A stretch of DNA of 64,000 nucleotides from the NCBI GenBank assembly GCA_039679385.1, contig JBDKVB010000068.1:1-64000 (forward strand), written 5' to 3'. Every line of letters starts with the position of its first letter. Positions within the stretch are counted from its first letter, which is position 1. Source of the DNA: Armatimonadia bacterium. GTDB lineage: Bacteria > Armatimonadota > Zipacnadia > Zipacnadales > JABUFB01. Below the pieces are notes generated by a model, which worked only from the letters and a program-made list of their open reading frames with translations, did no database searches and had not been told where the DNA came from. The translations under genes and the position numbers were made by a program. This document shows positions 1-64,000 of this stretch, piece by piece.

Positions 1-52
1 TTCCTATCACTGACCCGACACGTGGCACACCTCGAGCAGGAGTTGACGACCC

Positions 53-1042
53 GTGACCTTTGATGCCTCCGCCTCCGAGCAGCAGTCCACGCCGGCCCAT
101 GCGGCAGATCTGGCACGCCGCCTTTCCGAGACCCTGGGCAAGGCGATCGTCGGCAACGAGAACACGATCCAGGCCTTGTTGGTAGCGGTCCTTGCCGGCG
201 GGCATGTGCTGCTGGAGGGCGTCCCCGGCACCGCCAAGACCCTCCTGGTCAAGGCCCTCTCCCTGGCTCTGGGGATGGAGTTCAAGCGGGTGCAGATGAC
301 CCCCGACCTGATGCCCTCGGATATTGTCGGGACGAACGTCTACGACGCGAACGCCCAGAGTTTCCGGCTGCGTCGGGGTCCCATCTTCACGACTGTGCTC
401 CTCGCCGACGAGATCAACCGAGCGCCTGCCAAGACGCAGTCGGCTCTGCTCGAGGGGATGCAGGAGCGCCAGGTGACCATCGACGGCGAGCGCCATCAAC
501 TCTCGGCCAACTTCACCGTCTTCGCCACGCAGAACCCGATCGAGTACGAGGGGACCTATCCGCTGCCTGAGGCTCAGCTTGACCGCTTCATGCTCAAGCT
601 GCTGGTTCCCTATCCGGCGGCCCAGGCCGAGGACGAGCTGCTGAAGCGCTACAACGAGGGCTTCGATGCCGACCAGCTCGAGGCAGCAGGCGTCAAGCCC
701 GTCACTGACGACGGTGAGCTTGCCACCGTGCGCCGACAGGTCCGGGCGCTGTCTGCGGAGCCGGCCGTCTTGCATTACATCGGCGAGCTAGTGCGGGCGA
801 CCCGCCTCAACCCCAACCTCGTTCTCGGCTGCAGTCCAAGGGCCGCCGTCATGCTCCTCCAGGCCTCCAAGGTCTTGGCGGGGCTTCGCGGCAGGACCTT
901 CGTGACACCCGATGACGTGAAGGCGATGGCCCTGCCCGTCCTGCGCCACCGGATCGTTCTGCGGCCAGAGGCCGACATCGAGGGTCTCAGCGCCGATGAC
1001 ATCTTGCAGGGAGTGCTGGCGACGGTGCCGGTCCCACGTTGA
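53..1042 (+). CDS. MoxR-family AAA+ ATPase
   Basis: The 329-aa product is a MoxR-type AAA+ ATPase, a chaperone-like family thought to help assemble or mature protein complexes, often with a DUF58 or VWA-domain partner. The Walker A motif GVPGTAKT lies near residues 58-65 and Walker B (LLADEIN) near residue 118, followed by the arginine-containing PEAQLDRF segment typical of the family. The length is normal. The start is GTG at 53 with AGGAG about ten bases upstream. It is followed after 36 bases by a DUF58 gene, the classic partner, so they probably form one operon. The usual transglutaminase or VWA membrane genes are not present downstream. The substrate is unknown. Confidence 0.93.
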   Translation: MTFDASASEQQSTPAHAADLARRLSETLGKAIVGNENTIQALLVAVLAGGHVLLEGVPGTAKTLLVKALSLALGMEFKRVQMTPDLMPSDIVGTNVYDANAQSFRLRRGPIFTTVLLADEINRAPAKTQSALLEGMQERQVTIDGERHQLSANFTVFATQNPIEYEGTYPLPEAQLDRFMLKLLVPYPAAQAEDELLKRYNEGFDADQLEAAGVKPVTDDGELATVRRQVRALSAEPAVLHYIGELVRATRLNPNLVLGCSPRAAVMLLQASKVLAGLRGRTFVTPDDVKAMALPVLRHRIVLRPEADIEGLSADDILQGVLATVPVPR

Positions 1043-1078
1043 GTTCGCCGGCAGGTTACCGGGTCTGAAGGAAACGCG

Positions 1079-2425
1079 ATGCAACTGACACTCTCGGGTC
1101 TGGCGCTGCTTCTGGGCGCCGTCCCAGTCTTCCTATCAAGCGCCTACGAGCCACGCCTCGCCCGGGTCGGGGGCTGGTGGATGGCGGCTGTTGTGCTACT
1201 TGCGCTTCTCGACGCGCTGGTCACTCGTCGCGTGGCGCGGGTCGAGGCCCTCCGCGAAGTCGACGCCAAGCTCTCCCTTGGCGCGGCGAATCGCGTCCGG
1301 ATCAAGCTCCGCAACCGTTCGCGCTGGCCCCTGAAGCTGCAAGTGAAGGATTCGCCGCCGGTCAGATTCCGCACACCCGAGCGGATGCGGTCGCTATCCC
1401 TCGAGCCCTTCGGCAGCGGCGAGGTCACCTACGTGACGACGCCGCTGGAGCGGGGCGACTTCACCTTCGGCGACCTGTACCTGCGCGGCCGCGGGCGTCT
1501 CGGACTGACCGCCTGGCAGCGTCGCCTGCCGGCGACCCAGGAGGTCAAGGTCTACCCGAACCTGGTGGAGGTGGAGCGCTACGACCTCCTCGCACGGTCG
1601 CAGCGGCTGACGGAGGTCGGCTTCCATGCGCTCCGGCAGAGGGGAGAGGGGACGCAGTTCGAGAGCCTGCGGGAGTACGTGCCCGACGACGAGTTCCGCA
1701 GCATCGACTGGAAGGCCACGGCCCGGCGTGGCAAGCCCATCACCCGCCAGTACGAGGTGGAGCGCAGCCAGAATGTGATCCTCATGCTCGACACGGGGCG
1801 CATGATGCGGGCGCAGGTCAGCTCGCGTCCGCCGGGGACGGCCGGGGGAGAGCCCTTGCCCATGTCGAAGCTCGACCACGGCATCAACGCCGCGCTTCTG
1901 CTGGCCCACGTAGCGGTTGCCCATGACGACGCCGTCGGGCTGGTCGCCTTCGGCAGCAGCCTTCACTGCTTCCTCCCGCCACGCAAGGGCCGGGCGCAGA
2001 TCGGGCGGCTCGTGGACCAGATGTACGCGCTCCAGCCTGCCCTGGAGGAACCGGATTACCCCCTGGCGTTCTCCCTCTTGACGCAGCGTTCGCGCAAGCG
2101 GGCGCTGGTCGTCGTCTTCACCGACCTGGTAGATGCCGACGCCTCGCAGCGGCTCCTGGCGCAGCTTGTGGCCTTGCGTCCGCGTTACTTGCCGCTGTTG
2201 GTGACGCTGCGTGATGGAGATCTGGAGCGCGTGGCTCGGGGAGTTCCGGCACAGGTCGAGGGAGCCTATCAGAAGGCGGTAGCAGGACAGGTGCTGGCCG
2301 CTCGCGAAACTGCTCTTGCGCGGTTGCGTGCGCGTGGTGTGCTCGTGGTCGACGTCCCTGCCGGGACCCTGTCGGTGGCCGCTGTGAATGAGTACCTGCG
2401 CCTCAAGAATACCGGACGGCTGTGA
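1079..2425 (+). CDS. DUF58 domain-containing protein (MoxR partner)
   Basis: This 448-aa protein has two hydrophobic N-terminal segments (about residues 3-20 and 30-48) and then a soluble part. The DUF58 signature is clear around residues 194-245: FESLREYVPDDEFRSIDWKA followed by a VWA-like strand with MLDTGRMM. DUF58 proteins are membrane-anchored with a von Willebrand factor A-like fold and work with MoxR ATPases; their exact role is not settled. The start ATG at 1079 has GAAGGA upstream. Position directly after the MoxR gene, with 36 bases between them, supports co-transcription and a shared complex. Confidence 0.92.
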   Translation: MQLTLSGLALLLGAVPVFLSSAYEPRLARVGGWWMAAVVLLALLDALVTRRVARVEALREVDAKLSLGAANRVRIKLRNRSRWPLKLQVKDSPPVRFRTPERMRSLSLEPFGSGEVTYVTTPLERGDFTFGDLYLRGRGRLGLTAWQRRLPATQEVKVYPNLVEVERYDLLARSQRLTEVGFHALRQRGEGTQFESLREYVPDDEFRSIDWKATARRGKPITRQYEVERSQNVILMLDTGRMMRAQVSSRPPGTAGGEPLPMSKLDHGINAALLLAHVAVAHDDAVGLVAFGSSLHCFLPPRKGRAQIGRLVDQMYALQPALEEPDYPLAFSLLTQRSRKRALVVVFTDLVDADASQRLLAQLVALRPRYLPLLVTLRDGDLERVARGVPAQVEGAYQKAVAGQVLAARETALARLRARGVLVVDVPAGTLSVAAVNEYLRLKNTGRL

Positions 2426-2458
2426 CCGCCCAGGCGCGATCCTTACCGGAGTTCCGCG

Positions 2459-3196
2459 ATGCCGACGGTGAACAGGCTGCCGCTCATCGGACAGTGCAAC
2501 TGCTACCTGGTCGGCGACCCGGGAGCCTACATCCTCGTCGACGCCGGTTTCCGGGGTGCTGAGCGTCGCTTCCTGCGCCACCTCAAGGCGATGGGAATTG
2601 AGCCCGGCGACATCAAGCTCGCCTTGGCCACCCACGTCCATTTCGATCACGTCGGTTCACTATCTGCTCTGCGCGAACTCTGCGGGTGTCCGGTGATGGT
2701 CCATGCGGCGGAGGCCGATCTGCTGGCGAGGGGCGTCGTCGTCGTCCCGCCGGGCGCGACCTTCGGGGGACGCGTACTCTCCTGGTTCGGCAACCGTGTC
2801 ACCCGATTCCTGCATTTCTCCCCGGTTCAGCCGGACCTCACCGTCACAGGGCCAACTTCGCTCGCAGAGTGGGGAGTCAACGCCCGGGTCGTACCGACGC
2901 CCGGACACACCCGCGGGTCGATCTCCCTCCTGCTACCGGACGGCGAGGCCTGCGTGGGCGACCTGATGGCGAACTGCCTGTTCTACGAGGGCTATGAGCT
3001 CTTCCCGCCCTTCGCGGAGGACATTGAAGCGATCTACACCAGTTGGGAGAAGCTGCTGGCGGTCGGCGTGCACACCTTCTACCCCGGCCATGGCCGCCCA
3101 ATCCAGGCCCGCACACTACGCAACCACCTCGCCGGCGACGAGGCCGCACGTCGCCGTGAAGGCGCAGTCCCCGGCGAGGAACCGGCTGCGCCCTGA
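2459..3196 (+). CDS. MBL-fold metallo-hydrolase
   Basis: The 245-aa product is a metallo-beta-lactamase-fold hydrolase. The metal site motif HVHFDH is at residues 59-64, a further metal-ligand His is in TPGHTRGS near residue 150, and the C-terminal YPGHG motif is near residue 211. The family includes glyoxalase II-like thioesterases, lactonases and nucleases, and the sequence does not show which reaction this one performs. It lies 33 bases after the DUF58 gene on the same strand, so it is probably the third gene of that operon. There is no signal peptide, so it should be cytoplasmic. Confidence 0.9.
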   Translation: MPTVNRLPLIGQCNCYLVGDPGAYILVDAGFRGAERRFLRHLKAMGIEPGDIKLALATHVHFDHVGSLSALRELCGCPVMVHAAEADLLARGVVVVPPGATFGGRVLSWFGNRVTRFLHFSPVQPDLTVTGPTSLAEWGVNARVVPTPGHTRGSISLLLPDGEACVGDLMANCLFYEGYELFPPFAEDIEAIYTSWEKLLAVGVHTFYPGHGRPIQARTLRNHLAGDEAARRREGAVPGEEPAAP

Positions 3197-3247
3197 CAGC
3201 TCCTGTCACCCGATCGCGCGATCACCCCGATCGCCCCGACACACGCT

Positions 3248-6200
3248 CTACCGGATTCGGAAGGTCCGGATCTGGAAGGGCTTGATCGCGAACCCGAACA
3301 CCCCGTCCTCCATCGGCACCGGCTCCGCGTTCTCCTCGATCAGATTGCACGCCACGACCTCGCGCACCGGCACCTTTGTGATGTGCACCGTGACCTCGCC
3401 GCGGCTGCCGTAGGGCTCATAGAGCCGCAGGATGTCCCCGTCGCCGTCCTCGGCCGGCTTCCAGGTCTCCACGATGGCCGGTCCCTCCACTTGCAGGAAG
3501 GAGGTCGGCGGACGCTGGATGTCCGTCGGGATGCAGAACAGGGGCACGTTCAGCTCCCAACCACGCTGCGGGGTCCGTGCCTGTCGCCAGTCACCCTCGT
3601 GAGGGTATAGCGCATAGGTGAACTCGTGCTCGCCGAGGTCGGCCTTGGGGTCGGGGTATTCCGATCCGCGCAGCAAGGTGAGACGCAGGACGTTGCCCAG
3701 GGCATCATGGCCGTACTTGCAGTCATTGAGCAGGCTCACACCGTATCCGCCCTCGGACATGTCGGCCCAGTTCTGAGCGCAGACCTCGAACTTCTCCTCG
3801 TCCCACGAGGTATTCCGGTGCGTAGGCCGCTCGATGGCTCCGAACTGGATCTCGTAGGTCGCCTTGTCGGTGTGAATCGCCAGCGGGAAGGCCGCCTTCA
3901 GCATGGTCTGACGCTCTTGCCAGCTCACCCGGGTGCGGAACTCGACCCAGGGGATGTGGTGGTACAGGCTGATGTCCTGCACCAGCGTCGTCTCCCCGTG
4001 GGTGCGGGTGACCTGGATTGTCGCGCGGACCGGGCCGGTCTCGGTGACCTTGACCTCGGTGCCCGGATCCCAGTCATAGCGTCGCTGGGTCGAGGTCGTG
4101 TGGACGTTCCAGGCCGACTCGCGCTCAGGCCCATCCTGGAACAACTGGAGCTGGTTCGCGCACTGACCCTCTGCGATGACTTCCCGTCCAGCTCGCTTGT
4201 CCCACAGGCTGGTGATCTCGCCCTCTGCGTTGAGCTCGACGCGGAAGAAGTCATTCCCCAGGGCATGTCCAGACGCCGTCACCTTGCTGGTCTCAGGGAA
4301 GCCGGCCTCCAGCTCCAAGACAGCGCCACCGACCGGGGGTGTGCCTTCTCCCGCCACCAGGATCATCAGTTGGTCACCGCGGCGACCGACGATCTGCACC
4401 GGCACCGGCCGCCCACCGAAGACTGCGGAGAGGTCGTCGCCGATGTCCGGCACGAGGAGCTCCACCAGTCCGTCGCGCTCCCAGGACAGCGAGTTGAGGA
4501 CGCCATAGCGCAGAGTGTCGGCAACGTCGCCGATGATCGGCCGGATCGCCTGGCTGCCCAGTGCAACCGCCGCCTGGAACACCTCGGTATGCGCCTGCCG
4601 GGCCTCTTCGTAGGTCTCGCCGACCGAACTCCCGGGCAGGATGTCATGGAACTGCATCAGCAGGACTTTCTCCCAGGCATCGCGGAGCACGGAGATGTCG
4701 ACGGGGACACCGAGACGCCGGGCCACTGTCGCCGACATCTCGGCATTGCGCAGTGCCAACTCACACCGGCGGTTGGCGCGCTTGATCTGTCCCTGGGTAG
4801 TGTAGGTCGCCCGATGGGTCTCCAGGTACAGCTCGCCCACCCAGGTGGGAAGCGTCGGAGCGGCAGAACGGGTCTCGGCGAAAAACTCCTCACTCGTGCC
4901 CAGACGGCAGGCCGGTAGCCCTGGGAATCCCTCTGAGGACGAAGACTCCTTGTCACTGGGCTGAAGGCCCTCGCAGGCCCGAAGGGCAAACTCCATCTGC
5001 TCCTCGTTGACGCCGCCGCCGCCGTCCCCGTAGCCGAAGGTGAACAGCTCGTCCGGGTAGGCCTCCTTCTCAAGGTAGGTCCGCCAGGCCTCGGCCAACT
5101 GCTGCGGTGTCGGACTGCCGTTGTAGGCCCCGCCGCCGAGTTTCGGGATATGCGCCAGCACACGACTGCCGTCGACACCCTCCCACCAGAACAGGTGATG
5201 GGGGAAGGGATTGCGAGCCTGCCAGTGCAGCTTCCAGGTCCAGAAGTTGTCAATGCCGCAGCCGGCCAGAATCTGCGGCAGGCCGGCGTTGTGGCCGAAG
5301 ACATCCGGCAGCCAGCACACCGTCGGCCGGGTCCCGAACTCCTCTTTCCAGAACCTCAGGCCGTACAGTATCTGGCGGATCAGCGACTCGCCGGAGGTTA
5401 CGTTACAGTCAGCCTCAACCCACATGCCGCCGGTGGTCTCCCAGCGCCCTTCCGCCACCAACCTCTGGATCCGCGCGTAGAGCTCCGGGTAGTACCGCTT
5501 CGTGAAGGCATAGAGTTGCGGCTGACTGCAGGAGAACCGGTACTGCGGGTAGCGCTCCATCATCCAGCAGGCCGTGGAGAAGGTGCGGGCGCACTTGCGA
5601 AGGGTCTCCTTGATTGGCCACAGGTAGGCGACGTCGATGTGAGTGTGGCCCGTAAGGAAGATATGACCGCCCTCCGGGTCGGGGCTGATGCTGCTCACCC
5701 TCTTGGCCAGGAGCTCTCGGGCCTGGGCGACTTCGGCCAGGATCTGCTCCCGGTCGCCGGTGAGGCGGAAGGCCAGAAAGGCCTCCTCGAGGGCTGTGCC
5801 AAGCAGGGCCTTGCGTCGCTCATCGGTGATCGCGGCGAAAGCCTCATAGGCGAACCGCAAGTCCCAGTAGGCCGCTTCGAGCTCGGGGTTGACCTGCACC
5901 AGGTGCGCGCCGCCGAAGGAGCTGGTCTTGCCCGACAGGCCGGGCTCGCAGCGCACCCGCGGAACCGAATCGAACTCCAGAAGCAGGTCCAGCTCCTGCC
6001 CGACGGGAACCGGACACCGGCCATGCTGCCTGTCCACTCCGGCCCAGGGCTTGCCGTTCAGCGTCAGAAGCCCCTCCAGGTCGTCGATCCCGAAGCGCAG
6101 GAAGGTGCAGTCAGGGTCCCAGTCCGGTGGCACTTGCGCTTTGGTCCGCAGGAAGACGGTCACGCCGGCGGGCCAGCGAGAGGAGTCCGGGACTCTGTGC

Positions 6201-6337
6201 CAGTCTTCGAGATACTCGTACCGCTCAGGTCCGTGGTGGAGGGCGGTTCTTGCCTCCCAGGGGCTGACGCAGAGGCTGCGCTCTGTTGCCAGGCCCTGCA
6301 GTATCTGGAGCTTCTTGATGATGATGCGCTCATCCAT
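3248..6337 (-). CDS. GH38 alpha-mannosidase
   Basis: The protein (about 1029 aa) is a glycoside hydrolase family 38 alpha-mannosidase. The zinc-binding GHTHIDVAYLW motif is near residue 230, and the catalytic nucleophile should be the Asp of WLPDVFGHN near residue 343. The C-terminal half holds the beta-sandwich domains of the family, and the length is typical. There is no signal peptide, so it probably acts in the cytoplasm on imported mannosides. ATG at 6337 is preferred because it has AAGGTGAGG about nine bases upstream; the frame stays open to 6400, so a longer form is possible. It is divergent from a beta-mannosidase-like gene, which suggests a shared mannan- or glycan-degrading function. 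Confidence 0.93.
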   Translation of the reverse strand: MDERIIIKKLQILQGLATERSLCVSPWEARTALHHGPERYEYLEDWHRVPDSSRWPAGVTVFLRTKAQVPPDWDPDCTFLRFGIDDLEGLLTLNGKPWAGVDRQHGRCPVPVGQELDLLLEFDSVPRVRCEPGLSGKTSSFGGAHLVQVNPELEAAYWDLRFAYEAFAAITDERRKALLGTALEEAFLAFRLTGDREQILAEVAQARELLAKRVSSISPDPEGGHIFLTGHTHIDVAYLWPIKETLRKCARTFSTACWMMERYPQYRFSCSQPQLYAFTKRYYPELYARIQRLVAEGRWETTGGMWVEADCNVTSGESLIRQILYGLRFWKEEFGTRPTVCWLPDVFGHNAGLPQILAGCGIDNFWTWKLHWQARNPFPHHLFWWEGVDGSRVLAHIPKLGGGAYNGSPTPQQLAEAWRTYLEKEAYPDELFTFGYGDGGGGVNEEQMEFALRACEGLQPSDKESSSSEGFPGLPACRLGTSEEFFAETRSAAPTLPTWVGELYLETHRATYTTQGQIKRANRRCELALRNAEMSATVARRLGVPVDISVLRDAWEKVLLMQFHDILPGSSVGETYEEARQAHTEVFQAAVALGSQAIRPIIGDVADTLRYGVLNSLSWERDGLVELLVPDIGDDLSAVFGGRPVPVQIVGRRGDQLMILVAGEGTPPVGGAVLELEAGFPETSKVTASGHALGNDFFRVELNAEGEITSLWDKRAGREVIAEGQCANQLQLFQDGPERESAWNVHTTSTQRRYDWDPGTEVKVTETGPVRATIQVTRTHGETTLVQDISLYHHIPWVEFRTRVSWQERQTMLKAAFPLAIHTDKATYEIQFGAIERPTHRNTSWDEEKFEVCAQNWADMSEGGYGVSLLNDCKYGHDALGNVLRLTLLRGSEYPDPKADLGEHEFTYALYPHEGDWRQARTPQRGWELNVPLFCIPTDIQRPPTSFLQVEGPAIVETWKPAEDGDGDILRLYEPYGSRGEVTVHITKVPVREVVACNLIEENAEPVPMEDGVFGFAIKPFQIRTFRIR

Positions 6338-6460
6338 CGGCCCAAGCCTCACCTTCTGGAGTGGCATATTGCTGTGTGGCAGGAAATGCATCCACTGCAA
6401 CGAAGAAGATAGCGGCTGTTGACACTACCACAGGTCACAGCACACAGGACGGTGTGAATC

Positions 6461-8971
6461 ATGCCTGACAGCCTGAATCTCAACGGAACATGGCTCGTGT
6501 CTTGGACAGAGGGGCTTCACGGCCGTTCCACTGACGTACAGCCCGAACCCGTAGATGCACTTCGGTACTTCCCTATACAGGTTCCCTGCGAGCTGCACCG
6601 AGCCCTTGCTGATTCCGGGCTTCTTGATGACCCCAATCTTGGCCTTAACAGTCTCAAGGCCCGCTGGGTTGAAGAGCAGCAATGGGTGTACCGTACGACC
6701 TTCAATGCCCCGGAGGAGGCGCTGCGCGAGCCCACCTGGCTGAGCTTCGACGGCCTGGACCTGAACGCCGTGGTCTATCTGAACGGTCAGGAGGTCGGCA
6801 AGCATAGCAACGCCCACCGGCCCTGCCGCCTCACGGTCACAGACAAGCTGCGCAAGGGCGAGAACACGCTGTGTGTCGTGCTGGAGAGCGGGCTGTATGG
6901 TGTCGCCGACCGCGAGGGCAAAGCCTACAGCCAGGCTACCGAGACACTGCTCAACAAGCGGCACTGGCTGCGAAAGGCCCAGTACCAGGTCGGGTGGGAC
7001 TGGAACCCACGGATGATCAACGTCGGCATTATTGGCGATGTCCGCCTGGAATGGGGCGCACTGCCCTGGATCGACCAGCTTGTGGCCCTCCCGGACCTGG
7101 AGCGCGACCTTCAGACCGCTCGACTACTGGTGCGCGCGGTTGTCCACAACCCCGGAGAGACCACTTCCGGGGTTCTGCGGGTGGCAGTGTCTGATCCGGG
7201 TGAGACCCGCCTCAGACACGGGCATGTTGAGATGGAGCTTCCACCCGGCGAGAGTTGTCCCGAACTGACGCTGCAGATCGAGAAGCCGCAGTTGTGGTGG
7301 CCGGTCGGGCACGGCGGCCAGCCCCTTTACAAGGTCGTGGCAATACTCGAGGTCGGCGGCCGCAAGGTCTCGGAACGTCGCAAGCGCACCGGCCTTCGGC
7401 GAATTGAGATCGACCGCTCACCCCACGCAGAGGGTGGCGAACACTTCGCCCTCAAGGTAAACGGTCGCCCGATCTTCTGCAAGGGCGGGAACTGGGTCCC
7501 TCCCGACATGGTCGTGCCGGGCGTCGAGGAGCAGCGCTTCCGCGACCTTGTGAACCTGGCGATCGAGGCCAACTTCAACCTCCTGCGGGTATGGGGAGGC
7601 GGCTGGTATGCCTCGGACAAGCTCCTGAACGTGTGCGATGAGCGCGGTGTGTTGGTCTGGCATGACCTGGCCTTCGCCTGCTCCAAGTACCCGGGCGATG
7701 ATCCCGGCTTCGTCTCCGAGGTGCGCCAGGAGATCACCTGGAACGCCAGAGACATGGCCTCGCACCCGTCACTGGTGGTCTGGTGCGGCAACAACGAGTT
7801 GGAGTGGGGCGCCTGGGCCTGGGGCTATGTAGACGGCTACAAGGCCCTGCCCGACTACCACCTCTATCACCACACCATCCCGGTGATCCTGAAGCGCGAG
7901 GACGACTCCCGGCCCTACTGGCCGAGTTCGCCCTACTCACCCGACCACCAGTTCCCCAATGAGCCGACGGTGGGCGATCAGCACCCATGGTCGGTGAGCC
8001 TGGGCGAGCACGGCCCCGACTTCTGGGCCTACCGCACCTTTGTGGACCGGTTCCCGAACGAGGGCGGTGTCCTGGGCGCCAGTTCTCCGGCTACCCTGCG
8101 GCAGTGCCTGGGCGACGACCTGAAGTTCCGCTCGGTCGCCTGGGAACACCATGACAACGCCGCCAACTTCTGGCGGCCGGAAGAGGGCCTTACGTACCGG
8201 GCCGTCAAGTTCTGGCTCGACCGCGACCCGCGGAATATGGACCTGGAGCAATACTGCTTCGCCAGTGCGCTCCTGCAAGCGGAAGGCCTGGCCGAGTATA
8301 TCAGCAACTACCGGCGGCGGATGTTCACCAGCTCCTCGGCGATCTTCTGGATGTACAACGACTCCTGGCCCACCACTCACGGCTGGACGATCGTAGACTA
8401 CTACCTGCGCCGCAAGCTGGCCTATCACCCCGTGCGCCGGGCCTTCCAGCCGATCACCGTCGTTCTGGCCGAGGAGGGCGACCAGGTGACGGTCTGGGGT
8501 GTGAACGACAGCCCTGACGACTGGAGCGGGGTCCTGCGCCACGGGCTGTTCCGCTTCGACGGCGCAACACCCCGTGACGAGACTTTCGCTGTTACGCTTC
8601 CGGCAAACATGTCGGCGCCGCTGACCCAGATCCCACTCAAGGACTGGGACAAGCAGGGGCCCAAGCGCACCGGGGCCTTCGGCGTGTTGCTCGAGGGTGA
8701 CCGGGTCGTTGCCCAGCACCGTCTGCTGCGCGAGCGGTTCAAGTGCCTGAAGCTGCCGCGGCCGGAGATCGACGTGGTCGTTGAGAACGGAGTTGCGCGT
8801 TTCCGTTCGTCGGGCTTCGTATGGGGCGTGTGCCTCGACCTGGACGGCGAGGCCCCGCTGGCGGACAACGCCTTTGACCTCCTGCCGGGCCTTGAGTACG
8901 TGGTGCCCTGGCCGGAGGGTCTGGAGGCTCCTCGGGTGCTCCACACCGGAAATGAGCTGGTGCGGCAGTAG
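6461..8971 (+). CDS. GH2 beta-mannosidase-like glycosidase
   Basis: This 836-aa protein has the GH2 architecture: an N-terminal jelly roll (WLSFDGLDLNAVVYLNG near residues 95-112), an immunoglobulin-like domain and a TIM barrel. The acid/base Glu is in WCGNNELEWG near residue 445. The nucleophile is probably the Glu in RFPNEGG near residue 534. LLRVWGGGWY near residue 375 is characteristic of beta-mannosidases within GH2. No signal peptide is present. Together with the divergent GH38 gene this would remove both alpha- and beta-linked mannose from imported oligosaccharides. The substrate assignment within GH2 is good but not certain. Confidence 0.9.
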   Translation: MPDSLNLNGTWLVSWTEGLHGRSTDVQPEPVDALRYFPIQVPCELHRALADSGLLDDPNLGLNSLKARWVEEQQWVYRTTFNAPEEALREPTWLSFDGLDLNAVVYLNGQEVGKHSNAHRPCRLTVTDKLRKGENTLCVVLESGLYGVADREGKAYSQATETLLNKRHWLRKAQYQVGWDWNPRMINVGIIGDVRLEWGALPWIDQLVALPDLERDLQTARLLVRAVVHNPGETTSGVLRVAVSDPGETRLRHGHVEMELPPGESCPELTLQIEKPQLWWPVGHGGQPLYKVVAILEVGGRKVSERRKRTGLRRIEIDRSPHAEGGEHFALKVNGRPIFCKGGNWVPPDMVVPGVEEQRFRDLVNLAIEANFNLLRVWGGGWYASDKLLNVCDERGVLVWHDLAFACSKYPGDDPGFVSEVRQEITWNARDMASHPSLVVWCGNNELEWGAWAWGYVDGYKALPDYHLYHHTIPVILKREDDSRPYWPSSPYSPDHQFPNEPTVGDQHPWSVSLGEHGPDFWAYRTFVDRFPNEGGVLGASSPATLRQCLGDDLKFRSVAWEHHDNAANFWRPEEGLTYRAVKFWLDRDPRNMDLEQYCFASALLQAEGLAEYISNYRRRMFTSSSAIFWMYNDSWPTTHGWTIVDYYLRRKLAYHPVRRAFQPITVVLAEEGDQVTVWGVNDSPDDWSGVLRHGLFRFDGATPRDETFAVTLPANMSAPLTQIPLKDWDKQGPKRTGAFGVLLEGDRVVAQHRLLRERFKCLKLPRPEIDVVVENGVARFRSSGFVWGVCLDLDGEAPLADNAFDLLPGLEYVVPWPEGLEAPRVLHTGNELVRQ

Positions 8972-9004
8972 GCTCCGGGGCGCCTGACAGGCTGTTTGCG
9001 ATTG

Positions 9005-9039
9005 CATAGCCACCTGACACCTGCTGTCAGGTGGCTATG
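9005..9039. terminator. Perfect 15-bp inverted repeat, probable bidirectional terminator
   Basis: The arms CATAGCCACCTGACA and TGTCAGGTGGCTATG are exact reverse complements separated by the 5-base loop CCTGC. It sits between two convergent genes, 34 bases after the GH2 stop, and contains the stop codon of the minus-strand gene. There is no T-run, so it may act with Rho or as an mRNA 3' end stabiliser. Confidence 0.6.
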
Positions 9040-10186
9040 TGAGTTCTACAGCACCTCTGGCCAGGGCATCAAGCTTTGCTGGAGGCGTGTCGGGCGTCGC
9101 TGGGCTGCCCATGCTGACGACGAGTCTTGGGCCGGCGGCGTCCCACTGGCGTCTCACGTCGGCGGCGATCCGCTCCGGACTGCCATCACGAAGCAGGACG
9201 GCGCTGGTGTTGCCAAAGAGCAGTTGTTTCGCCCCGAGCTCCGCCCGGAGCTGCCCCAGGTCAACCACGAACCCCTTCTTGGACTCCTCGAAGGCCAGGG
9301 CGTCGGCCTCCAGAGCGCCGAGATGCTCCAGACGACCTGCCGGCGATCCGCAGTAGTAGTAGATCACGCGCAGGCCCAACTGCTTGAGGCCGTGGATCAG
9401 GTCGCGGGTCGGCGGATAGGCGACCTTCAGGTAGTCCTCCGGCGAGATCAGGTCGGCGCTGGACAGACACTCCTCGACATAGATGCAGGGAACCCCGGCA
9501 TGGCGCAAGGCTTGGGCCTGAGAGAGAGACTGCCGCAGGCTTAGCTCGCACAGCGCCTCCAGGACCTCGGGACGCTCGCGCAGCGCGACCATCATCCCCA
9601 GGAACCCCAGGCGACTGTAGGCGTGCCACATGGGGCTTCCCAGTGAGGCGGTCAGCAGGTAGCTGTCGCCGAATCGCTCAACCGCACCCGCTGGGAGCTC
9701 CGTCTTCCCGGCGTCAATCAGCTCCTGTGCCGAGGCGACCGGCTGGCGGCGCAGATCCTCGGGCTCCGGCAGGTCACCCGCATCCCACACATCCGGCACC
9801 GAAGCGTCGTAGGGTGCCAGTAGGTCTTCCGGCTCGCGGCGCCGTGGTGTGTGGCGCAGGCACTTGCCGGTCGGGAAGGTGACTTTGACGGTCTCAAGGG
9901 CTTCCCGGCCCGACCCGAGGCGTGTTGGTAGCCAGGCCGGTCGCTCGGTGAAGACCGCACAGGCCCGGGCAAAGGCCTCAAGCTGCGCCTCGATCTCCTC
10001 GGAGTGGCTAAGGCGCAGGCTGCTGTCGCCCTCTGCCAACTCGGCATAGACCTCGGCCAGACGCTGACGCCGCAGCGGCTCCAGGTACAGATCCAGGTAC
10101 AGCGGCGCAAAGGCCGGCGGCCTCGGAGCATCACCCTGAAGGGCCGCGACCAGAAGCGCCTTCTGCGGTCGTTGCTCACCACTCAT
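9035..10186 (-). CDS. UroD-family protein (uroporphyrinogen decarboxylase-like)
   Basis: The 383-aa product belongs to the uroporphyrinogen decarboxylase superfamily, which also holds cobamide-dependent methyltransferases such as MtaA and CmuA. Family features include GVPCIYVEECLSSADLISPE near residue 230, the YYCGSPAGRLEHL segment near residue 275 and FGNTSAVLL near residue 322. It is not the haem-pathway HemE: the N-terminal substrate-binding pattern differs and the context is carbohydrate genes. ATG at 10186 is chosen because GGGGAGGG lies at good spacing; a GTG nine bases earlier overlaps that site. The substrate is unknown. Confidence 0.8.
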   Translation of the reverse strand: MSGEQRPQKALLVAALQGDAPRPPAFAPLYLDLYLEPLRRQRLAEVYAELAEGDSSLRLSHSEEIEAQLEAFARACAVFTERPAWLPTRLGSGREALETVKVTFPTGKCLRHTPRRREPEDLLAPYDASVPDVWDAGDLPEPEDLRRQPVASAQELIDAGKTELPAGAVERFGDSYLLTASLGSPMWHAYSRLGFLGMMVALRERPEVLEALCELSLRQSLSQAQALRHAGVPCIYVEECLSSADLISPEDYLKVAYPPTRDLIHGLKQLGLRVIYYYCGSPAGRLEHLGALEADALAFEESKKGFVVDLGQLRAELGAKQLLFGNTSAVLLRDGSPERIAADVRRQWDAAGPRLVVSMGSPATPDTPPAKLDALARGAVELT

Positions 10187-10242
10187 CTCGGGCACCCTCC
10201 CCTGGTTGAACCTTCGCAGTATGCTCGGCCTCGCTGCACGCG

Positions 10243-11643
10243 TCAGGTCAGTTCGAGGAAGTCCTCGGTCTCACGCATCCACTCAGAGAGCCGCTCCCGC
10301 AGCTCCTGCCGGACGGGCTGCTTGGCGCTGTCGCCCGCCATGTTGCGCATCTCGTAGGGGTCCTCGCACAGGTCATACAGCTCGTCGATATCCTCAGCGT
10401 TCCAGATATACTTGTGGTCGCCGCTGACCACGCAGCGCTGGTAGAGGTCTGGTGCGGCATTGCCGTTGTACTCGCTGAAGGCGGCTTCGCGGACCCCGGT
10501 CGCGCTACCCTCCAGAACGCCGCGCAGGGAATGGCCCTGTACCCGCGAGGGCACGGGGATGCCGGCGTAGTCCAGGAAGGTCGGCAAGAGGTCAACGTGG
10601 CTCGTAAGGCAGGACCGACGGCCGGGGGTGATACCGGGGCCGCTGATCATCAGCGGCACATGGGCCGATTCCTCGTAGCAGACCATCTTCTGGAAGTAGC
10701 TGTGGACACCGAGCATCTCCCCATGGTCGGGGTGGAAGGCGATGAGCGTGTTGTCGGCGTCGCCTCGCGCCTCCAGCGCTGCGAAGACCTTGCCGATGCA
10801 CTCATCCACCAGGGTTACACAGCCCCAGTAGGCTGCCCAGGAAGCCCGCCATTCGTCGAGAGAGCGGCCTGCTCCCACCTGACCGGGGAGGTGCCGCAGG
10901 TGCATCCGGGGCTTGCCCTCCTGGGTTCCGGGCAGGTTCGGCGGGAAGGTGACTTCCTCGGGCGAGTACATCGACGCATAGGGTTCGGGAATCACAAAGG
11001 GCGGATGCGGGAGCCACAGGAAGCACAGGCAGGCGAAGGGCTGATCCTGTGGCGCCTGCGCGACAAACTCGGCCGCCTTCCGCGCATAGAAGACGTCCAG
11101 GAAGTCCTCCAGCGGGAAGGGATGCACCCCGGGCACTGGGGAGGAGTAGAACATCGAGCGTGTCTCGTCGCCGACGCGGGTCGGGCACTCGTGTTGGTGC
11201 GGCCGCATCGAGGGGAAGCAGAGCCCCCTCTCCTCCGCGTACCGGGTGTGCTCGGCCTTGCTGAGGTAGGTCGAAAAGCAGCCACGTTGCCGCAAGGGCG
11301 GCTCAGCACGCACGTGGTCGACGCCGGTATGCCCCACATGGTAGCCCGCCTGCGCCAGCAACTCCGGCAGCGTGACCTCGTCCGGCTTCAGAACGCTGTC
11401 CTTACGGAAGCGCGTCGATCCGAAGCCGTTGATGATCGCGCCGCAGGAGTGGGTGTACCGTCCGGTGTGGAGAGAGGACCTCGCGGGAACACAGAGCGGA
11501 CAGGTTGTGTAGTGGCGGTCGAAGACGACCGACCGACTCGCGAGACGGTCCAGGTGCGGGGTCCTGACCGGCGTCTCCGCATAGGCCCCGACGCAGTCCA
11601 GGCGATGCTGGTCCGTCATGATCCAGAGGATATTCGGCGGCAT
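10243..11643 (-). CDS. Cysteine-type sulfatase
   Basis: The 466-aa protein is a type I sulfatase of the alkaline phosphatase superfamily. The CXPXR signature is CVPAR at residues 51-55, so Cys51 would need conversion to formylglycine; no modifying enzyme is encoded in this window. Other family marks are IMTDQH at the N-terminus, TGRYTH after the signature, and FHPDHGEMLG near residue 305. ATG at 11643 is preferred because GGGAGG lies upstream and the protein then begins directly with the first beta-strand MPPNILWIMTDQ. No signal peptide is evident, so the enzyme may act in the cytoplasm. The UroD-family gene lies 56 bases downstream on the same strand. Confidence 0.9.
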   Translation of the reverse strand: MPPNILWIMTDQHRLDCVGAYAETPVRTPHLDRLASRSVVFDRHYTTCPLCVPARSSLHTGRYTHSCGAIINGFGSTRFRKDSVLKPDEVTLPELLAQAGYHVGHTGVDHVRAEPPLRQRGCFSTYLSKAEHTRYAEERGLCFPSMRPHQHECPTRVGDETRSMFYSSPVPGVHPFPLEDFLDVFYARKAAEFVAQAPQDQPFACLCFLWLPHPPFVIPEPYASMYSPEEVTFPPNLPGTQEGKPRMHLRHLPGQVGAGRSLDEWRASWAAYWGCVTLVDECIGKVFAALEARGDADNTLIAFHPDHGEMLGVHSYFQKMVCYEESAHVPLMISGPGITPGRRSCLTSHVDLLPTFLDYAGIPVPSRVQGHSLRGVLEGSATGVREAAFSEYNGNAAPDLYQRCVVSGDHKYIWNAEDIDELYDLCEDPYEMRNMAGDSAKQPVRQELRERLSEWMRETEDFLELT

Positions 11644-11752
11644 CCTGTACCTCCCGGGTTCTGCCTCAGCCCTTCTCGCTTCCCGACCGACACACCTGCA
11701 AGCTGAGCGTCGGCGGCGCGCTCTCAAACAGAGGAACACAGGAGGGAGGTCT

Positions 11753-11781
11753 TCGCGCACCTAAGGGACAAGGTGTATACT
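11753..11781 (+). promoter_or_regulatory. Possible sigma-70 type promoter
   Basis: A good -10 (TATACT, 11776-11781) lies 17 bases after a poor -35 (TTCGCG, 11753-11758), about 46 bases before the start of the isomerase gene. It is in the divergent gap with the sulfatase gene. Confidence 0.35.
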
Positions 11782-11826
11782 CTGGCTTCCGCCGATCCCA
11801 CACCCACCGCAAAGGAGAGCCGTACA

Positions 11827-12585
11827 ATGCCCGGCACACTATCCATCCGAGAAGGTGTCTTCGGCTCCTGGCAGAACGCCGTGGAGTACGCCCCGACCGC
11901 TGGTATCAACGCCCTGGAGATTGGCGTCCGTCCCCTGGACCAACTCAAGGAGCTTGCCGCTGCAGCCGAAGCCGTTGGTGTGCAGATCCTGACCCTGGCG
12001 GGAAGCGTGAACCTCGACCAGGAGGAGTCCATCGACGCCGCCATCCAGACCCTCGAAGCCTGCCATCAGCTACGGGTGGGCATCTTCTTCTGCTCCGCCA
12101 CCGGCAAGGAACTCGACCGCGAGATCCACATGGCGAGGCTCCGGAACCTGGGCGACGAGGCGAAGACGCGCGGCGTGACGATCTCGCTGGAGACCCATCC
12201 GCCCTTCTGCCAGAATGCCGACGGGATGCTCCAGACCATGAGCGAGCTCAACCATCCCAACGTGCGCATCAACCTGGACACCGCCAACATCTACTACTAC
12301 AACGAGGGCCTCTCCAGCGCCACGGAGCTCGAGCGGGTCATCGATGTGGTGGCCAGCGTGCACCTGAAGGACACCGACGGCGGCTTCCACTCACCGAACT
12401 TCCCGGTTCTGGGAGAGGGCATTGTCGACTTTGCGCGGATCCGCGGAATCCTTGAGGCAGCCAGTTTCACCGGCCCGATGACGATCGAGCTTGAGGGCCC
12501 CGTCGTGTCGGGTAAGGACCTGCCTGCATGCGTGGCCATCTGCAAGGCCTGCACGGACTTCGCGAAGAACAGCGGGCTCGTGTAG
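11827..12585 (+). CDS. Sugar phosphate isomerase/epimerase-like TIM barrel
   Basis: The 252-aa product matches the xylose isomerase-like / AP endonuclease 2 TIM-barrel family of sugar isomerases and epimerases. Visible landmarks are the metal-ligand Glu in ISLETHPPF near residue 121, the NLDTANIYYY segment near residue 153, VHLKDTDGG near residue 180 and a C-terminal IELEGP near residue 221. The start ATG at 11827 has AAGGAG about eight bases upstream, so the in-frame extension back to 11773 is probably untranslated. It is divergent from the sulfatase gene and 32 bases ahead of the HIT gene. The sugar substrate cannot be read from the sequence. Confidence 0.85.
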   Translation: MPGTLSIREGVFGSWQNAVEYAPTAGINALEIGVRPLDQLKELAAAAEAVGVQILTLAGSVNLDQEESIDAAIQTLEACHQLRVGIFFCSATGKELDREIHMARLRNLGDEAKTRGVTISLETHPPFCQNADGMLQTMSELNHPNVRINLDTANIYYYNEGLSSATELERVIDVVASVHLKDTDGGFHSPNFPVLGEGIVDFARIRGILEAASFTGPMTIELEGPVVSGKDLPACVAICKACTDFAKNSGLV

Positions 12586-12617
12586 CTGCTGACCACGCCC
12601 CGTTGGGAGGCTGTCGC

Positions 12618-12965
12618 ATGGCTAACAACTGCTTGTTCTGCAAGATTGCAGACGGCTCGATCAAGAGCGATATTGTCTATTCGAACGACCACGTCGTCGC
12701 CTTCCGTGACATCAACCCGCAGGCGCCGGTGCATGTGCTGGTGATTCCCCGCCGGCACCTCGAGAACGCCACGGCAGTACTGCCGGAAGACGATGCCATG
12801 GTCGCCGAACTCCTGCGGGCCGCGGCTGAGGTAGCTCGTCAGGAGGGCATTGCTGGGTCGGGCTATCGTCTGGTCATCAACAACGGGCCGGATGCCGAGC
12901 AAAGCGTGCCGCACTTGCACGTGCACGTTCTCGGCGGACGTCCGATGAGCTGGCCTCCGGGATAG
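12618..12965 (+). CDS. HIT family (HINT-like) nucleotide hydrolase
   Basis: A 115-aa histidine-triad protein with HLHVHV at residues 99-104, matching the HxHxHx active-site motif, and the N-terminal CLFC of bacterial HINT proteins at residues 5-8. Family members hydrolyse nucleoside phosphoramidates or similar adenylylated compounds. The length is typical. ATG at 12618 follows GGGAGG at suitable spacing; the reading frame extends upstream but overlaps the isomerase gene. It probably shares the transcript of that gene. Confidence 0.94.
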   Translation: MANNCLFCKIADGSIKSDIVYSNDHVVAFRDINPQAPVHVLVIPRRHLENATAVLPEDDAMVAELLRAAAEVARQEGIAGSGYRLVINNGPDAEQSVPHLHVHVLGGRPMSWPPG

Positions 12966-13032
12966 ACCCTGTGAGAACCGCCGGACTCGCACCGCCTTGA
13001 GCGGCCACGCGGGAATCTGAGCAAGAACGAAC

Positions 13033-13084
13033 CGGACCGGACCCTTGCGCCTTCCCCTGTAGGAAGCTGCCCTGGTCCGGTCCG
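13033..13084. terminator. Inverted repeat between convergent genes
   Basis: CGGACCGGACC (13033-13043) is matched by GGTCCGGTCCG (13074-13084), with a further CTTCC/GGAAG pairing inside the loop. It lies between the HIT gene and the convergent thiol peroxidase gene and could terminate both. There is no T-run. Confidence 0.5.
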
Positions 13085-13130
13085 ATGGTTCTGGCTCTGG
13101 GTTCACGTGGCCCTGCGCCACGGCGGGACG

Positions 13131-13664
13131 CTAACCGGTTATCTGCCCGAGCGCGGCCAAGGCATCATCGTAGTCGGGCTCGGAGGTCATCTCCGGGACG
13201 ATCTGCACGTACCTGACCACGTCGTCAGCGTCGAGGATGACGACTGCGCGCGCCAGTAGACCGAGTTCCTTGATACGCAGGCCCCAGGCGAGGCCGAAGT
13301 TCTGGTCGTAATAGTCGGAGGTGGTGATGAGGTTCGACACGGACGCCGCCTGACACCATCGCTCCTGGGCAGGGGGCAGGTCCATGGAGGCGGTGACGAT
13401 GACGGCCTTGTCGCCAAGCGCCCCCGCCTCCTGGTTGAAGCGCCGGGTCTGGAGGTCACAGACCGGGGTATCCAGCGACGGGACGACGTTGAACAGGCGG
13501 AGCTTGCCGGCATCGGTGGCGAGGGTGTAGGCGCTGTCCGGCGCCAGGCCTCGGCGAAGAGTGAACTGGGGAGCCTTCTGACCAACCTGCAGGGCCGGGC
13601 CGAGAAGGGTCAGTGGATTGCCCCTGTGAGTGACTACTCCGCCACGCTCGATGGGTGTTGCCAT
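13131..13664 (-). CDS. tpx: Thiol peroxidase (Tpx-type peroxiredoxin)
   Basis: The 177-aa protein is an atypical two-cysteine peroxiredoxin that reduces hydroperoxides using thioredoxin. The peroxidatic Cys69 is in PSLDTPVCD and the probable resolving Cys104 is in ERWCQAAS, matching the spacing in characterised Tpx enzymes. The N-terminal beta-hairpin region (VTHRGNPLTLLG) is also typical. ATG at 13662-13664 has AGGAGGG upstream; an in-frame extension to 14156 runs through the promoter region of the opposite gene and is spurious. It is transcribed alone, divergent from the lipoyl-domain gene. Confidence 0.94.
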   Translation of the reverse strand: MATPIERGGVVTHRGNPLTLLGPALQVGQKAPQFTLRRGLAPDSAYTLATDAGKLRLFNVVPSLDTPVCDLQTRRFNQEAGALGDKAVIVTASMDLPPAQERWCQAASVSNLITTSDYYDQNFGLAWGLRIKELGLLARAVVILDADDVVRYVQIVPEMTSEPDYDDALAALGQITG

Positions 13665-13879
13665 GACGATCCCTCCTTGTCTGGTTGCCTGTCGAGGTGC
13701 TCTGGACACTAGCGTATACCCAGTACGCACCGCAGCCACACCCGGAAGAGTCGGATTCTGCGACCGACTCACAGGCCGGCGAAGCGGAATCTCGTATGTG
13801 GCGGAACCCGCCGATGGGCGTGGTGAAGAACCGGGACATGGCCACGAAAACACCATCAAGAGGGCGCAGTTGCGGTTGT

Positions 13880-13909
13880 TTGACTTGCCCGGAATCGCCG
13901 TGCTATACT
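13880..13909 (+). promoter_or_regulatory. Sigma-70 type promoter for the lipoyl-domain operon
   Basis: TTGACT (13880-13885), an 18-base spacer and TATACT (13904-13909) make a strong match. The gene start at 13981 is 72 bases downstream of the -10. The rest of the 316-base gap 13665-13980 shows no gene or other clear signal. Confidence 0.65.
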
Positions 13910-13980
13910 TCGCCCAAAGGCTTAGTGGTTTGGGGAGAGGCCGCTCAGGATCACAGTCCGCCCCAGGGGGAGTCCGCGTC

Positions 13981-14493
13981 GTGGGACAGCTCATCACGAT
14001 TGAGAAGTGGGCCGAGAACCTCGAGGAAGTGACCCTGAACCGGTGGCTGAAGCAGGAGGGGGATCGGGTTGAGGAGGGCGACTCGCTGTGCGAGATCATC
14101 ACCGACAAGGTGACCTTCGAGTACGAGCTTGAGACGCCCGGAGTGCTCCTGCGCACCTACTGCCCCGAGAGGAGCGTCCTGCCGATTGGGTTCGCGATCG
14201 CTTTCCTTGGTGCGGCTGACGAGGCCCTTCCTGAAGGCGTTGAGGCCGAGAATCAGCGGCTCCTGCAGGCACACACTGCGAAGGCGGCTCTGGAGCTTGA
14301 CCTGGAGGTTCCGGCCGGCAAGGCGGTCCGGCAGCCTCAGCGGCCGGTCGCCGAGCATCGAGTTCGCGCGACACCGGCCGCCCGCCGGGTCGCTCGCGAA
14401 GCCGGCGTGGCTATCGAGGAGGTCGCGAACTGGAAGGATGCGCCAGAGGCGGTCACTGAGGCCGACGTGGAGGCGTATCTGCAGCAGCGTTAG
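13981..14493 (+). CDS. Stand-alone lipoyl domain plus E3-binding-domain protein
   Basis: The 170-aa protein has an N-terminal biotinyl/lipoyl domain with the modifiable Lys43 in IITDKVTFEYE, a linker of about 45 residues, and a peripheral-subunit-binding domain near residues 125-155 (RATPAARRVAREAGVAIEEV). This is the front part of a dihydrolipoamide acyltransferase (E2), but the catalytic domain is absent: the frame stops at 14493 and no continuation is seen in any frame. GTG at 13981 follows AGGGGGAG. It is the first gene after a good promoter and leads into a small membrane protein and an SDR. It could carry acyl groups for a separate complex, or be a remnant of an E2; no E1, E3 or E2 core is in the window. 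Confidence 0.8.
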   Translation: MGQLITIEKWAENLEEVTLNRWLKQEGDRVEEGDSLCEIITDKVTFEYELETPGVLLRTYCPERSVLPIGFAIAFLGAADEALPEGVEAENQRLLQAHTAKAALELDLEVPAGKAVRQPQRPVAEHRVRATPAARRVAREAGVAIEEVANWKDAPEAVTEADVEAYLQQR

Positions 14494-14544
14494 CACCCCC
14501 TCTCGTGAAGAACGGGAGGTGTCGATCCGGCGGATTCATGGCTG

Positions 14545-14844
14545 GTGGCGGCCCGGTCGTCCGGGGAGGCCCCTGCAGTGTGGAAGCTCAGAGGCAGCGG
14601 CAAAGCGAGCGAGGACAGCGGGCGTGTGCCGCCTGCACCTGCGGAGGTGAAGCCCGAGGAAGAGGAACCTTCGGGCAAGCTGCGTCGTCGTGCCGGTTGC
14701 CTGTGGAGCTTCTTCACCGAGCCCTTCGGCATTCTGGCCGCGACGATTGTGGTGGCGATCTTCGGCCGTGCCTACCTGATCCGCCGTGCCAAGAAGCTCC
14801 GCGAGCGACGACGTACCCACGAGGAGTCGCCACGACATGAGTGA
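14545..14844 (+). CDS. Small single-pass membrane protein, unknown function
   Basis: A protein of 88-99 residues with an acidic, proline-rich N-terminal half ([13 protein letters not shown]), one hydrophobic segment ([19 protein letters not shown]) and a very basic tail ([11 protein letters not shown]). GTG at 14545 opens the frame, but GTG at 14578 is also plausible because GGGGAGG lies eight bases before it. The stop overlaps the start of the SDR gene in ATGAGTGA, which points to translational coupling and supports a real gene. No family is recognised. Confidence 0.5.
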
Positions 14845-15583
14845 TCTCTCCGGCAAGGTGGCCCTGGTCACAGGTGCCTCCCGGGGCCTTGGTCGCGCGA
14901 TCGCACTGCGACTGGCCCAGGCAGGTGCGGACGTCGCGGTCAACTACGCTTCGAGTGACGAGGCTGCGCGGAAGGTGGCCGAGGAGATCACGGCTCTGGG
15001 CCGTCGCTGTCTGGTCGTCAAGGCTGATGTGCGGGACCAGGTGGCAGTGGATGAGATGATGGCGGCCATCAGCGCGGAGTTCGGAGGCCTGCACATTCTC
15101 GTCAACAACGCGGGCGTCGTCCGCGACCAGTACCTGACCTTCATGAAGGACGAGGCCTGGGACGAAGTCGTCGATGTGTCGCTGAAGGGCTCCTACCGAG
15201 TCACGAAGCGGGCAGTGAAGCTGATGCTCAAGGCGCGATGGGGGAGAGTGGTCAGCATCGCCTCAGACGCGGGGCTGATGGGCGACCCACGCCGCACGAA
15301 CTACTCGGCGGCCAAGGCCGGACTGATCGGCTTCACGAAGGCGCTGGCCCGCGAAGTGGCTGCCCAGGGCATCCTGGCGAATGCCGTCGCGCCGGGGATC
15401 ATCGAGACCGACCTCACGGCCGACATGGAGGCTCCGCGTCAGGAGGCGCTGCTCAAGATGATCCCGCTGCAGCGCTTCGGAAAGCCCGAGGAGGTCGCCG
15501 GCCTGGTAGCCTTCCTGTGCTCAGAGGAGGCCTCGTACATCACGGGTCAGGTGTTCGTGGTCGATGGTGGGCTGAGGATGTAG
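14837..15583 (+). CDS. SDR oxidoreductase, FabG-like 3-oxoacyl-ACP reductase
   Basis: This 248-aa short-chain dehydrogenase/reductase carries the NAD(P) motif TGASRGLG at residues 12-19, NNAG at 90-93, and the catalytic set Ser143, Tyr156 and Lys160 (YSAAK). The C-terminal [17 protein letters not shown] matches FabG-type reductases, which reduce 3-oxoacyl-ACP in fatty acid synthesis. Many FabG-like paralogues act on other substrates, and no other fatty-acid genes are nearby, so the symbol is withheld. ATG at 14837 overlaps the preceding small gene by eight bases. The convergent lyase gene ends 16 bases downstream. Confidence 0.88.
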
Positions 15584-15599
15584 GCGGGGCAGCCCTGCA

Positions 15600-17906
15600 T
15601 CAGTTGATGGATAGAGAAGAGCCGTCCTCGTACTCCAGCACGACGACCTGGTCGCCTTGCTCCCGCACGAAGGCATAGCCCGCATCCGTGGCCAAGTCCA
15701 TGCCTCGTGCCATTCCCCCTGCCGCATCTCTCCGCCGCACCACGATTCTGTCTTGCTGGTTCCCGCTGTGCACCTCGATCAGGTAGGCCTGCGGGGTCTG
15801 TGTCGCCTCGACAGTGACCTCAGGTTCCGTGCCCTTGAAGGGCTGCAGCAGGACGCAGTAGGCACCCGTTGCCCGGGGTGCGATGACCTTGCGCAGGCCG
15901 ATGTAGGGGATGGTCTCCCAACCGGGATCGCCAGGCTTGAGTGCGGGACCTCCGGGCAAGGGATCGAAGGCCGGCGAGACGCCATCGTAACCGCCACAGA
16001 GACCCTCGTCGATCGTCGCCCCGCGAAGGCCCAGGCCACGAGCGAACACCGCAGACAGCCCAAACCCTCCCTCGCGCCAGAAGACGAAACGCCCCGCAGT
16101 CCCGGATTCCCGTCGTCCGCCAACGTGCAGCAGCCACTCCGCCGGTCGCTCTCGGGTCGCGCGATTCAGCAGCTCATCCAGGATCAGGAAATAGCCCCCG
16201 CGGGGATGGAACACGGTGCGACGGTGCGTCAGGTCCGGGTAGGCCTCGTGCTCCGCAGCCACCACGTCGTACCTGGGGCGGCTATGGAAGGCCACTAGCT
16301 TGCCGTCCACCGGGCCCTGCGATTGGCCATCCACCAGGACTGTATTGTGCGCCAGGGTCTGACGGTGCCAGGCTTCCTGCTGGTCCGGTGCAGCGTTGGG
16401 CTCGGGAGCGCACCCGGCATCAAGCACCCAGGGCTGGCCCTGCGCGTAGAGGAGGAAGCTGAGGCGGTCGAAGTGCCCATGCTCGCCACCATGGCGTCCC
16501 CAGTCCAGCAGCAGGTAGTTGGAGGTTTCCGACCAGTCGTCGCGCAGGACCGCGAAGCCCGTGTCGGGGAGCAGGACAGAGCGGGAGTCCGGATCACGGG
16601 GCTCCAGGCCTGCGGCGATCGGATGGAGGAAATCGACCTCCGCCGGCGTGATGCGACCGGCCTTCAGCCAGTCCCCGCGCTGGAAGAGGTTGAGCGCATC
16701 GAGAAACCAGGGGCAGGCGGCGAGCGGAGTGGTGAGGGAGTCGTTGATCCCCGGCAGCTCTCCGAGGGGTGTCGCGATCTGCGCCGCCCAGTTCAGGGCC
16801 GCCTCCAACGTGACCTCGGTCTCGCCCCACTTGCGCTCCATCAACTGGTTGTCGCCGAGCTGCCGGGCGACCTTGAGGTAGCGGAGAAGCTGATCGAGAA
16901 CCAGCGCCTGGCGGCCCGGGTCGGACTCGATTTGCCCGCCGTCGGCCATGAAGTCGGCCATCACGTTGTTGAGCCGCTCCTCGACAAGCGCCCGCCAGTG
17001 TGGTGCCTCCGGCAGGCTCGGAGCGTAGAGGGCGATGGAGCCCAGGCCGCAGGTCCAGACGCCCTGGTCGGCACCGAGTACCGGGGAGAGCTCGACGGCG
17101 TAGGCCGCCCGTTGCCCCAGCCGGCGCAGGTAGTTGAAGACCAGCGCATGGTCGAGAGGATGCAGGCCCTCCCAGTGGGCGATCAGATCATAGGCGGAGG
17201 CGGCGTCGTAGAGCTCGTAGCCCTCGCTGAGGGGTGACTGCCAGGGCAGCGGCGTCTTCAGCACCCCGGAGAGGTAGAAGCGAGAGATGCAGGCCTGCAT
17301 GGCCTCCCAGGACTTCTGAGCATAGCGCTCCTCGCCCGTGACGGCGAAGGCCAGGGCGCAGGACTGGCGGAGCGCGATCAGCGCGGACATGGTCTGGGCG
17401 CTGTCTCGGGGTGGTTGAGGAGCAGTGCCCTCCGGCGCGGTAGTGGGCTCCTCGCCGGGCAGAGGACGGTCGACTGCCTCCTGGACGCTCTGGAGGAAGC
17501 TCTCCACTTGCTGCTTCACCGCACTGTCCTTGAGTAGGGCGTCCTGCAGGGCCCTCACCTGTGCCGGTGCGAGCAGCAGGTAGAGGCCCGAGGAGGTGTA
17601 GAAGTCGCGGAACTGCAGCAAGGAGGCAGGCTCCAGAGGCTGCTCGAAGGGCTGGTCCGGGTAGAGCTCGCGCTGGAGTAGTCTGGTCGGGTCGGCCGTC
17701 GGGAGCTCCTCGACTTGGCCCGCAAGGAAGCGCGCCGAGACACCGGGCACCTCGCCTGCACAGTTGGCAGGCAAGGTGCCCGACAGGAACCACGCACAGC
17801 CCACAACCCAGAGGAGCCCGTAGAGCGTGGCGCCTCGTCTGGAACAGCAGGTGTGGTCCGTCGGCAGGTCACGCCGACCTGTCCTATCGCGTGCTCGGCG
17901 CGTCAT
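15600..17906 (-). CDS. Heparinase II/III-like polysaccharide lyase, secreted
   Basis: The 768-aa product has a basic N-terminus, a hydrophobic signal segment (YGLLWVVGCAWFLSG, about residues 30-44), an alpha/alpha-toroid region with several hits of the YELYDAASAYDLI kind, and a beta-sandwich. The heparinase II/III signature is clear near residues 470-495: HGGEHGHFDRLSFLLYAQGQ, followed by WVLDAG and HNTVLVDG. This family cleaves uronic-acid-containing polymers such as heparin, alginate or ulvan by beta-elimination; the substrate cannot be told. The start is 15 bases after the stop of the large lyase-like gene, so both should be on one message. Confidence 0.85.
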   Translation of the reverse strand: MTRRARDRTGRRDLPTDHTCCSRRGATLYGLLWVVGCAWFLSGTLPANCAGEVPGVSARFLAGQVEELPTADPTRLLQRELYPDQPFEQPLEPASLLQFRDFYTSSGLYLLLAPAQVRALQDALLKDSAVKQQVESFLQSVQEAVDRPLPGEEPTTAPEGTAPQPPRDSAQTMSALIALRQSCALAFAVTGEERYAQKSWEAMQACISRFYLSGVLKTPLPWQSPLSEGYELYDAASAYDLIAHWEGLHPLDHALVFNYLRRLGQRAAYAVELSPVLGADQGVWTCGLGSIALYAPSLPEAPHWRALVEERLNNVMADFMADGGQIESDPGRQALVLDQLLRYLKVARQLGDNQLMERKWGETEVTLEAALNWAAQIATPLGELPGINDSLTTPLAACPWFLDALNLFQRGDWLKAGRITPAEVDFLHPIAAGLEPRDPDSRSVLLPDTGFAVLRDDWSETSNYLLLDWGRHGGEHGHFDRLSFLLYAQGQPWVLDAGCAPEPNAAPDQQEAWHRQTLAHNTVLVDGQSQGPVDGKLVAFHSRPRYDVVAAEHEAYPDLTHRRTVFHPRGGYFLILDELLNRATRERPAEWLLHVGGRRESGTAGRFVFWREGGFGLSAVFARGLGLRGATIDEGLCGGYDGVSPAFDPLPGGPALKPGDPGWETIPYIGLRKVIAPRATGAYCVLLQPFKGTEPEVTVEATQTPQAYLIEVHSGNQQDRIVVRRRDAAGGMARGMDLATDAGYAFVREQGDQVVVLEYEDGSSLSIN

Positions 17907-17921
17907 TGATGCTTCCCGAAT

Positions 17922-20900
17922 CTACGCAGGATACCCCGCATAGACGAGGAGATTGCGGATCAGTTTGGTGCAGACCTCGCGTTTGGCGGCGTCCTGGGAG
18001 CCGGGATCAGCCACCGGTCGGTCGAAGCTGGGGTTGACCACCAGCACTTCACCTGCGCCAACCTTCGCCTGCAGGATCGCAGGGCTACCGTTGAGGGTGG
18101 AGGCCAGAGTCTTCCAGCCCGGTGCTGCGAGGGCCACAGTGTCGTAGCTCGTAACTTCCGACAGGTCCTGGATCCGGTTCGGTGTGCTGAAGAGCGCATG
18201 CCCCGGTGTCTTGATGTCTCCCGTCCTGTCGTCGGTGTCGCTGACTGCCAGGTCGAGAGGCAGGAAGGCGGGCGACCACTGGTCGTCGTTGAGCTGCCCG
18301 ACGATCAGCTTGCCGCCGGCCGCGACCCAGCGCTCCAGACGTTGAGTAGCGGAGCGGATCTTGCCGAAATCCTTGGTGTATGCCTCGTCGCCCACGATCA
18401 GCGTCCGGTAGCGGAGAAGGTCGCTATCGCTGAGAGCCGACAGGTCGGCGATGACCTCAGGCTTGACGCCGACTGCCTCAGCGGCCTGCGCCAGCGGGTC
18501 GCCCTCGCCGGTCACCCAGCCGATGCGGTCGCCGAGCTTCTGCGGAGCGACCACGGTGACGGACAGGGGAAGAGGAGTGTTGCTCGCCTCACCACGCTGC
18601 AGACTCAGGGTTGCGGTATACGTGGTGCCGTCGGCTGCGTTCTGCGGCACCCGCACCTCCACAGCCGGTCCAAAGGCGGTTCCGACGGGCGCTTCCCATT
18701 CCGCCTGTCTGGGTAGTTGGAGCCAGTTGTGCGCATCGTCGGTCACCGAGAGCTTGCAGGCAAGAGGCTTGCTGCCCGCGTGGACGATCAGAGGGTTGAC
18801 TTGCCTGGTCTCGCCGGGTGCGAGATACACGTGACTGCGCATCTCGGCACGCTCCATATCCGGCCCAAAGGTCAGCTCAGGTGCGTCGGCGAGGCCCAGG
18901 GCGTTAAGCTCGGAGAGCATCCAGGGCATGAAGCAGGTGAACTGGGTGAAGGTCTTGCCGAAGGAGCTGAGGCCGCCGCGATACATGAACATTGAGGTGG
19001 CTTCGAGCAGCAGGTCCTTATTGGCGTGTTCCGGGTCGATGCGGCAGCCATAGGCCAGGCCGTCTCCGTTGAGGCTGACGGTCCAGGCGCCTCCCTTGGT
19101 CTGGAAGGTCTTGCACTGGGAGTAGGCAAAGCCCTTGTCGGCCGGCACGTACATCTCCCGCCACTGCGCCTCGCAGCCCTTGAGGTAGGCGGCCCGCAGG
19201 TCCTCCCGGGGCTGAGCGAGATCGTACATTTTGAGGCCGTGAAGGAGGACGCCGGTCATGAAGGCCTTGCAGCCCCAGCAGCGCGGCGTGTGCTTGCACT
19301 CATTCGGGTCCTGCCAGTGACCCCAGATGCCGCGGTCGGGGTGCTGCGTCCAGATCATGGTATCGGCGACGAGTTTGGAGGCGTTCAGGTAGGTCGGGTT
19401 GCTGGTGATGTTGTAGGTGCCCATCAGGCCGGTCATGGCCCAGCCAGCCTGCCGCTCAGCGCCATAGCGGAAGTCGGTGGTACGGGCGGAGAGCCACTCG
19501 GCGACGCTTTGTGCCGTCTCGAGGAAGCGTGGGTCGCCGGTCAGGGCGTACACGTACGCGTGGCCCTCGCACCAGCTGTGGCCGGAGTCATGAGGACCGG
19601 TGTTGAACCAGCCCATGTCCTTCCAGGACTGGTCGAAGTAGCCGCCGGTGTGCCCGGTGCAGTGCTCGTACTCAGCCCCGATGTTTGAGGGGTTCGACCA
19701 ATAGTGAACCGTGTCCACGTCGGCCTTGTGACGCTCCATCTGCTCGGCACGCCAGAGCATGTCGAGGTTGCCCGTGCGGGCAAAGTTGGCGGCCATCGCC
19801 CACTGGGTGTCGTACTCGCCGTTGCCCCAGTTCCAGGTCCGTTCCCCGAACCAGTCGCCGTAGTTCATGAAGCCGTACTCGCGAATCTGCTCGCGTCGCT
19901 GCATGAACTGGCCAAAGGCGCTGTCCAGGGTCGTCTCGTAGCCATCGAACTTGCCCGGCGTGCGCGGGAACATCGGACCGAAGGCGCCACTTGCGCAGTA
20001 CCACTGAGGGTCACAGGCAGCGAAGAGAGGCTTCTGCCAGAAGAGGCCTGCGGAGTACTGACCAGCTGCCGCCGAGATGGGAGAAGGCTGGTAGTCTACG
20101 GCAAACTCGGTGTTGAGTCGGACGCCCTGTCGGACCTTGTAGCGGCCCTTGTCGCACCAGAAGTAGAGCTTGTTGACGTCGTCGTCGCTAGCGCCTGCGT
20201 ACTGGTCGGCGGGGAGCTTCGGATGGAGCTCGACTAGCAAGCCGTTGTCGTCGGCGCTGAGGGCCTTCGGGTAGAGTTGCCAGAAGTCGCGGATCACCAC
20301 TGCGAGCGACTGTGGCCCACGGGCCAGGAGCCAGCCATTGGCACGCTTGCCCGCAGTCTCGCCGGCGGTGAAGCGGTTGTCTTCGTCCTGCAGCAGGCGT
20401 TCGCCCGCCTTGAGGGGCAGGGCTTTGCCGTCGCCGCCGCAGGTGAACTGAGCCCCCGCGAGTGCCGCCGGGATCCTGACCCGTACTCCCTGGAACAGGC
20501 TCATGTCGGCGGTGGTCACGTCGTTGTCGAGGCACAGGCTGGTCTTGACGAAGGGCTGACCAGCCCAGAAGGTCAGGCGGCAGACGTAGCGCATGAAGCC
20601 GGTGCCGGTGGCGCTGACCAGCTTGCCCTTGATGCACAGGGTCGTGCGGACCGGACCAGCGTCTTCGACAAGGATCTGCTCGGGCGGTGCAAGGGCCGAC
20701 GAGTAGACGACACCCTCGGCGTCAGTGATCTCGAACCCGCAAGCCCTGGGGTCTCCTGCCGAGACAGGCTTGCCCGCGACGCTTACCTGCGCGAAGGGAG
20801 CGAAGCCGTCAGCGGCGATCTGGAGGGTCACTGCCCCGGTGTCAACCACTACCGGCGCTGTGAGGACTGCGAGGGGTTGGCCGACGGTGGTGCCCTTCGA

Positions 20901-22658
20901 GGCAGCGGAGGTCACCGTCACTCCGGGCTTGGCCTCGGCGGCCGCCACCGGGCATTCCAGGACATAGGTGGCGTCCTCGGAGGTTGCGGTCTTCGCAAGG
21001 AAGTCGACCAGCATCCAGCGGATGTCACCACTGGGCCAGCGCGAGGTTACCTTGAACTGCGCGGGAACCACGTCTCCCTTGCTGTCCAAGAGGCGGCACT
21101 GGGCCGGGTCGGCGACCGTCCCGTCGGGTAGCGGAACGCCGGAAGTCACAGGCCAGTCCGCCCGGGGCCGGTAGGTAGGCTCGTGGACGGTGAGCGTGAT
21201 GCGCTGGGCGGTTCTCGCCCTGTCCGCAGCCAGGCCCAGTTCATTGCGACGGTGGGCTGCCGCGTTGCGCCAGACCCGGTAGGAGGCTGTGGCAGTCTGG
21301 GCCTCGTAGGCGGTCTGCGGCGCTTCCTTGCAGGTGATGGTGAGCTGGTAGGCCGAAGCTCGCAGGTCTGGCGGCAAGTAGATCATGTGGTTGTTGGTGA
21401 AGCCACGGTTTTCGGGCAGGTCGCCGCTCTGCTCAAAGGCCTCAGGTCCCGCAAGGGCGTAATGGACCGTTGCCTCAGTGGGGCGGTTTGTCGTCCAGGC
21501 GACCATCACGCGACCTGCGGGCTCTCCGGGCACGTCAGGGAGGTGCCAGGCAGCGAGGTTCTCGACCACCAGTTTGGGCGCCTGAGGCTTGCTTGCGAGC
21601 AGGCACACATTGAGGAAGCGGGCGGTGCCTCCGTTCTCGGCGGTCCGGACCTCAACCGTCTGGCCTTTCGTGATGGCCACCGGCTCGGCGGTGTAGTACA
21701 GAACATCGCGCGAGGATGGGGAACTGCCCACGATGGTGCTGACCTTGCGTCCGTTGACCAGAACGTCCAGGGCTTCGGGACGGGCTGCGTCATCGTGAAG
21801 CACCAGGCCGACCCGGTACTGGCCCGACACGGGGCTCTTCCAGCTAACGCTCCCGGCACCGTCGAAATCGTCGCTCATGAGGAGTGTGTAGCCCTCGACG
21901 GTTGCGTCGCCCGCCTTGAGACGCACGTTCTGCGGGTCTTGCCACAGGCCATAGGTGAGCTGAGGGAAGTCGCTCATGTACAGCCCCTCCGAGTTCTCCG
22001 GCGTGGCGAAGGGCGACTTGGGAAGGACACGTTCGGGATGCAGCGGCACCTCGGCATACACCCAGTCAGCCGTGTCGCTGTCGCTGGGCTTCGAGGCGAT
22101 GTGGCTCAGCACGTACATGCGGAAGTGGGTCTTGCCGTCGATAGCTTTGATGTGGACGTCGTCGGCGATGTAGAGGGTGTTGCCCTCGAAGACCATCCGC
22201 ACAGGGATGGCGGCATTGACGCGCGGGGCGGGATTGAGGATGCGCGGGTCTGTACGGGCATCAACCGCGCTGTACATGACGTCAACGCCGCGTACCCAGT
22301 CGGCCTCCTGGCGGCCGGTGGTCTTGTCGTCATCCAGGTCCGTGTAGAGGTGGAAGACGACGTCTGTTGTCGGGTAGTCTGCGGCGAAGGTGACCTTCCA
22401 TACATAGCGGTCGCCGGCGACGTGGGCGAAGTAGACCTTGTCGACATCCGGGGCCGTCGGGCCACGTCCGGACTTATCCGTCTGACCTCGCAGGCCGTCG
22501 TCGATGACCACCTGCAGGCCCTCATCAAGATCGGGATTGGTGCCGAGCTTGACTTCCACGGCGTCGGGGAGACCATCACGGTCTCGGTCCTGGGCCAAGG
22601 CAGGAAGGGCGAGCATTATAAGGAGCAGGGCAGCGGCAAGCACGCGGTTCATCGTCAT
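17922..22658 (-). CDS. Giant secreted YetA/exo-rhamnogalacturonan-lyase-like protein
   Basis: The protein is about 1578 aa with a signal peptide (RVLAAALLLIMLALPALA). Mature residues start with a calcium-binding type 3 repeat (DRDRDGLPDAVEVKLGTNP), then a beta-rich domain (YVWKVTF, YTDLDDDKTTG, about residues 70-200). From about residue 490 to 1250 the sequence resembles the YetA / PcRGLX exo-rhamnogalacturonan lyase family (VPLPDGTVADPAQCRLLDS, WPSGDIRWMLVDF, and an alpha-helical barrel with HWQDPNECKHTPRCWGCKAF). After about residue 1370 comes a glutamine-amidotransferase-like fold (LERWVAAGGKLIVGQLNDD). The size is well above the core family. ATG at 22658 is seven bases after GGAG; GTG at 22661 is an alternative. 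The substrate is inferred, not proven. Confidence 0.75.
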   Translation of the reverse strand: MTMNRVLAAALLLIMLALPALAQDRDRDGLPDAVEVKLGTNPDLDEGLQVVIDDGLRGQTDKSGRGPTAPDVDKVYFAHVAGDRYVWKVTFAADYPTTDVVFHLYTDLDDDKTTGRQEADWVRGVDVMYSAVDARTDPRILNPAPRVNAAIPVRMVFEGNTLYIADDVHIKAIDGKTHFRMYVLSHIASKPSDSDTADWVYAEVPLHPERVLPKSPFATPENSEGLYMSDFPQLTYGLWQDPQNVRLKAGDATVEGYTLLMSDDFDGAGSVSWKSPVSGQYRVGLVLHDDAARPEALDVLVNGRKVSTIVGSSPSSRDVLYYTAEPVAITKGQTVEVRTAENGGTARFLNVCLLASKPQAPKLVVENLAAWHLPDVPGEPAGRVMVAWTTNRPTEATVHYALAGPEAFEQSGDLPENRGFTNNHMIYLPPDLRASAYQLTITCKEAPQTAYEAQTATASYRVWRNAAAHRRNELGLAADRARTAQRITLTVHEPTYRPRADWPVTSGVPLPDGTVADPAQCRLLDSKGDVVPAQFKVTSRWPSGDIRWMLVDFLAKTATSEDATYVLECPVAAAEAKPGVTVTSAASKGTTVGQPLAVLTAPVVVDTGAVTLQIAADGFAPFAQVSVAGKPVSAGDPRACGFEITDAEGVVYSSALAPPEQILVEDAGPVRTTLCIKGKLVSATGTGFMRYVCRLTFWAGQPFVKTSLCLDNDVTTADMSLFQGVRVRIPAALAGAQFTCGGDGKALPLKAGERLLQDEDNRFTAGETAGKRANGWLLARGPQSLAVVIRDFWQLYPKALSADDNGLLVELHPKLPADQYAGASDDDVNKLYFWCDKGRYKVRQGVRLNTEFAVDYQPSPISAAAGQYSAGLFWQKPLFAACDPQWYCASGAFGPMFPRTPGKFDGYETTLDSAFGQFMQRREQIREYGFMNYGDWFGERTWNWGNGEYDTQWAMAANFARTGNLDMLWRAEQMERHKADVDTVHYWSNPSNIGAEYEHCTGHTGGYFDQSWKDMGWFNTGPHDSGHSWCEGHAYVYALTGDPRFLETAQSVAEWLSARTTDFRYGAERQAGWAMTGLMGTYNITSNPTYLNASKLVADTMIWTQHPDRGIWGHWQDPNECKHTPRCWGCKAFMTGVLLHGLKMYDLAQPREDLRAAYLKGCEAQWREMYVPADKGFAYSQCKTFQTKGGAWTVSLNGDGLAYGCRIDPEHANKDLLLEATSMFMYRGGLSSFGKTFTQFTCFMPWMLSELNALGLADAPELTFGPDMERAEMRSHVYLAPGETRQVNPLIVHAGSKPLACKLSVTDDAHNWLQLPRQAEWEAPVGTAFGPAVEVRVPQNAADGTTYTATLSLQRGEASNTPLPLSVTVVAPQKLGDRIGWVTGEGDPLAQAAEAVGVKPEVIADLSALSDSDLLRYRTLIVGDEAYTKDFGKIRSATQRLERWVAAGGKLIVGQLNDDQWSPAFLPLDLAVSDTDDRTGDIKTPGHALFSTPNRIQDLSEVTSYDTVALAAPGWKTLASTLNGSPAILQAKVGAGEVLVVNPSFDRPVADPGSQDAAKREVCTKLIRNLLVYAGYPA

Positions 22659-22804
22659 CACCGTTCTCCGGGCGGAACTTGGTACGGATGGATCGATACG
22701 GGCAGCACAAGAGACACTCCGTCAAGCGGCGGCAGGCAATCGTGGTGGCGCCGGATAGAGGACTATCCCCGCACGGCGTTGAACTACCGGTTCCCTCCGG
22801 CTGC

Positions 22805-22837
22805 CGAAAGACCACAAAGACTGGTGAGGGTCTTTCG
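22805..22837. repeat. Inverted repeat in a divergent intergenic region
   Basis: CGAAAGACC (22805-22813) and GGTCTTTCG (22829-22837) form a perfect 9-base inverted repeat with a 15-base loop. It is in the 259-base gap between the divergent lyase-like and MBL genes. It may be an operator or an RNA hairpin in the MBL leader; no clear promoter is seen in this gap. Confidence 0.4.
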
Positions 22838-22917
22838 CGCTATCGTGAGACATGACCTTCCCGAGGGGCTTGAGCCTTGCGGGCTGCTTACAGACATGTA
22901 GAAGAGAGGTTACGCTC

Positions 22918-23700
22918 GTGGCCGAGGAGATCACCCTTACGGTTCTGGGCACAGCTACTTGCACGCCGGAGGCCGGTCGCGATTCCAGTTGCTACTGCGT
23001 GAACGGTTCGCTGCTGGTAGACGCCGGCTGGCACGTTGTCGCCGGGCTTACCTCCGCCGGCCTTGACCCGCTGGACATCGACGCGCTGATTGTGACGCAC
23101 TGTCACCACGACCACTACATGGGGATCGTGGGGCTGCTGTTCTACCTTGGACTCGAAGGCCGTCGGGTGCCCGAGAAGCGGTTCCTGCACGTCTACGGGC
23201 CTGCGGGCGAGATCGGGCGTGTCGTCGAGGACGCCCAGCGCTTCCTGCAGACCGACCGGTACCCGGAGCTGGAATTCCCTGTGGAAGTGCATGACGTAGC
23301 GCCCGGTGACCAGTTCACGGACTGCGGGCTGGAAGTGAAGGCCGTGAAGGCCCTGCACAACGTTCCCAGCCTCTGCTACCGGGTGGAGAACGCGAGTGGC
23401 GTCTCGGTGACCTTCTCGGGTGACACGCCTTTCAACCCGGCACTGGTGGAGCTCGCCCAGGGCACCGACCTGTTGCTGCACGAGATGTCCTTCGGCCCCA
23501 ACTCGACCCGTGACAAGGAAGGGGCGGCGCACTCCGGATCACCGGAGGCGGCTGAAGTGGCAGCGCTGGCCGGTGCTCGTCGGCTCGCCCTGGTTCACGG
23601 CTATGTGGCCGCACAGGCTGCCTCCCTGGCCGCCGCCCAGGAGCGTTTCCCGGCGACCTTCGTTCCCAGGGAGGGCGACGTGCTGCACGTGGGCGGCTGA
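22918..23700 (+). CDS. MBL-fold hydrolase, RNase Z/arylsulfatase-like subgroup
   Basis: A 260-aa metallo-beta-lactamase-fold protein with THCHHDHYMG near residues 60-69, FSGDTPF near residue 169 and a late metal-ligand His in LVHGY near residue 225. The order is that of the RNase Z-like branch, which also includes phosphodiesterases and lactonases. It is shorter than authentic RNase Z and lacks a recognisable exosite, so a tRNA role is not claimed. GTG at 22918 is chosen because GAGAGGT lies eight bases upstream; the frame extends back to 22852. A sialidase-like gene follows after 73 bases. Confidence 0.82.
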   Translation: MAEEITLTVLGTATCTPEAGRDSSCYCVNGSLLVDAGWHVVAGLTSAGLDPLDIDALIVTHCHHDHYMGIVGLLFYLGLEGRRVPEKRFLHVYGPAGEIGRVVEDAQRFLQTDRYPELEFPVEVHDVAPGDQFTDCGLEVKAVKALHNVPSLCYRVENASGVSVTFSGDTPFNPALVELAQGTDLLLHEMSFGPNSTRDKEGAAHSGSPEAAEVAALAGARRLALVHGYVAAQAASLAAAQERFPATFVPREGDVLHVGG

Positions 23701-23773
23701 GGAGGAAGGGCGCGTCTTCGCAGAGCAGTTGCGGCGGACGTGATTCCGACGAATCGCAGGGGGACAAGGATCG

Positions 23774-24727
23774 ATGCAACTCAAGCTCGAGCGCATGCAG
23801 ACGGTCTATGCCGATGGCAACCACAACGCCTTCACTGATCTGTGCTGGTTCAAGGGCCGCCCGTACTGCACTTTCCGGCACGCCACCAACCACCTGTCGC
23901 AGGATGGGCGAGTTCTGGTGCTTCGCGGGACGGCGGAGGGCGACCGCTGGCAGGTCGTGGCGTCGATTCGCGCTGCCGCCGACACTCGTGACCCGAAGCT
24001 GATGGTGACGCCGGAGGGGCTGTTCTCGTACTCCTTCGTGCGCTACCCCGATGATGGCGGGGTGCAGTTCCATCGGGCAACCGGCTACAGCTTCAGCCCG
24101 GACGGAGACAACTGGACGCCCTGGTGGTTCATCGAGGGCGAGGACATCTACTGGCGGCCACGCTGGTACCAGAATCGGGGCTATGTCGCGGCGTACCGGG
24201 GGACGGACTGGAGCGTGATCTTCAAGGCCACCAAGGACGGGCGGATCTGGGAGAACATCTCGACGGTGGCTGTGCGTGAGGGAGAGCCGCGGCCGAATGA
24301 GACGGCCTTCGAGTTCGCGCCGGACCGGACCTGCTGGGCCCTGGTGCGGCGGGAGTATGCTGAGGGTCACCCCTTGCTGGCGAAGTCGCGGCCGCCCTAC
24401 ACGGAGTGGTCCTATGAGGAGCTGGACATCAAGCTGCAGGGGATGTGCCTGTGGTTCGTCGGTGACCAGCCCTTTATGTCCGGGCGCTGGTACCAGCCGA
24501 GCGGGTATGTGAACACGGCGGTGTTCCGCCTCGACGGCACGACGCCGGTATGTCAGGTGGTGCTTCCGAGCGGTGGTGACACCTCCTACATGGGGGTTGC
24601 TGCGCATCCGAAGGACCCGCAGCGGTACTGGCTCTCCTACTACTCGAGTCACGAGTACAACCCGAAGCCGAATTCGCACGAGCACCCGGCGAACATCTAC
24701 CTGGTTGACGTGGTGATCACCGGATAG
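23774..24727 (+). CDS. Sialidase-like beta-propeller protein
   Basis: The 317-aa protein looks like a sialidase-fold propeller: repeated strands with aromatic and Asp-box-like turns (YSFSPDGDNW near residue 111, IFKATKDGRIWENIS near residue 150) and Arg residues in RHATNH, RDPKLMVTPEG and RPRWY positions. Such proteins hydrolyse or bind terminal sugars, but a full set of catalytic residues cannot be confirmed by eye. No signal peptide is present. ATG at 23774 is preceded by GGGGGACAAGG. It may be co-transcribed with the MBL gene. Confidence 0.65.
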   Translation: MQLKLERMQTVYADGNHNAFTDLCWFKGRPYCTFRHATNHLSQDGRVLVLRGTAEGDRWQVVASIRAAADTRDPKLMVTPEGLFSYSFVRYPDDGGVQFHRATGYSFSPDGDNWTPWWFIEGEDIYWRPRWYQNRGYVAAYRGTDWSVIFKATKDGRIWENISTVAVREGEPRPNETAFEFAPDRTCWALVRREYAEGHPLLAKSRPPYTEWSYEELDIKLQGMCLWFVGDQPFMSGRWYQPSGYVNTAVFRLDGTTPVCQVVLPSGGDTSYMGVAAHPKDPQRYWLSYYSSHEYNPKPNSHEHPANIYLVDVVITG

Positions 24728-24790
24728 ACGGATCGTCCCGACGGTCCACAGATTGCAGGACCTCCCCGGTCAGGGTCCGGTGCCGGGCAC

Positions 24791-24820
24791 TGGACAACCG
24801 TGACAGGGTTTCGCTAAACT
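24791..24820 (+). promoter_or_regulatory. Sigma-70 type promoter for the exopolysaccharide locus
   Basis: TGGACA (24791-24796), an 18-base spacer and TAAACT (24815-24820) lie 88 bases before the first glycosyltransferase start at 24908. No other promoter of this quality was seen inside the locus. Confidence 0.5.
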
Positions 24821-24907
24821 AAGGTCACTGGTGGGCCAGCAGGTGGCGTGGCTGATAGGGTTGAGGGGCAGCCGTCCTCATGGCTTGGTCTGTGAGGTCG
24901 GGGCGCG

Positions 24908-26176
24908 ATGCGAGGAAGCACGCAGCCGGCCGGGGGAAGTGACCGTTCGGGGAGTTGTTTCTGCTTGTCCGACAAGCCGAAGGTACTGCACATCATCACG
25001 AAGATGGTAGCGTGTGGAGGGGCTTCACTCACCGCCAAACTCCTGGCGGAGCACCAGGCGTCGGAGCAGTCCGCCTTTGAGCCCGCCCTGGCCTATGGGT
25101 TGGGGACGGAGGAAGAGGAAGAGGCGCTGAGCGTCGCCGGTAGCGTGGAGCAGTTCCAGGTCGCCAGCCTGGTTCGGCCTCTGAGGCCCCTGCAGGACTG
25201 GCGTGCCCTGGGTGAACTGCGGGAGGTCATCCGCAGCTACCGGCCCGCGGTGGTTCACACTCATAGCTCAAAGGCCGGCGTTCTGGGGCGGCTTGCCGCT
25301 CGTAAGGAACGAGTGCCGGTCATTGTGCATCATGTCCACGGGTGGAGCTTCCATGACCGGATGCCGGCATGGGAGCGTAACCTGTTTGTCGGCATTGAGA
25401 GGTACATGGCGCGTCGCTGTCACGGGTTGCTGATGGTCGCTCGCGAGGACCAGCGGATCGCTGCAGAGCGCAGCATCGGGGCCTCCTCGCAGTGGCACAT
25501 GGTGCGCTCGGGGCTGCGAATGGAAGAGTTCGCGCCCACTGACCCCGAAAGACGCGAAGCGGCTCGTCGTGCACTGGGGATCGACGAGGGGCGGTTCGTG
25601 GTCGGAACCGTGGCTCAGTTGCGGCCGCAGAAGTCGCCGCTCGATTTCGTGAAGGTCGCCAAGGCTGTCACGTGCCAGCACGAGGACGCACTCTTCGTGT
25701 GGATCGGTGACGGGCCGATGCGTGGTGAGGTGGAGATGGCCATTGCCCAGGAGGGGCTTGGTGAGCGTCTCAGGCTGGTTGGCAGTCGCACGGACGTGCG
25801 CGACCTGTACCCGGCCTTCGATGTGTTCCTGCTGACCTCCCTGTGGGAGGGTCTGCCCCGAACGGTGGTGGAGGCCTCGGTGGTGGGGCTCCCGGTCGTT
25901 GCTACTGCGGTCGCGGGCACGGCAGAGGCGATCCGGGACGGTCATAGCGGTTTGTTGGCGGAGCCCGGCGATGTTGCCGGGTTGACGTCTTGTATCCTGC
26001 GTCTGTACGAAGACCCAGCGCTCCGGCGTGGGCTCTGTGCCCATGCTCAGGCCATGCGCGAGGAGTTCTCCATCGAGCGGGTGGTGGCGGATTTGGAAGG
26101 CCTGTACCTGAGCCTGCTATCTGAAGGCAAGGGTGGTCAGGCAGCCTTCGGTACCGCAGGAGAGTCGGACCCGTAG
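24908..26176 (+). CDS. GT4-family glycosyltransferase
   Basis: The 422-aa product is a GT-B fold glycosyltransferase of family 4. It has an N-terminal acceptor domain (VLHIITKMVACGGASLTAKL near residue 26, HTHSSKAGVLGRLAA near residue 117) and a C-terminal donor domain with TSLWEGLPRTVVEASVVGLP, the EX7E-type motif, near residue 300. It would add a sugar to a lipid-linked repeat unit at the cytoplasmic face. It is the first gene of an exopolysaccharide locus. The first 24 residues are poorly conserved in style, so translation may start later. Confidence 0.9.
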   Translation: MRGSTQPAGGSDRSGSCFCLSDKPKVLHIITKMVACGGASLTAKLLAEHQASEQSAFEPALAYGLGTEEEEEALSVAGSVEQFQVASLVRPLRPLQDWRALGELREVIRSYRPAVVHTHSSKAGVLGRLAARKERVPVIVHHVHGWSFHDRMPAWERNLFVGIERYMARRCHGLLMVAREDQRIAAERSIGASSQWHMVRSGLRMEEFAPTDPERREAARRALGIDEGRFVVGTVAQLRPQKSPLDFVKVAKAVTCQHEDALFVWIGDGPMRGEVEMAIAQEGLGERLRLVGSRTDVRDLYPAFDVFLLTSLWEGLPRTVVEASVVGLPVVATAVAGTAEAIRDGHSGLLAEPGDVAGLTSCILRLYEDPALRRGLCAHAQAMREEFSIERVVADLEGLYLSLLSEGKGGQAAFGTAGESDP

Positions 26177-26228
26177 CACCGGTCAAGGAGTCAACCACGC
26201 GCAGTATCGCGTTGCCGAGGTGCCACCA

Positions 26229-28454
26229 ATGGCTGTGAGCACGAAACAACCGATCACCGACGATATGATGCCCGGTCCCTATGGCTGGCAGCAGGTGCCG
26301 CAGAGGGACCTGTGGCATTACGCCAGGATTCTGTGGCGGCGGCGTTGGTGGGTAGGTACCGGGCTTGCCGTCGTGCTTGCTTTGACCGTCGCCTACGTGG
26401 CCTTCGCACCCCGAGTGTGGGGCGCTCGTGCCAGGCTTCTCGTTACCGGCCCCGGTCGAACTCCCCTTGTCTCAACCACCGTCAGTGAAATGGCCACGGG
26501 CGTCACCCAGTCGCCCTTCAACTTCGGAGGTTCCAGCGACCTCTCGACCCAGGTGGCTATCCTCGACAGCAGGCCGATCGCCGAGGCCGCCCTGCTTTTG
26601 ATCCAGCGACGGCCTGAGTTGCTGAGTAGCCTCAATGAAGGGCGCAAGCGGGGTCTCACCACAGCGGACATCCGCGAGTTGATGGCCGACCCGACGCTCA
26701 AGAACCCACCGGCGGTTGAGGGCCTGGAAGCACGGGTGCTGGTCAGTTCGCTGGAGGTCGGCCCGGTGGAGACCACCAATGTAGTGCAGGTGAAGGCTTC
26801 CGCCGCGACGCCGGAGAAGGCCAGTGAGTTTGTCAACGCGGTGTGCATCAGCTACCTGATCGCTTCCCTCGAGCGCACACAGCGGGTTGCGTCCGGCTGC
26901 CTGGAGTACGTCAACGAGCAGCTGCGGGACGCGGAGCAGAAACGCGAAGCGGCAGAGCAGAAGCTGGTCACGTACACGGCGCGCCTGAAGCTGGGTGACC
27001 CCGAGACCGGTGTGAAGCTGCAGGTCGAGCAGTACGCTGAGCTCAGAGGCCAAGTCGGGAAGCTGAAGGGTGAAGTTGCCCAGAAGCAGGCCCAGTTGGG
27101 CGAGTGCACTCGGCAGTTGAGCCGGCAGGAGCGTGTTGTAGTCCAGCAGTGGACCGAGACGAAGAACCCCGTCGTAAGCGCCCTGGAGCAGAAGCTTGTG
27201 GAGCTGAACCTCCAGCGCTCCTCGCTGCTCAACACCTACACCGAGACCAGCAGCAAGGTGAAAGCGCTGGACGCCGACCTTGCCGCCACGAAGGCGGCGA
27301 TTGAGCGCCAGACCAGCCGAGTGTCGGACGCGACAACGCGTGCGGTGAACCCCTTGCGTGCACAGCTTCTGGCCTCTGCGGCTACGCTTCGGGTCGAGCT
27401 CCGCTCGGCGCAGGCAGCCCTGGCGCAGGCACAGGGCATGCTCTCGCAGCAGGATGCGCAAGTGGCGAAGATGCCCCAGGAGCAGCAGAACTACGCCAGG
27501 CTTCGCGCCGAGGTTGAGCTCACCGAGAGCCAGTACCGGCTCCTGCGTCAGAAGCAGGCGGAATATGCCCTCGCCAAGGAGTCACAGGTGAGCGGCAGCG
27601 AGTTGCTGGAGCCGGCAACGCTGCGGGAGCGTGTGAAGGTCAGCCCGCGGACCTTGCTGACTCTCCTGGCAGGCTGCATGTTTGGCGGTTTTTTGGGGAT
27701 CCTGCTTGCGTTGGTGGCCGAAGCACGTGACGATCGCTATCTGGACGCCGCAGAGGCTGAGTATGATCTTGGTTTGCCGCTGCTGGGGAGCATTCCGGCC
27801 ATCGCGTCGAAGGGCACGGAGGCGAAGGGTCGGGGAGAGGAAGACCCCGCCGTCCGCGAGGCCTTCCTGAGCCTGCATGCGACCCTTGGGTTCTCCGGCC
27901 CGGTTGACCGGCCGTTGACGCTTCTTGTGACCTGCGGGATGCGCGGTGAGGGCGCCACCACTGTGGCATCAGGCCTGGCTCTGGCTGCAGCCCAGGCCGG
28001 TGAGCGCGTTGCCCTGGTTGACGCGAACCTGCGCAGCCCGGCGGTCTCGGAGCGGATGGGGCTTGCGGTAACGCCCGGGCTGGTTGAGGTCGTGACGGGG
28101 CAACGAGCGCTTGCCGAGTGCTTGCAGGAGCGGACTCTGCCTGGTGGGGGAGTGCTGTCGGTGTTGCCGGCGGGAACCCCGGAAGTTGTGACGCCGCAGG
28201 CTCTGCTGGAGTCGCAGGCCCTCTATGAGGTCCTCAGAAAACTCCAGGCGCAGGCAGACTGCGTGGTCATCGATGCACCGCCTCCAGGTGAGTTCAGCGA
28301 CGCCTTGATACTCTCTCGGAAGTGTTCAGCAGTGCTCCTGGTGTTTGCTGAGACGCAGGCTCGGAGGCCGGCGCTGCGCAGTGTCCGCACGATTCTCGCG
28401 CGGGCCGGAGCTAACGTACTGGGATTGGTTGCGAATCGGTCGGGGGCAAAATGA
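26229..28454 (+). CDS. Wzz/BY-kinase-like polysaccharide co-polymerase with degenerate P-loop
   Basis: The protein (741 aa from ATG 26229, preceded by GAGGTG) has the layout of Wzc-type proteins: a first membrane helix near residues 38-57, a large periplasmic coiled-coil region (about 210-455), a second helix near 475-497 and a cytoplasmic ATPase domain from about 560. The P-loop reads GMRGEGATT near residues 569-577, with Ala where the Wzc/CpsD family has the catalytic Lys. Walker A' (VALVDANLRSP) and Walker B (CVVIDAPP) are kept. The C-terminus (GLVANRSGAK) has no tyrosine cluster. It probably controls chain length or export but may not be a kinase. Confidence 0.88.
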   Translation: MAVSTKQPITDDMMPGPYGWQQVPQRDLWHYARILWRRRWWVGTGLAVVLALTVAYVAFAPRVWGARARLLVTGPGRTPLVSTTVSEMATGVTQSPFNFGGSSDLSTQVAILDSRPIAEAALLLIQRRPELLSSLNEGRKRGLTTADIRELMADPTLKNPPAVEGLEARVLVSSLEVGPVETTNVVQVKASAATPEKASEFVNAVCISYLIASLERTQRVASGCLEYVNEQLRDAEQKREAAEQKLVTYTARLKLGDPETGVKLQVEQYAELRGQVGKLKGEVAQKQAQLGECTRQLSRQERVVVQQWTETKNPVVSALEQKLVELNLQRSSLLNTYTETSSKVKALDADLAATKAAIERQTSRVSDATTRAVNPLRAQLLASAATLRVELRSAQAALAQAQGMLSQQDAQVAKMPQEQQNYARLRAEVELTESQYRLLRQKQAEYALAKESQVSGSELLEPATLRERVKVSPRTLLTLLAGCMFGGFLGILLALVAEARDDRYLDAAEAEYDLGLPLLGSIPAIASKGTEAKGRGEEDPAVREAFLSLHATLGFSGPVDRPLTLLVTCGMRGEGATTVASGLALAAAQAGERVALVDANLRSPAVSERMGLAVTPGLVEVVTGQRALAECLQERTLPGGGVLSVLPAGTPEVVTPQALLESQALYEVLRKLQAQADCVVIDAPPPGEFSDALILSRKCSAVLLVFAETQARRPALRSVRTILARAGANVLGLVANRSGAK

Positions 28455-28649
28455 ACCGCGGCACGTGAGCTGCTGTGCTCCACGCAAGGCCGGGGCTCTG
28501 TGCGGGCGGCCTGACGGCCGCAACGGAGAGAGCGTCGGGTTGGTTGTAGGTTGTCTTGGCATCCCATTTGATCGCCGGCTTGTCGCACATGCGACGACGT
28601 GCTTGTGCAGGTTCTGCTTCAGCCGGCCTCTCCCAGTGTGTGCACGCGA

Positions 28650-30197
28650 ATGGCCTTACCCCAGGGTGAGACGCGCCCAGTCGAGCGTGAGATTCGCACC
28701 CTTGCCAGGGGCAGCCTTATCAGCCTGTGTGGCAAGCTGCTGACGAAGGGTGCGCGGGTGGTCGGTGGGCCTGTGATGGCTCGCCTGCTCGGCGTCGACG
28801 GCTATGGGCTGTACTGCCTGGTCGACACCAGCATCAACTTCGCCATGCTCGTCCTCGGTGCTCCGCTCTCGCTGGGGACTGTGCGGCTAGTGGCGGTGCA
28901 TGACGGCGCGGGTGAGGACGACCGCGCCGCGGGAACCGTAGTCTTCGGCGGTGTCGTCTCGCTGCTGGCCGGTGTGCTGGCGGCGCTTGCCATGACGCTT
29001 GGCGGCGCCCGGTTGGTGGCGGAGGATCTGTTGCATCACCCCGCGGTTGCCCCGATGCTGGAGGTATCCTTCTGGGCGCTGCCACTGCTGCTCCTGGGCA
29101 CGAACCTTGCTTCGGGATGCCTGGGCAAGCGCACGGTCGTATATCAGGAGATGGCCGAGTTCAGCATGCGGGTGGGTGCGCTCGTGGGTGGCGTGGCCCT
29201 CGTGCTGGCCCTGGCGCGGACGTCGCCACCGTCTGAGAGAGCCTTCTGGGCCTGTGCGGGTGTGCTGTTCGGGGGCCTTGCGGCCGTCTTGGTTGGTCTG
29301 TTGGGGATGCGCCGCTGCTTCCCACGGGTGAGGCTCGGAAGCTGGCGGATGTGCAATGTGGCCGGGCTGGTTGGTGTGGCGTTGCCCTTTGTCATCATTC
29401 TCGTTTCAGAGTTCGGCGTCGGGCGCGTCAACGTGTTCCTGACCGGGCTGTGGCTCTCGACGCAGGATGTGGCTGTCTACGGAGCGGTTGTGGCGGTCAC
29501 CTTCGTGGATTCACTGGGCCTGAGCGTGGTCGGTGGGATCCTGCAGCCGACGATCGCCGACCTGTACGAGAGAGGGGAGATGGAGAAGCTCCAGTCGGTG
29601 TTCTACACCGCTACTCGCTGGGTCTCCCATCTCACCCTTCCGCTGATCGTGTTCTGCATGTTCAAGGCGCACAGCATTCTGGGGGTGTTCGGCCCGAGTT
29701 TCGTGGTGGGCACCCTGGCACTGCAGATCGCGTATGTGGGACAGGCAGTGAACGCCTCGGCGGGGCACACTCGCTGCGTGCTCGGGATGGCTCGAGGCCA
29801 GTGGGTGCTGGCCGTCACGCACAGTGTGGCCATGTTCTCGAACCTGGCACTGTGCTATCTGTTGGTCAGGGTACACGGTCTGGGGTTGGTGGGCTTCGCG
29901 GTCTCTTCGTCCATCTCCGTCGCACTGTCGGCGCTGCTGCCGATGGTGGCCATCCGGTGCCAACACGGCCTGCGGACCTACTGCTGGCGAAGCGCCAAGC
30001 CGGTTGCTGCGGCCGTCCTTGCAGCCCCTGTGCTGCTGTGGTACCCGGGCGGGATCTGGGTCGACCTTGCAGCAGGCTTCGTTCTCTATCTGGCGGCCTA
30101 TGTAGCCGTCAGTCTTGCTCTTGGCCTTGAGCCCGAGGACCAGATGCTCTTGCAGCGGGTGGCTGCGCGTTTCCGCAAACCATCGGCTACGGCCTAG
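28650..30197 (+). CDS. Wzx-like polysaccharide flippase
   Basis: The 515-aa protein has about twelve to fourteen hydrophobic segments and the RGSLISLCGKLLTKGARVVG N-terminus typical of oligosaccharide flippases of the MOP superfamily, followed by ARLLGVDGYGLY, a common motif of the family. It should move lipid-linked repeat units across the membrane. ATG at 28650 gives a protein beginning a few residues before the first helix; no clear ribosome-binding site is visible, and the frame is open back to 28599. The 195 bases before it hold no gene, only a small GC hairpin at 28506-28521. Confidence 0.88.
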   Translation: MALPQGETRPVEREIRTLARGSLISLCGKLLTKGARVVGGPVMARLLGVDGYGLYCLVDTSINFAMLVLGAPLSLGTVRLVAVHDGAGEDDRAAGTVVFGGVVSLLAGVLAALAMTLGGARLVAEDLLHHPAVAPMLEVSFWALPLLLLGTNLASGCLGKRTVVYQEMAEFSMRVGALVGGVALVLALARTSPPSERAFWACAGVLFGGLAAVLVGLLGMRRCFPRVRLGSWRMCNVAGLVGVALPFVIILVSEFGVGRVNVFLTGLWLSTQDVAVYGAVVAVTFVDSLGLSVVGGILQPTIADLYERGEMEKLQSVFYTATRWVSHLTLPLIVFCMFKAHSILGVFGPSFVVGTLALQIAYVGQAVNASAGHTRCVLGMARGQWVLAVTHSVAMFSNLALCYLLVRVHGLGLVGFAVSSSISVALSALLPMVAIRCQHGLRTYCWRSAKPVAAAVLAAPVLLWYPGGIWVDLAAGFVLYLAAYVAVSLALGLEPEDQMLLQRVAARFRKPSATA

Positions 30198-30248
30198 TAC
30201 CTGCTGCCTGGACGGTCGTGTGCGTACTCTCTCCTGGAGGAGGAGGAC

Positions 30249-31532
30249 TTGGGCTTCACCGGATGGGCCTATAGCGGGGCCATCGCCTGCGCCGCCGTCG
30301 TGATCTGCGCGATCGTCGCGCGGCCCTCGCGCCCTGCCCTCCGGGAAGCGGCGCTCGTCTTTCTGTTGGCGGTTGGCGTACGGCTGGCGGCACCGGCGCT
30401 GATGGCACTGGCTACCGGCGACTCGTACTGGGTTACCGATCCGCGACCCCAGAGCGACGAAGGTGTTTTCACCCAACTCGCAAGCACCTTTGAGGGCAAT
30501 CCGCGGCTGCTGATCGACGAGTTGCTGCTGCGCCAGAACACGCGGTTCGGCTGTGTACTCTACATCATGCAGAGCCTGGCCTTTGACGCGGGCCCACCCG
30601 GGCTGCGGATGATCAGCCTGTGCGCCGCGGTGTCAGGACTACTGGCGGTGTGGGCAATCAGTCGGCGTCGCTATGGTGCCCGGGCTGCGGTCTTCCCAAC
30701 GGCGGTGGCGATCCTGTGGCCCTTCGCCGCGAGTCATGACGCGAGCTACTTCCGCGAGCCCTGGCTGACCTTCGTGACCGGCTGGTCGCTGCTGTGGATC
30801 ACGGTCTTCGAGGAGCGTCGGTGGCTGCGAGGCCTGGGGATCGCAGCCGGCGCCTATCTGGGGTACCTGGTCCAGCCCATCGCCGGGATGTCGATGGTGA
30901 TGGCCTACGGACTGACCGACATCTCGCGCGGGATTCGGACAATGCCGAGCCGGCTGCGGAAGCCCGCCTGGGCGATGGCGGCCCTGTGTGGGACTGTTGC
31001 GGTCGGCGTCGTGGCGATGCGAGCCTTCTTCGGCGAGACCGACGTTCTGGAGCAGTTGGACTATCAGGCGCGGTTCAGGGCCGGTGGTGCCGCCTACAAG
31101 ATGGCGTCGCTGCAGAGCGCCTCGCTGGGCTTTGTGGTCCTGATGAACGTCATGCAGTATTTCGTAGGGATTCTGTTCGTGGGAGTGGGCGGGGCGAAGC
31201 GGCTGATGGCTCTCGCTGACTATGTGCAGTGGCTGCCGGCCTACGGCTACATCGGGTACCGTCTGTGGCAGGGGAAGTGGGAACGCTACGGTCGCCCGGA
31301 GCAGTACGCGCTCGGCGTCTTTGGGTTCTACAACTTGGTTTCCGCAGTGTATGTGACGAATGTCGCCTGGGCTATCCGTAAGCGCAACTCCGTGGCGATC
31401 TGCGTGTTCATGCTCCTTGCAGGTGCGATCAGGAAAGCCGAGCAGCTTGCTGAGGAACGCAGAGGCAAGGCCCCTGAGATGCGTTCCGCTCAGAGCGAGG
31501 CGTCACGCCACCCAGAAGGATCGATCGGATGA
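30249..31532 (+). CDS. Polytopic membrane protein of the exopolysaccharide locus
   Basis: A 427-aa protein with about nine to ten hydrophobic segments. The first extracytoplasmic loop contains DPRPQSDEGVFTQLASTFEG (near residues 64-83), which resembles the acidic-residue loop of GT-C fold glycosyltransferases, so it may be a lipid-phosphosugar-dependent transferase or the repeat-unit polymerase. The start is TTG at 30249, directly after a strong GGAGGAGGAGGA site. The stop overlaps the next gene in ATGA. The C-terminal 40 residues are hydrophilic and probably cytoplasmic. The precise role is inferred from the neighbours. Confidence 0.72.
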   Translation: MGFTGWAYSGAIACAAVVICAIVARPSRPALREAALVFLLAVGVRLAAPALMALATGDSYWVTDPRPQSDEGVFTQLASTFEGNPRLLIDELLLRQNTRFGCVLYIMQSLAFDAGPPGLRMISLCAAVSGLLAVWAISRRRYGARAAVFPTAVAILWPFAASHDASYFREPWLTFVTGWSLLWITVFEERRWLRGLGIAAGAYLGYLVQPIAGMSMVMAYGLTDISRGIRTMPSRLRKPAWAMAALCGTVAVGVVAMRAFFGETDVLEQLDYQARFRAGGAAYKMASLQSASLGFVVLMNVMQYFVGILFVGVGGAKRLMALADYVQWLPAYGYIGYRLWQGKWERYGRPEQYALGVFGFYNLVSAVYVTNVAWAIRKRNSVAICVFMLLAGAIRKAEQLAEERRGKAPEMRSAQSEASRHPEGSIG

Positions 31533-32689
31533 AGCGTCTTTTGGCTGTCGGCCTGAGCCACGATGTGTGGCCGCCGCTCATGTACCGGATCAGCGAGCAG
31601 CTCGCACAGGAAGGCTGGCAGGTAACCCATATATACAGCGCCCAGGAGGCTCTCGACCGCGCTCTGGCCTCTGCGGCAGACTTCGAGAACATCGTCGTGG
31701 ATCGGCCGGAGCTAACGCCGACGAATGTCCTGGGGACCATCGGGGCCATCAAGGGCGCGGTTCGGCAGTACCTGTCGCAAGGTGCTGCCGACCTGGTGAT
31801 CGCCCACCATGCAGCGGCTCTGCCGGCGCTGGTTCACTGCCGGGGTGCGCAGCCCCTGGTCTACCTGGCCTCCGATCTGTACGACTTCAATACGCTCAAG
31901 CCCCTGATGAACCGGTGCGCCGAGAACCACTACCAGCGCTACTTCGCCGGCGCGATCGTGAACAATCAGGCCCGCGTGGACATCCTCCGGAGTCGCTACC
32001 ACTGGGGCTGTCCGATGGTGGTCTTGCCGAACGCGCCCTCGATCAGCGAGCAGCCGCCGGTGGAAGCTGACGCCCGGGAGCGAGTACTGGAGCTTTTTCG
32101 GCGACAGGGCACTGAGCCAAAGCACGTTGCGTACTACGCCGGGTCGATCTCCGACCAGCGTTGCGTCGTGCATCTGGTTCAGGCTCTGGCTCAGTTGCCG
32201 CCCGAGGTGGGCCTGCTGCTGGTCGGCTTCCGGCGACGTGAGGCGGACCCCTACGAAAGGTCGGTACTGGAGGAGATCGCGAAGCAGGGAGTGGGCGACC
32301 GCGTCGTCTGCCTGGATCACCTGCGCCACCCTGACATGCTGACCTATACGATGGGCGCCGACGTGGGGATGATGCTGTACCGGCCGGACGGGCCAAATAC
32401 CATCTACTGCGCCCCCAATAAGCTGTTCGAGTATGCCATGTGCGGGGTGCCCGTTCTGTGCTGGGAGCACCCGCACCTCAAGGACCTGGTTCGCGGTGAG
32501 CTCGAAGGCGAGTGCATCGCGCAGATAACGCCGGAGGCGATTGCCGAGGCGATTCGCAAGGTGCTGGCACGGGCTGACGCCGGAACGTCGGAACGACTGC
32601 GGCGCCTGTTTGCCGAGCGCCTGTGCTTCGAGCGCCACTGGGAGCAGCAGCGAGCGCAGTTGCTGAGCCTGGCGGGAGGTGGGGCGTAG
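31529..32689 (+). CDS. Glycosyltransferase, GT-B fold
   Basis: The 386-aa product has a GT-B layout: an N-terminal domain with AHHAAALPALVHCRGAQPLV near residue 92 and LASDLYDFN near residue 113, and a C-terminal domain with YYAGSISDQRCVVHLVQAL near residue 203 and PNKLFEYAMCGVPVL near residue 295. This is the pattern of GT4-like transferases that build exopolysaccharide. It overlaps the preceding membrane-protein gene by four bases and the next glycosyltransferase by one base, showing tight translational linkage. Donor and acceptor are unknown. Confidence 0.86.
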   Translation: MKRLLAVGLSHDVWPPLMYRISEQLAQEGWQVTHIYSAQEALDRALASAADFENIVVDRPELTPTNVLGTIGAIKGAVRQYLSQGAADLVIAHHAAALPALVHCRGAQPLVYLASDLYDFNTLKPLMNRCAENHYQRYFAGAIVNNQARVDILRSRYHWGCPMVVLPNAPSISEQPPVEADARERVLELFRRQGTEPKHVAYYAGSISDQRCVVHLVQALAQLPPEVGLLLVGFRRREADPYERSVLEEIAKQGVGDRVVCLDHLRHPDMLTYTMGADVGMMLYRPDGPNTIYCAPNKLFEYAMCGVPVLCWEHPHLKDLVRGELEGECIAQITPEAIAEAIRKVLARADAGTSERLRRLFAERLCFERHWEQQRAQLLSLAGGGA

Positions 32690-33924
32690 TGGACAGTGCG
32701 AAGGCACTTGAGGCTGGGAGCGGCGCCCCGCGACGCAAGCAGTTTGCGAGCGTCTTCTTCCACCGCAGTTCGGTGCACAGCGAGCTGGCGCTGGTCAAGT
32801 ACGTGCGTCAGGCGCGTCCCGAGTGGGACCTGCAGATCGTGACTGCGCCGAACCATGTGAAGACCTCTGAGGAGTTCATCGAGCGGTGGAAGCTGGAACG
32901 CACGCAAGTGCACGCGATGCCGGTGCTGCGTCTGCCCGGGTTCGCTGCTCATGCAGTCGGGTGCTACTTGCATCCCTTCGCGCCGTGGCCGATTCCTGAC
33001 CCGCGACCGGACTACGTGTTCGCGTGGCTGCAGCCCTTCGTACCTCATGCGTGGCAGTTGGCGGCTCGAGTTCGGCACTGGAAGTCGAACCCGGTGCTAA
33101 CCTTCACGCTGGAGCAAAACATCCGACTGTCGATGGAAGGCATCTGGCGGTTGTTTGGGCGCGGTGCCTACCGACGGTGTGACTGGTGCGCCGCGCTCGG
33201 ACCTGAGCATCGGGACGTGGGGCGACTCGCGGGCTATCGCGGACCGGTGGAGTACGGCCTGCTGGGCTATGACCCCGATCTGCTGGGGCCTGATGCTGAG
33301 GCTGGCCGCGAAGCGCGTGGTGAACTGGGAATCGAGGACTTGCTGATCCTCTACGTGGGGGGAGTGGAGCGCTCAAAGGGAGTATTCACGCTCCTGGAGG
33401 CCTTCGGACGACTTCGCAAGGAGGGCGTGAAGGCGACCCTCCTGCTTCTCGGGGACGGCAGGGACTACAATGCGCTGAGCGTGAGGGCCCGTGAGATGGG
33501 GCTCGCGCGCGACGTACTGCTGCCGGGAAAGGTGCCTCACACGCGGCTGCGCGGGTACCTCAATGCGGCGGACGTCATGGTCGTGCCCTCGGAGCTTCGC
33601 CAGGAGAGCAATGACCGGCCCTGGCTGAGGATCCCGTGGAAGGAGCAGTTTGGTCGCGTCGTCGTCGAGGGGATGGCTTGCGGCTGCCCGGTGGTGGGTT
33701 CTGACAGCGGGGAGATTCCGCGGCTGATCGGGAGAGAGGACATGATCTTCCAGTCCGAACGCCCCGACGAGCTGTATGCGACTCTGCGTCGACTGCAGGC
33801 GAGTCCCGAACTGCGGCAGGAGGTCGCGGCCTACAACCTCGAGCGGGTGCAGCGCTACCGGCTGGACAACATCGCTCGGGCCATCTGCGACAACATGGAG
33901 AAGTACGAGGGCCTGAAGGGCTAA
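32689..33924 (+). CDS. GT4-family glycosyltransferase
   Basis: The 411-aa product has the donor-domain start LLILYVGGVERSKGVFTLLE near residue 220 and the EX7E motif in GRVVVEGMACGCPVVGSDSG near residue 326, typical of GT4. The start is GTG at 32689, which shares its first base with the TAG stop of the preceding gene. It probably adds a sugar to the same repeat unit as its neighbours. There is no membrane segment, so the enzyme is cytoplasmic or peripheral. Confidence 0.9.
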   Translation: MDSAKALEAGSGAPRRKQFASVFFHRSSVHSELALVKYVRQARPEWDLQIVTAPNHVKTSEEFIERWKLERTQVHAMPVLRLPGFAAHAVGCYLHPFAPWPIPDPRPDYVFAWLQPFVPHAWQLAARVRHWKSNPVLTFTLEQNIRLSMEGIWRLFGRGAYRRCDWCAALGPEHRDVGRLAGYRGPVEYGLLGYDPDLLGPDAEAGREARGELGIEDLLILYVGGVERSKGVFTLLEAFGRLRKEGVKATLLLLGDGRDYNALSVRAREMGLARDVLLPGKVPHTRLRGYLNAADVMVVPSELRQESNDRPWLRIPWKEQFGRVVVEGMACGCPVVGSDSGEIPRLIGREDMIFQSERPDELYATLRRLQASPELRQEVAAYNLERVQRYRLDNIARAICDNMEKYEGLKG

Positions 33925-33974
33925 GGGCAGGGCCTGGGCGAGGATATCACGAAACCGACGAGGAGCCTTCCGCC

Positions 33975-34952
33975 TTGGCGACGGTTCTGGTCACCGGCGC
34001 TGCCGGGTATCTCGGGTCACATGTGGCTGATGCCCTGATCGCCCGCGGGGACAGGGTGATTGGGCTGGACAACTTCGACCCGGTCTACCCGCGCTCGGTG
34101 AAGGAAGCGAACCTTGCGCAGGCGAAGGCCGGCCCGGGGTTCTGCCTGGTCGAAGCCGACATACTCTGCGCCGACCGCCTGGGTGAGGTCTTCACTCGGT
34201 ATCGGCCTGACAGCGTCATGCACCTCGCCGCCCGTGGTGGTGTGCGGGAGTCGATCCGGCAGCCGGCGGAGTACCTGTCGGTCAACGTCCAGGGAACCCT
34301 GAACGTGCTCCAGGCAGCCGCTGAGGCTGAGGTGTTACGCTTCGTCTTTGCTTCCTCCTCGTCGGTGTATGGGATCGGGACGCCAACTCCCTTCTCTGAG
34401 GACGCCCTTCTGAACCATCCAGCGTCTCCCTATGCGGCCTCGAAGATCGCGGCGGAGGCCTACTGCCACGTCTACCACCATCTGCGCGGTCTGCCCGTGG
34501 TAGTCGCACGCATCTTCAATCCCGTGGGCCCCCGACAACGTCCGGGCATGGCGATCCGCAAGTTCGCTCGCAGGATGATGGAGGGGCTGCCGATTCCCGT
34601 CTATGGGGATGGCTCGACCAGCCGTGACTACACCTCCGTGCATGACATGGTACGCGGTCTACTGATGTGCCTTGAGGTTGACCGTGACGACGAGACCATC
34701 AACCTGGGGCACTGTGAGCCGGTGGCTCTGCGCGACCTGATCGCATGCCTGGAGGAGTGTCTGGGAGTGAAGGCGCGGCTGGAGAGGATGCCGGAGCAGC
34801 CCGGCGACGTGCCGGTGACCTGCGCCGACCTCCGCAAGGCGGAGCGGCTGCTGGGCTGGGTGCCGGAGATACCCTACCAGCAGGCCGTTGCGGAGTTTGT
34901 GGACTGGTACCGGGTGGCAGGCGAAGTCTGCGAAGACAGCCCCGAGGGGTAG
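33975..34952 (+). CDS. NAD-dependent sugar-nucleotide epimerase (GalE/GAE-like)
   Basis: The 325-aa extended SDR has TGAAGYLGSH at residues 7-16 for NAD binding, SSSSVYG near residue 125, the catalytic YAASK near residue 155 and SRDYTSVHDMVRG near residue 216. HLAARGGVRESIRQP near residue 83 is a pattern seen in UDP-glucuronate 4-epimerases and related enzymes. It would supply an activated sugar to the exopolysaccharide locus. The start is TTG at 33975 with AGGAG ten bases upstream. Its stop is only seven bases from the stop of the convergent pseudopilin gene, with no terminator between. Confidence 0.88.
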   Translation: MATVLVTGAAGYLGSHVADALIARGDRVIGLDNFDPVYPRSVKEANLAQAKAGPGFCLVEADILCADRLGEVFTRYRPDSVMHLAARGGVRESIRQPAEYLSVNVQGTLNVLQAAAEAEVLRFVFASSSSVYGIGTPTPFSEDALLNHPASPYAASKIAAEAYCHVYHHLRGLPVVVARIFNPVGPRQRPGMAIRKFARRMMEGLPIPVYGDGSTSRDYTSVHDMVRGLLMCLEVDRDDETINLGHCEPVALRDLIACLEECLGVKARLERMPEQPGDVPVTCADLRKAERLLGWVPEIPYQQAVAEFVDWYRVAGEVCEDSPEG

Positions 34953-34959
34953 AGCCGGG

Positions 34960-35583
34960 CTATCGGACCTGCAAGTGCTCACGGACGTGCGTGGACTTGA
35001 GCCACTTGCAGTGTCCGTCGAGGAAGAGGCAGTTGCCGCCGCCGTTGTGGCGGGAGAAGATCGTGCGGTGTGGACTCGCCCCGTGATTGGGGTCCTCGGT
35101 GTAGTCCGTGCCGTCTGTGTCGCGGAAGGTGTCGTTGCCGGTGTACGAACAGGAGACCTGCATGCCGTCGAGGCTGCAGATGAGAACAGAAGGGTCGTCG
35201 ATCTCGCTCGCCCAGCGGCCGTTCAGATCGCGGTTCCAGACATAGGAGAGCGTGAGGTCGGTGGGACCGGAGTAGGTGTCAGGCTTGTTGGTCGGGCACT
35301 CGTAGATGCGGTGGTTGCGGGTGTAGGCGTCGAGACTGCTCAGCCAGTTGACATAGGTCGAGGACATCCCGACGGCGATGAGATGGTAGGGGAAGGTGTC
35401 CTCGTAGTCGGATAGGTACATCGTGAGGGACAGACCGAGCTGACGCAGGTTCGAGGCGCAGGTGACTTGCCGCGCCTTCTCGCGCGCCCTGGCGAAAACG
35501 GGGAAGAGGATGGCGGCGAGGATGGCGATGATGGCGATGACAACCAGTAGTTCGATCAGTGTGAAACCGTTCCGCTTCGACAA
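34960..35583 (-). CDS. Prepilin-like secreted protein (DUF1559/H-X9-DG type)
   Basis: The 207-aa protein begins with a type III prepilin leader and helix ([20 protein letters not shown]), cleaved after Gly by a prepilin peptidase, then [13 protein letters not shown], the form common in Armatimonadota. The C-terminal [12 protein letters not shown] is the H-X9-DG-like motif (H..G...FLDGH). Such proteins are very numerous in this phylum and are probably minor pilins or pseudopilins at the cell surface. The start is TTG at 35583, eight bases after GGCGGAG. It stands alone on this strand. Confidence 0.88.
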
Positions 35584-35765
35584 CGTTGTGCTCCGCCTCT
35601 CCTGGGGGCCGCCCCGGTTTCGGCCCGATCATGTACTTGCCTACTATACCCTCCCAGGGCGGTGCGTCAAGCGGGAAAAGGCCGGGCGGGTTCGGGAGAG
35701 CGGCCGGGACGGAAGGCGTCCGCAGGGAAGCGACTTTGGGCGGTCGTAGGTCGTGCGAAGGAAGC

Positions 35766-35795
35766 TTGACAGGCGGCGGAGGCTTCGAGTATTAT
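35766..35795 (+). promoter_or_regulatory. Strong sigma-70 promoter for rplU-rpmA
   Basis: A consensus -35 TTGACA (35766-35771), an 18-base spacer and TATTAT (35790-35795) lie about 120 bases before the rplU start. This leaves room for a leader RNA of roughly 110 bases. The other part of the 331-base gap 35584-35914 shows nothing else clear. Confidence 0.75.
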
Positions 35796-35797
35796 GA

Positions 35798-35853
35798 CCC
35801 GGTTACAGCCGGAGGGCCTCTGAGGCCGACCGGGCAATTGTGGCTGCTTTTTT
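35798..35853 (+). promoter_or_regulatory. Structured leader upstream of rplU, candidate attenuator
   Basis: CCCGGT (35798-35803) can pair with ACCGGG (35829-35834), enclosing a GGCC/GGCC hairpin (35815-35827). CAGCC (35806-35810) can pair with GGCTG (35842-35846), which is followed one base later by six Ts (35848-35853). The two outer pairings cross and so exclude each other, as in attenuators. L21-L27 operons have autoregulatory leaders in some phyla; this one is inferred from structure only. Confidence 0.4.
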
Positions 35854-35914
35854 GCCATCCTGTTATCCGTGCCCAGCCACTGCGCTGGCGTGGTGGGAAA
35901 GGACCGAACGGACG

Positions 35915-36226
35915 ATGTACGCAATCTTCGAAGCAGGCGGTCGTCAGCACCGCGCAGAGACCGGCAAGGTTGTCAAGATGGACCGCCTGGACGCCCAGAC
36001 CGGGGACACCGTCGAGTTTGACAAGGTGCTAGCCGTCTTCGACGGTGACGACGCGAAGCTTGGCGAGCCCTATCTGTCCGGCGTCAAGGTCGTTGGTCGC
36101 GTCATGCAGCAGGGCCGCGATCGCAAAATCATTGTCTTCAAGTACAAACCCAAGAGCGGCTGGAAGCGCACGCGGGGTCATCGGCAGCACTTCACCCAGG
36201 TTCAGATCACTGAGATCGCCGGGTAG
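35915..36226 (+). CDS. rplU: 50S ribosomal protein bL21
   Basis: The 103-aa product is ribosomal protein bL21: MYAIFEAGGRQHRAETGKVV at the N-terminus, the FKYKPKSGWKRTRGHRQHFT signature and QVQITEI at the end. It binds 23S rRNA together with L20. Length is normal. ATG at 35915 begins the conserved sequence; an in-frame stretch upstream to 35840 runs through the leader and is not coding. It is followed by rpmA, the standard order. Confidence 0.98.
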   Translation: MYAIFEAGGRQHRAETGKVVKMDRLDAQTGDTVEFDKVLAVFDGDDAKLGEPYLSGVKVVGRVMQQGRDRKIIVFKYKPKSGWKRTRGHRQHFTQVQITEIAG

Positions 36227-36342
36227 CTGGAGTTCGTCTCGCGTCGTAAGCACGGATCACTTCAATGGTATGGATGGCCGGGCTCCTGCGATGGCCTTGA
36301 GAGCCCGCCTCGACCCAGGCCTCTGAGGAAGGAGAACCTCCC

Positions 36343-36606
36343 ATGGCACATAAAAAGGGAGCGGGTAGTTCCAAAAACGGTCGCGACAGCCAGCCGCAGA
36401 TGCTGGGTGTGAAGGTGTACGCAGGGCAGACAATCCGGGCCGGCGGCATCATCCTGCGCCAGCGCGGCAGCAAGTTTGTTGAGGGCGAGAACGTCGGTCG
36501 CGGCAAGGACGACACCTTGTTCGCCCTGGTCGACGGCACTGTGCAGTTCCGCACCAAGGCCGGCGACAAGAAGCACGTCGAGGTCGTTCCCGCAGCCACC
36601 TCCTAG
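36343..36606 (+). CDS. rpmA: 50S ribosomal protein bL27
   Basis: The 87-aa product is ribosomal protein bL27, near the peptidyl transferase centre. It starts [16 protein letters not shown], the standard form without the cleaved N-terminal extension seen in Firmicutes, and has [20 protein letters not shown] in the middle. ATG at 36343 has AAGGAG upstream. It lies 116 bases after rplU and before obgE, with a terminator-like hairpin between rpmA and obgE. Confidence 0.98.
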
Positions 36607-36710
36607 GCTCGGCTCCGCACTGAGGGTCGCTTCGTCGAGGGTAGTCGTGGGATGAGTGGGGTGGCCTGTGACGCGGTTGAGGACTGTGCGGTAACTACGA
36701 ATAGCAACGG

Positions 36711-36744
36711 TGCCGGCACCTCACTGGTGCCGGCATCAGTTTTT
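36711..36744 (+). terminator. Rho-independent terminator between rpmA and obgE
   Basis: TGCCGGCACC (36711-36720) and GGTGCCGGCA (36726-36735) form a perfect 10-base stem with loop TCACT, followed by TCAGTTTTT. It ends just 14 bases before the obgE start, so obgE is either read through at reduced level or has its own control. Confidence 0.75.
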
Positions 36745-36758
36745 CTGGGGATCGGGTT

Positions 36759-38048
36759 ATGTTTCTGGATACTGCTGAAATCACGGTGCGCTCGGGACGT
36801 GGTGGGAACGGCGCTGTCGCACTGCGGCATGAAGCTCACATGCCGCGAGGCGGGCCTTCTGGTGGCGATGGGGGCCGTGGCGGCAGTGTCTACCTGCGGG
36901 TGGACGGTAGCAAGCGGACGCTGATCGACTTCCGCTACAAGACGATTTTTGCGGCCGTTCACGGCAGGCATGGCTCGGGTGCAGAGAAGACGGGCAAGTC
37001 AGCCCGTGACCTGTACATCCCGGTTCCTCCCGGGACGATGATATATGACGTGGATACCGGGGAACAGCTCGCAGACCTGGTAAACGCCGGCGACACTCTA
37101 CTGGCGGCGCGAGGTGGTCGTGGCGGGCGTGGCAACGCGTCCTTCGCGACTCCCTCTCGGCAGACGCCTCGTTTCGCTGAGATGGGGGAGAAGGCGGAGG
37201 AACGTCGGCTGCGCGTCGAGATGAAGCTGATTGCGGACGTGGGTATCGTTGGCTTCCCGAATGCCGGCAAGTCCACACTCATCAGTTGCATCTCGGCGGC
37301 CAGACCGAAGATCGCGTCCTATCCCTTCACGACGCTGCAGCCCAACCTCGGCGTCGTAGAGGCCTCGGGTGGCAGGTCCTTCGTGGTTGCCGACGTGCCC
37401 GGGCTGATCGAGGGAGCTCATGAGGGCATCGGCCTGGGTCACGAGTTCCTGCGGCATGTCGAGCGCACGCGGATGCTTGTGCATGTGGTCGACATCGCCG
37501 GCACCGATGGGCGCGACCCCGCTGAGGACTACGAAACGATCAACCGCGAGCTCCACCTCCACGACGAGCGACTGAGCGAGTTGCCGCAGTTTGTGGCCCT
37601 GAACAAGATGGATGTCTTGCAGGACCCCGAGGCGGTGGCTCGGGTACGGTCTCTCGCCGAGCGGGACGGCAGGCAGTGCTTCCAGATCTCCGGCGTGACC
37701 CATCAGGGCGTTGAGACGCTCGTGAACGAGGTGGCCCGAAAGCTCGACGAAATCGCGCCTGTCGACGAGTTCGCCGACAAGAAGGTCAAGCCCCGCAAGT
37801 TCGAAGCGCCACTGCCGCCGGTGCACCGTCTGGAAGTCCGACGGATGGCTCCGAACGTTTACGTCGTTCGAGGGTCGGAAGTTGAGGCGATCATCCAGAG
37901 GGTGAACCTGGAGTCGCAGTACGGCGTCGAGTGGTTCCACACGCAACTGGACGAGATGGGGATTCTGGAGCAGCTCGATGCGCTGGGCGCTGAGCCTGGG
38001 GACACGGTCTTCGTGGGGGATATCGAGCTCGAGTACGGTATGGGGTAG
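36759..38048 (+). CDS. obgE: GTPase Obg (ObgE/CgtA)
   Basis: The 429-aa protein has the three domains of Obg: the glycine-rich N-terminal fold (residues 1-158, with HMPRGGPSGGDGGRGGSVYL), the G domain (P-loop GFPNAGKST near residue 166, DVPGLIEGAHEG near 213, NKMD near 285) and a C-terminal OCT domain (about 355-429, PNVYVVRGSEVE). Obg GTPases act in large-subunit ribosome assembly and stress responses, and usually follow rpmA as here. The ATG at 36759 begins the conserved MFLDTAEI sequence. Confidence 0.98.
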   Translation: MFLDTAEITVRSGRGGNGAVALRHEAHMPRGGPSGGDGGRGGSVYLRVDGSKRTLIDFRYKTIFAAVHGRHGSGAEKTGKSARDLYIPVPPGTMIYDVDTGEQLADLVNAGDTLLAARGGRGGRGNASFATPSRQTPRFAEMGEKAEERRLRVEMKLIADVGIVGFPNAGKSTLISCISAARPKIASYPFTTLQPNLGVVEASGGRSFVVADVPGLIEGAHEGIGLGHEFLRHVERTRMLVHVVDIAGTDGRDPAEDYETINRELHLHDERLSELPQFVALNKMDVLQDPEAVARVRSLAERDGRQCFQISGVTHQGVETLVNEVARKLDEIAPVDEFADKKVKPRKFEAPLPPVHRLEVRRMAPNVYVVRGSEVEAIIQRVNLESQYGVEWFHTQLDEMGILEQLDALGAEPGDTVFVGDIELEYGMG

Positions 38049-38131
38049 TGCCCCCTCGCGAGGGTCGTGGCAGCGCCGAGTAGGACTCGGAAGGCGAGCC
38101 CGTCGCAGCGACGGCAGGGGGTCTCTGCCTC

Positions 38132-38160
38132 TTGCCAGTCGTCCTGCGCTAAGGTAAGAT
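38132..38160 (+). promoter_or_regulatory. Sigma-70 type promoter for ftsA
   Basis: TTGCCA (38132-38137), a 17-base spacer and TAAGAT (38155-38160) lie about 65 bases before the ftsA start. A small palindrome CCCTCGCGAGGG at 38053-38064 just after obgE could end the previous transcript. Confidence 0.5.
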
Positions 38161-38224
38161 ACGAACAACGAGGAACTCACACACAGCGTATGAAGCAGCG
38201 ACTGTTGACCACTCCAGGGGGAGT

Positions 38225-39511
38225 ATGCCGGTGCGCCGGGACCCTATTGTAGCCGGCATCGACGTCGGGACCACCAAAATCTGTACCGTCATCGGACGTC
38301 CCACACCCCGTGGCGCCCTGGACGTGTTGGGGGTTGGCCTGTACCCCTCAGACGGCCTGCGACGCGGCGTCGTCGTTGACCGTGAACTTACCGTCAACTC
38401 GATTCGGGAGTCCGTTGCGGCAGCCGAACGCATGGCAGATGTGAAGATCGCGGGTGCCTACGTGGGCATCACCGGCGACCACATCCAGTGCACCAATGTG
38501 ACTGGCCGCGTGCGCACCGGCAGCACGGCCGAGGTCACGGCCGAGGACGTCGAGAAGGTCATCCAGAGCGCGCGCGACAGTGTGGCCCTGCCTTCGGATC
38601 GGCAGGTCGTGCACACGATCGTGCGCGATTTCGTTCTCGACGGCCAGAAGGGCGTCCGGCGTCCGATTGGGATGTCGGCGACGCACCTGGACGCTGAAGT
38701 GCACGTCGTCACGGGCATGGCGAGCATGATCTGGAACGTCGAGAAGTGCGTGGTTGAGGGTGGCGTCGAGGTTCAGCAAAGCGTCCTCGAGCCGATCGCG
38801 ACCGGCCATGCGGTGCTTACCGAGGTCGAAAAGGACCTTGGCGTGATCCTGATCGACATCGGGGGCGGCACCACCGACATCGCCGCCTTCGAGAACGGGT
38901 CAATCTGCCACTCCTCGGCGATTCCCGTGGCCGGAAACCACCTGACGAGGGACATCGCGCGCGTCCTGCACATCAGCCTGGAGGACGCTGAGGCCCTGAA
39001 ATGCCGGTTCGGTCGCGCGCTGGCCGAGATGGCTTCTGCGGACGACTATGTTCAGATCACGCTGACGGGAACCGGGGAGACCGAGCGGATCCCCCAGAAG
39101 CTCATCTCCGAGATCATCGAGCCACGCCTGGAAGAGATCTTCACCCTCACCAAGAGCGACCTGAAGCGTGCGGGTGTGTACCGCTCGCTCAACGGCGGCG
39201 TAGTGATCTCGGGTGGCGGTGCGCAGTTGAGTGAGGCATGGCGGCTTGCCTCGACGGTGCTCGACGGCCTGCCGGTACGTGTCGGGTCACCGCGTAACCT
39301 CGTCGGGCTGGCAGAGAGCGTGGCGACACCCGCGCATGCAACGGGCGTTGGTCTGGCGATTCAGGCGGCCGAAGAGGGCGCTGACGCAACGGCCGGCGCG
39401 GTCGCGGAAGGCTTCTCGGTGCGGCAGCTGATGCACCGAGCACGAGCCTGGTGGCAAGACTTCGCTCCACGGTTTCAGAATGCTGCGCTTCGGGTGACGC
39501 GCCGCTACTGA
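38225..39511 (+). CDS. ftsA: Cell division protein FtsA
   Basis: The 428-aa product is an actin-like ATPase that tethers FtsZ to the membrane. Motifs include AGIDVGTTKICTVIGR (phosphate 1) at the N-terminus, the 1C/SHS2 domain around residues 85-165, LIDIGGGTTDIA (phosphate 2) near residue 213 and GGVVISGGGAQL near residue 325. The C-terminal helix with RQLMHRARAWWQDF could be the amphipathic membrane-binding segment. ATG at 38225 is very close to AGGGGGAG; GTG at 38231 has better spacing and may be the true start. Unusually, ftsZ, ftsQ and mur genes are not adjacent. Confidence 0.93.
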   Translation: MPVRRDPIVAGIDVGTTKICTVIGRPTPRGALDVLGVGLYPSDGLRRGVVVDRELTVNSIRESVAAAERMADVKIAGAYVGITGDHIQCTNVTGRVRTGSTAEVTAEDVEKVIQSARDSVALPSDRQVVHTIVRDFVLDGQKGVRRPIGMSATHLDAEVHVVTGMASMIWNVEKCVVEGGVEVQQSVLEPIATGHAVLTEVEKDLGVILIDIGGGTTDIAAFENGSICHSSAIPVAGNHLTRDIARVLHISLEDAEALKCRFGRALAEMASADDYVQITLTGTGETERIPQKLISEIIEPRLEEIFTLTKSDLKRAGVYRSLNGGVVISGGGAQLSEAWRLASTVLDGLPVRVGSPRNLVGLAESVATPAHATGVGLAIQAAEEGADATAGAVAEGFSVRQLMHRARAWWQDFAPRFQNAALRVTRRY

Positions 39512-39577
39512 CCGCCGCAGACATACTCAGAAGCCACAGCGACGCGCCCCCGAGGGCAATCATCCCGGAGGTGGCCG

Positions 39578-40723
39578 ATGCGTTCCTCATTGCTGTGGTG
39601 GGTTCTACTCCTCATGCCGTGCTTCGCAGCCGGCGATCCCCCTCAGGTTCTGGTCCAGCGCGACTTCGAGACGGATCTTGGCGGCGTGTTCACCATGGAC
39701 CGCCAGGCGACCCTTGCGGTGTGCCACGACGAAGGCGCTGCCTTCGCGGGCAAGGGCGCTTTGCGGCTGGTCTACACGCAGCGGCTCATTCCCCAGACGC
39801 CAGGCGTGCCCGACCTTCCTGGGTCGGTATTGATGCCGGTGATGCCCGCCCAGCCGAAGCTCGGCGCGATGTCCTTCGCGCTCCGCACGACTCTTGCGGG
39901 TCCCTTCGCGTGCATGCTGGGCGAGGGCGACAACGGGCCACGCTACGCGGCGATGCTGTGGTCTCAGGCGAATCAGTGGCAGCCCTTCACGCTGCGGCTG
40001 AAGGACTTCACCTTCGACCGCGACGGACCGGCCGACCCGGACGGCAAGCTTGACCCAGAGCGGATTTCGGCGCTCGTGCTGATCGACCTGCAAGCGATGC
40101 TGGGGCAGTCCGGTGAAGCGAACACCCTGTTCTACATGGAGCCGGCCGGCGAGCAGACGCTGTTGCTGGATGACCTGAAGCTTACGGAGGCCGTGCCTGA
40201 GCCGACGCCCGCGGTGCCGGCGCCGATGGTCTCCTATGGTCTACCGGTGAAGGGGATGGCCTTCGTTGGAGGCCTGAACGTGAAGCTCACGGAGGATGCG
40301 GACGACGCCGGCGAGCCGGTGCTGAAGGTGGAGTACCTGGTTCCGAGCCGGACGTTCTTTGCTGTCGCCCATGCACTCAGGCCTGGAGCGCTGAGCGGAG
40401 CCGGCGCAATACAGATCCGGCTCCGCTCAAGTGGCAAGGCAACCTTCATAGTCGGGCTGGAGGAGCAACGCGGCCCGGGTGACAAGTCAAGCTACAACAC
40501 GAGCTTCACTCTGAGCGGGCTCGACGGCTGGCAGACCGTCACGCTGCCGCTGGCGCAGTTCAAGCTCGATGGCAACCGTCCCGACCCCGACGGCAAACTC
40601 GACCCGGAGCAGGTCGGCATGCTGATCCTGGGCGACCTGTCCGCCATGGGCGCGGAGACGGACCTGAGTAACGTGCTGTGGCTGGACTGGCTGACTCCGG
40701 TGCCGGAGAAGCCTGCGCCCTGA
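39578..40723 (+). CDS. Secreted protein with two similar jelly-roll-like domains
   Basis: The 381-aa protein has a signal peptide (LLWWVLLLMPCFAAG) and two related halves. Each half ends with the same kind of segment: FDRDGPADPDGKLDPERISA near residue 150 and LDGNRPDPDGKLDPEQVGML near residue 337, each followed by a hydrophobic strand and an Asp-rich loop. The pattern resembles carbohydrate-binding or CIA30-like beta-sandwiches. A Pro-rich linker (VPEPTPAVPAP) near residue 208 separates the halves. No catalytic residues are recognised; a binding function is inferred. Confidence 0.7.
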   Translation: MRSSLLWWVLLLMPCFAAGDPPQVLVQRDFETDLGGVFTMDRQATLAVCHDEGAAFAGKGALRLVYTQRLIPQTPGVPDLPGSVLMPVMPAQPKLGAMSFALRTTLAGPFACMLGEGDNGPRYAAMLWSQANQWQPFTLRLKDFTFDRDGPADPDGKLDPERISALVLIDLQAMLGQSGEANTLFYMEPAGEQTLLLDDLKLTEAVPEPTPAVPAPMVSYGLPVKGMAFVGGLNVKLTEDADDAGEPVLKVEYLVPSRTFFAVAHALRPGALSGAGAIQIRLRSSGKATFIVGLEEQRGPGDKSSYNTSFTLSGLDGWQTVTLPLAQFKLDGNRPDPDGKLDPEQVGMLILGDLSAMGAETDLSNVLWLDWLTPVPEKPAP

Positions 40724-40725
40724 GC

Positions 40726-41673
40726 TTAGCCCAGCCGCCAGGCCTTGCGGCGGCGGAAGGGCTGGTCAAAGGTGTTGCCGAGCTTGCCCTGTTCCTCCAG
40801 GTGGACCATGCAGGCGCGGATGCAGCCGCGTGCGCCCTCGAGCGCCCGACCGTAGTCATAGGTCGGCGAGACCTTGTACTGCTGGGCACGGCCGACGGGC
40901 TGCTTGAACCCGGCGCGGTCCTCCTCGCTGATCATGAAGGGGTTGAACTCCTCGGAGGCGCCGCAGAAGTAGCGACTGCACTTGTCGTAGTTGATGTTGC
41001 CCCACTCGATCTCTTTGCCCGCCAGGGTGATCTTGACGGAGTCGTCGGTGGGGATGGCATTGCCGGTGCAGTCCCTCGCGCAGAGCATGCAGCGGTCGCA
41101 GAGAGCCGGGCCGTCGTAGATGGGGTCCGGCTCCAGCGGCGCATCGGTGAGGATCGCTGCCAGGCGCTGGCGCGGCCCAAAGCGCGGCGACATGAACATC
41201 TTGGACCAGCCGATCTCGCCCAGACCGGCGGCGACGGCCGCGATTCGCATGTGGACGAAGACGTCGGGTGCGGGCTTGCCGGGCTCTACAGGGCGGCTCC
41301 AGTTGGGGTTTGGCTCGCCGGTGCCGCTGCTCATGTTGCACCAGGGGAAGTTATTCGGGATCGGGCAGGCCTCGTAGCCGGCGTCCTCAATCATCGACGT
41401 GACCTGCCAGCAGACCATCGGCTGCAGGACGTGGTTGATTGCTGCGTAGCCCATCGAGCAGTAGGACACCCAGAAAGTGCCCTCCTCGATGCCTCGCAGT
41501 GACCCGCGCGGAATGCGGAAGCCCATCACGATCATCGACTTCGCGTCTGGAGCGATGTAGCGTGGATCGGCCTGCTTCGGCGCGCCCTCAAAGCGGTCCA
41601 TCGAGGCGATGCCACACAGGTCGGCTCCGCAACTCAGGGCGTACTCTTTAACCATCTGCGACGTGAGCGCCAT
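40726..41673 (-). CDS. QueG-like 4Fe-4S protein
   Basis: The 315-aa protein resembles epoxyqueuosine reductase and related reductive-dehalogenase-family proteins. It has CDRCMLCARDC (CX2CX2CX3C) near residue 190 and further cysteines in CSRYFC and CIRACM that could ligate a second cluster. QueG enzymes carry cobalamin and two 4Fe-4S clusters. The N-terminal half (SCGADLCGIASMDRF) also fits the family, but the HEAT-repeat tail of some members is missing. ATG at 41673 follows GGGAGG. A UroD-family gene lies upstream on the same strand, with a 111-base gap. True queuosine function is not certain. Confidence 0.72.
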   Translation of the reverse strand: MALTSQMVKEYALSCGADLCGIASMDRFEGAPKQADPRYIAPDAKSMIVMGFRIPRGSLRGIEEGTFWVSYCSMGYAAINHVLQPMVCWQVTSMIEDAGYEACPIPNNFPWCNMSSGTGEPNPNWSRPVEPGKPAPDVFVHMRIAAVAAGLGEIGWSKMFMSPRFGPRQRLAAILTDAPLEPDPIYDGPALCDRCMLCARDCTGNAIPTDDSVKITLAGKEIEWGNINYDKCSRYFCGASEEFNPFMISEEDRAGFKQPVGRAQQYKVSPTYDYGRALEGARGCIRACMVHLEEQGKLGNTFDQPFRRRKAWRLG

Positions 41674-41694
41674 GACTGCCTCCCAAGTGATGCC

Positions 41695-41720
41695 CAGGGC
41701 GCCCTCAAGCGCCCCTGGAC
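41695..41720. terminator. Imperfect hairpin between the UroD-like and QueG-like genes
   Basis: CCAGGGCGC is followed after six bases by GCGCCCCTGG, a GC-rich stem with one unpaired base. It lies in the 111-base gap after the UroD-like stop on the minus strand. No T-run is present, so its role is uncertain. Confidence 0.35.
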
Positions 41721-41784
41721 TGTCCTCTGACGTCTCGGGTATGTGTGCTGTGACCCCGGCACGGGTCCTACCCGTAGGTAGCTT

Positions 41785-42855
41785 CTAGTAGCGACCGTAC
41801 CACCTCGCCAGCTCCATCACGCGGCAGTAGTCGGCAAAGCTGACGGTCTCGGGCACGGAGTGGTCGGAGTGGAAGATGTAGCCTCCGCCCTGCTTGAGGA
41901 TCGCGAGCTTGGTGCGGATCTCCTCCTCAAGGCGTGCCCCGTCGGTCATGTTCCGCACATCGATGCCGCCCTCAATCGTGAGCTTGTCGCCCCACTTGGC
42001 CTTGATCGCAAGGGCATCCATACCGGCCTTCTGCTCCAGCGGCTGCAGCGCGTCTAGGCCGATCTCGACCCACTCCGGGATGAGCTCCATGACGTTCCCG
42101 CAGGAGTGGAGCATCGCCCGGACGCCACGATTGTGGCACCAGTCGATCATGCGCTTCTGGGCCGGCTTCACTACTCTGCGGTAGGTGTCCACGGAGAAGA
42201 GGAGACCATTGCGGTAGCCCATATCATCGGGCCAGCGGACGACGTCGAAGTGGTAGCCGCGATCCCAGATCATCTCGAGCATCTTGAGGTTGAGTTCGAG
42301 CGCCGTCTCGATCATGTCGCGGACCCAGTCGGGGTCCTCGATCAGCGCCATCAGAATCCGCTCGTAGCCGCAGATCCAACTGGCGAAGACGTCATAGCCG
42401 AACCAGGCTCCCGCGACGATCCAGGCGCCCTGGGCCTGCCATTGCGGGTAGTTGCGTTCGAGGGTCGCCCAGTCCACTCGCTCCGGCGAGGGTGTCATGC
42501 GCTGTTTCGCTTCGGCCCAGGAGTCGTGGTCCTTGATCGTGAAGTCGAGGAACTCGGGGACACCACCGTGGCTGCGCCAATTCTTGAGGGTCGTTCCCCA
42601 GAGGGTAGTGTGGATCGTGTAGTCTGCGGTCTCCTCGAGCGTCTGCACAGGATAGCGCGGGCTGTTGTCGTGGCCGATGGAGCCCTGCGCGTCCCAGCCG
42701 AAGAACTGGGCCGGTGAGACGCCTGCCGGCAAGCCCTCCCGGTGCCAGCGCTCGACGGTCGAGGCCCAGGGGCTGTCATGCATGGGCAGCCGGTCGGGCT
42801 CCTCGTGACGGTAGACACAGGCAAAACGCTCGCGCGAAGTCATCTCGGTCGGCAT
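41785..42855 (-). CDS. UroD-family protein
   Basis: This 356-aa protein is a second member of the uroporphyrinogen decarboxylase superfamily. Features are MTSRERFACVYRHEEPDRLP at the N-terminus, RWPDDMGYRNGLLFSVDTYR near residue 205, MLHSCGNVMELIPEW near residue 250 and LTIEGGIDVRN near residue 294. Genes of this type are abundant in carbohydrate-rich genomes of Armatimonadota and relatives, and are thought to be methyltransferase-like or of unknown activity rather than HemE. ATG at 42855 has AAAGGA about eight bases upstream. Its neighbour is the QueG-like gene. Confidence 0.82.
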   Translation of the reverse strand: MPTEMTSRERFACVYRHEEPDRLPMHDSPWASTVERWHREGLPAGVSPAQFFGWDAQGSIGHDNSPRYPVQTLEETADYTIHTTLWGTTLKNWRSHGGVPEFLDFTIKDHDSWAEAKQRMTPSPERVDWATLERNYPQWQAQGAWIVAGAWFGYDVFASWICGYERILMALIEDPDWVRDMIETALELNLKMLEMIWDRGYHFDVVRWPDDMGYRNGLLFSVDTYRRVVKPAQKRMIDWCHNRGVRAMLHSCGNVMELIPEWVEIGLDALQPLEQKAGMDALAIKAKWGDKLTIEGGIDVRNMTDGARLEEEIRTKLAILKQGGGYIFHSDHSVPETVSFADYCRVMELARWYGRY

Positions 42856-43124
42856 GGTCGGGTGTCCTTTGCCCTGGGCACGATGCGCCAGTTAGTGGCG
42901 AGAGCCGACGGGGACAGTTCGGCACGCGAGGCAGCAGACCTTCCCTGATGTCGGTTCGCGGGGAGAAGGAATCGTCTGCCGACGGGGCGAAGTGCGTGTC
43001 TCCCCTCGTCGCAGCATGGGCCGGCGACAGCCGGGGACGCTTGCCGAGCCGTAGGACGATGGCGGGGAAGCACCACCCCCGCAGTACCTTTTATCATTTC
43101 GGGTAACGAGAGGTGTTGAAGCTA

Positions 43125-44459
43125 GTGAGTGTTCGCAACCGCGTACTTGCGTGCCTGACCTTGCTGTTGCTGGTCGCCCAGGTGTGGGCCGCCGATGCTG
43201 TCGTGGTAAAGGTCGTGACGGACCGACCCGATGCCATGTACCACTGCTCCGAGCAGGCGCGTTTCCTGGTGTCCGTGACCAGGGATGGAGCGCCGGTGAC
43301 GAGTGGAAACTTCGACTGGGTCCTGAGCCTGGACGGCGGCAGCACCCGCTTCGGAACCGGAAGTGGGCAGCTTGGTCTGGCCCCGGCGGAAGTAGTCGGG
43401 ACGCTGGAGCAGCCGGGAATCCTGCGCTGCGCTGTGACGTACCGGGGAGGAGAGAAGCCGGTCACGGTTCTGGGTGGTGCCGCCTTCGACCCCGAGAAGA
43501 TCAAGCCGACGGCGACAGAGCCAGCCGACTTCGACAAGTTCTGGCAGCGCAACAAGGAGAAGCTGGCGAAGACACCGATGGATGCGAAGCTCACGGAGAA
43601 GCCGGAGCTGTCCAATGATCGGATGAAGGTCTACAAGATCAACCTCGCCAACCTCCGTGGCAGCCGCGTGTACGGCTGGCTGGCAGTTCCGACGCTGCAG
43701 GGTCCGCATCCGTCGATCCTGACGATTCCGGGTGCCGGGGTATCTGCGATTGGTGCGAGCTGGGCTACCAGTTGGGCGAGCCGCGGCTTCACCGCGATGA
43801 CCGTGACGGTGCACGACTATGACGTGGACCTCCCGGCGGCAACCTATGAGGTGCTGAAGCAGGGGCAGCTTCGGAACTACCAGCTTCAGGGCCGTCTCGA
43901 CCGGAACTCCTACTACTACCTTCGTGTGTGCCTGGGCTCGGTGCGAGCGATCGACTATCTGACCTCGCGCTCGGACTGGGACGGCAAGAACATGATCGTG
44001 ACTGGATCGAGCCAGGGCGGAGGCATGTCGATCATCACCGCGGGTCTCGATCAGCGCGTGACGGCCATCGCCGCGAATGTCCCGGCACTCTGCGATCACC
44101 CCGGCAAGCTCTTTGGGCGGCCGTCGGGTTGGCCGCAGCTCATTCCGGAGACGACTGACGCGGGCTACAAGAAGCAGATCACAGACACCGCGGCCTACTA
44201 TGATGCTGTGAACTTCGCACGCCGAGTGAAGTGCCCGGCGGTCGTCGGCGTGGGGCTCATCGACACGACCTGTGCGGCGACGAGCGTTTTCTCCGCCTAC
44301 AACTCGCTCCAGGGGCCCAAGCACATCATGGTGTACCCGCTGATGGGCCATGCGATCGACAAGGGGTACTCGGACTACACCGGCCAGTGGATGACGCAGC
44401 AGGTCTTCAATGCGACCTCTTCCTTCGAGATCAGGAGACCCGGCGTTCCTGTCGAGTAG
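43125..44459 (+). CDS. Secreted acetylxylan esterase/cephalosporin-C deacetylase-like
   Basis: The protein (about 444 aa) has a signal peptide (RVLACLTLLLLVAQVWA), an N-terminal beta-sandwich (about residues 25-120) and an alpha/beta hydrolase of the AXE1 family. The nucleophile Ser is in TGSSQGGG near residue 297, with Asp in VGLIDTTC near residue 380 and His in MGHAIDKG near residue 410. Such enzymes remove acetyl groups from xylan or other sugars outside the cell. Several start codons are possible: GTG 43113, TTG 43116 or GTG 43125. The last is preferred because GAGAGG then lies at workable spacing. Confidence 0.85.
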   Translation: MSVRNRVLACLTLLLLVAQVWAADAVVVKVVTDRPDAMYHCSEQARFLVSVTRDGAPVTSGNFDWVLSLDGGSTRFGTGSGQLGLAPAEVVGTLEQPGILRCAVTYRGGEKPVTVLGGAAFDPEKIKPTATEPADFDKFWQRNKEKLAKTPMDAKLTEKPELSNDRMKVYKINLANLRGSRVYGWLAVPTLQGPHPSILTIPGAGVSAIGASWATSWASRGFTAMTVTVHDYDVDLPAATYEVLKQGQLRNYQLQGRLDRNSYYYLRVCLGSVRAIDYLTSRSDWDGKNMIVTGSSQGGGMSIITAGLDQRVTAIAANVPALCDHPGKLFGRPSGWPQLIPETTDAGYKKQITDTAAYYDAVNFARRVKCPAVVGVGLIDTTCAATSVFSAYNSLQGPKHIMVYPLMGHAIDKGYSDYTGQWMTQQVFNATSSFEIRRPGVPVE

Positions 44460-44504
44460 TCCAGGCAGCGTGTCCGAAGAGGGCAGTCGGCAGCGTACCG
44501 ATCA

Positions 44505-44530
44505 GGGGCGGAGACTGTCTCCGCCCCTTT
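44505..44530 (+). terminator. Rho-independent terminator after the esterase gene
   Basis: GGGGCGGAGA (44505-44514) and TCTCCGCCCC (44518-44527) form a perfect 10-base stem with loop CTG, followed by TTT. It lies 45 bases after the esterase stop. Confidence 0.7.
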
Positions 44531-44577
44531 GTGCTGACTGCCCAGAGAGGACTTGGGTGCGCAGGCAAGCAGAACAG

Positions 44578-44612
44578 AAAGGCGGCACCGCCCTGGGGAC
44601 GGTGCCGCCTTT
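44578..44612. terminator. Bidirectional terminator between convergent genes
   Basis: AAAGGCGGCACCG (44578-44590) and CGGTGCCGCCTTT (44600-44612) are a perfect 13-base inverted repeat, with an A-run and T-run on opposite sides. It can end both the plus-strand esterase and the minus-strand sialate esterase transcripts. Confidence 0.75.
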
Positions 44613-44679
44613 TCATGTGTGGACAGGTGAGGCAAGCGCGCTCTGAGGAACGGGTCAGGTCGGCTCGCGCTGGTACGGG

Positions 44680-46236
44680 CTACCTGCTGTTGATCGTGAT
44701 GCCAGGCCACTCGTCGGTGCGGAAGGGGCTGGCGGGAATGGCGGTGCTGTTGGACAGGTTGCACTCGGGGTTATCAGCCCAGGCGTAGCGGACGGCGACT
44801 GGTGCTGCCACCTGGTCACTGGAGACGACGACGGTGTCGCCGTCGATCCTGGCGTTCGCCCAGACGAACTTGCGGTCTCCGCCGGCGATCGAGAAGCCCT
44901 TGAGCGGCTGACCGTCCTGAGAGGCGAGGCCGCCGAAGATGCAGTCGAACTTCAGGCGGATCTTGTTGCCCTCGACGGACATGGACTTATAGACGGGGCC
45001 GGAGTAGGGAATATCCTGACCGTAGGTGATCTTCTGGGCCTGCAGGCCGAGGCGCTTGCCGACGTCCTGCTTGTTGGTCGGGTGGATGTTGCCGGCGTCG
45101 CCGATGTCGATGATGACGGCCTGGCCGACCTTGGGAAGGAGCGTGGTGGTCATGCTCTGCGCCTCGCGAAGCTCAGCCCAGGCGCTGTCGCCGGGGTTGT
45201 CCTTGCGGGCCATGTAGTTCGCGAGCTGGACCATGAGGAAGGTGAAGTCACCCTCCTGCCAGTTGTTGCGCCAGTCGCTGATGAGCATGGGCATGAGCCT
45301 GCGGTACTGGTAGGCACGCCCGGCGTTGGACTCGCCCTGGTACCAGATGGCGCCCTGGATGCCGAAGGGCACGATCGGGGCGATCATGCCATTGTACAGG
45401 TTGCCCGGTCGGTGCTGGCTAGCCGGTCCGAGCGGGCCAGTGGGCTGCCGAGGAGGTTCCTTACCCGCGGCCTTGGCCTTCTCAACGTCGGCGCGCCACT
45501 TCGGCAGGACCTCGTTGTTGTAGCGCTCCATATTCGCCGGGTAGGTGGCGATGTTGTTAGCCCAGCGGTCGAAGAGCGGCTGGAGGTCCGGCTCAATCTG
45601 CATGGCGGGGACGCTTGTCCAGGCCTCAGAAGGAGTGCCGCCCCAGGAGGTGCCGATGAGACCGACCGGGACCTTGAGAGCCTTGTGCAGGTGACGGCCG
45701 AAGAAGTAGCCGACGGCGGTGAAGCCGGGGACCGTCTGCGGGGAGCAGGCGACCCACTTGGCCTTGACGTCCCTTTGCGGGGTCTCAGCGGTGACGTTGG
45801 GCACCTGGAACAGGCGGATCTGTGGGTAGTTGGCGTCGGCGATCTCCTGCTCCGAGTTGATGGCGCTGCGGAGGTTGAACTGCATGTTCGACTGTCCGGA
45901 GCACACCCAGACCTCGCCGAAGAGGACGTCGGTGAGGGTGACGGTGTTCTTGCCCTTGACGGTGACGTCAACCGGGCCGCCGGCCTTGAAGGGGCCAAGA
46001 AGGACCTTCCAGTCGCCGACAGCATTGGCGACGGCGGAGGCTGATTGGTCGCCGATGGCGACGGTGACTACCTCACCGGGATCAGCCCATCCCCAGATGG
46101 GGAGGTTCATGTTCTGCTGCAAGACCATACCGCTGGACAGCACGGCGGGCAGCTTGACGTCGGCAAGCGCTGGGACTGCCGCGAGGAGGCAGACGGCGAG
46201 GCTCAGTGCCAGTACGGCTAGGGCGGTTCTGCGCAC
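44680..46236 (-). CDS. Sialate O-acetylesterase-like SGNH hydrolase, secreted
   Basis: The 518-aa protein has a signal peptide (ALAVLALSLAVCLLAAVPALA), an N-terminal beta-sandwich, and a SASA-type SGNH hydrolase domain. The catalytic Ser is in WVCSGQSNMQF near residue 115, GTSWGGTPSEAW is near residue 195 and WYQGESNAG is near residue 300. Family members remove acetyl groups from sialic acids or from plant polysaccharides. GTG at 46236 with GGAG eight bases upstream is chosen over the frame opening at 46329. The neighbouring OB-fold gene lies 113 bases upstream. Confidence 0.88.
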   Translation of the reverse strand: MRRTALAVLALSLAVCLLAAVPALADVKLPAVLSSGMVLQQNMNLPIWGWADPGEVVTVAIGDQSASAVANAVGDWKVLLGPFKAGGPVDVTVKGKNTVTLTDVLFGEVWVCSGQSNMQFNLRSAINSEQEIADANYPQIRLFQVPNVTAETPQRDVKAKWVACSPQTVPGFTAVGYFFGRHLHKALKVPVGLIGTSWGGTPSEAWTSVPAMQIEPDLQPLFDRWANNIATYPANMERYNNEVLPKWRADVEKAKAAGKEPPRQPTGPLGPASQHRPGNLYNGMIAPIVPFGIQGAIWYQGESNAGRAYQYRRLMPMLISDWRNNWQEGDFTFLMVQLANYMARKDNPGDSAWAELREAQSMTTTLLPKVGQAVIIDIGDAGNIHPTNKQDVGKRLGLQAQKITYGQDIPYSGPVYKSMSVEGNKIRLKFDCIFGGLASQDGQPLKGFSIAGGDRKFVWANARIDGDTVVVSSDQVAAPVAVRYAWADNPECNLSNSTAIPASPFRTDEWPGITINSR

Positions 46237-46349
46237 AGTGGGTTCTCCTTTCGGTGTCCTGGCAAAGGCCAGAGACGACATGGACGATGTGGTGGTGTTC
46301 GCCGGGGCAGGGGCACCGACCTTCTGCACAGGCTTCTGATGAGAGGAGA

Positions 46350-47081
46350 CTAGGGGAGGGAACGCTCAAGGCGACCGGGGGCCGCAAGGCGGACAGACCG
46401 GGCGACGATCACGAGGAGAGTCGCGCTGTTGGTCTGATGATGTGCGTCGATCGTCCCGACCACGACCGCGCGTGAGTGGGGAAGAGGAAGGTCCTGGTCA
46501 GTGAGGACCGTGAGGCTGCCCGTGCCATCCTCGAGGCGGAAGGCAGTGGCACCGGCGAGGTCTACGGCGCCGAGCACCTCACCGGAGACTTGGACGGTGC
46601 GCCCGTGCCAGTCCGCAGCCGCCGCGCGGATCTCACTGACGGTGACCGGCTTCGCCCGGTGGCTCATGAGGCTGCAGGCAACCCCGACGGCAAGGAAGAC
46701 GACGAGCAGAAGCGCGGCTCGTGGCAGCACTGGGGTAAGGCGTGCCAGGGTTGCTGCCTGTGGGGAGGGCCGTGTCTCCGGCGGCGGAGGCTGTAAGACG
46801 CTGAGCTCGGCCCCGTAGCGCTCGGCCATTCGCGAGAGTTGGTCGCGTTCCTCAGCGGAGAGCTCGCCGCCGACGATGAGGAGTGCGTGGTCGTCCTGCT
46901 CAAAGCCCTGGGCCATCACGCCCTTGCGGACGAGAAGGGAGCCGTCCTGCGAGGTCTTCACCCACAGCATCCAGCGCAGGGCCTCGTTCAGCCGGTCGAT
47001 GCGGTCGAAGGTGAGACGGAAGACGGGCTTGTTGGGGTGTGTGGTACGGACGCGTTGGAGGAATTCGTCAACTGGCTGCAT
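46350..47081 (-). CDS. Membrane protein with a C-terminal OB-fold-like domain
   Basis: The 243-aa protein has an N-terminal soluble part of about 115 residues that looks like a compact alpha/beta domain, a Pro-rich linker, one hydrophobic helix near residues 121-143 (RAALLLVVFLAVGVACSLM) and a C-terminal domain of about 95 residues. This last part (WHGRTVQVSGEVLGAV, FRLEDGTGSLTVLT, AVVVGTIDAH) is an OB-fold of the nucleic-acid-binding/CcmE-like type. No family name is recognised. It could be a membrane-anchored stress or envelope protein. The start has no clear ribosome-binding site. Confidence 0.65.
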   Translation of the reverse strand: MQPVDEFLQRVRTTHPNKPVFRLTFDRIDRLNEALRWMLWVKTSQDGSLLVRKGVMAQGFEQDDHALLIVGGELSAEERDQLSRMAERYGAELSVLQPPPPETRPSPQAATLARLTPVLPRAALLLVVFLAVGVACSLMSHRAKPVTVSEIRAAAADWHGRTVQVSGEVLGAVDLAGATAFRLEDGTGSLTVLTDQDLPLPHSRAVVVGTIDAHHQTNSATLLVIVARSVRLAAPGRLERSLP

Positions 47082-47122
47082 GATGGTGTGGTTGCTCTAG
47101 GGTGCGGACTGGTGGCAGAAAG

Positions 47123-47156
47123 AAGGGGCCCGGGCACAGAGTGCCACGGGCCCCTT
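47123..47156. terminator. Strong hairpin after the small Gly-rich protein gene
   Basis: AAGGGGCCCG (47123-47132) pairs with CGGGCCCCTT (47147-47156), and GGCAC/GTGCC extend the stem inward with one bulged A. It lies between the minus-strand genes at 47180-47527 and 46350-47081 and probably ends the former's transcript. Confidence 0.6.
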
Positions 47157-47179
47157 CGCACACCGATAGGGGAATACCT

Positions 47180-47527
47180 CTAGCCGCCTGCTCCTGCTCC
47201 GCCGCCTGCCCCCGGACGGAACCCGCCCTGGCCGCCACCGCGACCGGCCGGCATCGGGAGCTGAACCTGGCCGACGAGCTTGAGGCCATCGATAGCGAAC
47301 TGGAAGAGAGTGCCGCCGGAGACCACGAAGACATAGCCGTCAGCGACAGCAATCGCCGGGGCCTGCGGCATCATCATCATACCGCGCATGCCCTGTCGGG
47401 CCTGATCTCCGCCCTGACCGGCTTCGCCCGGGGGCGGCGCTGTCGGCGGCTGAGCGGAAGCGATCGATGCGACTGCGCTTACGAGGAGCACGCACATCAC
47501 GACGGACAACAAGGTGCGGGTACTCAT
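47180..47527 (-). CDS. Small secreted Met/Gly-rich protein, unknown function
   Basis: The 115-aa protein has a signal peptide (LLSVVMCVLLVSAVASIASA), a Pro/Gly/Gln-rich stretch, a run MRGMMMMPQ, a short beta-hairpin-like core (VADGYVFVVSGGTLFQFAID) that resembles one strand pair of a PQQ or WD-type propeller, and a glycine-rich tail. ATG at 47527 has GGAGGG five bases upstream. It is followed by a strong hairpin, so it is likely transcribed alone. No family is recognised. Confidence 0.6.
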   Translation of the reverse strand: MSTRTLLSVVMCVLLVSAVASIASAQPPTAPPPGEAGQGGDQARQGMRGMMMMPQAPAIAVADGYVFVVSGGTLFQFAIDGLKLVGQVQLPMPAGRGGGQGGFRPGAGGGAGAGG

Positions 47528-47893
47528 GGAACCCTCCGACTCTGGGGGCCCAGCCGGGGCCGGCCCTCCTGGGATCTGCGGCACGCCGGGCGCACCAGGC
47601 GTTCGCCGCTTGCACTGTCTGGATAGACGTGCGGCACGCGAGGAAGGTTCGTTGGGCCAAGCGGCCCGGTAAGGGTCAGAAGTCTGACTGTTCTGTGATG
47701 GTGAAGAGGGCGCGGCAGACCTTGCCCACGGCAAAGCCCGGGAGATGCCGGCGGCCGACCGTGGTCCTTACTTCGACGGGACCGGGCGTCATCCCTGCGT
47801 GAGCCCTGGAGGAGGCTTGAGCAGGGGATATGGCGAAGGCACAGGCGGTTGGTGGAGGATAGCTGACGGACAAGGGAACCCGAATCTGGAGGA
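47528..47893. other. Intergenic region with no recognised gene
   Basis: This 366-base divergent gap contains the translation-start regions of both neighbours. No convincing promoter pair, RNA gene or conserved coding frame is visible; short frames here lack family features. Confidence 0.5.
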
Positions 47894-49450
47894 GTGAAGC
47901 GGATGCTGATGGCACTGCTTCTTGCTGCAACGGTGAGCGCCGGCGCGGCCGTCGTGGATGTGACGCCTGCCGGTGTGACGCTGAACAAGCCGCGAGGGAT
48001 GAGCTTCGCCGACGGACGCCTGTGGGTGTCAGACTCGGAGGCCGGCCGGGTGCTGGCGCTCCCGGTGAAGGTGGACGGGTCTCTGGAAGCCCCGGCTCTG
48101 ACCATCACCGGGCTCAAGCAGCCGATGGAGCTTGCAGTCGCTGCGGGCAAGCTCTACGTTGCGGAAACCAGCGGTGGTCAGGTGTCCATCTTCGATGCGG
48201 CCACGGGGGAGGGACGTGGCACCATCCCGGTTCCGGCTCCGCGGGGAGTCTGGATGCTTCCAGAGGGTCTGTTGGCGGTCACCAGTGGCCCCTCGGCAGC
48301 GGCAGCCAGGGTGATGGTGTTCGATACCAAGGCCGAGGGGATGCCGATGGTTCGGAGCATCGGCCCTGGTCCCTTCGAGGTGCCCTGGGGAGTGATGGGT
48401 CTCGCGGACGGTAGCCTGCTGGTGGCCGACATGGGCAAGCGAAGAGTACTGCGGTTCAAGGCCGACGGTACGCCTGACGGAGAGTTGCCTGGGACTGTGG
48501 AAAGACGAGTGACAGTGATGACGCTCTCGGAGGGTGTGCTGAAGGTGGCGGAGTCTCCCGCGCACCGAGTGCTGACGATCGACCCGCAGACCGGGGCCCT
48601 CAAGGACGAGACGCCTTCAGGGGCAGAGACCTACCCGCAGGGGATCGCCACGGACGGACAAGGGCACCTGTTCCTCGCGCTGACCGGCACCCATCGGATT
48701 GTGCGGCTCGGTGAAGCGGGGACGGAGCCGACCGCACCGAGTCAGGTAGCCCCGGCCCAGGCACCGGCTCCGCTGGTGAGTGCGCCGCGGATCCTTGGGC
48801 GCGAGAAGCTGACGGTGGTCTGCCTGGGCGACTCGGTGACGATGGGCGTTGGGGCTCCGGAGGGACAGTCCTACCCGGACCAGTTGCAGGGGCTGATGGA
48901 CGCGCGGTACGGGCGGGGCATCGTCAAGGTGGTCAACGCGGGCGTCGGGGGCAACACCTCCGCCCAGGGGCTGGCGAGGCTTGAGACCGACGTGCTGGCT
49001 CACAAGCCGGAGGTGGTACTGATCAACTTCGGCCTGAATGACTCCTCAAAGAACGGGCCTCAGGACTACCGGTGCTCGCCGGAGGAATACCGGCGCAACC
49101 TGGAGACGCTGGTGACGAAGGTTCGCGCCGCCGGTGCGGAGCCGATTCTCTCGACCGTGACGCCGGTGCTCGAGGAGTACTACTTCGACAGGCACCCGCA
49201 GGAGGCCTACGGAGGAGACGGCGGAGTGCAGGGGCTCCTTGGACGCTACAACGCAGTGGTGTGGGAAGTCGCAGCATCCCGAAATGTGGCGGTGTCGGAC
49301 CTTCACCGCGCGGTCCTTGGCGGCGAGAGAGAGTTGCTCCGAACAGAGCAGAACTCCGGCGTTCGCGACGGTGTGCATTTCACCGCTGAGGGCTACCGAG
49401 CGCTCGCGCTGGAGTTCTTCGTGACCCTCGGCCGGGTCCTGGAGCACTAG
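47894..49450 (+). CDS. Secreted NHL-type propeller fused to an SGNH esterase
   Basis: The 518-aa protein has a signal peptide (RMLMALLLAATVSAGA), a six-bladed NHL/SMP30-type beta-propeller (about residues 25-285, with repeated LWVSDSEAGRVLAL-like units), a Pro/Ala linker (VAPAQAPAPLVSAP) and an SGNH hydrolase domain. Catalytic residues are in VCLGDSVTMG near residue 312, FGLNDSS near residue 378 and DGVHFTAEGY near residue 495. GTG at 47894 immediately follows GGAGG, which is too close; ATG at 47903 has better spacing but loses the Lys-Arg of the signal peptide. It may remove acyl groups from a glycan. Confidence 0.82.
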   Translation: MKRMLMALLLAATVSAGAAVVDVTPAGVTLNKPRGMSFADGRLWVSDSEAGRVLALPVKVDGSLEAPALTITGLKQPMELAVAAGKLYVAETSGGQVSIFDAATGEGRGTIPVPAPRGVWMLPEGLLAVTSGPSAAAARVMVFDTKAEGMPMVRSIGPGPFEVPWGVMGLADGSLLVADMGKRRVLRFKADGTPDGELPGTVERRVTVMTLSEGVLKVAESPAHRVLTIDPQTGALKDETPSGAETYPQGIATDGQGHLFLALTGTHRIVRLGEAGTEPTAPSQVAPAQAPAPLVSAPRILGREKLTVVCLGDSVTMGVGAPEGQSYPDQLQGLMDARYGRGIVKVVNAGVGGNTSAQGLARLETDVLAHKPEVVLINFGLNDSSKNGPQDYRCSPEEYRRNLETLVTKVRAAGAEPILSTVTPVLEEYYFDRHPQEAYGGDGGVQGLLGRYNAVVWEVAASRNVAVSDLHRAVLGGERELLRTEQNSGVRDGVHFTAEGYRALALEFFVTLGRVLEH

Positions 49451-49473
49451 TCGGACTGTGAGGCCCCAGGACC

Positions 49474-50004
49474 TCAGGGAACCGACGGCGCCGAGGCCCT
49501 GGTCAGGAACTTGGCGTGCCCGTCCACCCACAGGCAGTTGCGGGCGAACTTGGCATCGCGACCGCCATGCCAGAAGTCCTCGGCGTCGGTGAAGCACGGG
49601 ACGTCGGTGAGGTCAACGCCGAGGAAGGACGGATCGTCCAGGGACTGGTCGTTGAACAGGTCGGTCCACAGGTAACTGGAGTACTCGGTCTTGTAGTAGG
49701 CGCTGTCGCTGGGGCAGCGGAAGAGTTCACGGTTCCTGGTGTAGGGGTGCAGCACCTCGGTCATGACGGGCACGCCGGGCTCGGTAGAGGGCTTCACCGC
49801 CATCGTCGGGAGGATCCCGTCGTAGTCCTGGCAGTACATGTGCAGCGCGGTCCCTATCTGGCGCAGGCTCGCCAGACACCTCGTCTTGCGCGCCTGCTCC
49901 CGGGCTCGTGCGAACACGGGAAACAGGATCGCGGCGAGGATGGCGATGATGGCTATGACAACGAGCAGTTCGATGAGGGTGAAGCCCCGGTAACGTCTAC
50001 GCAC
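49474..50004 (-). CDS. Prepilin-like secreted protein (DUF1559/H-X9-DG type)
   Basis: The 176-aa protein starts [19 protein letters not shown], a type III prepilin leader, and continues with the [13 protein letters not shown] motif of Armatimonadota. The end [12 protein letters not shown] carries the DGH motif. GTG at 50004 has GGGAGG eight bases upstream. It lies 50 bases downstream of the STN-domain-like gene on the same strand, so the two may be co-expressed. It is probably a minor pilin or pseudopilin. Confidence 0.86.
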
Positions 50005-50054
50005 GCCTATACCTCCCGGCAGTCTCGGATCAGAGGCCCGAGTTGGTCTGCAGC

Positions 50055-51104
50055 TCACCAGCCGAAGCCCCTGAGAGCCTTCATGAGCGGGGTCAGCTCG
50101 CCGCGTGTCTGTGAGGGCAGGCCGATGTAGGCGCCGATGCCGAGGGCAAGTGCAGGCTGGCCGACGGACTTGAGCTTCTGCTGGGTCTCAGGTGAGAGAC
50201 GCCTGGTGACGGCGGCGAAGCGCTGGACCAGTTGCACCCCACGGTTGACGAGTGCCTGGCGGTCGGCGGGCTCGAGCTGGCCGAACATGCGGAGGCTGTC
50301 GTCCATTGCACTGCGAACCTGGTCGGGGGACTCACGGACCGGGTTGTTCTCCGGGGTGACCCCCTGCAGGCGCTCCGAGAAGAGCTTCTCCAACTCTTGG
50401 TCGGACATCTTCTCTACGCGGTCGAGCATCTTCTCGGCCGGGATGTTCTCAAGGCTGAAGCCGGTCGTGCAGGCACAGTTGAGCTTGCCGGCGAGGGCCT
50501 CCATGAGCTTGGACGCCGTGATCTTGTCGGCCTCGAAGGTGACCTTCTTCTTGGCGAAAGAGGGCGTGACTGCCAGACCGACGTCAGCGATCTCGGAGAT
50601 GTAGCGGAGGGCATCGGCGACGACGACGTCCTCCAGCTTGACCTTGAGCTGCGGGTCAGTTGTGATCTGCGGTTTGTGCTTGCCTTCCCGCACCTCGGTG
50701 TCTGCGCACAGCACCCAGGCAGGTCGCGGGTAGTGGACTACGGCTGCGCAGGCCCTGGTGAGCGCGTCGGACTCCGGGACCGTCTGGTGGCTGTAGTACT
50801 TGAGGTTCAGGAGCTTCTCATCGTCGCACACCACCAGGACCTTGAGGCGGTCTGCGAGTGACTTGAGCACCTCGGAGAAGGGCGTGCCGTCATAGGCGAG
50901 TTCGACCTTCTCCTCCGGCTCGGCCTGCCCTGCGGCAGGAGCCTTCGCCACCTCGGGAGTGATCGCAGTGGGCGCTGCCTCGGCCGGGAGCAGTTCGACG
51001 CTAACGCCCAGAGGTGCAGTGGGCGTGGTCTCCTGCTGGGCGACAGCGGGGAGCAAGGATAGGCCTAGTACGAGGACTGTCAGAAGCAGAGGCAAGGGTC
51101 TCAT
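50055..51104 (-). CDS. Secreted protein with two STN/secretin-N-like domains
   Basis: The protein (349 aa) has a signal peptide ([17 protein letters not shown]), a Pro/Ala-rich linker, and two domains that look like the short STN fold of secretins and TonB receptors: [20 protein letters not shown] near residue 68 and [20 protein letters not shown] near residue 155. The rest is alpha-helical with a run of charged residues. No secretin pore domain is present. Linkage to a pseudopilin gene suggests a role in a pilus- or secretion-related envelope process. ATG at 51104 is preferred over GTG at 51113. Confidence 0.65.
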
Positions 51105-51178
51105 GTGCACCACCAGTCAAAGGTGAAAGCAACCTTCACGGGCCTTCCGGCGGACAGCGCTACTGCGCCGGTAGTCAG

Positions 51179-51207
51179 AGTATAGAGAACACCGAGGTCT
51201 CGGCGAA
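51179..51207 (-). promoter_or_regulatory. Possible promoter for the STN/pseudopilin pair
   Basis: On the minus strand TTCGCC (51202-51207) and TATACT (51179-51184) are 17 bases apart, about 75 bases before the start at 51104. The -10 is good and the -35 weak. Confidence 0.4.
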
Positions 51208-51212
51208 GTGCC

Positions 51213-51241
51213 TTGTAATCGTGCGGGACTTGCGCTATATT
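51213..51241 (+). promoter_or_regulatory. Sigma-70 type promoter for the T-box/cimA unit
   Basis: TTGTAA (51213-51218), a 17-base spacer and TATATT (51236-51241) lie about 45 bases before the start of the T-box, which is where its transcript should begin. It is back to back with the minus-strand promoter at 51179-51207. Confidence 0.6.
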
Positions 51242-51286
51242 GTAGCAGGTGGGTGCAACTCACCTTCACAACTTCATATGTGCGAC

Positions 51287-51657
51287 TGGCGATGAAGGGG
51301 ACAAGTAACCTTCAGGAACCCTTGGGAAGGCGGTAGCGCTTTCCCTCAGCGAGCCGGAGACGGTGCGAGCCCGGTAGGAAGCCTGACGGCGAATATCACC
51401 CCTGAGCCGCGGATCAAAACGTCCGGCGCGAGCTGTCAGGTTGACTGGCGGCAGAAGCTCCCGGACTGAGTAGACTCCGCCGGAGACTCCCACCGTTAGC
51501 GGGGAGACGGCATCGGTTGACGCCCTGCGGAAAATCGGGGAGCGATCAGCCCGTGCCGGGCCGAGTGAGTCACTATGCTCCCCAGGGGCAGTAGTGGCTA
51601 ACCAGGGTGGTACCACGAGCTTACGAGCCCGTCTCTGAATCAGAGACGGGCTTTTTT
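51287..51657 (+). promoter_or_regulatory. T-box riboswitch, probable tRNA-Ile specificity
   Basis: The leader has the T-box landmarks in order: GATGAAGGGGACAAGTAACC at the 5' side of stem I with the AGTA loop motif; AGCGAGCCGGAGACGGTGCG in the distal stem; a specifier region GAATATCACC at 51391-51400 with candidate codon ATC (Ile) at 51395-51397; and the T-box sequence AGGGTGGTACCACG at 51604-51617. It ends with a terminator (AGCCCGTCTCTG at 51626-51637, CAGAGACGGGCT at 51641-51652, T-run to 51657). Uncharged tRNA should favour the antiterminator and allow cimA transcription. TAT in an adjacent register is an alternative reading of the codon but does not fit the downstream gene. Confidence 0.92.
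51626..51657 (+). terminator. T-box regulatory terminator
   Basis: A perfect 12-base stem (AGCCCGTCTCTG / CAGAGACGGGCT) with loop AAT and six Ts (51652-51657), directly after the T-box sequence. Presence of a U-run shows control at transcription rather than at translation. Confidence 0.9.
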
Positions 51658-51821
51658 GGTGCCCCCATACCGGGTGCACAAGCTCGCGGACAGGTCGCGA
51701 CGTGTTGGTCGCAGAGCCGCCACTCGGCATCCATCCTGCTCCAGGTTCGGGCCTGGAGCAATCTGGCCAGACGCGCAATCCCGGGCTTACGAGCCCAACC
51801 GAAAGGTGGAACGGAACGCAC

Positions 51822-53411
51822 ATGGCTAAGACAGTTCGGATCTATGATACGACGCTCCGGGATGGGTGCCAGGCAGAACGCGTGGCCTTCAGCGTGAAGG
51901 ACAAGCTGCGGGTTGCGCACCGCCTCGATGAGTTGGGAGTCGCCTACATCGAGGGCGGCTGGCCCAATGAGACCAATCCGCGTGACCGCGAATTCTTCCG
52001 GCTTGCGCAGAAGGAGACCTGGACCCACGCCAGGATCGCAGCCTTCGGTAGCACTCGCCGAGGAGGCGTGCGGCCCCAGGAGGATGCGATTCTCGCCGAG
52101 CTGGTGGCCTCGCGTGCGCCCGTCATAGCGATCTTCGGGAAGTCCTGGGACATGCATGCCACGGACGTGCTGCGCGTCTCTCTGGAAGAGAACCTGGCGA
52201 TGATCCAGGACTCCGTAGCCTTCCTGAAGGAGCACGCCGAGGAGGTGATCTTCGACGGCGAGCACTTCTTCGACGGCTACAAGGCGAACCCGGAATACGC
52301 GCTGGAAACCCTGGAAGCCGCGGTGGCCGGTGGTGCTGATCTGGTCTGCCTGTGTGACACAAATGGCGGCTGCATGCCCTGGGAGATCGAGGAGATGGTG
52401 GAGGTCGTGGCAGAGCGGCTTGCGGTTCCGCTGGGCATCCACTGCCACAACGACAGCGGAACGGCGGTGGCGAACTCCCTGGCGGCGGTCCGTGTGGGCT
52501 GTGTGCAGGTGCAGGCGACGATGAATGGATTCGGTGAGCGAGCCGGCAACGCGAACCTGTGTGTGGTAGTCCCGAACCTGGAGCTCAAGCTCGGCGTCTC
52601 CTGTCTGCCGGAGGGGAACCTGCTCGACATGACCGCGGCATCCAAGTTCGTGAGCGAGCTGGCTAACCTGCCCCATGACCACCGGCAGCCCTATGTAGGC
52701 GAGTCGGCCTTCGCCCACAAGGGCGGGATGCACGTCAACGCGGTGCTGAAGCGTCCGGACTCCTTCGAGCATGTGCCGCCGGAGACGGTGGGCAACGAGC
52801 GGCGTATCCTCGTGAGTGACGTTGCGGGTAGCAGCACGATCGCCCATAAGCTCCAGAAGATCTGGCCGGGTCTCGACCGTCGCGACCCCTTCGTGAAGGA
52901 CGTGCTGGAGCGGGTGAAGGCCCAGGAGAATCAGGGGTACGAGTACGAGGCCGCAGAGGGTTCGCTGGTGCTACTGGCCCAGGAGCTGAGAGGCGAGAGA
53001 CCGGAGCTGTTCAGGCTGCACGGCTATCGGGTCCTGGCGGGCAAGCACGAGGAGACGTCGGAGCCCTTCGCCGAGGCGACGGTGGAGATCGACATCGACG
53101 GCGAGTCCTTCCACACCGCGGCGATGGGTACCGGGCCGGTGCATGCCCTCGACCTGGCGCTGCGGAAGGCGCTCCAGGAGAAGTACCCGAAGATCAACCT
53201 GATGGAGCTCATGGACTACAAGGTCCGCGTCCTGGAGGGCACACACGGAACAGCGACGGGCGTCCGTGTCATTATCGAGACGAGCGACGGCAAGGCGAGT
53301 TGGGGTACCGTGGGTGTGCACCAGAACATCATCGAGGCCACTTGGCGGGCCCTGGTCGACAGCATCGTGTACGGCCTGCAGAAGAACGGCGGCGACAAGA
53401 TAGAGGGATAG
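51822..53411 (+). CDS. cimA: Citramalate synthase
   Basis: The 529-aa product joins pyruvate and acetyl-CoA to make (R)-citramalate, the first step of the pyruvate route to isoleucine. It is a DRE-TIM metallolyase: YDTTLRDG at residues 8-15, GIHCHNDSGTAVANS near residue 205, NGFGERAGNANL near residue 234, and a C-terminal LeuA-type allosteric domain (about 405-525). The gap between AHKGGMHVNAV and the C-domain, and the total length, match the longer citramalate-synthase type rather than 2-isopropylmalate or homocitrate synthase. ATG at 51822 begins the conserved part. A T-box controls it. Nothing else of the isoleucine pathway is nearby. Confidence 0.9.
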   Translation: MAKTVRIYDTTLRDGCQAERVAFSVKDKLRVAHRLDELGVAYIEGGWPNETNPRDREFFRLAQKETWTHARIAAFGSTRRGGVRPQEDAILAELVASRAPVIAIFGKSWDMHATDVLRVSLEENLAMIQDSVAFLKEHAEEVIFDGEHFFDGYKANPEYALETLEAAVAGGADLVCLCDTNGGCMPWEIEEMVEVVAERLAVPLGIHCHNDSGTAVANSLAAVRVGCVQVQATMNGFGERAGNANLCVVVPNLELKLGVSCLPEGNLLDMTAASKFVSELANLPHDHRQPYVGESAFAHKGGMHVNAVLKRPDSFEHVPPETVGNERRILVSDVAGSSTIAHKLQKIWPGLDRRDPFVKDVLERVKAQENQGYEYEAAEGSLVLLAQELRGERPELFRLHGYRVLAGKHEETSEPFAEATVEIDIDGESFHTAAMGTGPVHALDLALRKALQEKYPKINLMELMDYKVRVLEGTHGTATGVRVIIETSDGKASWGTVGVHQNIIEATWRALVDSIVYGLQKNGGDKIEG

Positions 53412-53431
53412 GTAGTCTGTGAGCAAAGCAT

Positions 53432-53483
53432 GGGGCCGGACCGAGGGCACACGTCAGCAGGTACCCTTGGCCCGGCCCCTTTC
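53432..53483 (+). terminator. Hairpin terminator after cimA
   Basis: GGGGCCGG (53432-53439) pairs with CCGGCCCC (53472-53479), followed by TTTCGTTGTCTT. It lies 20 bases after the cimA stop and just before the end of the convergent glycosidase-like gene. Confidence 0.55.
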
Positions 53484-53512
53484 GTTGTCTTGTGACCGGC
53501 AGCCAGGTGCTG

Positions 53513-56500
53513 CTACTGCGCCGGCTCGACTGTGGCGTGCCACAGGTAGCGGATGCCACCGGGCTTAACGGGCTGCGGCGCATGGGTGTAGAGGTACTCC
53601 AGGGCTGCCGCGGTGACGGAGGTCGAGACCTCCGGGTCAGGATAGAACCCGCCCAGACGCCAGAGCCATCCCCAGCCGTTGAGCCGATAGCCGCCGATGA
53701 AGTCGTCCTCTGGGCCTGCCACAAGCGTCACGTGTCCGGGATCCTGAGAGGAACGAGGAAGCCCGCGGTTGACGACGCTGATGGACCGGTTCACCCGGGC
53801 CGTCAGCGCCTCGCCGAGCCAGGCACGACCCTCCTCGGGGACGTGGAGAGGGACGGCAGGTTCCTCGACATCCCCACTACCCACAGGCAGACCGAAGAAC
53901 CCGGTGCCGGAGGGACCGACCGCCTCGGTCTGGACTCCCGCTCCTTCCGACCAAGTAGCGGAGTGCAGGGAGTAGCCGCCGGTCTCCCACCAGCTTCCAC
54001 CGTTCTCGACGTACTGACGGATCAGGGCGAGCATCTCGCGCCAGGTACCGGGGCCGGTCACCGGGAAGCGCTCCCCGTAGGGGTTGATGATCGCGAGCCA
54101 ACCGGTCGCGCCCGTCTTGAGAGCGTTGAGAAGGTCCGGCACCGTGCGGATGGGCTTGATCGGTACGCCGAGCTCCTGCGTCAGCCGTGACTTGCCGAGC
54201 GCCTCGAGCCACTGGGCGGGAGTGATGGTGGTCCAGCTAAGGCCCCACGCGGGCCCCAGATCGAGGACGCCGACAGCGGGCTTCGCACCCGGCCAATCGC
54301 GGGGAGCCCTGGCGGCGAGAGCAGCGGGCGGCTCGACGCGCTTGGCGGTATCCCGTCGCGGAGTGCGGATTTCCAGGGTACCCTTGGTGCAGGCGACCGT
54401 TTGGGCTGCTGCGCCGTCCAGTTGCACTACGGCGCGCGGAGCAGTCCAGTCCGGAAGGCTGACGGCAATCCGCGATTCCTGGGGAGCGTAGACCCACAGG
54501 TCGGTGCCGTTATTGCCCTGCTGTGCCACGTAGTCAACGGTGTCGGTGCCAGCACTCACGTTGGCCGCCACCATACCGGGCGCCGTGGCGTAGAAGCCGT
54601 AGGAGGGCAAGCTCTGGCCGGCCTCCTCGCGGGTGGCGGGGCCAAGGTTGACAGCGAGCTTCACGTCGCCGTAGGTGGCGCGGATCACGCCGTCGTCCTC
54701 CACCGTGGGCTCTGGGCCTCGGTCATGGCGGAAGTCGACCACGGGCTCGCCGATGTAGCGGGCGCAGACGGACTTCTGGAGGCGGTCGAGCCAGAGCAGC
54801 CATTCACGGGAGGCATCGCTGGTCAGGCCGGCGGCGGAGGTGCGGTAGCTCAGCGAGTACCCCAGGCCGAGGGTCCAGGCCAGCACCTGGCGGTTCGTCA
54901 CGAACTGGCCCAGGTCATGGTGTAGCATCTGGGTCTTGTCGTGGGCGAGGTACTGCGCCAGCGGGAAGACCTCCCAGGTGTTTGGCGGGTACTGCGTCTT
55001 CATCAGCCGACGCCAGGCAGGGCCGCCCTCAGTCGGCACGATGCTCCAGGTCATCCCGCAAAGCTGCGCCTCGTAGTTGACGACGCGATCCCAGCCGTTC
55101 TCGGTGGACAGCGGCACGGCCTTGCAGTCCTCGGCGACCATCGACACGAGACCATCGCTGTAGGCGTAGGGAGTGGGCGAGGCGGGATTGGTGTCGTAGC
55201 GCCAGCCCCGGGCCCCGCACTGGTCCTGGAACAGCACGTCGACGGGGTACTCGGTGGTGAACTGCTTCACAGTGAGGCGATTCGCCGCCTGGACTGCCGG
55301 GTGCCAGTGGCAGACCGTCCAGCCGTCGTTCGCGCTGTACTTCTCGTAGACCGGCTTGCCGTCGAGGCCTCGCAGCAACGGCTCCTCACCCTCACGAAGG
55401 AAGGTTGGGCCACGCGGATGATCGCACCACCAGGTCGGGTTCGTGTAGGGCATGACCAGTAGACCCAACTCATGGCAGCGGTCGAAGAGCCTGCGCAAGT
55501 CATCGCCGGTGCCGAAGCCGGGATTCGGCGGCAGATGATCGGGGTATTCCTTGTCGAACCCGCCCTTGAGGTAGTCGGCGAAGTGCACCAGGGTCGACTC
55601 GGGCAGCAGGTCGAGGTACTTGATCTTGTCGGCGGCATTGCCCGCGTAGTAGACGAGGACGGAATCCTTGAGCTTGGTCAGGAGTTCGGGCGACATCTTG
55701 TCTTCGAGGCGACGGTTGATCTGGTTGCTTGCGGCGTAGTCGCGCAGGCTGTCCGGTGCAGTGCGTCCGAGGCTCATGCGGACGAGTGGGGTGCGCCAGC
55801 TCTGCCCGGCGTTGACAAAGGTGCTGAAGGGCCGGTCGCAGTAGCCGCCAAGCTCATCGCCACCGCAGGCGATGCGTCCGGGCACGAAGAGGGCCTCGGG
55901 GTTCCTGGCGCCTTCCCAGGGCGCCCACTGCTGCGGCTGCACGCGATAGACCGAGCTGGAACCGTTGCGGGAGTCCAGGTGGAAGAAGTCGGCGAAGGCC
56001 GCCGGGTAGTTGGTTCCGCAACTGAAGTAGCGAAGCGGAACCATGCCGTAGTAGAAGGGGTAGCCGCCGGTCTCGAACCAGTTGCCGCCTGCGCGCACGA
56101 ACTTGCCGACGGCTTCAACGGTCTCGGCCATTCCCGCGCCCGGCAAGATCGGAGCCCACTCACCGTAGGGGTTGAGGATGACCAGGTAGTCGGGCGATGC
56201 GAGGGCCTCCATCATCGCGCGGGCAGTCGCGATCTGCTCCAGCTTCGCACGCCCCGAGGTGACTGCACGAGTTGAGGCCAGGCGGGTCGCCCAGTCGCGA
56301 AGGGTCACCTCTGCCCAGGCGCCACGTTCGGGTCCGGAGGTCAGTGAGAGAAGGCCGATCTTGGTCCGTGGCGCAGAGGCCGAAGCTGCGAGCTTGTCGA
56401 CGGTCTGGACCACCATGTCAAGGGCATTCGGGGCGTCCGCCTGTCGGACCGCGCCGCCCAGTCGCCACAGGTATCCCGTGCCGCCCAGATGAGAAGCCGA

Positions 56501-57292
56501 GAAGTAGGGACCATTGGCGGAGTCGACGAGCACCAGGTCTGCCTGCGCGCGCGTCGGAGGCCGGTTCACAACGGGCGTCGCCGTGGAGAGACGCTGCACG
56601 AGGGAGGCGCTGAGCCACTGCCGCCCCTGGTCGGTCACCTGTATCTGGACCGGCGGGTCTGCATCAGCACGCTGATCGAGTTGGCCACCGTACAGCGTCT
56701 CATATCCAACGGTTCCGAAGGGCTTGGGCTCCCATCCTCCGGGAGTCTCTTGTGATTGGGCCTCGAAGAACCGGTTGTTGAAGGCGGCGCCCACGGAGGA
56801 GCCGCCGCTCATGGGAGACACGAAGCGCTGGACGCTCTGGGGCTCAAAGCGCAGACGGGCCGGGAGTGCGAACTCCAGGATCGTCTTCTCGCGGGGCTGC
56901 ACCTCGGCGCGGAAGTCGGCGCTACCGGAGCCGGCAGTCACCGTGACGATGACGGCGATCTCGGGCGCGGAGTACTCGAGCTTCAGCCCGCCCTCGACGG
57001 TCGACCAGTGGAAGGTGCGCTCGCCGGTCGGCTTGAAGGCGGCAGCCTTGACCTCGGTGTTGTCACGGAAGCGGGCGTTCCACAGGCCTTGCTCGCCGCT
57101 CTTCCAGATCGAGCCGGTCTTGCCCGCCTGGTTGACCGACAGGAGGGATCCGTTCTCCTTGCTGAAGGAGAAAGAGTAGGTGTCACCCGTGAGCTCTATT
57201 GCGTTCGCGCTCTGGGTCACAGCCGCCGCAGCGGGCTGGCAGAAGGAGACCACGGCAGTAAGGGCAGCCAGGTATGCGATCAAGGCAATCAC
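53513..57292 (-). CDS. Giant secreted glycosidase-like protein with mirrored accessory modules
   Basis: The protein (about 1259 aa from GTG 57292) has a signal peptide (ALIAYLAALTAVVSFCQPAA) and an N-terminal beta-sandwich. A central TIM-barrel-like region (about 500-960) has HLPPNPGFGTGDDLRRLFDR, LFQDQCGARGW and other marks of DUF6259-type putative glycosidases. Two accessory modules occur on both sides: a glutamine-amidotransferase-like module (NPYGE and W[FW]ETGGY, near residues 370-410 and 1065-1110) and a module ending WRLGG (near 275 and 1210). The catalytic residues are not certain. TTG at 57283 is another possible start. It is the last gene of a minus-strand carbohydrate cluster. Confidence 0.72.
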   Translation of the reverse strand: MIALIAYLAALTAVVSFCQPAAAAVTQSANAIELTGDTYSFSFSKENGSLLSVNQAGKTGSIWKSGEQGLWNARFRDNTEVKAAAFKPTGERTFHWSTVEGGLKLEYSAPEIAVIVTVTAGSGSADFRAEVQPREKTILEFALPARLRFEPQSVQRFVSPMSGGSSVGAAFNNRFFEAQSQETPGGWEPKPFGTVGYETLYGGQLDQRADADPPVQIQVTDQGRQWLSASLVQRLSTATPVVNRPPTRAQADLVLVDSANGPYFSASHLGGTGYLWRLGGAVRQADAPNALDMVVQTVDKLAASASAPRTKIGLLSLTSGPERGAWAEVTLRDWATRLASTRAVTSGRAKLEQIATARAMMEALASPDYLVILNPYGEWAPILPGAGMAETVEAVGKFVRAGGNWFETGGYPFYYGMVPLRYFSCGTNYPAAFADFFHLDSRNGSSSVYRVQPQQWAPWEGARNPEALFVPGRIACGGDELGGYCDRPFSTFVNAGQSWRTPLVRMSLGRTAPDSLRDYAASNQINRRLEDKMSPELLTKLKDSVLVYYAGNAADKIKYLDLLPESTLVHFADYLKGGFDKEYPDHLPPNPGFGTGDDLRRLFDRCHELGLLVMPYTNPTWWCDHPRGPTFLREGEEPLLRGLDGKPVYEKYSANDGWTVCHWHPAVQAANRLTVKQFTTEYPVDVLFQDQCGARGWRYDTNPASPTPYAYSDGLVSMVAEDCKAVPLSTENGWDRVVNYEAQLCGMTWSIVPTEGGPAWRRLMKTQYPPNTWEVFPLAQYLAHDKTQMLHHDLGQFVTNRQVLAWTLGLGYSLSYRTSAAGLTSDASREWLLWLDRLQKSVCARYIGEPVVDFRHDRGPEPTVEDDGVIRATYGDVKLAVNLGPATREEAGQSLPSYGFYATAPGMVAANVSAGTDTVDYVAQQGNNGTDLWVYAPQESRIAVSLPDWTAPRAVVQLDGAAAQTVACTKGTLEIRTPRRDTAKRVEPPAALAARAPRDWPGAKPAVGVLDLGPAWGLSWTTITPAQWLEALGKSRLTQELGVPIKPIRTVPDLLNALKTGATGWLAIINPYGERFPVTGPGTWREMLALIRQYVENGGSWWETGGYSLHSATWSEGAGVQTEAVGPSGTGFFGLPVGSGDVEEPAVPLHVPEEGRAWLGEALTARVNRSISVVNRGLPRSSQDPGHVTLVAGPEDDFIGGYRLNGWGWLWRLGGFYPDPEVSTSVTAAALEYLYTHAPQPVKPGGIRYLWHATVEPAQ

Positions 57293-57353
57293 GACCTCCG
57301 GAGGTGTTGCGGGTACGGATAGCGACGGACGCGTATGACGGGAAGGACAGGTC

Positions 57354-58052
57354 TCAGAGGAGCTCGCGGGTCTGCCGCCAGGCGGACTCGTCAACGGCGA
57401 AGGCCTGCGCATGGTCGACGCCGATCTCGATGCCGCGGATTCGCGTCTGGGCCTCGTAGCGGTCCCAGTAGGGATAGCCGCCCTCGCCGCGACCGATGGC
57501 GTAGCACTTGCAGGCCCTTTCCCAGTCGGCCATCTCCTCGCTAATGTCAGTGTAGACGAAGGGACGGAACTCGCCCGGGTCTTCCCAGTTCTCGGGGAAG
57601 TACTGCCGTGCCCAGCGCATCGGGGGCAGACCGTCTAGCTCGAAGTGTCGGTTGCAGGCCATGAAGACTGCACGCTGGGTGAGGGCGTAGGTGGCCTCAT
57701 GGTCGGCATGGATGCTGTGACACCAGTGGGTGAGAATCACCTTCGGCTGCCGGCGGCGCAAGAGCTGAGCCAGGTGCGTGGCCACCTCATCCTGGACGAC
57801 CAACTCGCCGTCGCGGAAGGGCAGGAAGTGGACGGTAGCCTGGAGCACTGCCGCAGCCTCAAGGGCCTCCTGACGTTTCTGCTCGCCGTACTCGACGGCG
57901 GAGAGCCGGACGCTACCCTTCTCACCGAGGGTGAGGTGGACGAGGTGACAGTCCCAGCCGGCTCGCGCGTGCTTGAGGATGGTGGCTCCAGCGCTGAACT
58001 CGACGTCTGCGGCATGGGCACCAAAGGCGACGAGACAGGGTCGCTCGGACAT
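57354..58052 (-). CDS. PIG-L family deacetylase with altered zinc motif
   Basis: The 232-aa protein belongs to the PIG-L/LmbE family of zinc-dependent N-acetylglucosamine-type deacetylases. The usual AHPDDxE motif reads AHAADVE (residues 12-18), keeping the His, the second Asp and the Glu but replacing Pro-Asp by Ala-Ala. The Zn-binding HSIHADH follows near residue 110. Loss of the first Asp, the general base in the family, may lower or change activity. ATG at 58052 has GGGAGG upstream. It lies 61 bases before the giant glycosidase-like gene. Confidence 0.82.
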   Translation of the reverse strand: MSERPCLVAFGAHAADVEFSAGATILKHARAGWDCHLVHLTLGEKGSVRLSAVEYGEQKRQEALEAAAVLQATVHFLPFRDGELVVQDEVATHLAQLLRRRQPKVILTHWCHSIHADHEATYALTQRAVFMACNRHFELDGLPPMRWARQYFPENWEDPGEFRPFVYTDISEEMADWERACKCYAIGRGEGGYPYWDRYEAQTRIRGIEIGVDHAQAFAVDESAWRQTRELL

Positions 58053-58118
58053 AGGCGCCTCCCGTGGTGAGGATAGCCTGCGCTGAGGAGAGCCGGCTGG
58101 GTTGCAGGACGAGCAGAG

Positions 58119-59156
58119 CTAGGCGAGCGTCACCGTGCCTGCGCCGTGGGCGCTGTCGTAGATGGCCTCGCCGATCTGCAGAGACTTGACGCTGTCCCAC
58201 AGGTCCGGTCCGCCCTCCACCAGGCCGAGACACCGCTGAGCGAAGTGCTGGATCTCGCCCAGATAGCCGAAGGTGGCGCGGCTGTTGTTCACGCCGGTCC
58301 AGGTGGGCTGGAACTCTCGAACGTAGCGCCCGGCCCTGGGGGCGACCTGCGTGAAGTCTTCGCGCTCCTGCCAGGTTAGGTAGAGCATATCGCGGCACTC
58401 GACGTAGGTCTCGAGGCCAGTGACATGGAGAACCTCTCTGATGTCGCGGAAGCCGAGCTTGTGCTCAAGGCCGTTGACGTCGAGCTGGCCGACGGCGCCC
58501 GAGGCATACTGGAGGTTCACGAGGTAGGCGAACTGGGTCGGCGTGGCCTCATGGTAGATGGCCTGCAGGGAGGCAACGTCGCCACCGAAGAAGCGGATGA
58601 GGTCGAAGATGTGGCAGAGCTGGCCGATGAGCATGGAACGCTTGGCGGAGTCGATGCCCCAGATCTGGGGATAGGGCCCCTGGGCGAACTTGCAGCTAAC
58701 CTTGTGGATCGGGCCGAACTCCGGCCGGCCGAGGATGTCCTTGGCCATGCGGTAGACGTCGGCGAAGCGCTTCATGAAGCCGACCTGGCCCCAGGTACCC
58801 TTGGCCTCGGCGAGCTCGGCGAGTTCTCTTGCTTCGACGGAGGTGTTGGCCGAGGGCTTCTCCACGTAGACGGGGATGCTGCGCTCGAGGACGCGCGGCG
58901 CCAACTGGTACTGAAGCGGTCCGGGGCCGATGACGAAGACCCCGTCGAGTTCCTCCTTGTCCAGCATCGCGTCGATTTCCGTGTAGACGGCACGAGCCCC
59001 GAAGTTGCGGGCATTGCGCTCGGCCTTGGCACGGTCGAGGTCGCAGATGGCGACGAGGTCGATCTCGGGGACCTGGTGCAGGTTCGGGTACAGCGAGGCG
59101 GTGGCGAATCCGCCGGCGCCGATGAAGGCCAGCTTGGCTTGACGGGTCTGTGTCAT
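58119..59156 (-). CDS. Gfo/Idh/MocA-family oxidoreductase
   Basis: The 345-aa product is an NAD(P)-dependent oxidoreductase of the Gfo/Idh/MocA family that acts on sugars or cyclitols. The N-terminal Rossmann domain has LAFIGAGGFATASLYPNL near residue 8 and VAICDLDRAKAERNA near residue 36; the active-site VYVEKPSANT motif with the catalytic Lys is near residue 96, and QLCHIFDLIRFFGG near residue 192 is in the C-terminal domain. ATG at 59156 is eight bases after GGGAGGG. It lies between a PIG-L deacetylase and an MFS transporter. Confidence 0.92.
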   Translation of the reverse strand: MTQTRQAKLAFIGAGGFATASLYPNLHQVPEIDLVAICDLDRAKAERNARNFGARAVYTEIDAMLDKEELDGVFVIGPGPLQYQLAPRVLERSIPVYVEKPSANTSVEARELAELAEAKGTWGQVGFMKRFADVYRMAKDILGRPEFGPIHKVSCKFAQGPYPQIWGIDSAKRSMLIGQLCHIFDLIRFFGGDVASLQAIYHEATPTQFAYLVNLQYASGAVGQLDVNGLEHKLGFRDIREVLHVTGLETYVECRDMLYLTWQEREDFTQVAPRAGRYVREFQPTWTGVNNSRATFGYLGEIQHFAQRCLGLVEGGPDLWDSVKSLQIGEAIYDSAHGAGTVTLA

Positions 59157-59275
59157 GGCAGTTCCCTCCCGGAAGAATGGCGAAGGTTTCTCGCCATGCC
59201 GACAGATACCTTCGTCAAAGTCTGGCGGGCTCGCGAAGGAGGAGACTACCGATCGCTGAGTGCGGAGTCGAAGCG

Positions 59276-60598
59276 CTATTGTGAGCCGGTCGAGTCGACG
59301 TCGGGTATGGGTGGCGGCGTAACGATCCCGAGACGCTCGTAGATGGGCTGCACCGCGCGACGAACCGAACGGACCTGCGTGGCAAAGAACATCGCGCCAA
59401 GAATGGAGGCCACACCGCACAGGGTGATGGTGAGTGGCGCTCCGAGGCGCTGGGCCACACCGCCGGCAAGGAGACTACCGAAGGGCGCGGTACCTGCGAA
59501 GGCCATCATGTAGAAGCTCATGACGCGACCGCGCTTGTCGTCATCGGCGATGGTCTGGAGCATGGTGTTGCATGAGGACATGTGAGTGATCATGAAGAAG
59601 CCGGTGGCGACGAGCATGGCCATTGAGAGCCACAGGGTCTGGGACTGGCCAAAGCAGATGAGACCGACACCGAAGAGCGCCGGGGCGACAGTTATCCAGC
59701 GCCACAGACCACGCACGCTGCGGCGTGCGGCCATGCAGAGGGCTCCGAGCAGGGCGCCGGCACCCGCTGCGGCCATGAGGAACCCGAGGGTTTTTGCGTC
59801 GCCTTTGAGAATGTCCTTGGCGATGACCGGCATCAGCACCTGGTAGGGCATACCGACCAGACTGATGAGCGCGAGGAGGATGAGGATCCAGCGGATCGGT
59901 GCGAAGCCGAACACGTAGGCTGCGCCCTCGCGGAACTGGTGGCGGATCCGGCCGGCTGCGGCCCGTGGCTGGCGAAGGTTGATGCTCATGGCCAGGAGAG
60001 CCCAGATCACGGCGATGTAGCTGAGCCCGTTAATCAGGAAGCACATGCCCTCGCCGACCACTGCCACCAGAATGCCCGCTACGGAGGGACCGATCAGGCG
60101 TGCGCTGTTGAACATCGCGGAGTTGAGAGCGATGGCGTTTCCGAGGTCTTCCTTGCGCTCGACCATGTGGACGACGAGCGACTGTCGCGCGGGCATGTCA
60201 AAGGCGTTCACCGCGCCGAGGAGCATCCCGAGGGCCATCACCTCCCAGACCTGGATCCAGTGCAGGAGGACCAGGATCGCGAGGATCAGAGCCTGCACCA
60301 TCGACACTGCCTGAGTTATCACGAGCAGGCGCCGCAGGTCCCATCGGTCGACGAAGACGCCGCTGACCGGTCCCAGCAGCAGAGTGGGGAGCTGGCTGAC
60401 GAAGCCGATGATGCCCAGCCACAGGGCTGAGTGCGTCAGGTCATACACCAGCCAGCTCATTGCGATCCGCTGTATCCAGGTGCCCACCAGGGAGATGCCC
60501 TGGCCGAAGAAGTAGAGGCGGTAGTTGCGGTAAGCCAGCGCCCGCAGAACTAAGCGGACGCCTTTGGGTTCCTCGGTTGGTTGGTCTTGCTCAGCCAT
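59276..60598 (-). CDS. MFS transporter
   Basis: The 440-aa protein is a major facilitator with twelve predicted membrane helices and the N-terminal RNYRLYFFGQGISLVGTWIQ and DRWDLRRLLVITQ loop (motif A-like) of the EntS/MFS_3 group. DMPARQSLVVHMVERKEDLG near residue 140 is also common in this group. Substrate unknown; the context suggests a sugar or a small product of polysaccharide degradation. ATG at 60598 begins the conserved part, and the frame extends back to 60649. It lies 57 bases after the GH123-like gene. Confidence 0.92.
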   Translation of the reverse strand: MAEQDQPTEEPKGVRLVLRALAYRNYRLYFFGQGISLVGTWIQRIAMSWLVYDLTHSALWLGIIGFVSQLPTLLLGPVSGVFVDRWDLRRLLVITQAVSMVQALILAILVLLHWIQVWEVMALGMLLGAVNAFDMPARQSLVVHMVERKEDLGNAIALNSAMFNSARLIGPSVAGILVAVVGEGMCFLINGLSYIAVIWALLAMSINLRQPRAAAGRIRHQFREGAAYVFGFAPIRWILILLALISLVGMPYQVLMPVIAKDILKGDAKTLGFLMAAAGAGALLGALCMAARRSVRGLWRWITVAPALFGVGLICFGQSQTLWLSMAMLVATGFFMITHMSSCNTMLQTIADDDKRGRVMSFYMMAFAGTAPFGSLLAGGVAQRLGAPLTITLCGVASILGAMFFATQVRSVRRAVQPIYERLGIVTPPPIPDVDSTGSQ

Positions 60599-60655
60599 GG
60601 TCTTGCTCGGGTGACAACCTGCTTGAGTGCCCGCCGGGAAGGCGGGCACTCGGGC

Positions 60656-63064
60656 CTAGCGTCTCAGCGCCTCGATCTGTGCGGCAACACGGGAGCGCTC
60701 GGCCGTCAGTACCGCCGGGTCCTCCGTGAAGGTGGTCAGGTTCGTGACCACCTCTGCCGGGACCTCACCGATGGAAGCAGGTTTCCCCTTCTCCTTAAGT
60801 AGCTTGCGAAGCAGCAGGTAGTACTCGTAGTCCTCGAGCCCATCGCGGATGTTCTCGAGGCGGACTGTCGCCAGGGGCCCGGTGGGCCCTGCGCACATGA
60901 TACTACCGTCGCCGTTGTTGATGAGGTAGCTCGCGGGATTCCAGTCTGTGCGCGGGCCACTCGTGATAGGACGATCATTGACCAGCCAACGGTTCACTGC
61001 ATAGTAGAGGAATCCGCCCGGTCGGTACTTGGCGGTCATGGCACCCATGAGCAATCGTCCCTCAATCGCGGGGTACTCAACGAACCAGTTTGCCCAGGGA
61101 TGCTGCGGGCCGATGCAGATGTACCACCAGATATCGCGGCCCTTGCTCTGGGCCTCCGCGGTTCGCGCGGCGTTGTTGTCGAACTTGGGTGTGAGAGGAA
61201 CCCAGATCTGGACAGCGTCGCCGTTGGCACGGTCCAGGCCGAAGGTCTGATCGTAAGCGGTCGTCATGACCGGGATGTCCGGGAACTTCTTGCGGAGCTT
61301 TTCGGCCGCCTCGTAGAGAACTCCCAGTTGGTCGGCGGGACGCTCGTCGAAGCAGTAGATGTAGCAGAGCTTGCGGGCCCCGGCGGCGTCGATGGTGGGC
61401 AGGTAGGCCTCGACCGCCTTGGTCTGCTCCTCGAACTTCTTCCAGAAGTCCACCGCGTTGAAGGCCGAACCAACCGGCGCCCAGATGTAGCACAGGTTGA
61501 TGGTGTTCAGGCCCATCGCCATGAGCTCGCGCAGTCGTGCGACGTCCCAGTCCGGCGGAGCCTGGGCGTAGATGCTGCCCGGGTTCAGACGGTACTCGCG
61601 CAGCATCCAGTCCTCGTACTTGCGGGTGATGGCCTTGACGTCGACGTTGGTGCTCTTGTAGGTGGGGCCGAGATCGCGGAAGGACAGAGCGGTCCGCAGG
61701 CTCGAAGTCTTGGGGATTGCGAAGTCGTAGACTCTAAGCTTGACCGTCATGGTCTGGGAGCGGACGCCCTGAGCCTTGACGGTGAGCTTGCCCTCGTAGG
61801 TTCCGGCAGCGGCGTCCTCAGGGACCTTGACGGTGACCCACAGCGGGAGGACCTCGCCGACCGGCACGACGTCGACCTTGTCCATGAAGTCCAGCAGCGG
61901 ATCCGGCCACCAGCCAAGACTTGTGACCTTGTAGCTGGGCTGCTTGCAGTTGACGTAGCCTACGAGGCGAACCGTCGCCGCGATCTGCTTGCCCTTGTCG
62001 CTGCGCAGAGGGGACATCGACCAGGTAACGGAGGTCAGGTCGTCCTTCACTGGCACAAGGATCGTCTGGAAGCTCTCGGCCTCATTGCGCGCTGCGGCCA
62101 ACTCGAAGTGGTCGGTGTAGGGAGACTCCAGGCGGCGGGACTCCAGGAAGACCTTGCGCATGGAGGTCTCGGCGGCCAGGAGGAAGTCGACGTCCTTACC
62201 CTTCATGGCGACGGCCGCCTTCAGACGCCAGAGGAGGGCGTCGGACTGGTCCAGCTCAGTCTCCAGGCGCTGCAGACGTCCGCGGGTGGAGAGGAGTTCC
62301 TCCTCGGTGGTCGGTGGGGCGGTGCTCAGGCGGCTGACGAGTTCCTGCAGTTGGTGCTTGAGCGTGGCGGAGTGGCGTGCCTGGCGTCGCAAGTCTACAG
62401 GGAGACGATCGGCACCGTCCGCCAGGAGCGCGGTCACCTGGGTGGCGTTGGTCTCTGCGCGCTTCAGGAGGGCCTTCGCAGGCGTCTCGAGGTCGGGGCT
62501 CAGGCTGACGTTGTCCAGATAGACAGTGGAGGTTTGAGCCGGTCTGGTGAGATAGAAGTGAATCTCACTGAGCTTCTTCAGCTCGATCGACTGGCCGATG
62601 GTCTGCAGGGGCGTCGCACAGGCGGTGAGCACGTGAGGTGCCAGGGCGAAGGTCGCGCTGAAGCGATGGCCCGCGGTGTCCCGCAGCTGGAGGTTCACAG
62701 AGGCCGGGACAGCCTGAGGGTTGTAGGCATCGAAGCGGAAGGTGCCATACTTGGTGAGGAAGTCAAAGGTGGCAGCACTCTCGGTGGGGAGCCAGCCGGT
62801 CTGACGTGTGGCAACGATGGCGGGCCACTCCTCCTTGCCCGGAGCGTACTTCATGAAGGTCACGGCCGCACTGGCCTGACCGTGGGATGCCCAGGCGGTG
62901 TTGAGCGCCAGCGCGGTCTCGGTCCTGACTTGCCAGGTCTTGAGGTCCTCGGGACGCTCGAAGTCAAAGAGCAGCACCGATCCCGCCTGTGGCGTTGCCG
63001 GCTGCGCTGACAGCGGCAGGCACAGTCCGAGAAGCAGTACGGTCCAGGTCATACGTCGTAGCAT
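60656..63064 (-). CDS. Secreted GH123/DUF4091-like glycosidase
   Basis: The 802-aa protein has a signal peptide (WTVLLLGLCLPLSA), an N-terminal carbohydrate-binding-like jelly roll (FDFERPEDLKTWQVRTE near residue 33), a helical linker region, a domain with the AARNEAESFQTILVPVK pattern near residue 320, and a C-terminal DUF4091/GH123-type barrel. YIYCFDERPADQ near residue 569 holds the Asp-Glu pair used in GH123 catalysis, and GRDIWWYICIGPQHPWANWF near residue 640 is a DUF4091 mark. GH123 enzymes are beta-N-acetylgalactosaminidases; this relative may act on another sugar. ATG at 63064 has GGAG six bases upstream. First gene of the minus-strand cluster. Confidence 0.82.
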   Translation of the reverse strand: MLRRMTWTVLLLGLCLPLSAQPATPQAGSVLLFDFERPEDLKTWQVRTETALALNTAWASHGQASAAVTFMKYAPGKEEWPAIVATRQTGWLPTESAATFDFLTKYGTFRFDAYNPQAVPASVNLQLRDTAGHRFSATFALAPHVLTACATPLQTIGQSIELKKLSEIHFYLTRPAQTSTVYLDNVSLSPDLETPAKALLKRAETNATQVTALLADGADRLPVDLRRQARHSATLKHQLQELVSRLSTAPPTTEEELLSTRGRLQRLETELDQSDALLWRLKAAVAMKGKDVDFLLAAETSMRKVFLESRRLESPYTDHFELAAARNEAESFQTILVPVKDDLTSVTWSMSPLRSDKGKQIAATVRLVGYVNCKQPSYKVTSLGWWPDPLLDFMDKVDVVPVGEVLPLWVTVKVPEDAAAGTYEGKLTVKAQGVRSQTMTVKLRVYDFAIPKTSSLRTALSFRDLGPTYKSTNVDVKAITRKYEDWMLREYRLNPGSIYAQAPPDWDVARLRELMAMGLNTINLCYIWAPVGSAFNAVDFWKKFEEQTKAVEAYLPTIDAAGARKLCYIYCFDERPADQLGVLYEAAEKLRKKFPDIPVMTTAYDQTFGLDRANGDAVQIWVPLTPKFDNNAARTAEAQSKGRDIWWYICIGPQHPWANWFVEYPAIEGRLLMGAMTAKYRPGGFLYYAVNRWLVNDRPITSGPRTDWNPASYLINNGDGSIMCAGPTGPLATVRLENIRDGLEDYEYYLLLRKLLKEKGKPASIGEVPAEVVTNLTTFTEDPAVLTAERSRVAAQIEALRR

Positions 63065-63281
63065 GTCATCTCCATCCTTAGTCCAGGGAATGAAAGACAC
63101 AAAAGCGAGTGGGTGGCTCCGCGGCCGACGCCTCAGCGATGTACGAGAAGGCGACCGCGGTCACCCGAAGGATAGTTTGTGGTTCGTCCTGCGGCCTCCT
63201 GCCTCCTCCATGCAGGTGTTGCCTGGACTGCGCGAGAAGGGGCAGACACAGTTCACCCGACCACGGAGGTGGCCCGTCCCC

Positions 63282-64000
63282 ATGCGTCACTGCTTTGTGC
63301 TCTCCGCTCTGGTTCTGGTTATGCTGCCGCTGTTCCCCGCTTGCGCCCAGGATGCCGATGGTGACGGTCTTGATGCCCAGACCGAGGAGGTTCTGGGCAC
63401 GGACCCCAACTTCGCCGAGACCCTTGACGTGATCGCCACGGACAAGACGAAGGAACAGGGCGACCGAGTGGGCGTCGACAACTACGCTCCCGGTCTGGAT
63501 GTCACGGCGGTGGCTCTGGGCAACGTGGCGGGGAACCGCTGGCTTTGGCGCATAGACTTCGCCCAGCCTGTGCTGACCTCGAACCTGGGCCTGATCGTGT
63601 ACCTCCAGGCCGACAACGACGAGAAGACCGGCCGCAAGGACGCCCGGGGGATTGACTACATGCTTGGGTGGCGTGGCGGCAGCGCTTCGGTGCGATGCTT
63701 TGCGGCCGACGGTAAGGAGACGCCTCGCACCGCACAGGCAGCAGTCGTCGGCAACCACCTGTATCTGTGCGCCGACCTCGACCTGATGCAAAGCGAGGGC
63801 AAGACCCTCGGCTCGGCCTGGGTGCTGGTCGAGACGCTGCGGCCGTACCTGAGGGTGGACAGCGTCGATACTTTCCAATTCACCGCGCAGCGCCAATCTG
63901 ATCGGCAGAAGGTGAAGAGGGTGCAGGACGCGATGGCCAACGAGAACTTCGCGGTGACTTGGGGCCTGGACCTCATGCGGGCGCTGCCGGAGGACCGGCG
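63282..64000 (+). CDS. Secreted protein with type 3 calcium repeat, cut by the window end
   Basis: The frame is open from ATG 63282 to the window end (239 codons seen). The N-terminus is a signal peptide (FVLSALVLVMLPLFPACA) followed by DADGDGLDAQTEEVLGTDPN, a thrombospondin type 3-like calcium repeat. Residues 74-127 (ALGNVAGNRWLWRIDF, YLQADNDEKTGRKDARGIDY) align with the N-terminal domain of the 1578-aa lyase-like protein. The rest of the protein, and so its enzymatic part, lies outside the window. GGAGG is 12 bases upstream. It is divergent from the GH123-like gene. Confidence 0.78.
   Translation, partial: MRHCFVLSALVLVMLPLFPACAQDADGDGLDAQTEEVLGTDPNFAETLDVIATDKTKEQGDRVGVDNYAPGLDVTAVALGNVAGNRWLWRIDFAQPVLTSNLGLIVYLQADNDEKTGRKDARGIDYMLGWRGGSASVRCFAADGKETPRTAQAAVVGNHLYLCADLDLMQSEGKTLGSAWVLVETLRPYLRVDSVDTFQFTAQRQSDRQKVKRVQDAMANENFAVTWGLDLMRALPEDR

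Follow-up and report, generated by a model that had tools for sequence, protein, structure and literature searches.

The window, i.e. the whole stretch of 64,000 nucleotides analysed here, carries on its minus strand an open reading frame (ORF) of 1299 residues in which two accessory modules occur twice, in mirrored order, around a central barrel (Table 1). As delimited mechanically, the ORF extends upstream to an ATG at 57412. However, the GTG of codon 41, whose first base is position 57292 and which lies just before a signal-peptide-like stretch, appears to be the likelier start, in agreement with the gene boundary drawn in an earlier note on this DNA. The neighbours on the same strand include GH123-like, MFS, Gfo/Idh and PIG-L genes. 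A blastp comparison of six neighbours with the ORFs of loci L001-L088 yielded, apart from the window's own locus, nothing but weak Gfo/Idh matches in L023 and L029, and it says little because the flanks comprise about 5 kb at most and are shorter in many loci.

Table 1. The ORF and its parts, with positions in the window
Feature	Residues	Positions	Strand	Basis
Whole ORF, 1299 aa	1-1299	53513..57412	-	ORF list and translation; likely start GTG codon 41 (57292)
Signal-peptide-like hydrophobic stretch	41-64	57221..57292	-	Read by eye from the translation, without a predictor
N-terminal beta-sandwich, first part	~66-217	56762..57217	-	AlphaFold2 strands; GH129 matches begin at residue 74
W1 (WRLGG and final helix)	224-346	56375..56743	-	C-terminal half of the permuted copy; alignments and AlphaFold2
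N1 (NPYGE ... WFETGGY)	347-460	56033..56374	-	N-terminal half of the permuted copy; alignments and AlphaFold2
N-terminal beta-sandwich, second part (YPAAFADF from 469)	~461-556	55745..56032	-	Collinear with insert-free outgroups L078, L079
GH129-like catalytic barrel region	~557-888	54749..55744	-	Structure and profile matches
Candidate nucleophile (FQDQ)	Asp730	55223..55225	-	Asp in 62/63 alignment rows (L020 gapped; window counted twice)
Candidate acid/base (TENGW)	Glu771	55100..55102	-	Glu in 63/63 alignment rows (window counted twice)
C-terminal beta-sandwich	~889-1030	54323..54748	-	AlphaFold2 strands
N2	1045-1156	53945..54280	-	N-terminal half of the canonical copy; alignments and AlphaFold2
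W2	1157-1282	53567..53944	-	C-terminal half of the canonical copy; alignments and AlphaFold2
Terminal segment YLWHATV	1289-1295	53528..53548	-	Alignment

With respect to the scaffold that carries these modules, the AlphaFold2 model has the sandwich-barrel-sandwich fold of GH129 and matches 5opq_D (Z 28.4, 565 aligned residues, rmsd 4.4) and 5wzp_A (Z 26.2, 536 aligned residues, rmsd 3.3), the GH129 fold match spanning model residue 1 (residue 74 of the ORF) to about 870-907 with Z of 25-28. The scaffold fold is thus shared with the alpha-N-acetylgalactosaminidase NagBb (5wzn/5wzp) and the 3,6-anhydro-D-galactosidase DagB from Zobellia (5opq), at a sequence identity of 10-15% to these GH129-like structures and with a best, marginal GH129 sequence-profile match to 5wzn (E 0.074). 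The chains of NagBb and DagB, of some 600-660 residues, are nearly consumed by the match and leave no space for an insert of the kind found here. In addition, PF19773 (DUF6259) matches residues 557-734 with 30.7 bits, above its curated cut-off of 28.7.

In the family, an invariant Asp is followed 41 residues on by an invariant Glu. Via the candidate residues Asp730 and Glu771, the enzyme would hydrolyse an alpha-linked galactose-type sugar. In NagBb, the catalytic Glu is Glu478. The DagB paper (PMC5698469) equates the catalytic Asp435 of NagBb with Asp486 of DagB, and its authors argue that DagB itself lies outside GH129.

The motifs of the two modules were all found where the earlier note had located them, namely NPYGE at residues 414 and 1110, ETGGY at 447 and 1143, WRLGG at 316 and 1251, and VVNR at 281 and 1213, so that a module W (WRLGG) precedes a module N (NPYGE) before the barrel and follows it thereafter. 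The self-alignment proposed at the time shows that the duplication is genuine: blastp of residues 1-570 against residues 961-1299 gave two significant matches in opposite order, one between the N modules (residues 349-454, 30% identity, E 9e-12) and one between the W modules (residues 252-320, 36% identity, E 2e-10), and none of 1000 shuffles reached the Smith-Waterman scores of either pair (148 for N-N, 121 for W-W). The W-N cross pairs were at chance level, since 269 and 597 of 1000 shuffles, respectively, attained their scores. Among 62 related ORFs, the order W-N is found in all 54 that have both upstream modules and the order N-W in all 32 that have both downstream ones; an assembly or reading artefact was rejected on account of the former count, which comes from many genomes.

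A comparison of hhalign profiles built from 17 C-terminal copies (N2-W2, hereafter C copies) and 28 N-terminal copies (W1-N1, hereafter N copies) extended over 113 columns in native order (E 2e-29) and over 235 columns when the N profile was doubled (E 1.1e-45). With the halves of the N copy swapped, a single collinear match of 229 columns was obtained (E 1.4e-48, score 321), while the top score of 50 column-shuffled controls was 29.4. In trimmed single copies, the swap lifted the mean best-domain score from 73.8 to 135.7 bits, the score being higher in 28 out of 28 sequences; when sandwich residues remained between the halves after the swap, only 2 of 28 gained, because HMMER then split the match. 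Compared at the level of secondary structure, the two copies have the same elements in permuted order in the AlphaFold2 models, and the opening in the N copy lies at the beta-hairpin that follows the elbow, where strands 455-460 and 226-231 match strands 1151-1156 and 1159-1164. Both halves are therefore homologous to a reference domain and stand in swapped order, and the reference order itself is seen in independent relatives (the GH42 B domain, ThuA-like folds and the outgroup L079); in the GH5/GH42-like ORFs of L129-L135, the N half alone was detected with confidence. What had been described as duplication with permutation is thus best read as a circular permutation of one domain, not a mirrored arrangement of two loose modules.

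The mirrored order might also be explained without any permutation if W1 and N1 had been inserted independently, or if the halves paired across the protein (W1 with N2, N1 with W2), since a discontinuous composite could give the same sequence pattern. However, in 24 of the 62 related ORFs the chain terminates at a stop codon with the upstream pair only, so that this pair must be able to fold by itself, and AlphaFold2 likewise predicts that the isolated downstream pair folds alone (pLDDT 91.6, pTM 0.92). Moreover, about seven residues (344-350) connect the W1 helix with the first strand of N1 in the model, and the conserved residues of both halves are common to both copies. Arrangements of this kind are therefore highly improbable; a composite of the flanking modules, as envisaged in the earlier note, was rejected in view of the ORFs with the upstream pair alone.

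As to the fold of the duplicated domain, the modelled C copy is collinear with the GH42 B domain of 5xb7_A (Z 15.2, 195 aligned residues, rmsd 3.1). The trimerisation domain of GH42 beta-galactosidases (PF08532) has the same fold and order, and its fold is also present in the GH5 enzyme Op5Man5 (7bob) and in GH164 (6t7g); here, in contrast, the domain is joined to a GH129-like barrel and its second copy is permuted. None of the 17 C copies matches the PF08532 profile at E values up to 5, and NCBIfam has no matching family for either the protein or these 17 copies. The same fold is further shared with ThuA-like and other class I glutamine-amidotransferase-like proteins (1t0b, 4pxy, 2gk3; Z about 12). 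The designation as glutamine-amidotransferase-like is hence appropriate for the fold, in the sense of GH42 trimerisation and ThuA-like domains, but does not extend to the conserved elbow cysteine of class I glutamine amidotransferases: in columns 440-456, no single column has Cys in more than 1 of the 54 N copies or in more than 5 of the 32 C copies, and an active amidotransferase was rejected on these grounds. The C-copy and whole-protein profiles also matched viral RNA polymerase L and ubiquitin thioesterase chains weakly (E 0.027-0.47), which was taken as chance. Overall, the protein is likely a GH129-like glycosidase, probably secreted, with two copies of a glutamine-amidotransferase-like fold that are not amidotransferases, the C copy being canonical and the N copy its circular permutant.

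Several residues drawn from both the W and the N half are conserved in both copies. Asn414 and Arg284 are present in 54/54 N copies and, as counterparts, in 32/32 C copies, Glu418 and Trp445 each in 54/54 and 31/32, Glu447 in 50/54 and 32/32, and Arg317 in 52/54 and 31/32, respectively. By analogy with the GH42 B domain, both domains may shape the active-site entrance or an oligomer. A role confined to keeping an oligomer together, as in the trimeric enzymes of GH42, and without ligand binding has about an even chance of being true: the best fold match is the GH42 trimerisation domain, and in the GH5 mannosidase Op5Man5 the corresponding domain touches the barrel of a neighbouring chain (PMC8233224). 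On the other hand, the polar residues that both copies keep almost without variation exceed what oligomer contacts need, although they could equally form a buried structural network. A rather doubtful alternative is that the two copies form a pseudo-symmetric pair clamping the GH129-like active site at its entrance, each with the same putative sugar site. It is similarly questionable whether the six residues named above and their counterparts constitute this site, which would be a new ligand-binding use of the fold. If so, the permutation would have given a second copy access to the opposite side of the barrel.

In turn, the order of events has to be judged from the relatives. The outgroup L078 lacks both copies, while L079 has the C-terminal copy only, in canonical order (N then W), and excision of the insert raises the local alignment score modestly against L078 (from 468 to 496) and from 417 to 484 against L079. 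The most likely route would be that the canonical domain was duplicated, that one duplicate, after permutation by duplication and trimming, was inserted into an ancestor in a single event, and that the C-terminal copy was lost several times afterwards. In the modelled N copy, the old C-terminal helix is joined to the old first strand through the approximately seven residues 344-350, and the two new chain ends run into the first beta-sandwich of the GH129-like scaffold. The C copy has the canonical order and lies just ahead of the last chain segment.

The reverse direction, with the permuted N copy being older and the C copy gained later, either de-permuted or taken afresh from another glycosidase, appears unlikely but has some observations in its favour. 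The N copy is found, whole or in part, in every ingroup ORF that reaches the region and the C copy in some only, and the lineages adjoining the outgroup (L080, L082, L083 and L075-L077) have the N copy alone. In the midpoint-rooted domain tree, a branch with SH-aLRT 95 has the C copies on one side, with some divergent N copies nearby, and eight divergent N copies fall on the C-copy side. A search of the 1500 bases downstream of each of the 24 stop-terminated ORFs with the N copy only, and downstream of L078, gave no C-copy remnant at E up to 0.1, and because of the former result the losses are read from the tree alone. However, un-permuting a domain is an extra step, L079, taken as the outgroup, has a canonical C-terminal copy without an N copy, and in the barrel tree, the root of which was placed by the analyst, long branches meet. 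As L079 is long-branched and its domain divergent (E 3e-6 for the N half, E 2e-16 for the W half), and as there are two outgroups only, the direction rests on little.

As a rule, natural circular permutations are inferred from comparisons between different proteins. In the present case, one chain contains the permuted as well as the canonical version, each of them conserved, and there are outgroups with no insert or with the canonical version only, so that the steps of a permutation, and whether it eases the insertion of one domain into another, become directly testable. MalS (GH13_19) and the GH70 glucansucrases are likewise naturally permuted glycosidases (PMC10223318); however, in these the core domains of the enzyme itself are permuted, in contrast to an accessory domain standing beside its unpermuted copy. 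In the literature on circular permutation together with glutamine amidotransferase, ThuA, GH42 or inserted domains, as far as accessible and with subscription papers and preprints outside the scope, this architecture was not found, nor, in a search of that scope, was any paper on DUF6259. One branch of a family that appears in Pfam only under the label DUF6259 also gains a predicted fold and a probable enzyme class. Finally, in the short forms L008, L010, L021 and L022, a YLWHATV-like segment follows directly upon the C-terminal sandwich in the alignment, and this junction, as judged from the sequences, is the unoccupied site of the C copy.

The earlier note had claimed that two accessory modules lie in mirrored order around a central barrel, and had read this as a duplication with permutation. 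The motif positions could be confirmed within the glycosidase-like ORF (see table), and self-alignment is significant, within the same protein, both for the N modules (the half with NPYGE ... W[FW]ETGGY; 30% identity, E 9e-12) and for the W modules (the half with WRLGG and the final helix; 36% identity, E 2e-10). These scores were each attained by none of 1000 shuffles, and the cross pairs (W vs N) scored at chance level in the shuffle test. The codon at 57292, the end of the feature in the earlier note, is GTG and is the likelier start of the ORF. In the following, the upstream W-N pair is called the N copy and the downstream N-W pair the C copy.

Coordinates of the features discussed (nucleotides of the window unless a relative is named; aa, residues of the window protein)
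Feature	Coordinates	Strand	Remarks
Glycosidase-like ORF	53513-57412	minus	1299 aa
Upstream W module	aa 252-320
Upstream N module	aa 349-454
Downstream N module	aa about 1044-1150
Downstream W module	aa about 1184-1255
Excised insert	aa about 212-224 to about 460-468
PIG-L deacetylase, Gfo/Idh oxidoreductase, MFS transporter, GH123-like gene	57354-63100	minus	just upstream of the glycosidase-like ORF, same strand
Large ORF	17922-22661	minus	1579 aa; PcRGLX-like domains; about 500 N-terminal residues without Pfam match
GH38 alpha-mannosidase and adjoining GH2-like gene	3248-8971	opposite
Single ORF joining NHL-type repeats and a GDSL esterase domain	47894-49450
Frame extension	L019:8430-10457		676 residues beyond the C copy; xylose-isomerase-like TIM barrel match
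Type I dockerin	L009:8679-9014		PF00404, E 1.3e-5; after the C copy

Scanning a single genome for each species with short peptides of the window protein yielded 32 related loci, titled as Armatimonadetes or allied groups, Verrucomicrobia, Lentisphaerae, Kiritimatiellae, Planctomycetes or only as 'bacterium'. Some match to the whole protein was obtained in 47 of the 201 genomes of the window's phylum, part of these to the barrel only. Module presence and order were scored with profiles of both modules in 62 ORFs including that of the window (barrel match <1e-30, identical barrels counted once). W-N upstream is accompanied by N-W downstream in 27 ORFs, by a lone N downstream in two and by no downstream module in 25; among the latter, 24 are terminated by a stop codon, L071 being cut. 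A lone N upstream occurs with N-W downstream in three ORFs and by itself in one, while two have N-W downstream only (L065, cut; L079) and two neither (L033, cut; L078). Wherever both modules are present, the order is W-N upstream (54/54) and N-W downstream (32/32). Of the eight ORFs missing the full upstream pair, six are edge-cut or broken in frame (L027, L028, L029, L033, L065, L074), and the absence is real only in L078 and L079. L050, from a genome of the window's phylum, agrees in ORF length and module positions with L002, titled Abditibacteriaceae, and one genome (G079) has a long form, i.e. one with the C copy, together with a divergent upstream-pair-only form (L055 and L083). In another (G094, contig C521; L063/L085), the frame of a long form stops inside the downstream N module and the remainder of the C copy lies on a separate 223-residue frame, owing to either a frame error or decay of the copy.

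When profiles of 17 C copies and 28 N copies were compared, the N profile as found matched over 113 columns (E 2e-29), the doubled one over 235 (E 1.1e-45), and the one with its halves swapped over 229 (E 1.4e-48, score 321; top score of 50 column-shuffled controls, 29.4). With the halves trimmed, the swapped order outscores in all 28 individual sequences, with a single domain spanning >190 model positions in 26; an earlier version keeping sandwich residues between the halves gave a gain in just 2/28, because the match was split.

Confident AlphaFold2 models were obtained for residues 74-1273 (32 sequences; pLDDT 87.7, pTM 0.76) and for the C copy alone (17 sequences; pLDDT 91.6, pTM 0.92). 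The modelled C copy runs from the strand SWWE through the elbow, strand 1151-1156, a turn and strand 1159-1164 into the W half and the final helix, and is collinear with the GH42 B domain (5xb7_A; Z 15.2, 195 aligned, rmsd 3.1) and, at Z about 12, with ThuA-like proteins. The N copy begins with the counterpart of strand 1159-1164 (226-231), continues through the W half and helix to 343, a linker (344-350) and the first strand (351-355), and ends with the counterpart of strand 1151-1156 (455-460). In these models, the chain break of the N copy is at the equivalent of the turn in the hairpin 1151-1156/1159-1164. There are known examples of circular permutation, of domain insertion and of GH42-type accessory domains; no account of their combination turned up among the open-access papers searched. 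The N-terminal part of same-phylum GH5/GH42-like enzymes (L129, L130, L135) contains an NPYG-like N half, and no W half was found in them with confidence.

In the outgroups L078 and L079 the sandwich continues straight into YPPAFCDF, where the window protein has its insert, and excising the latter raises the local alignment score modestly against L078 (468 to 496) and from 417 to 484 against L079. The C copy of the long forms lies between the C-terminal sandwich and a final segment (like YLWHATV), which directly follows the sandwich in short forms (e.g., L008, L010, L021, L022).

The barrel tree was rooted by us on L078 and L079, which a long branch separates from all other rows (support 100). 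In it, forms that have the C copy are interleaved with forms that lack it, requiring seven changes among the rows counted, and this alternation is read as repeated loss of the C copy. In the midpoint-drawn domain tree, the 31 ingroup C copies form one side of a branch (SH-aLRT 95), and the N copies require two changes, with eight divergent ones on the C side. That, in reverse, the permuted N copy is older and the canonical C copy was gained later seems rather improbable, and is given slightly more weight because no C-copy remnant was found in the 1500 bases that follow the N-only ORFs and L078. As, in addition, the lineages closest to the outgroup have the N copy only and long branches meet in the barrel tree, loss is a tentative reading of the direction of change.

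GH129 and GH129-like enzymes are the best matches of the predicted scaffold, and judged by this fold the protein is likely a retaining alpha-glycosidase. Two residues of the barrel, 41 positions apart, are invariant, namely Asp730 (62 of 63 rows, the other row having a gap) and Glu771 (63/63), the window being counted twice. According to PMC5698469, Asp486 of DagB is equivalent to Asp435 of NagBb, and DagB was placed outside GH129 by its authors because NagBb's second catalytic residue is not conserved in DagB. No conserved cysteine was found around the elbow of the amidotransferase-like copies. Since Asn, Glu, Trp, Glu, Arg and Arg are common to both copies and contributed by both halves, their sequences suggest that the same putative site is kept in both; it may either bind sugar or just hold the fold.

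The gene set upstream of the ORF resembles a sugar-use operon; the relatives do not show this set within their short flanks. The extension in L019 might reflect a fusion or a lost stop, and the dockerin of the Planctomycetes relative L009 is consistent with secretion and with breakdown of polysaccharides.
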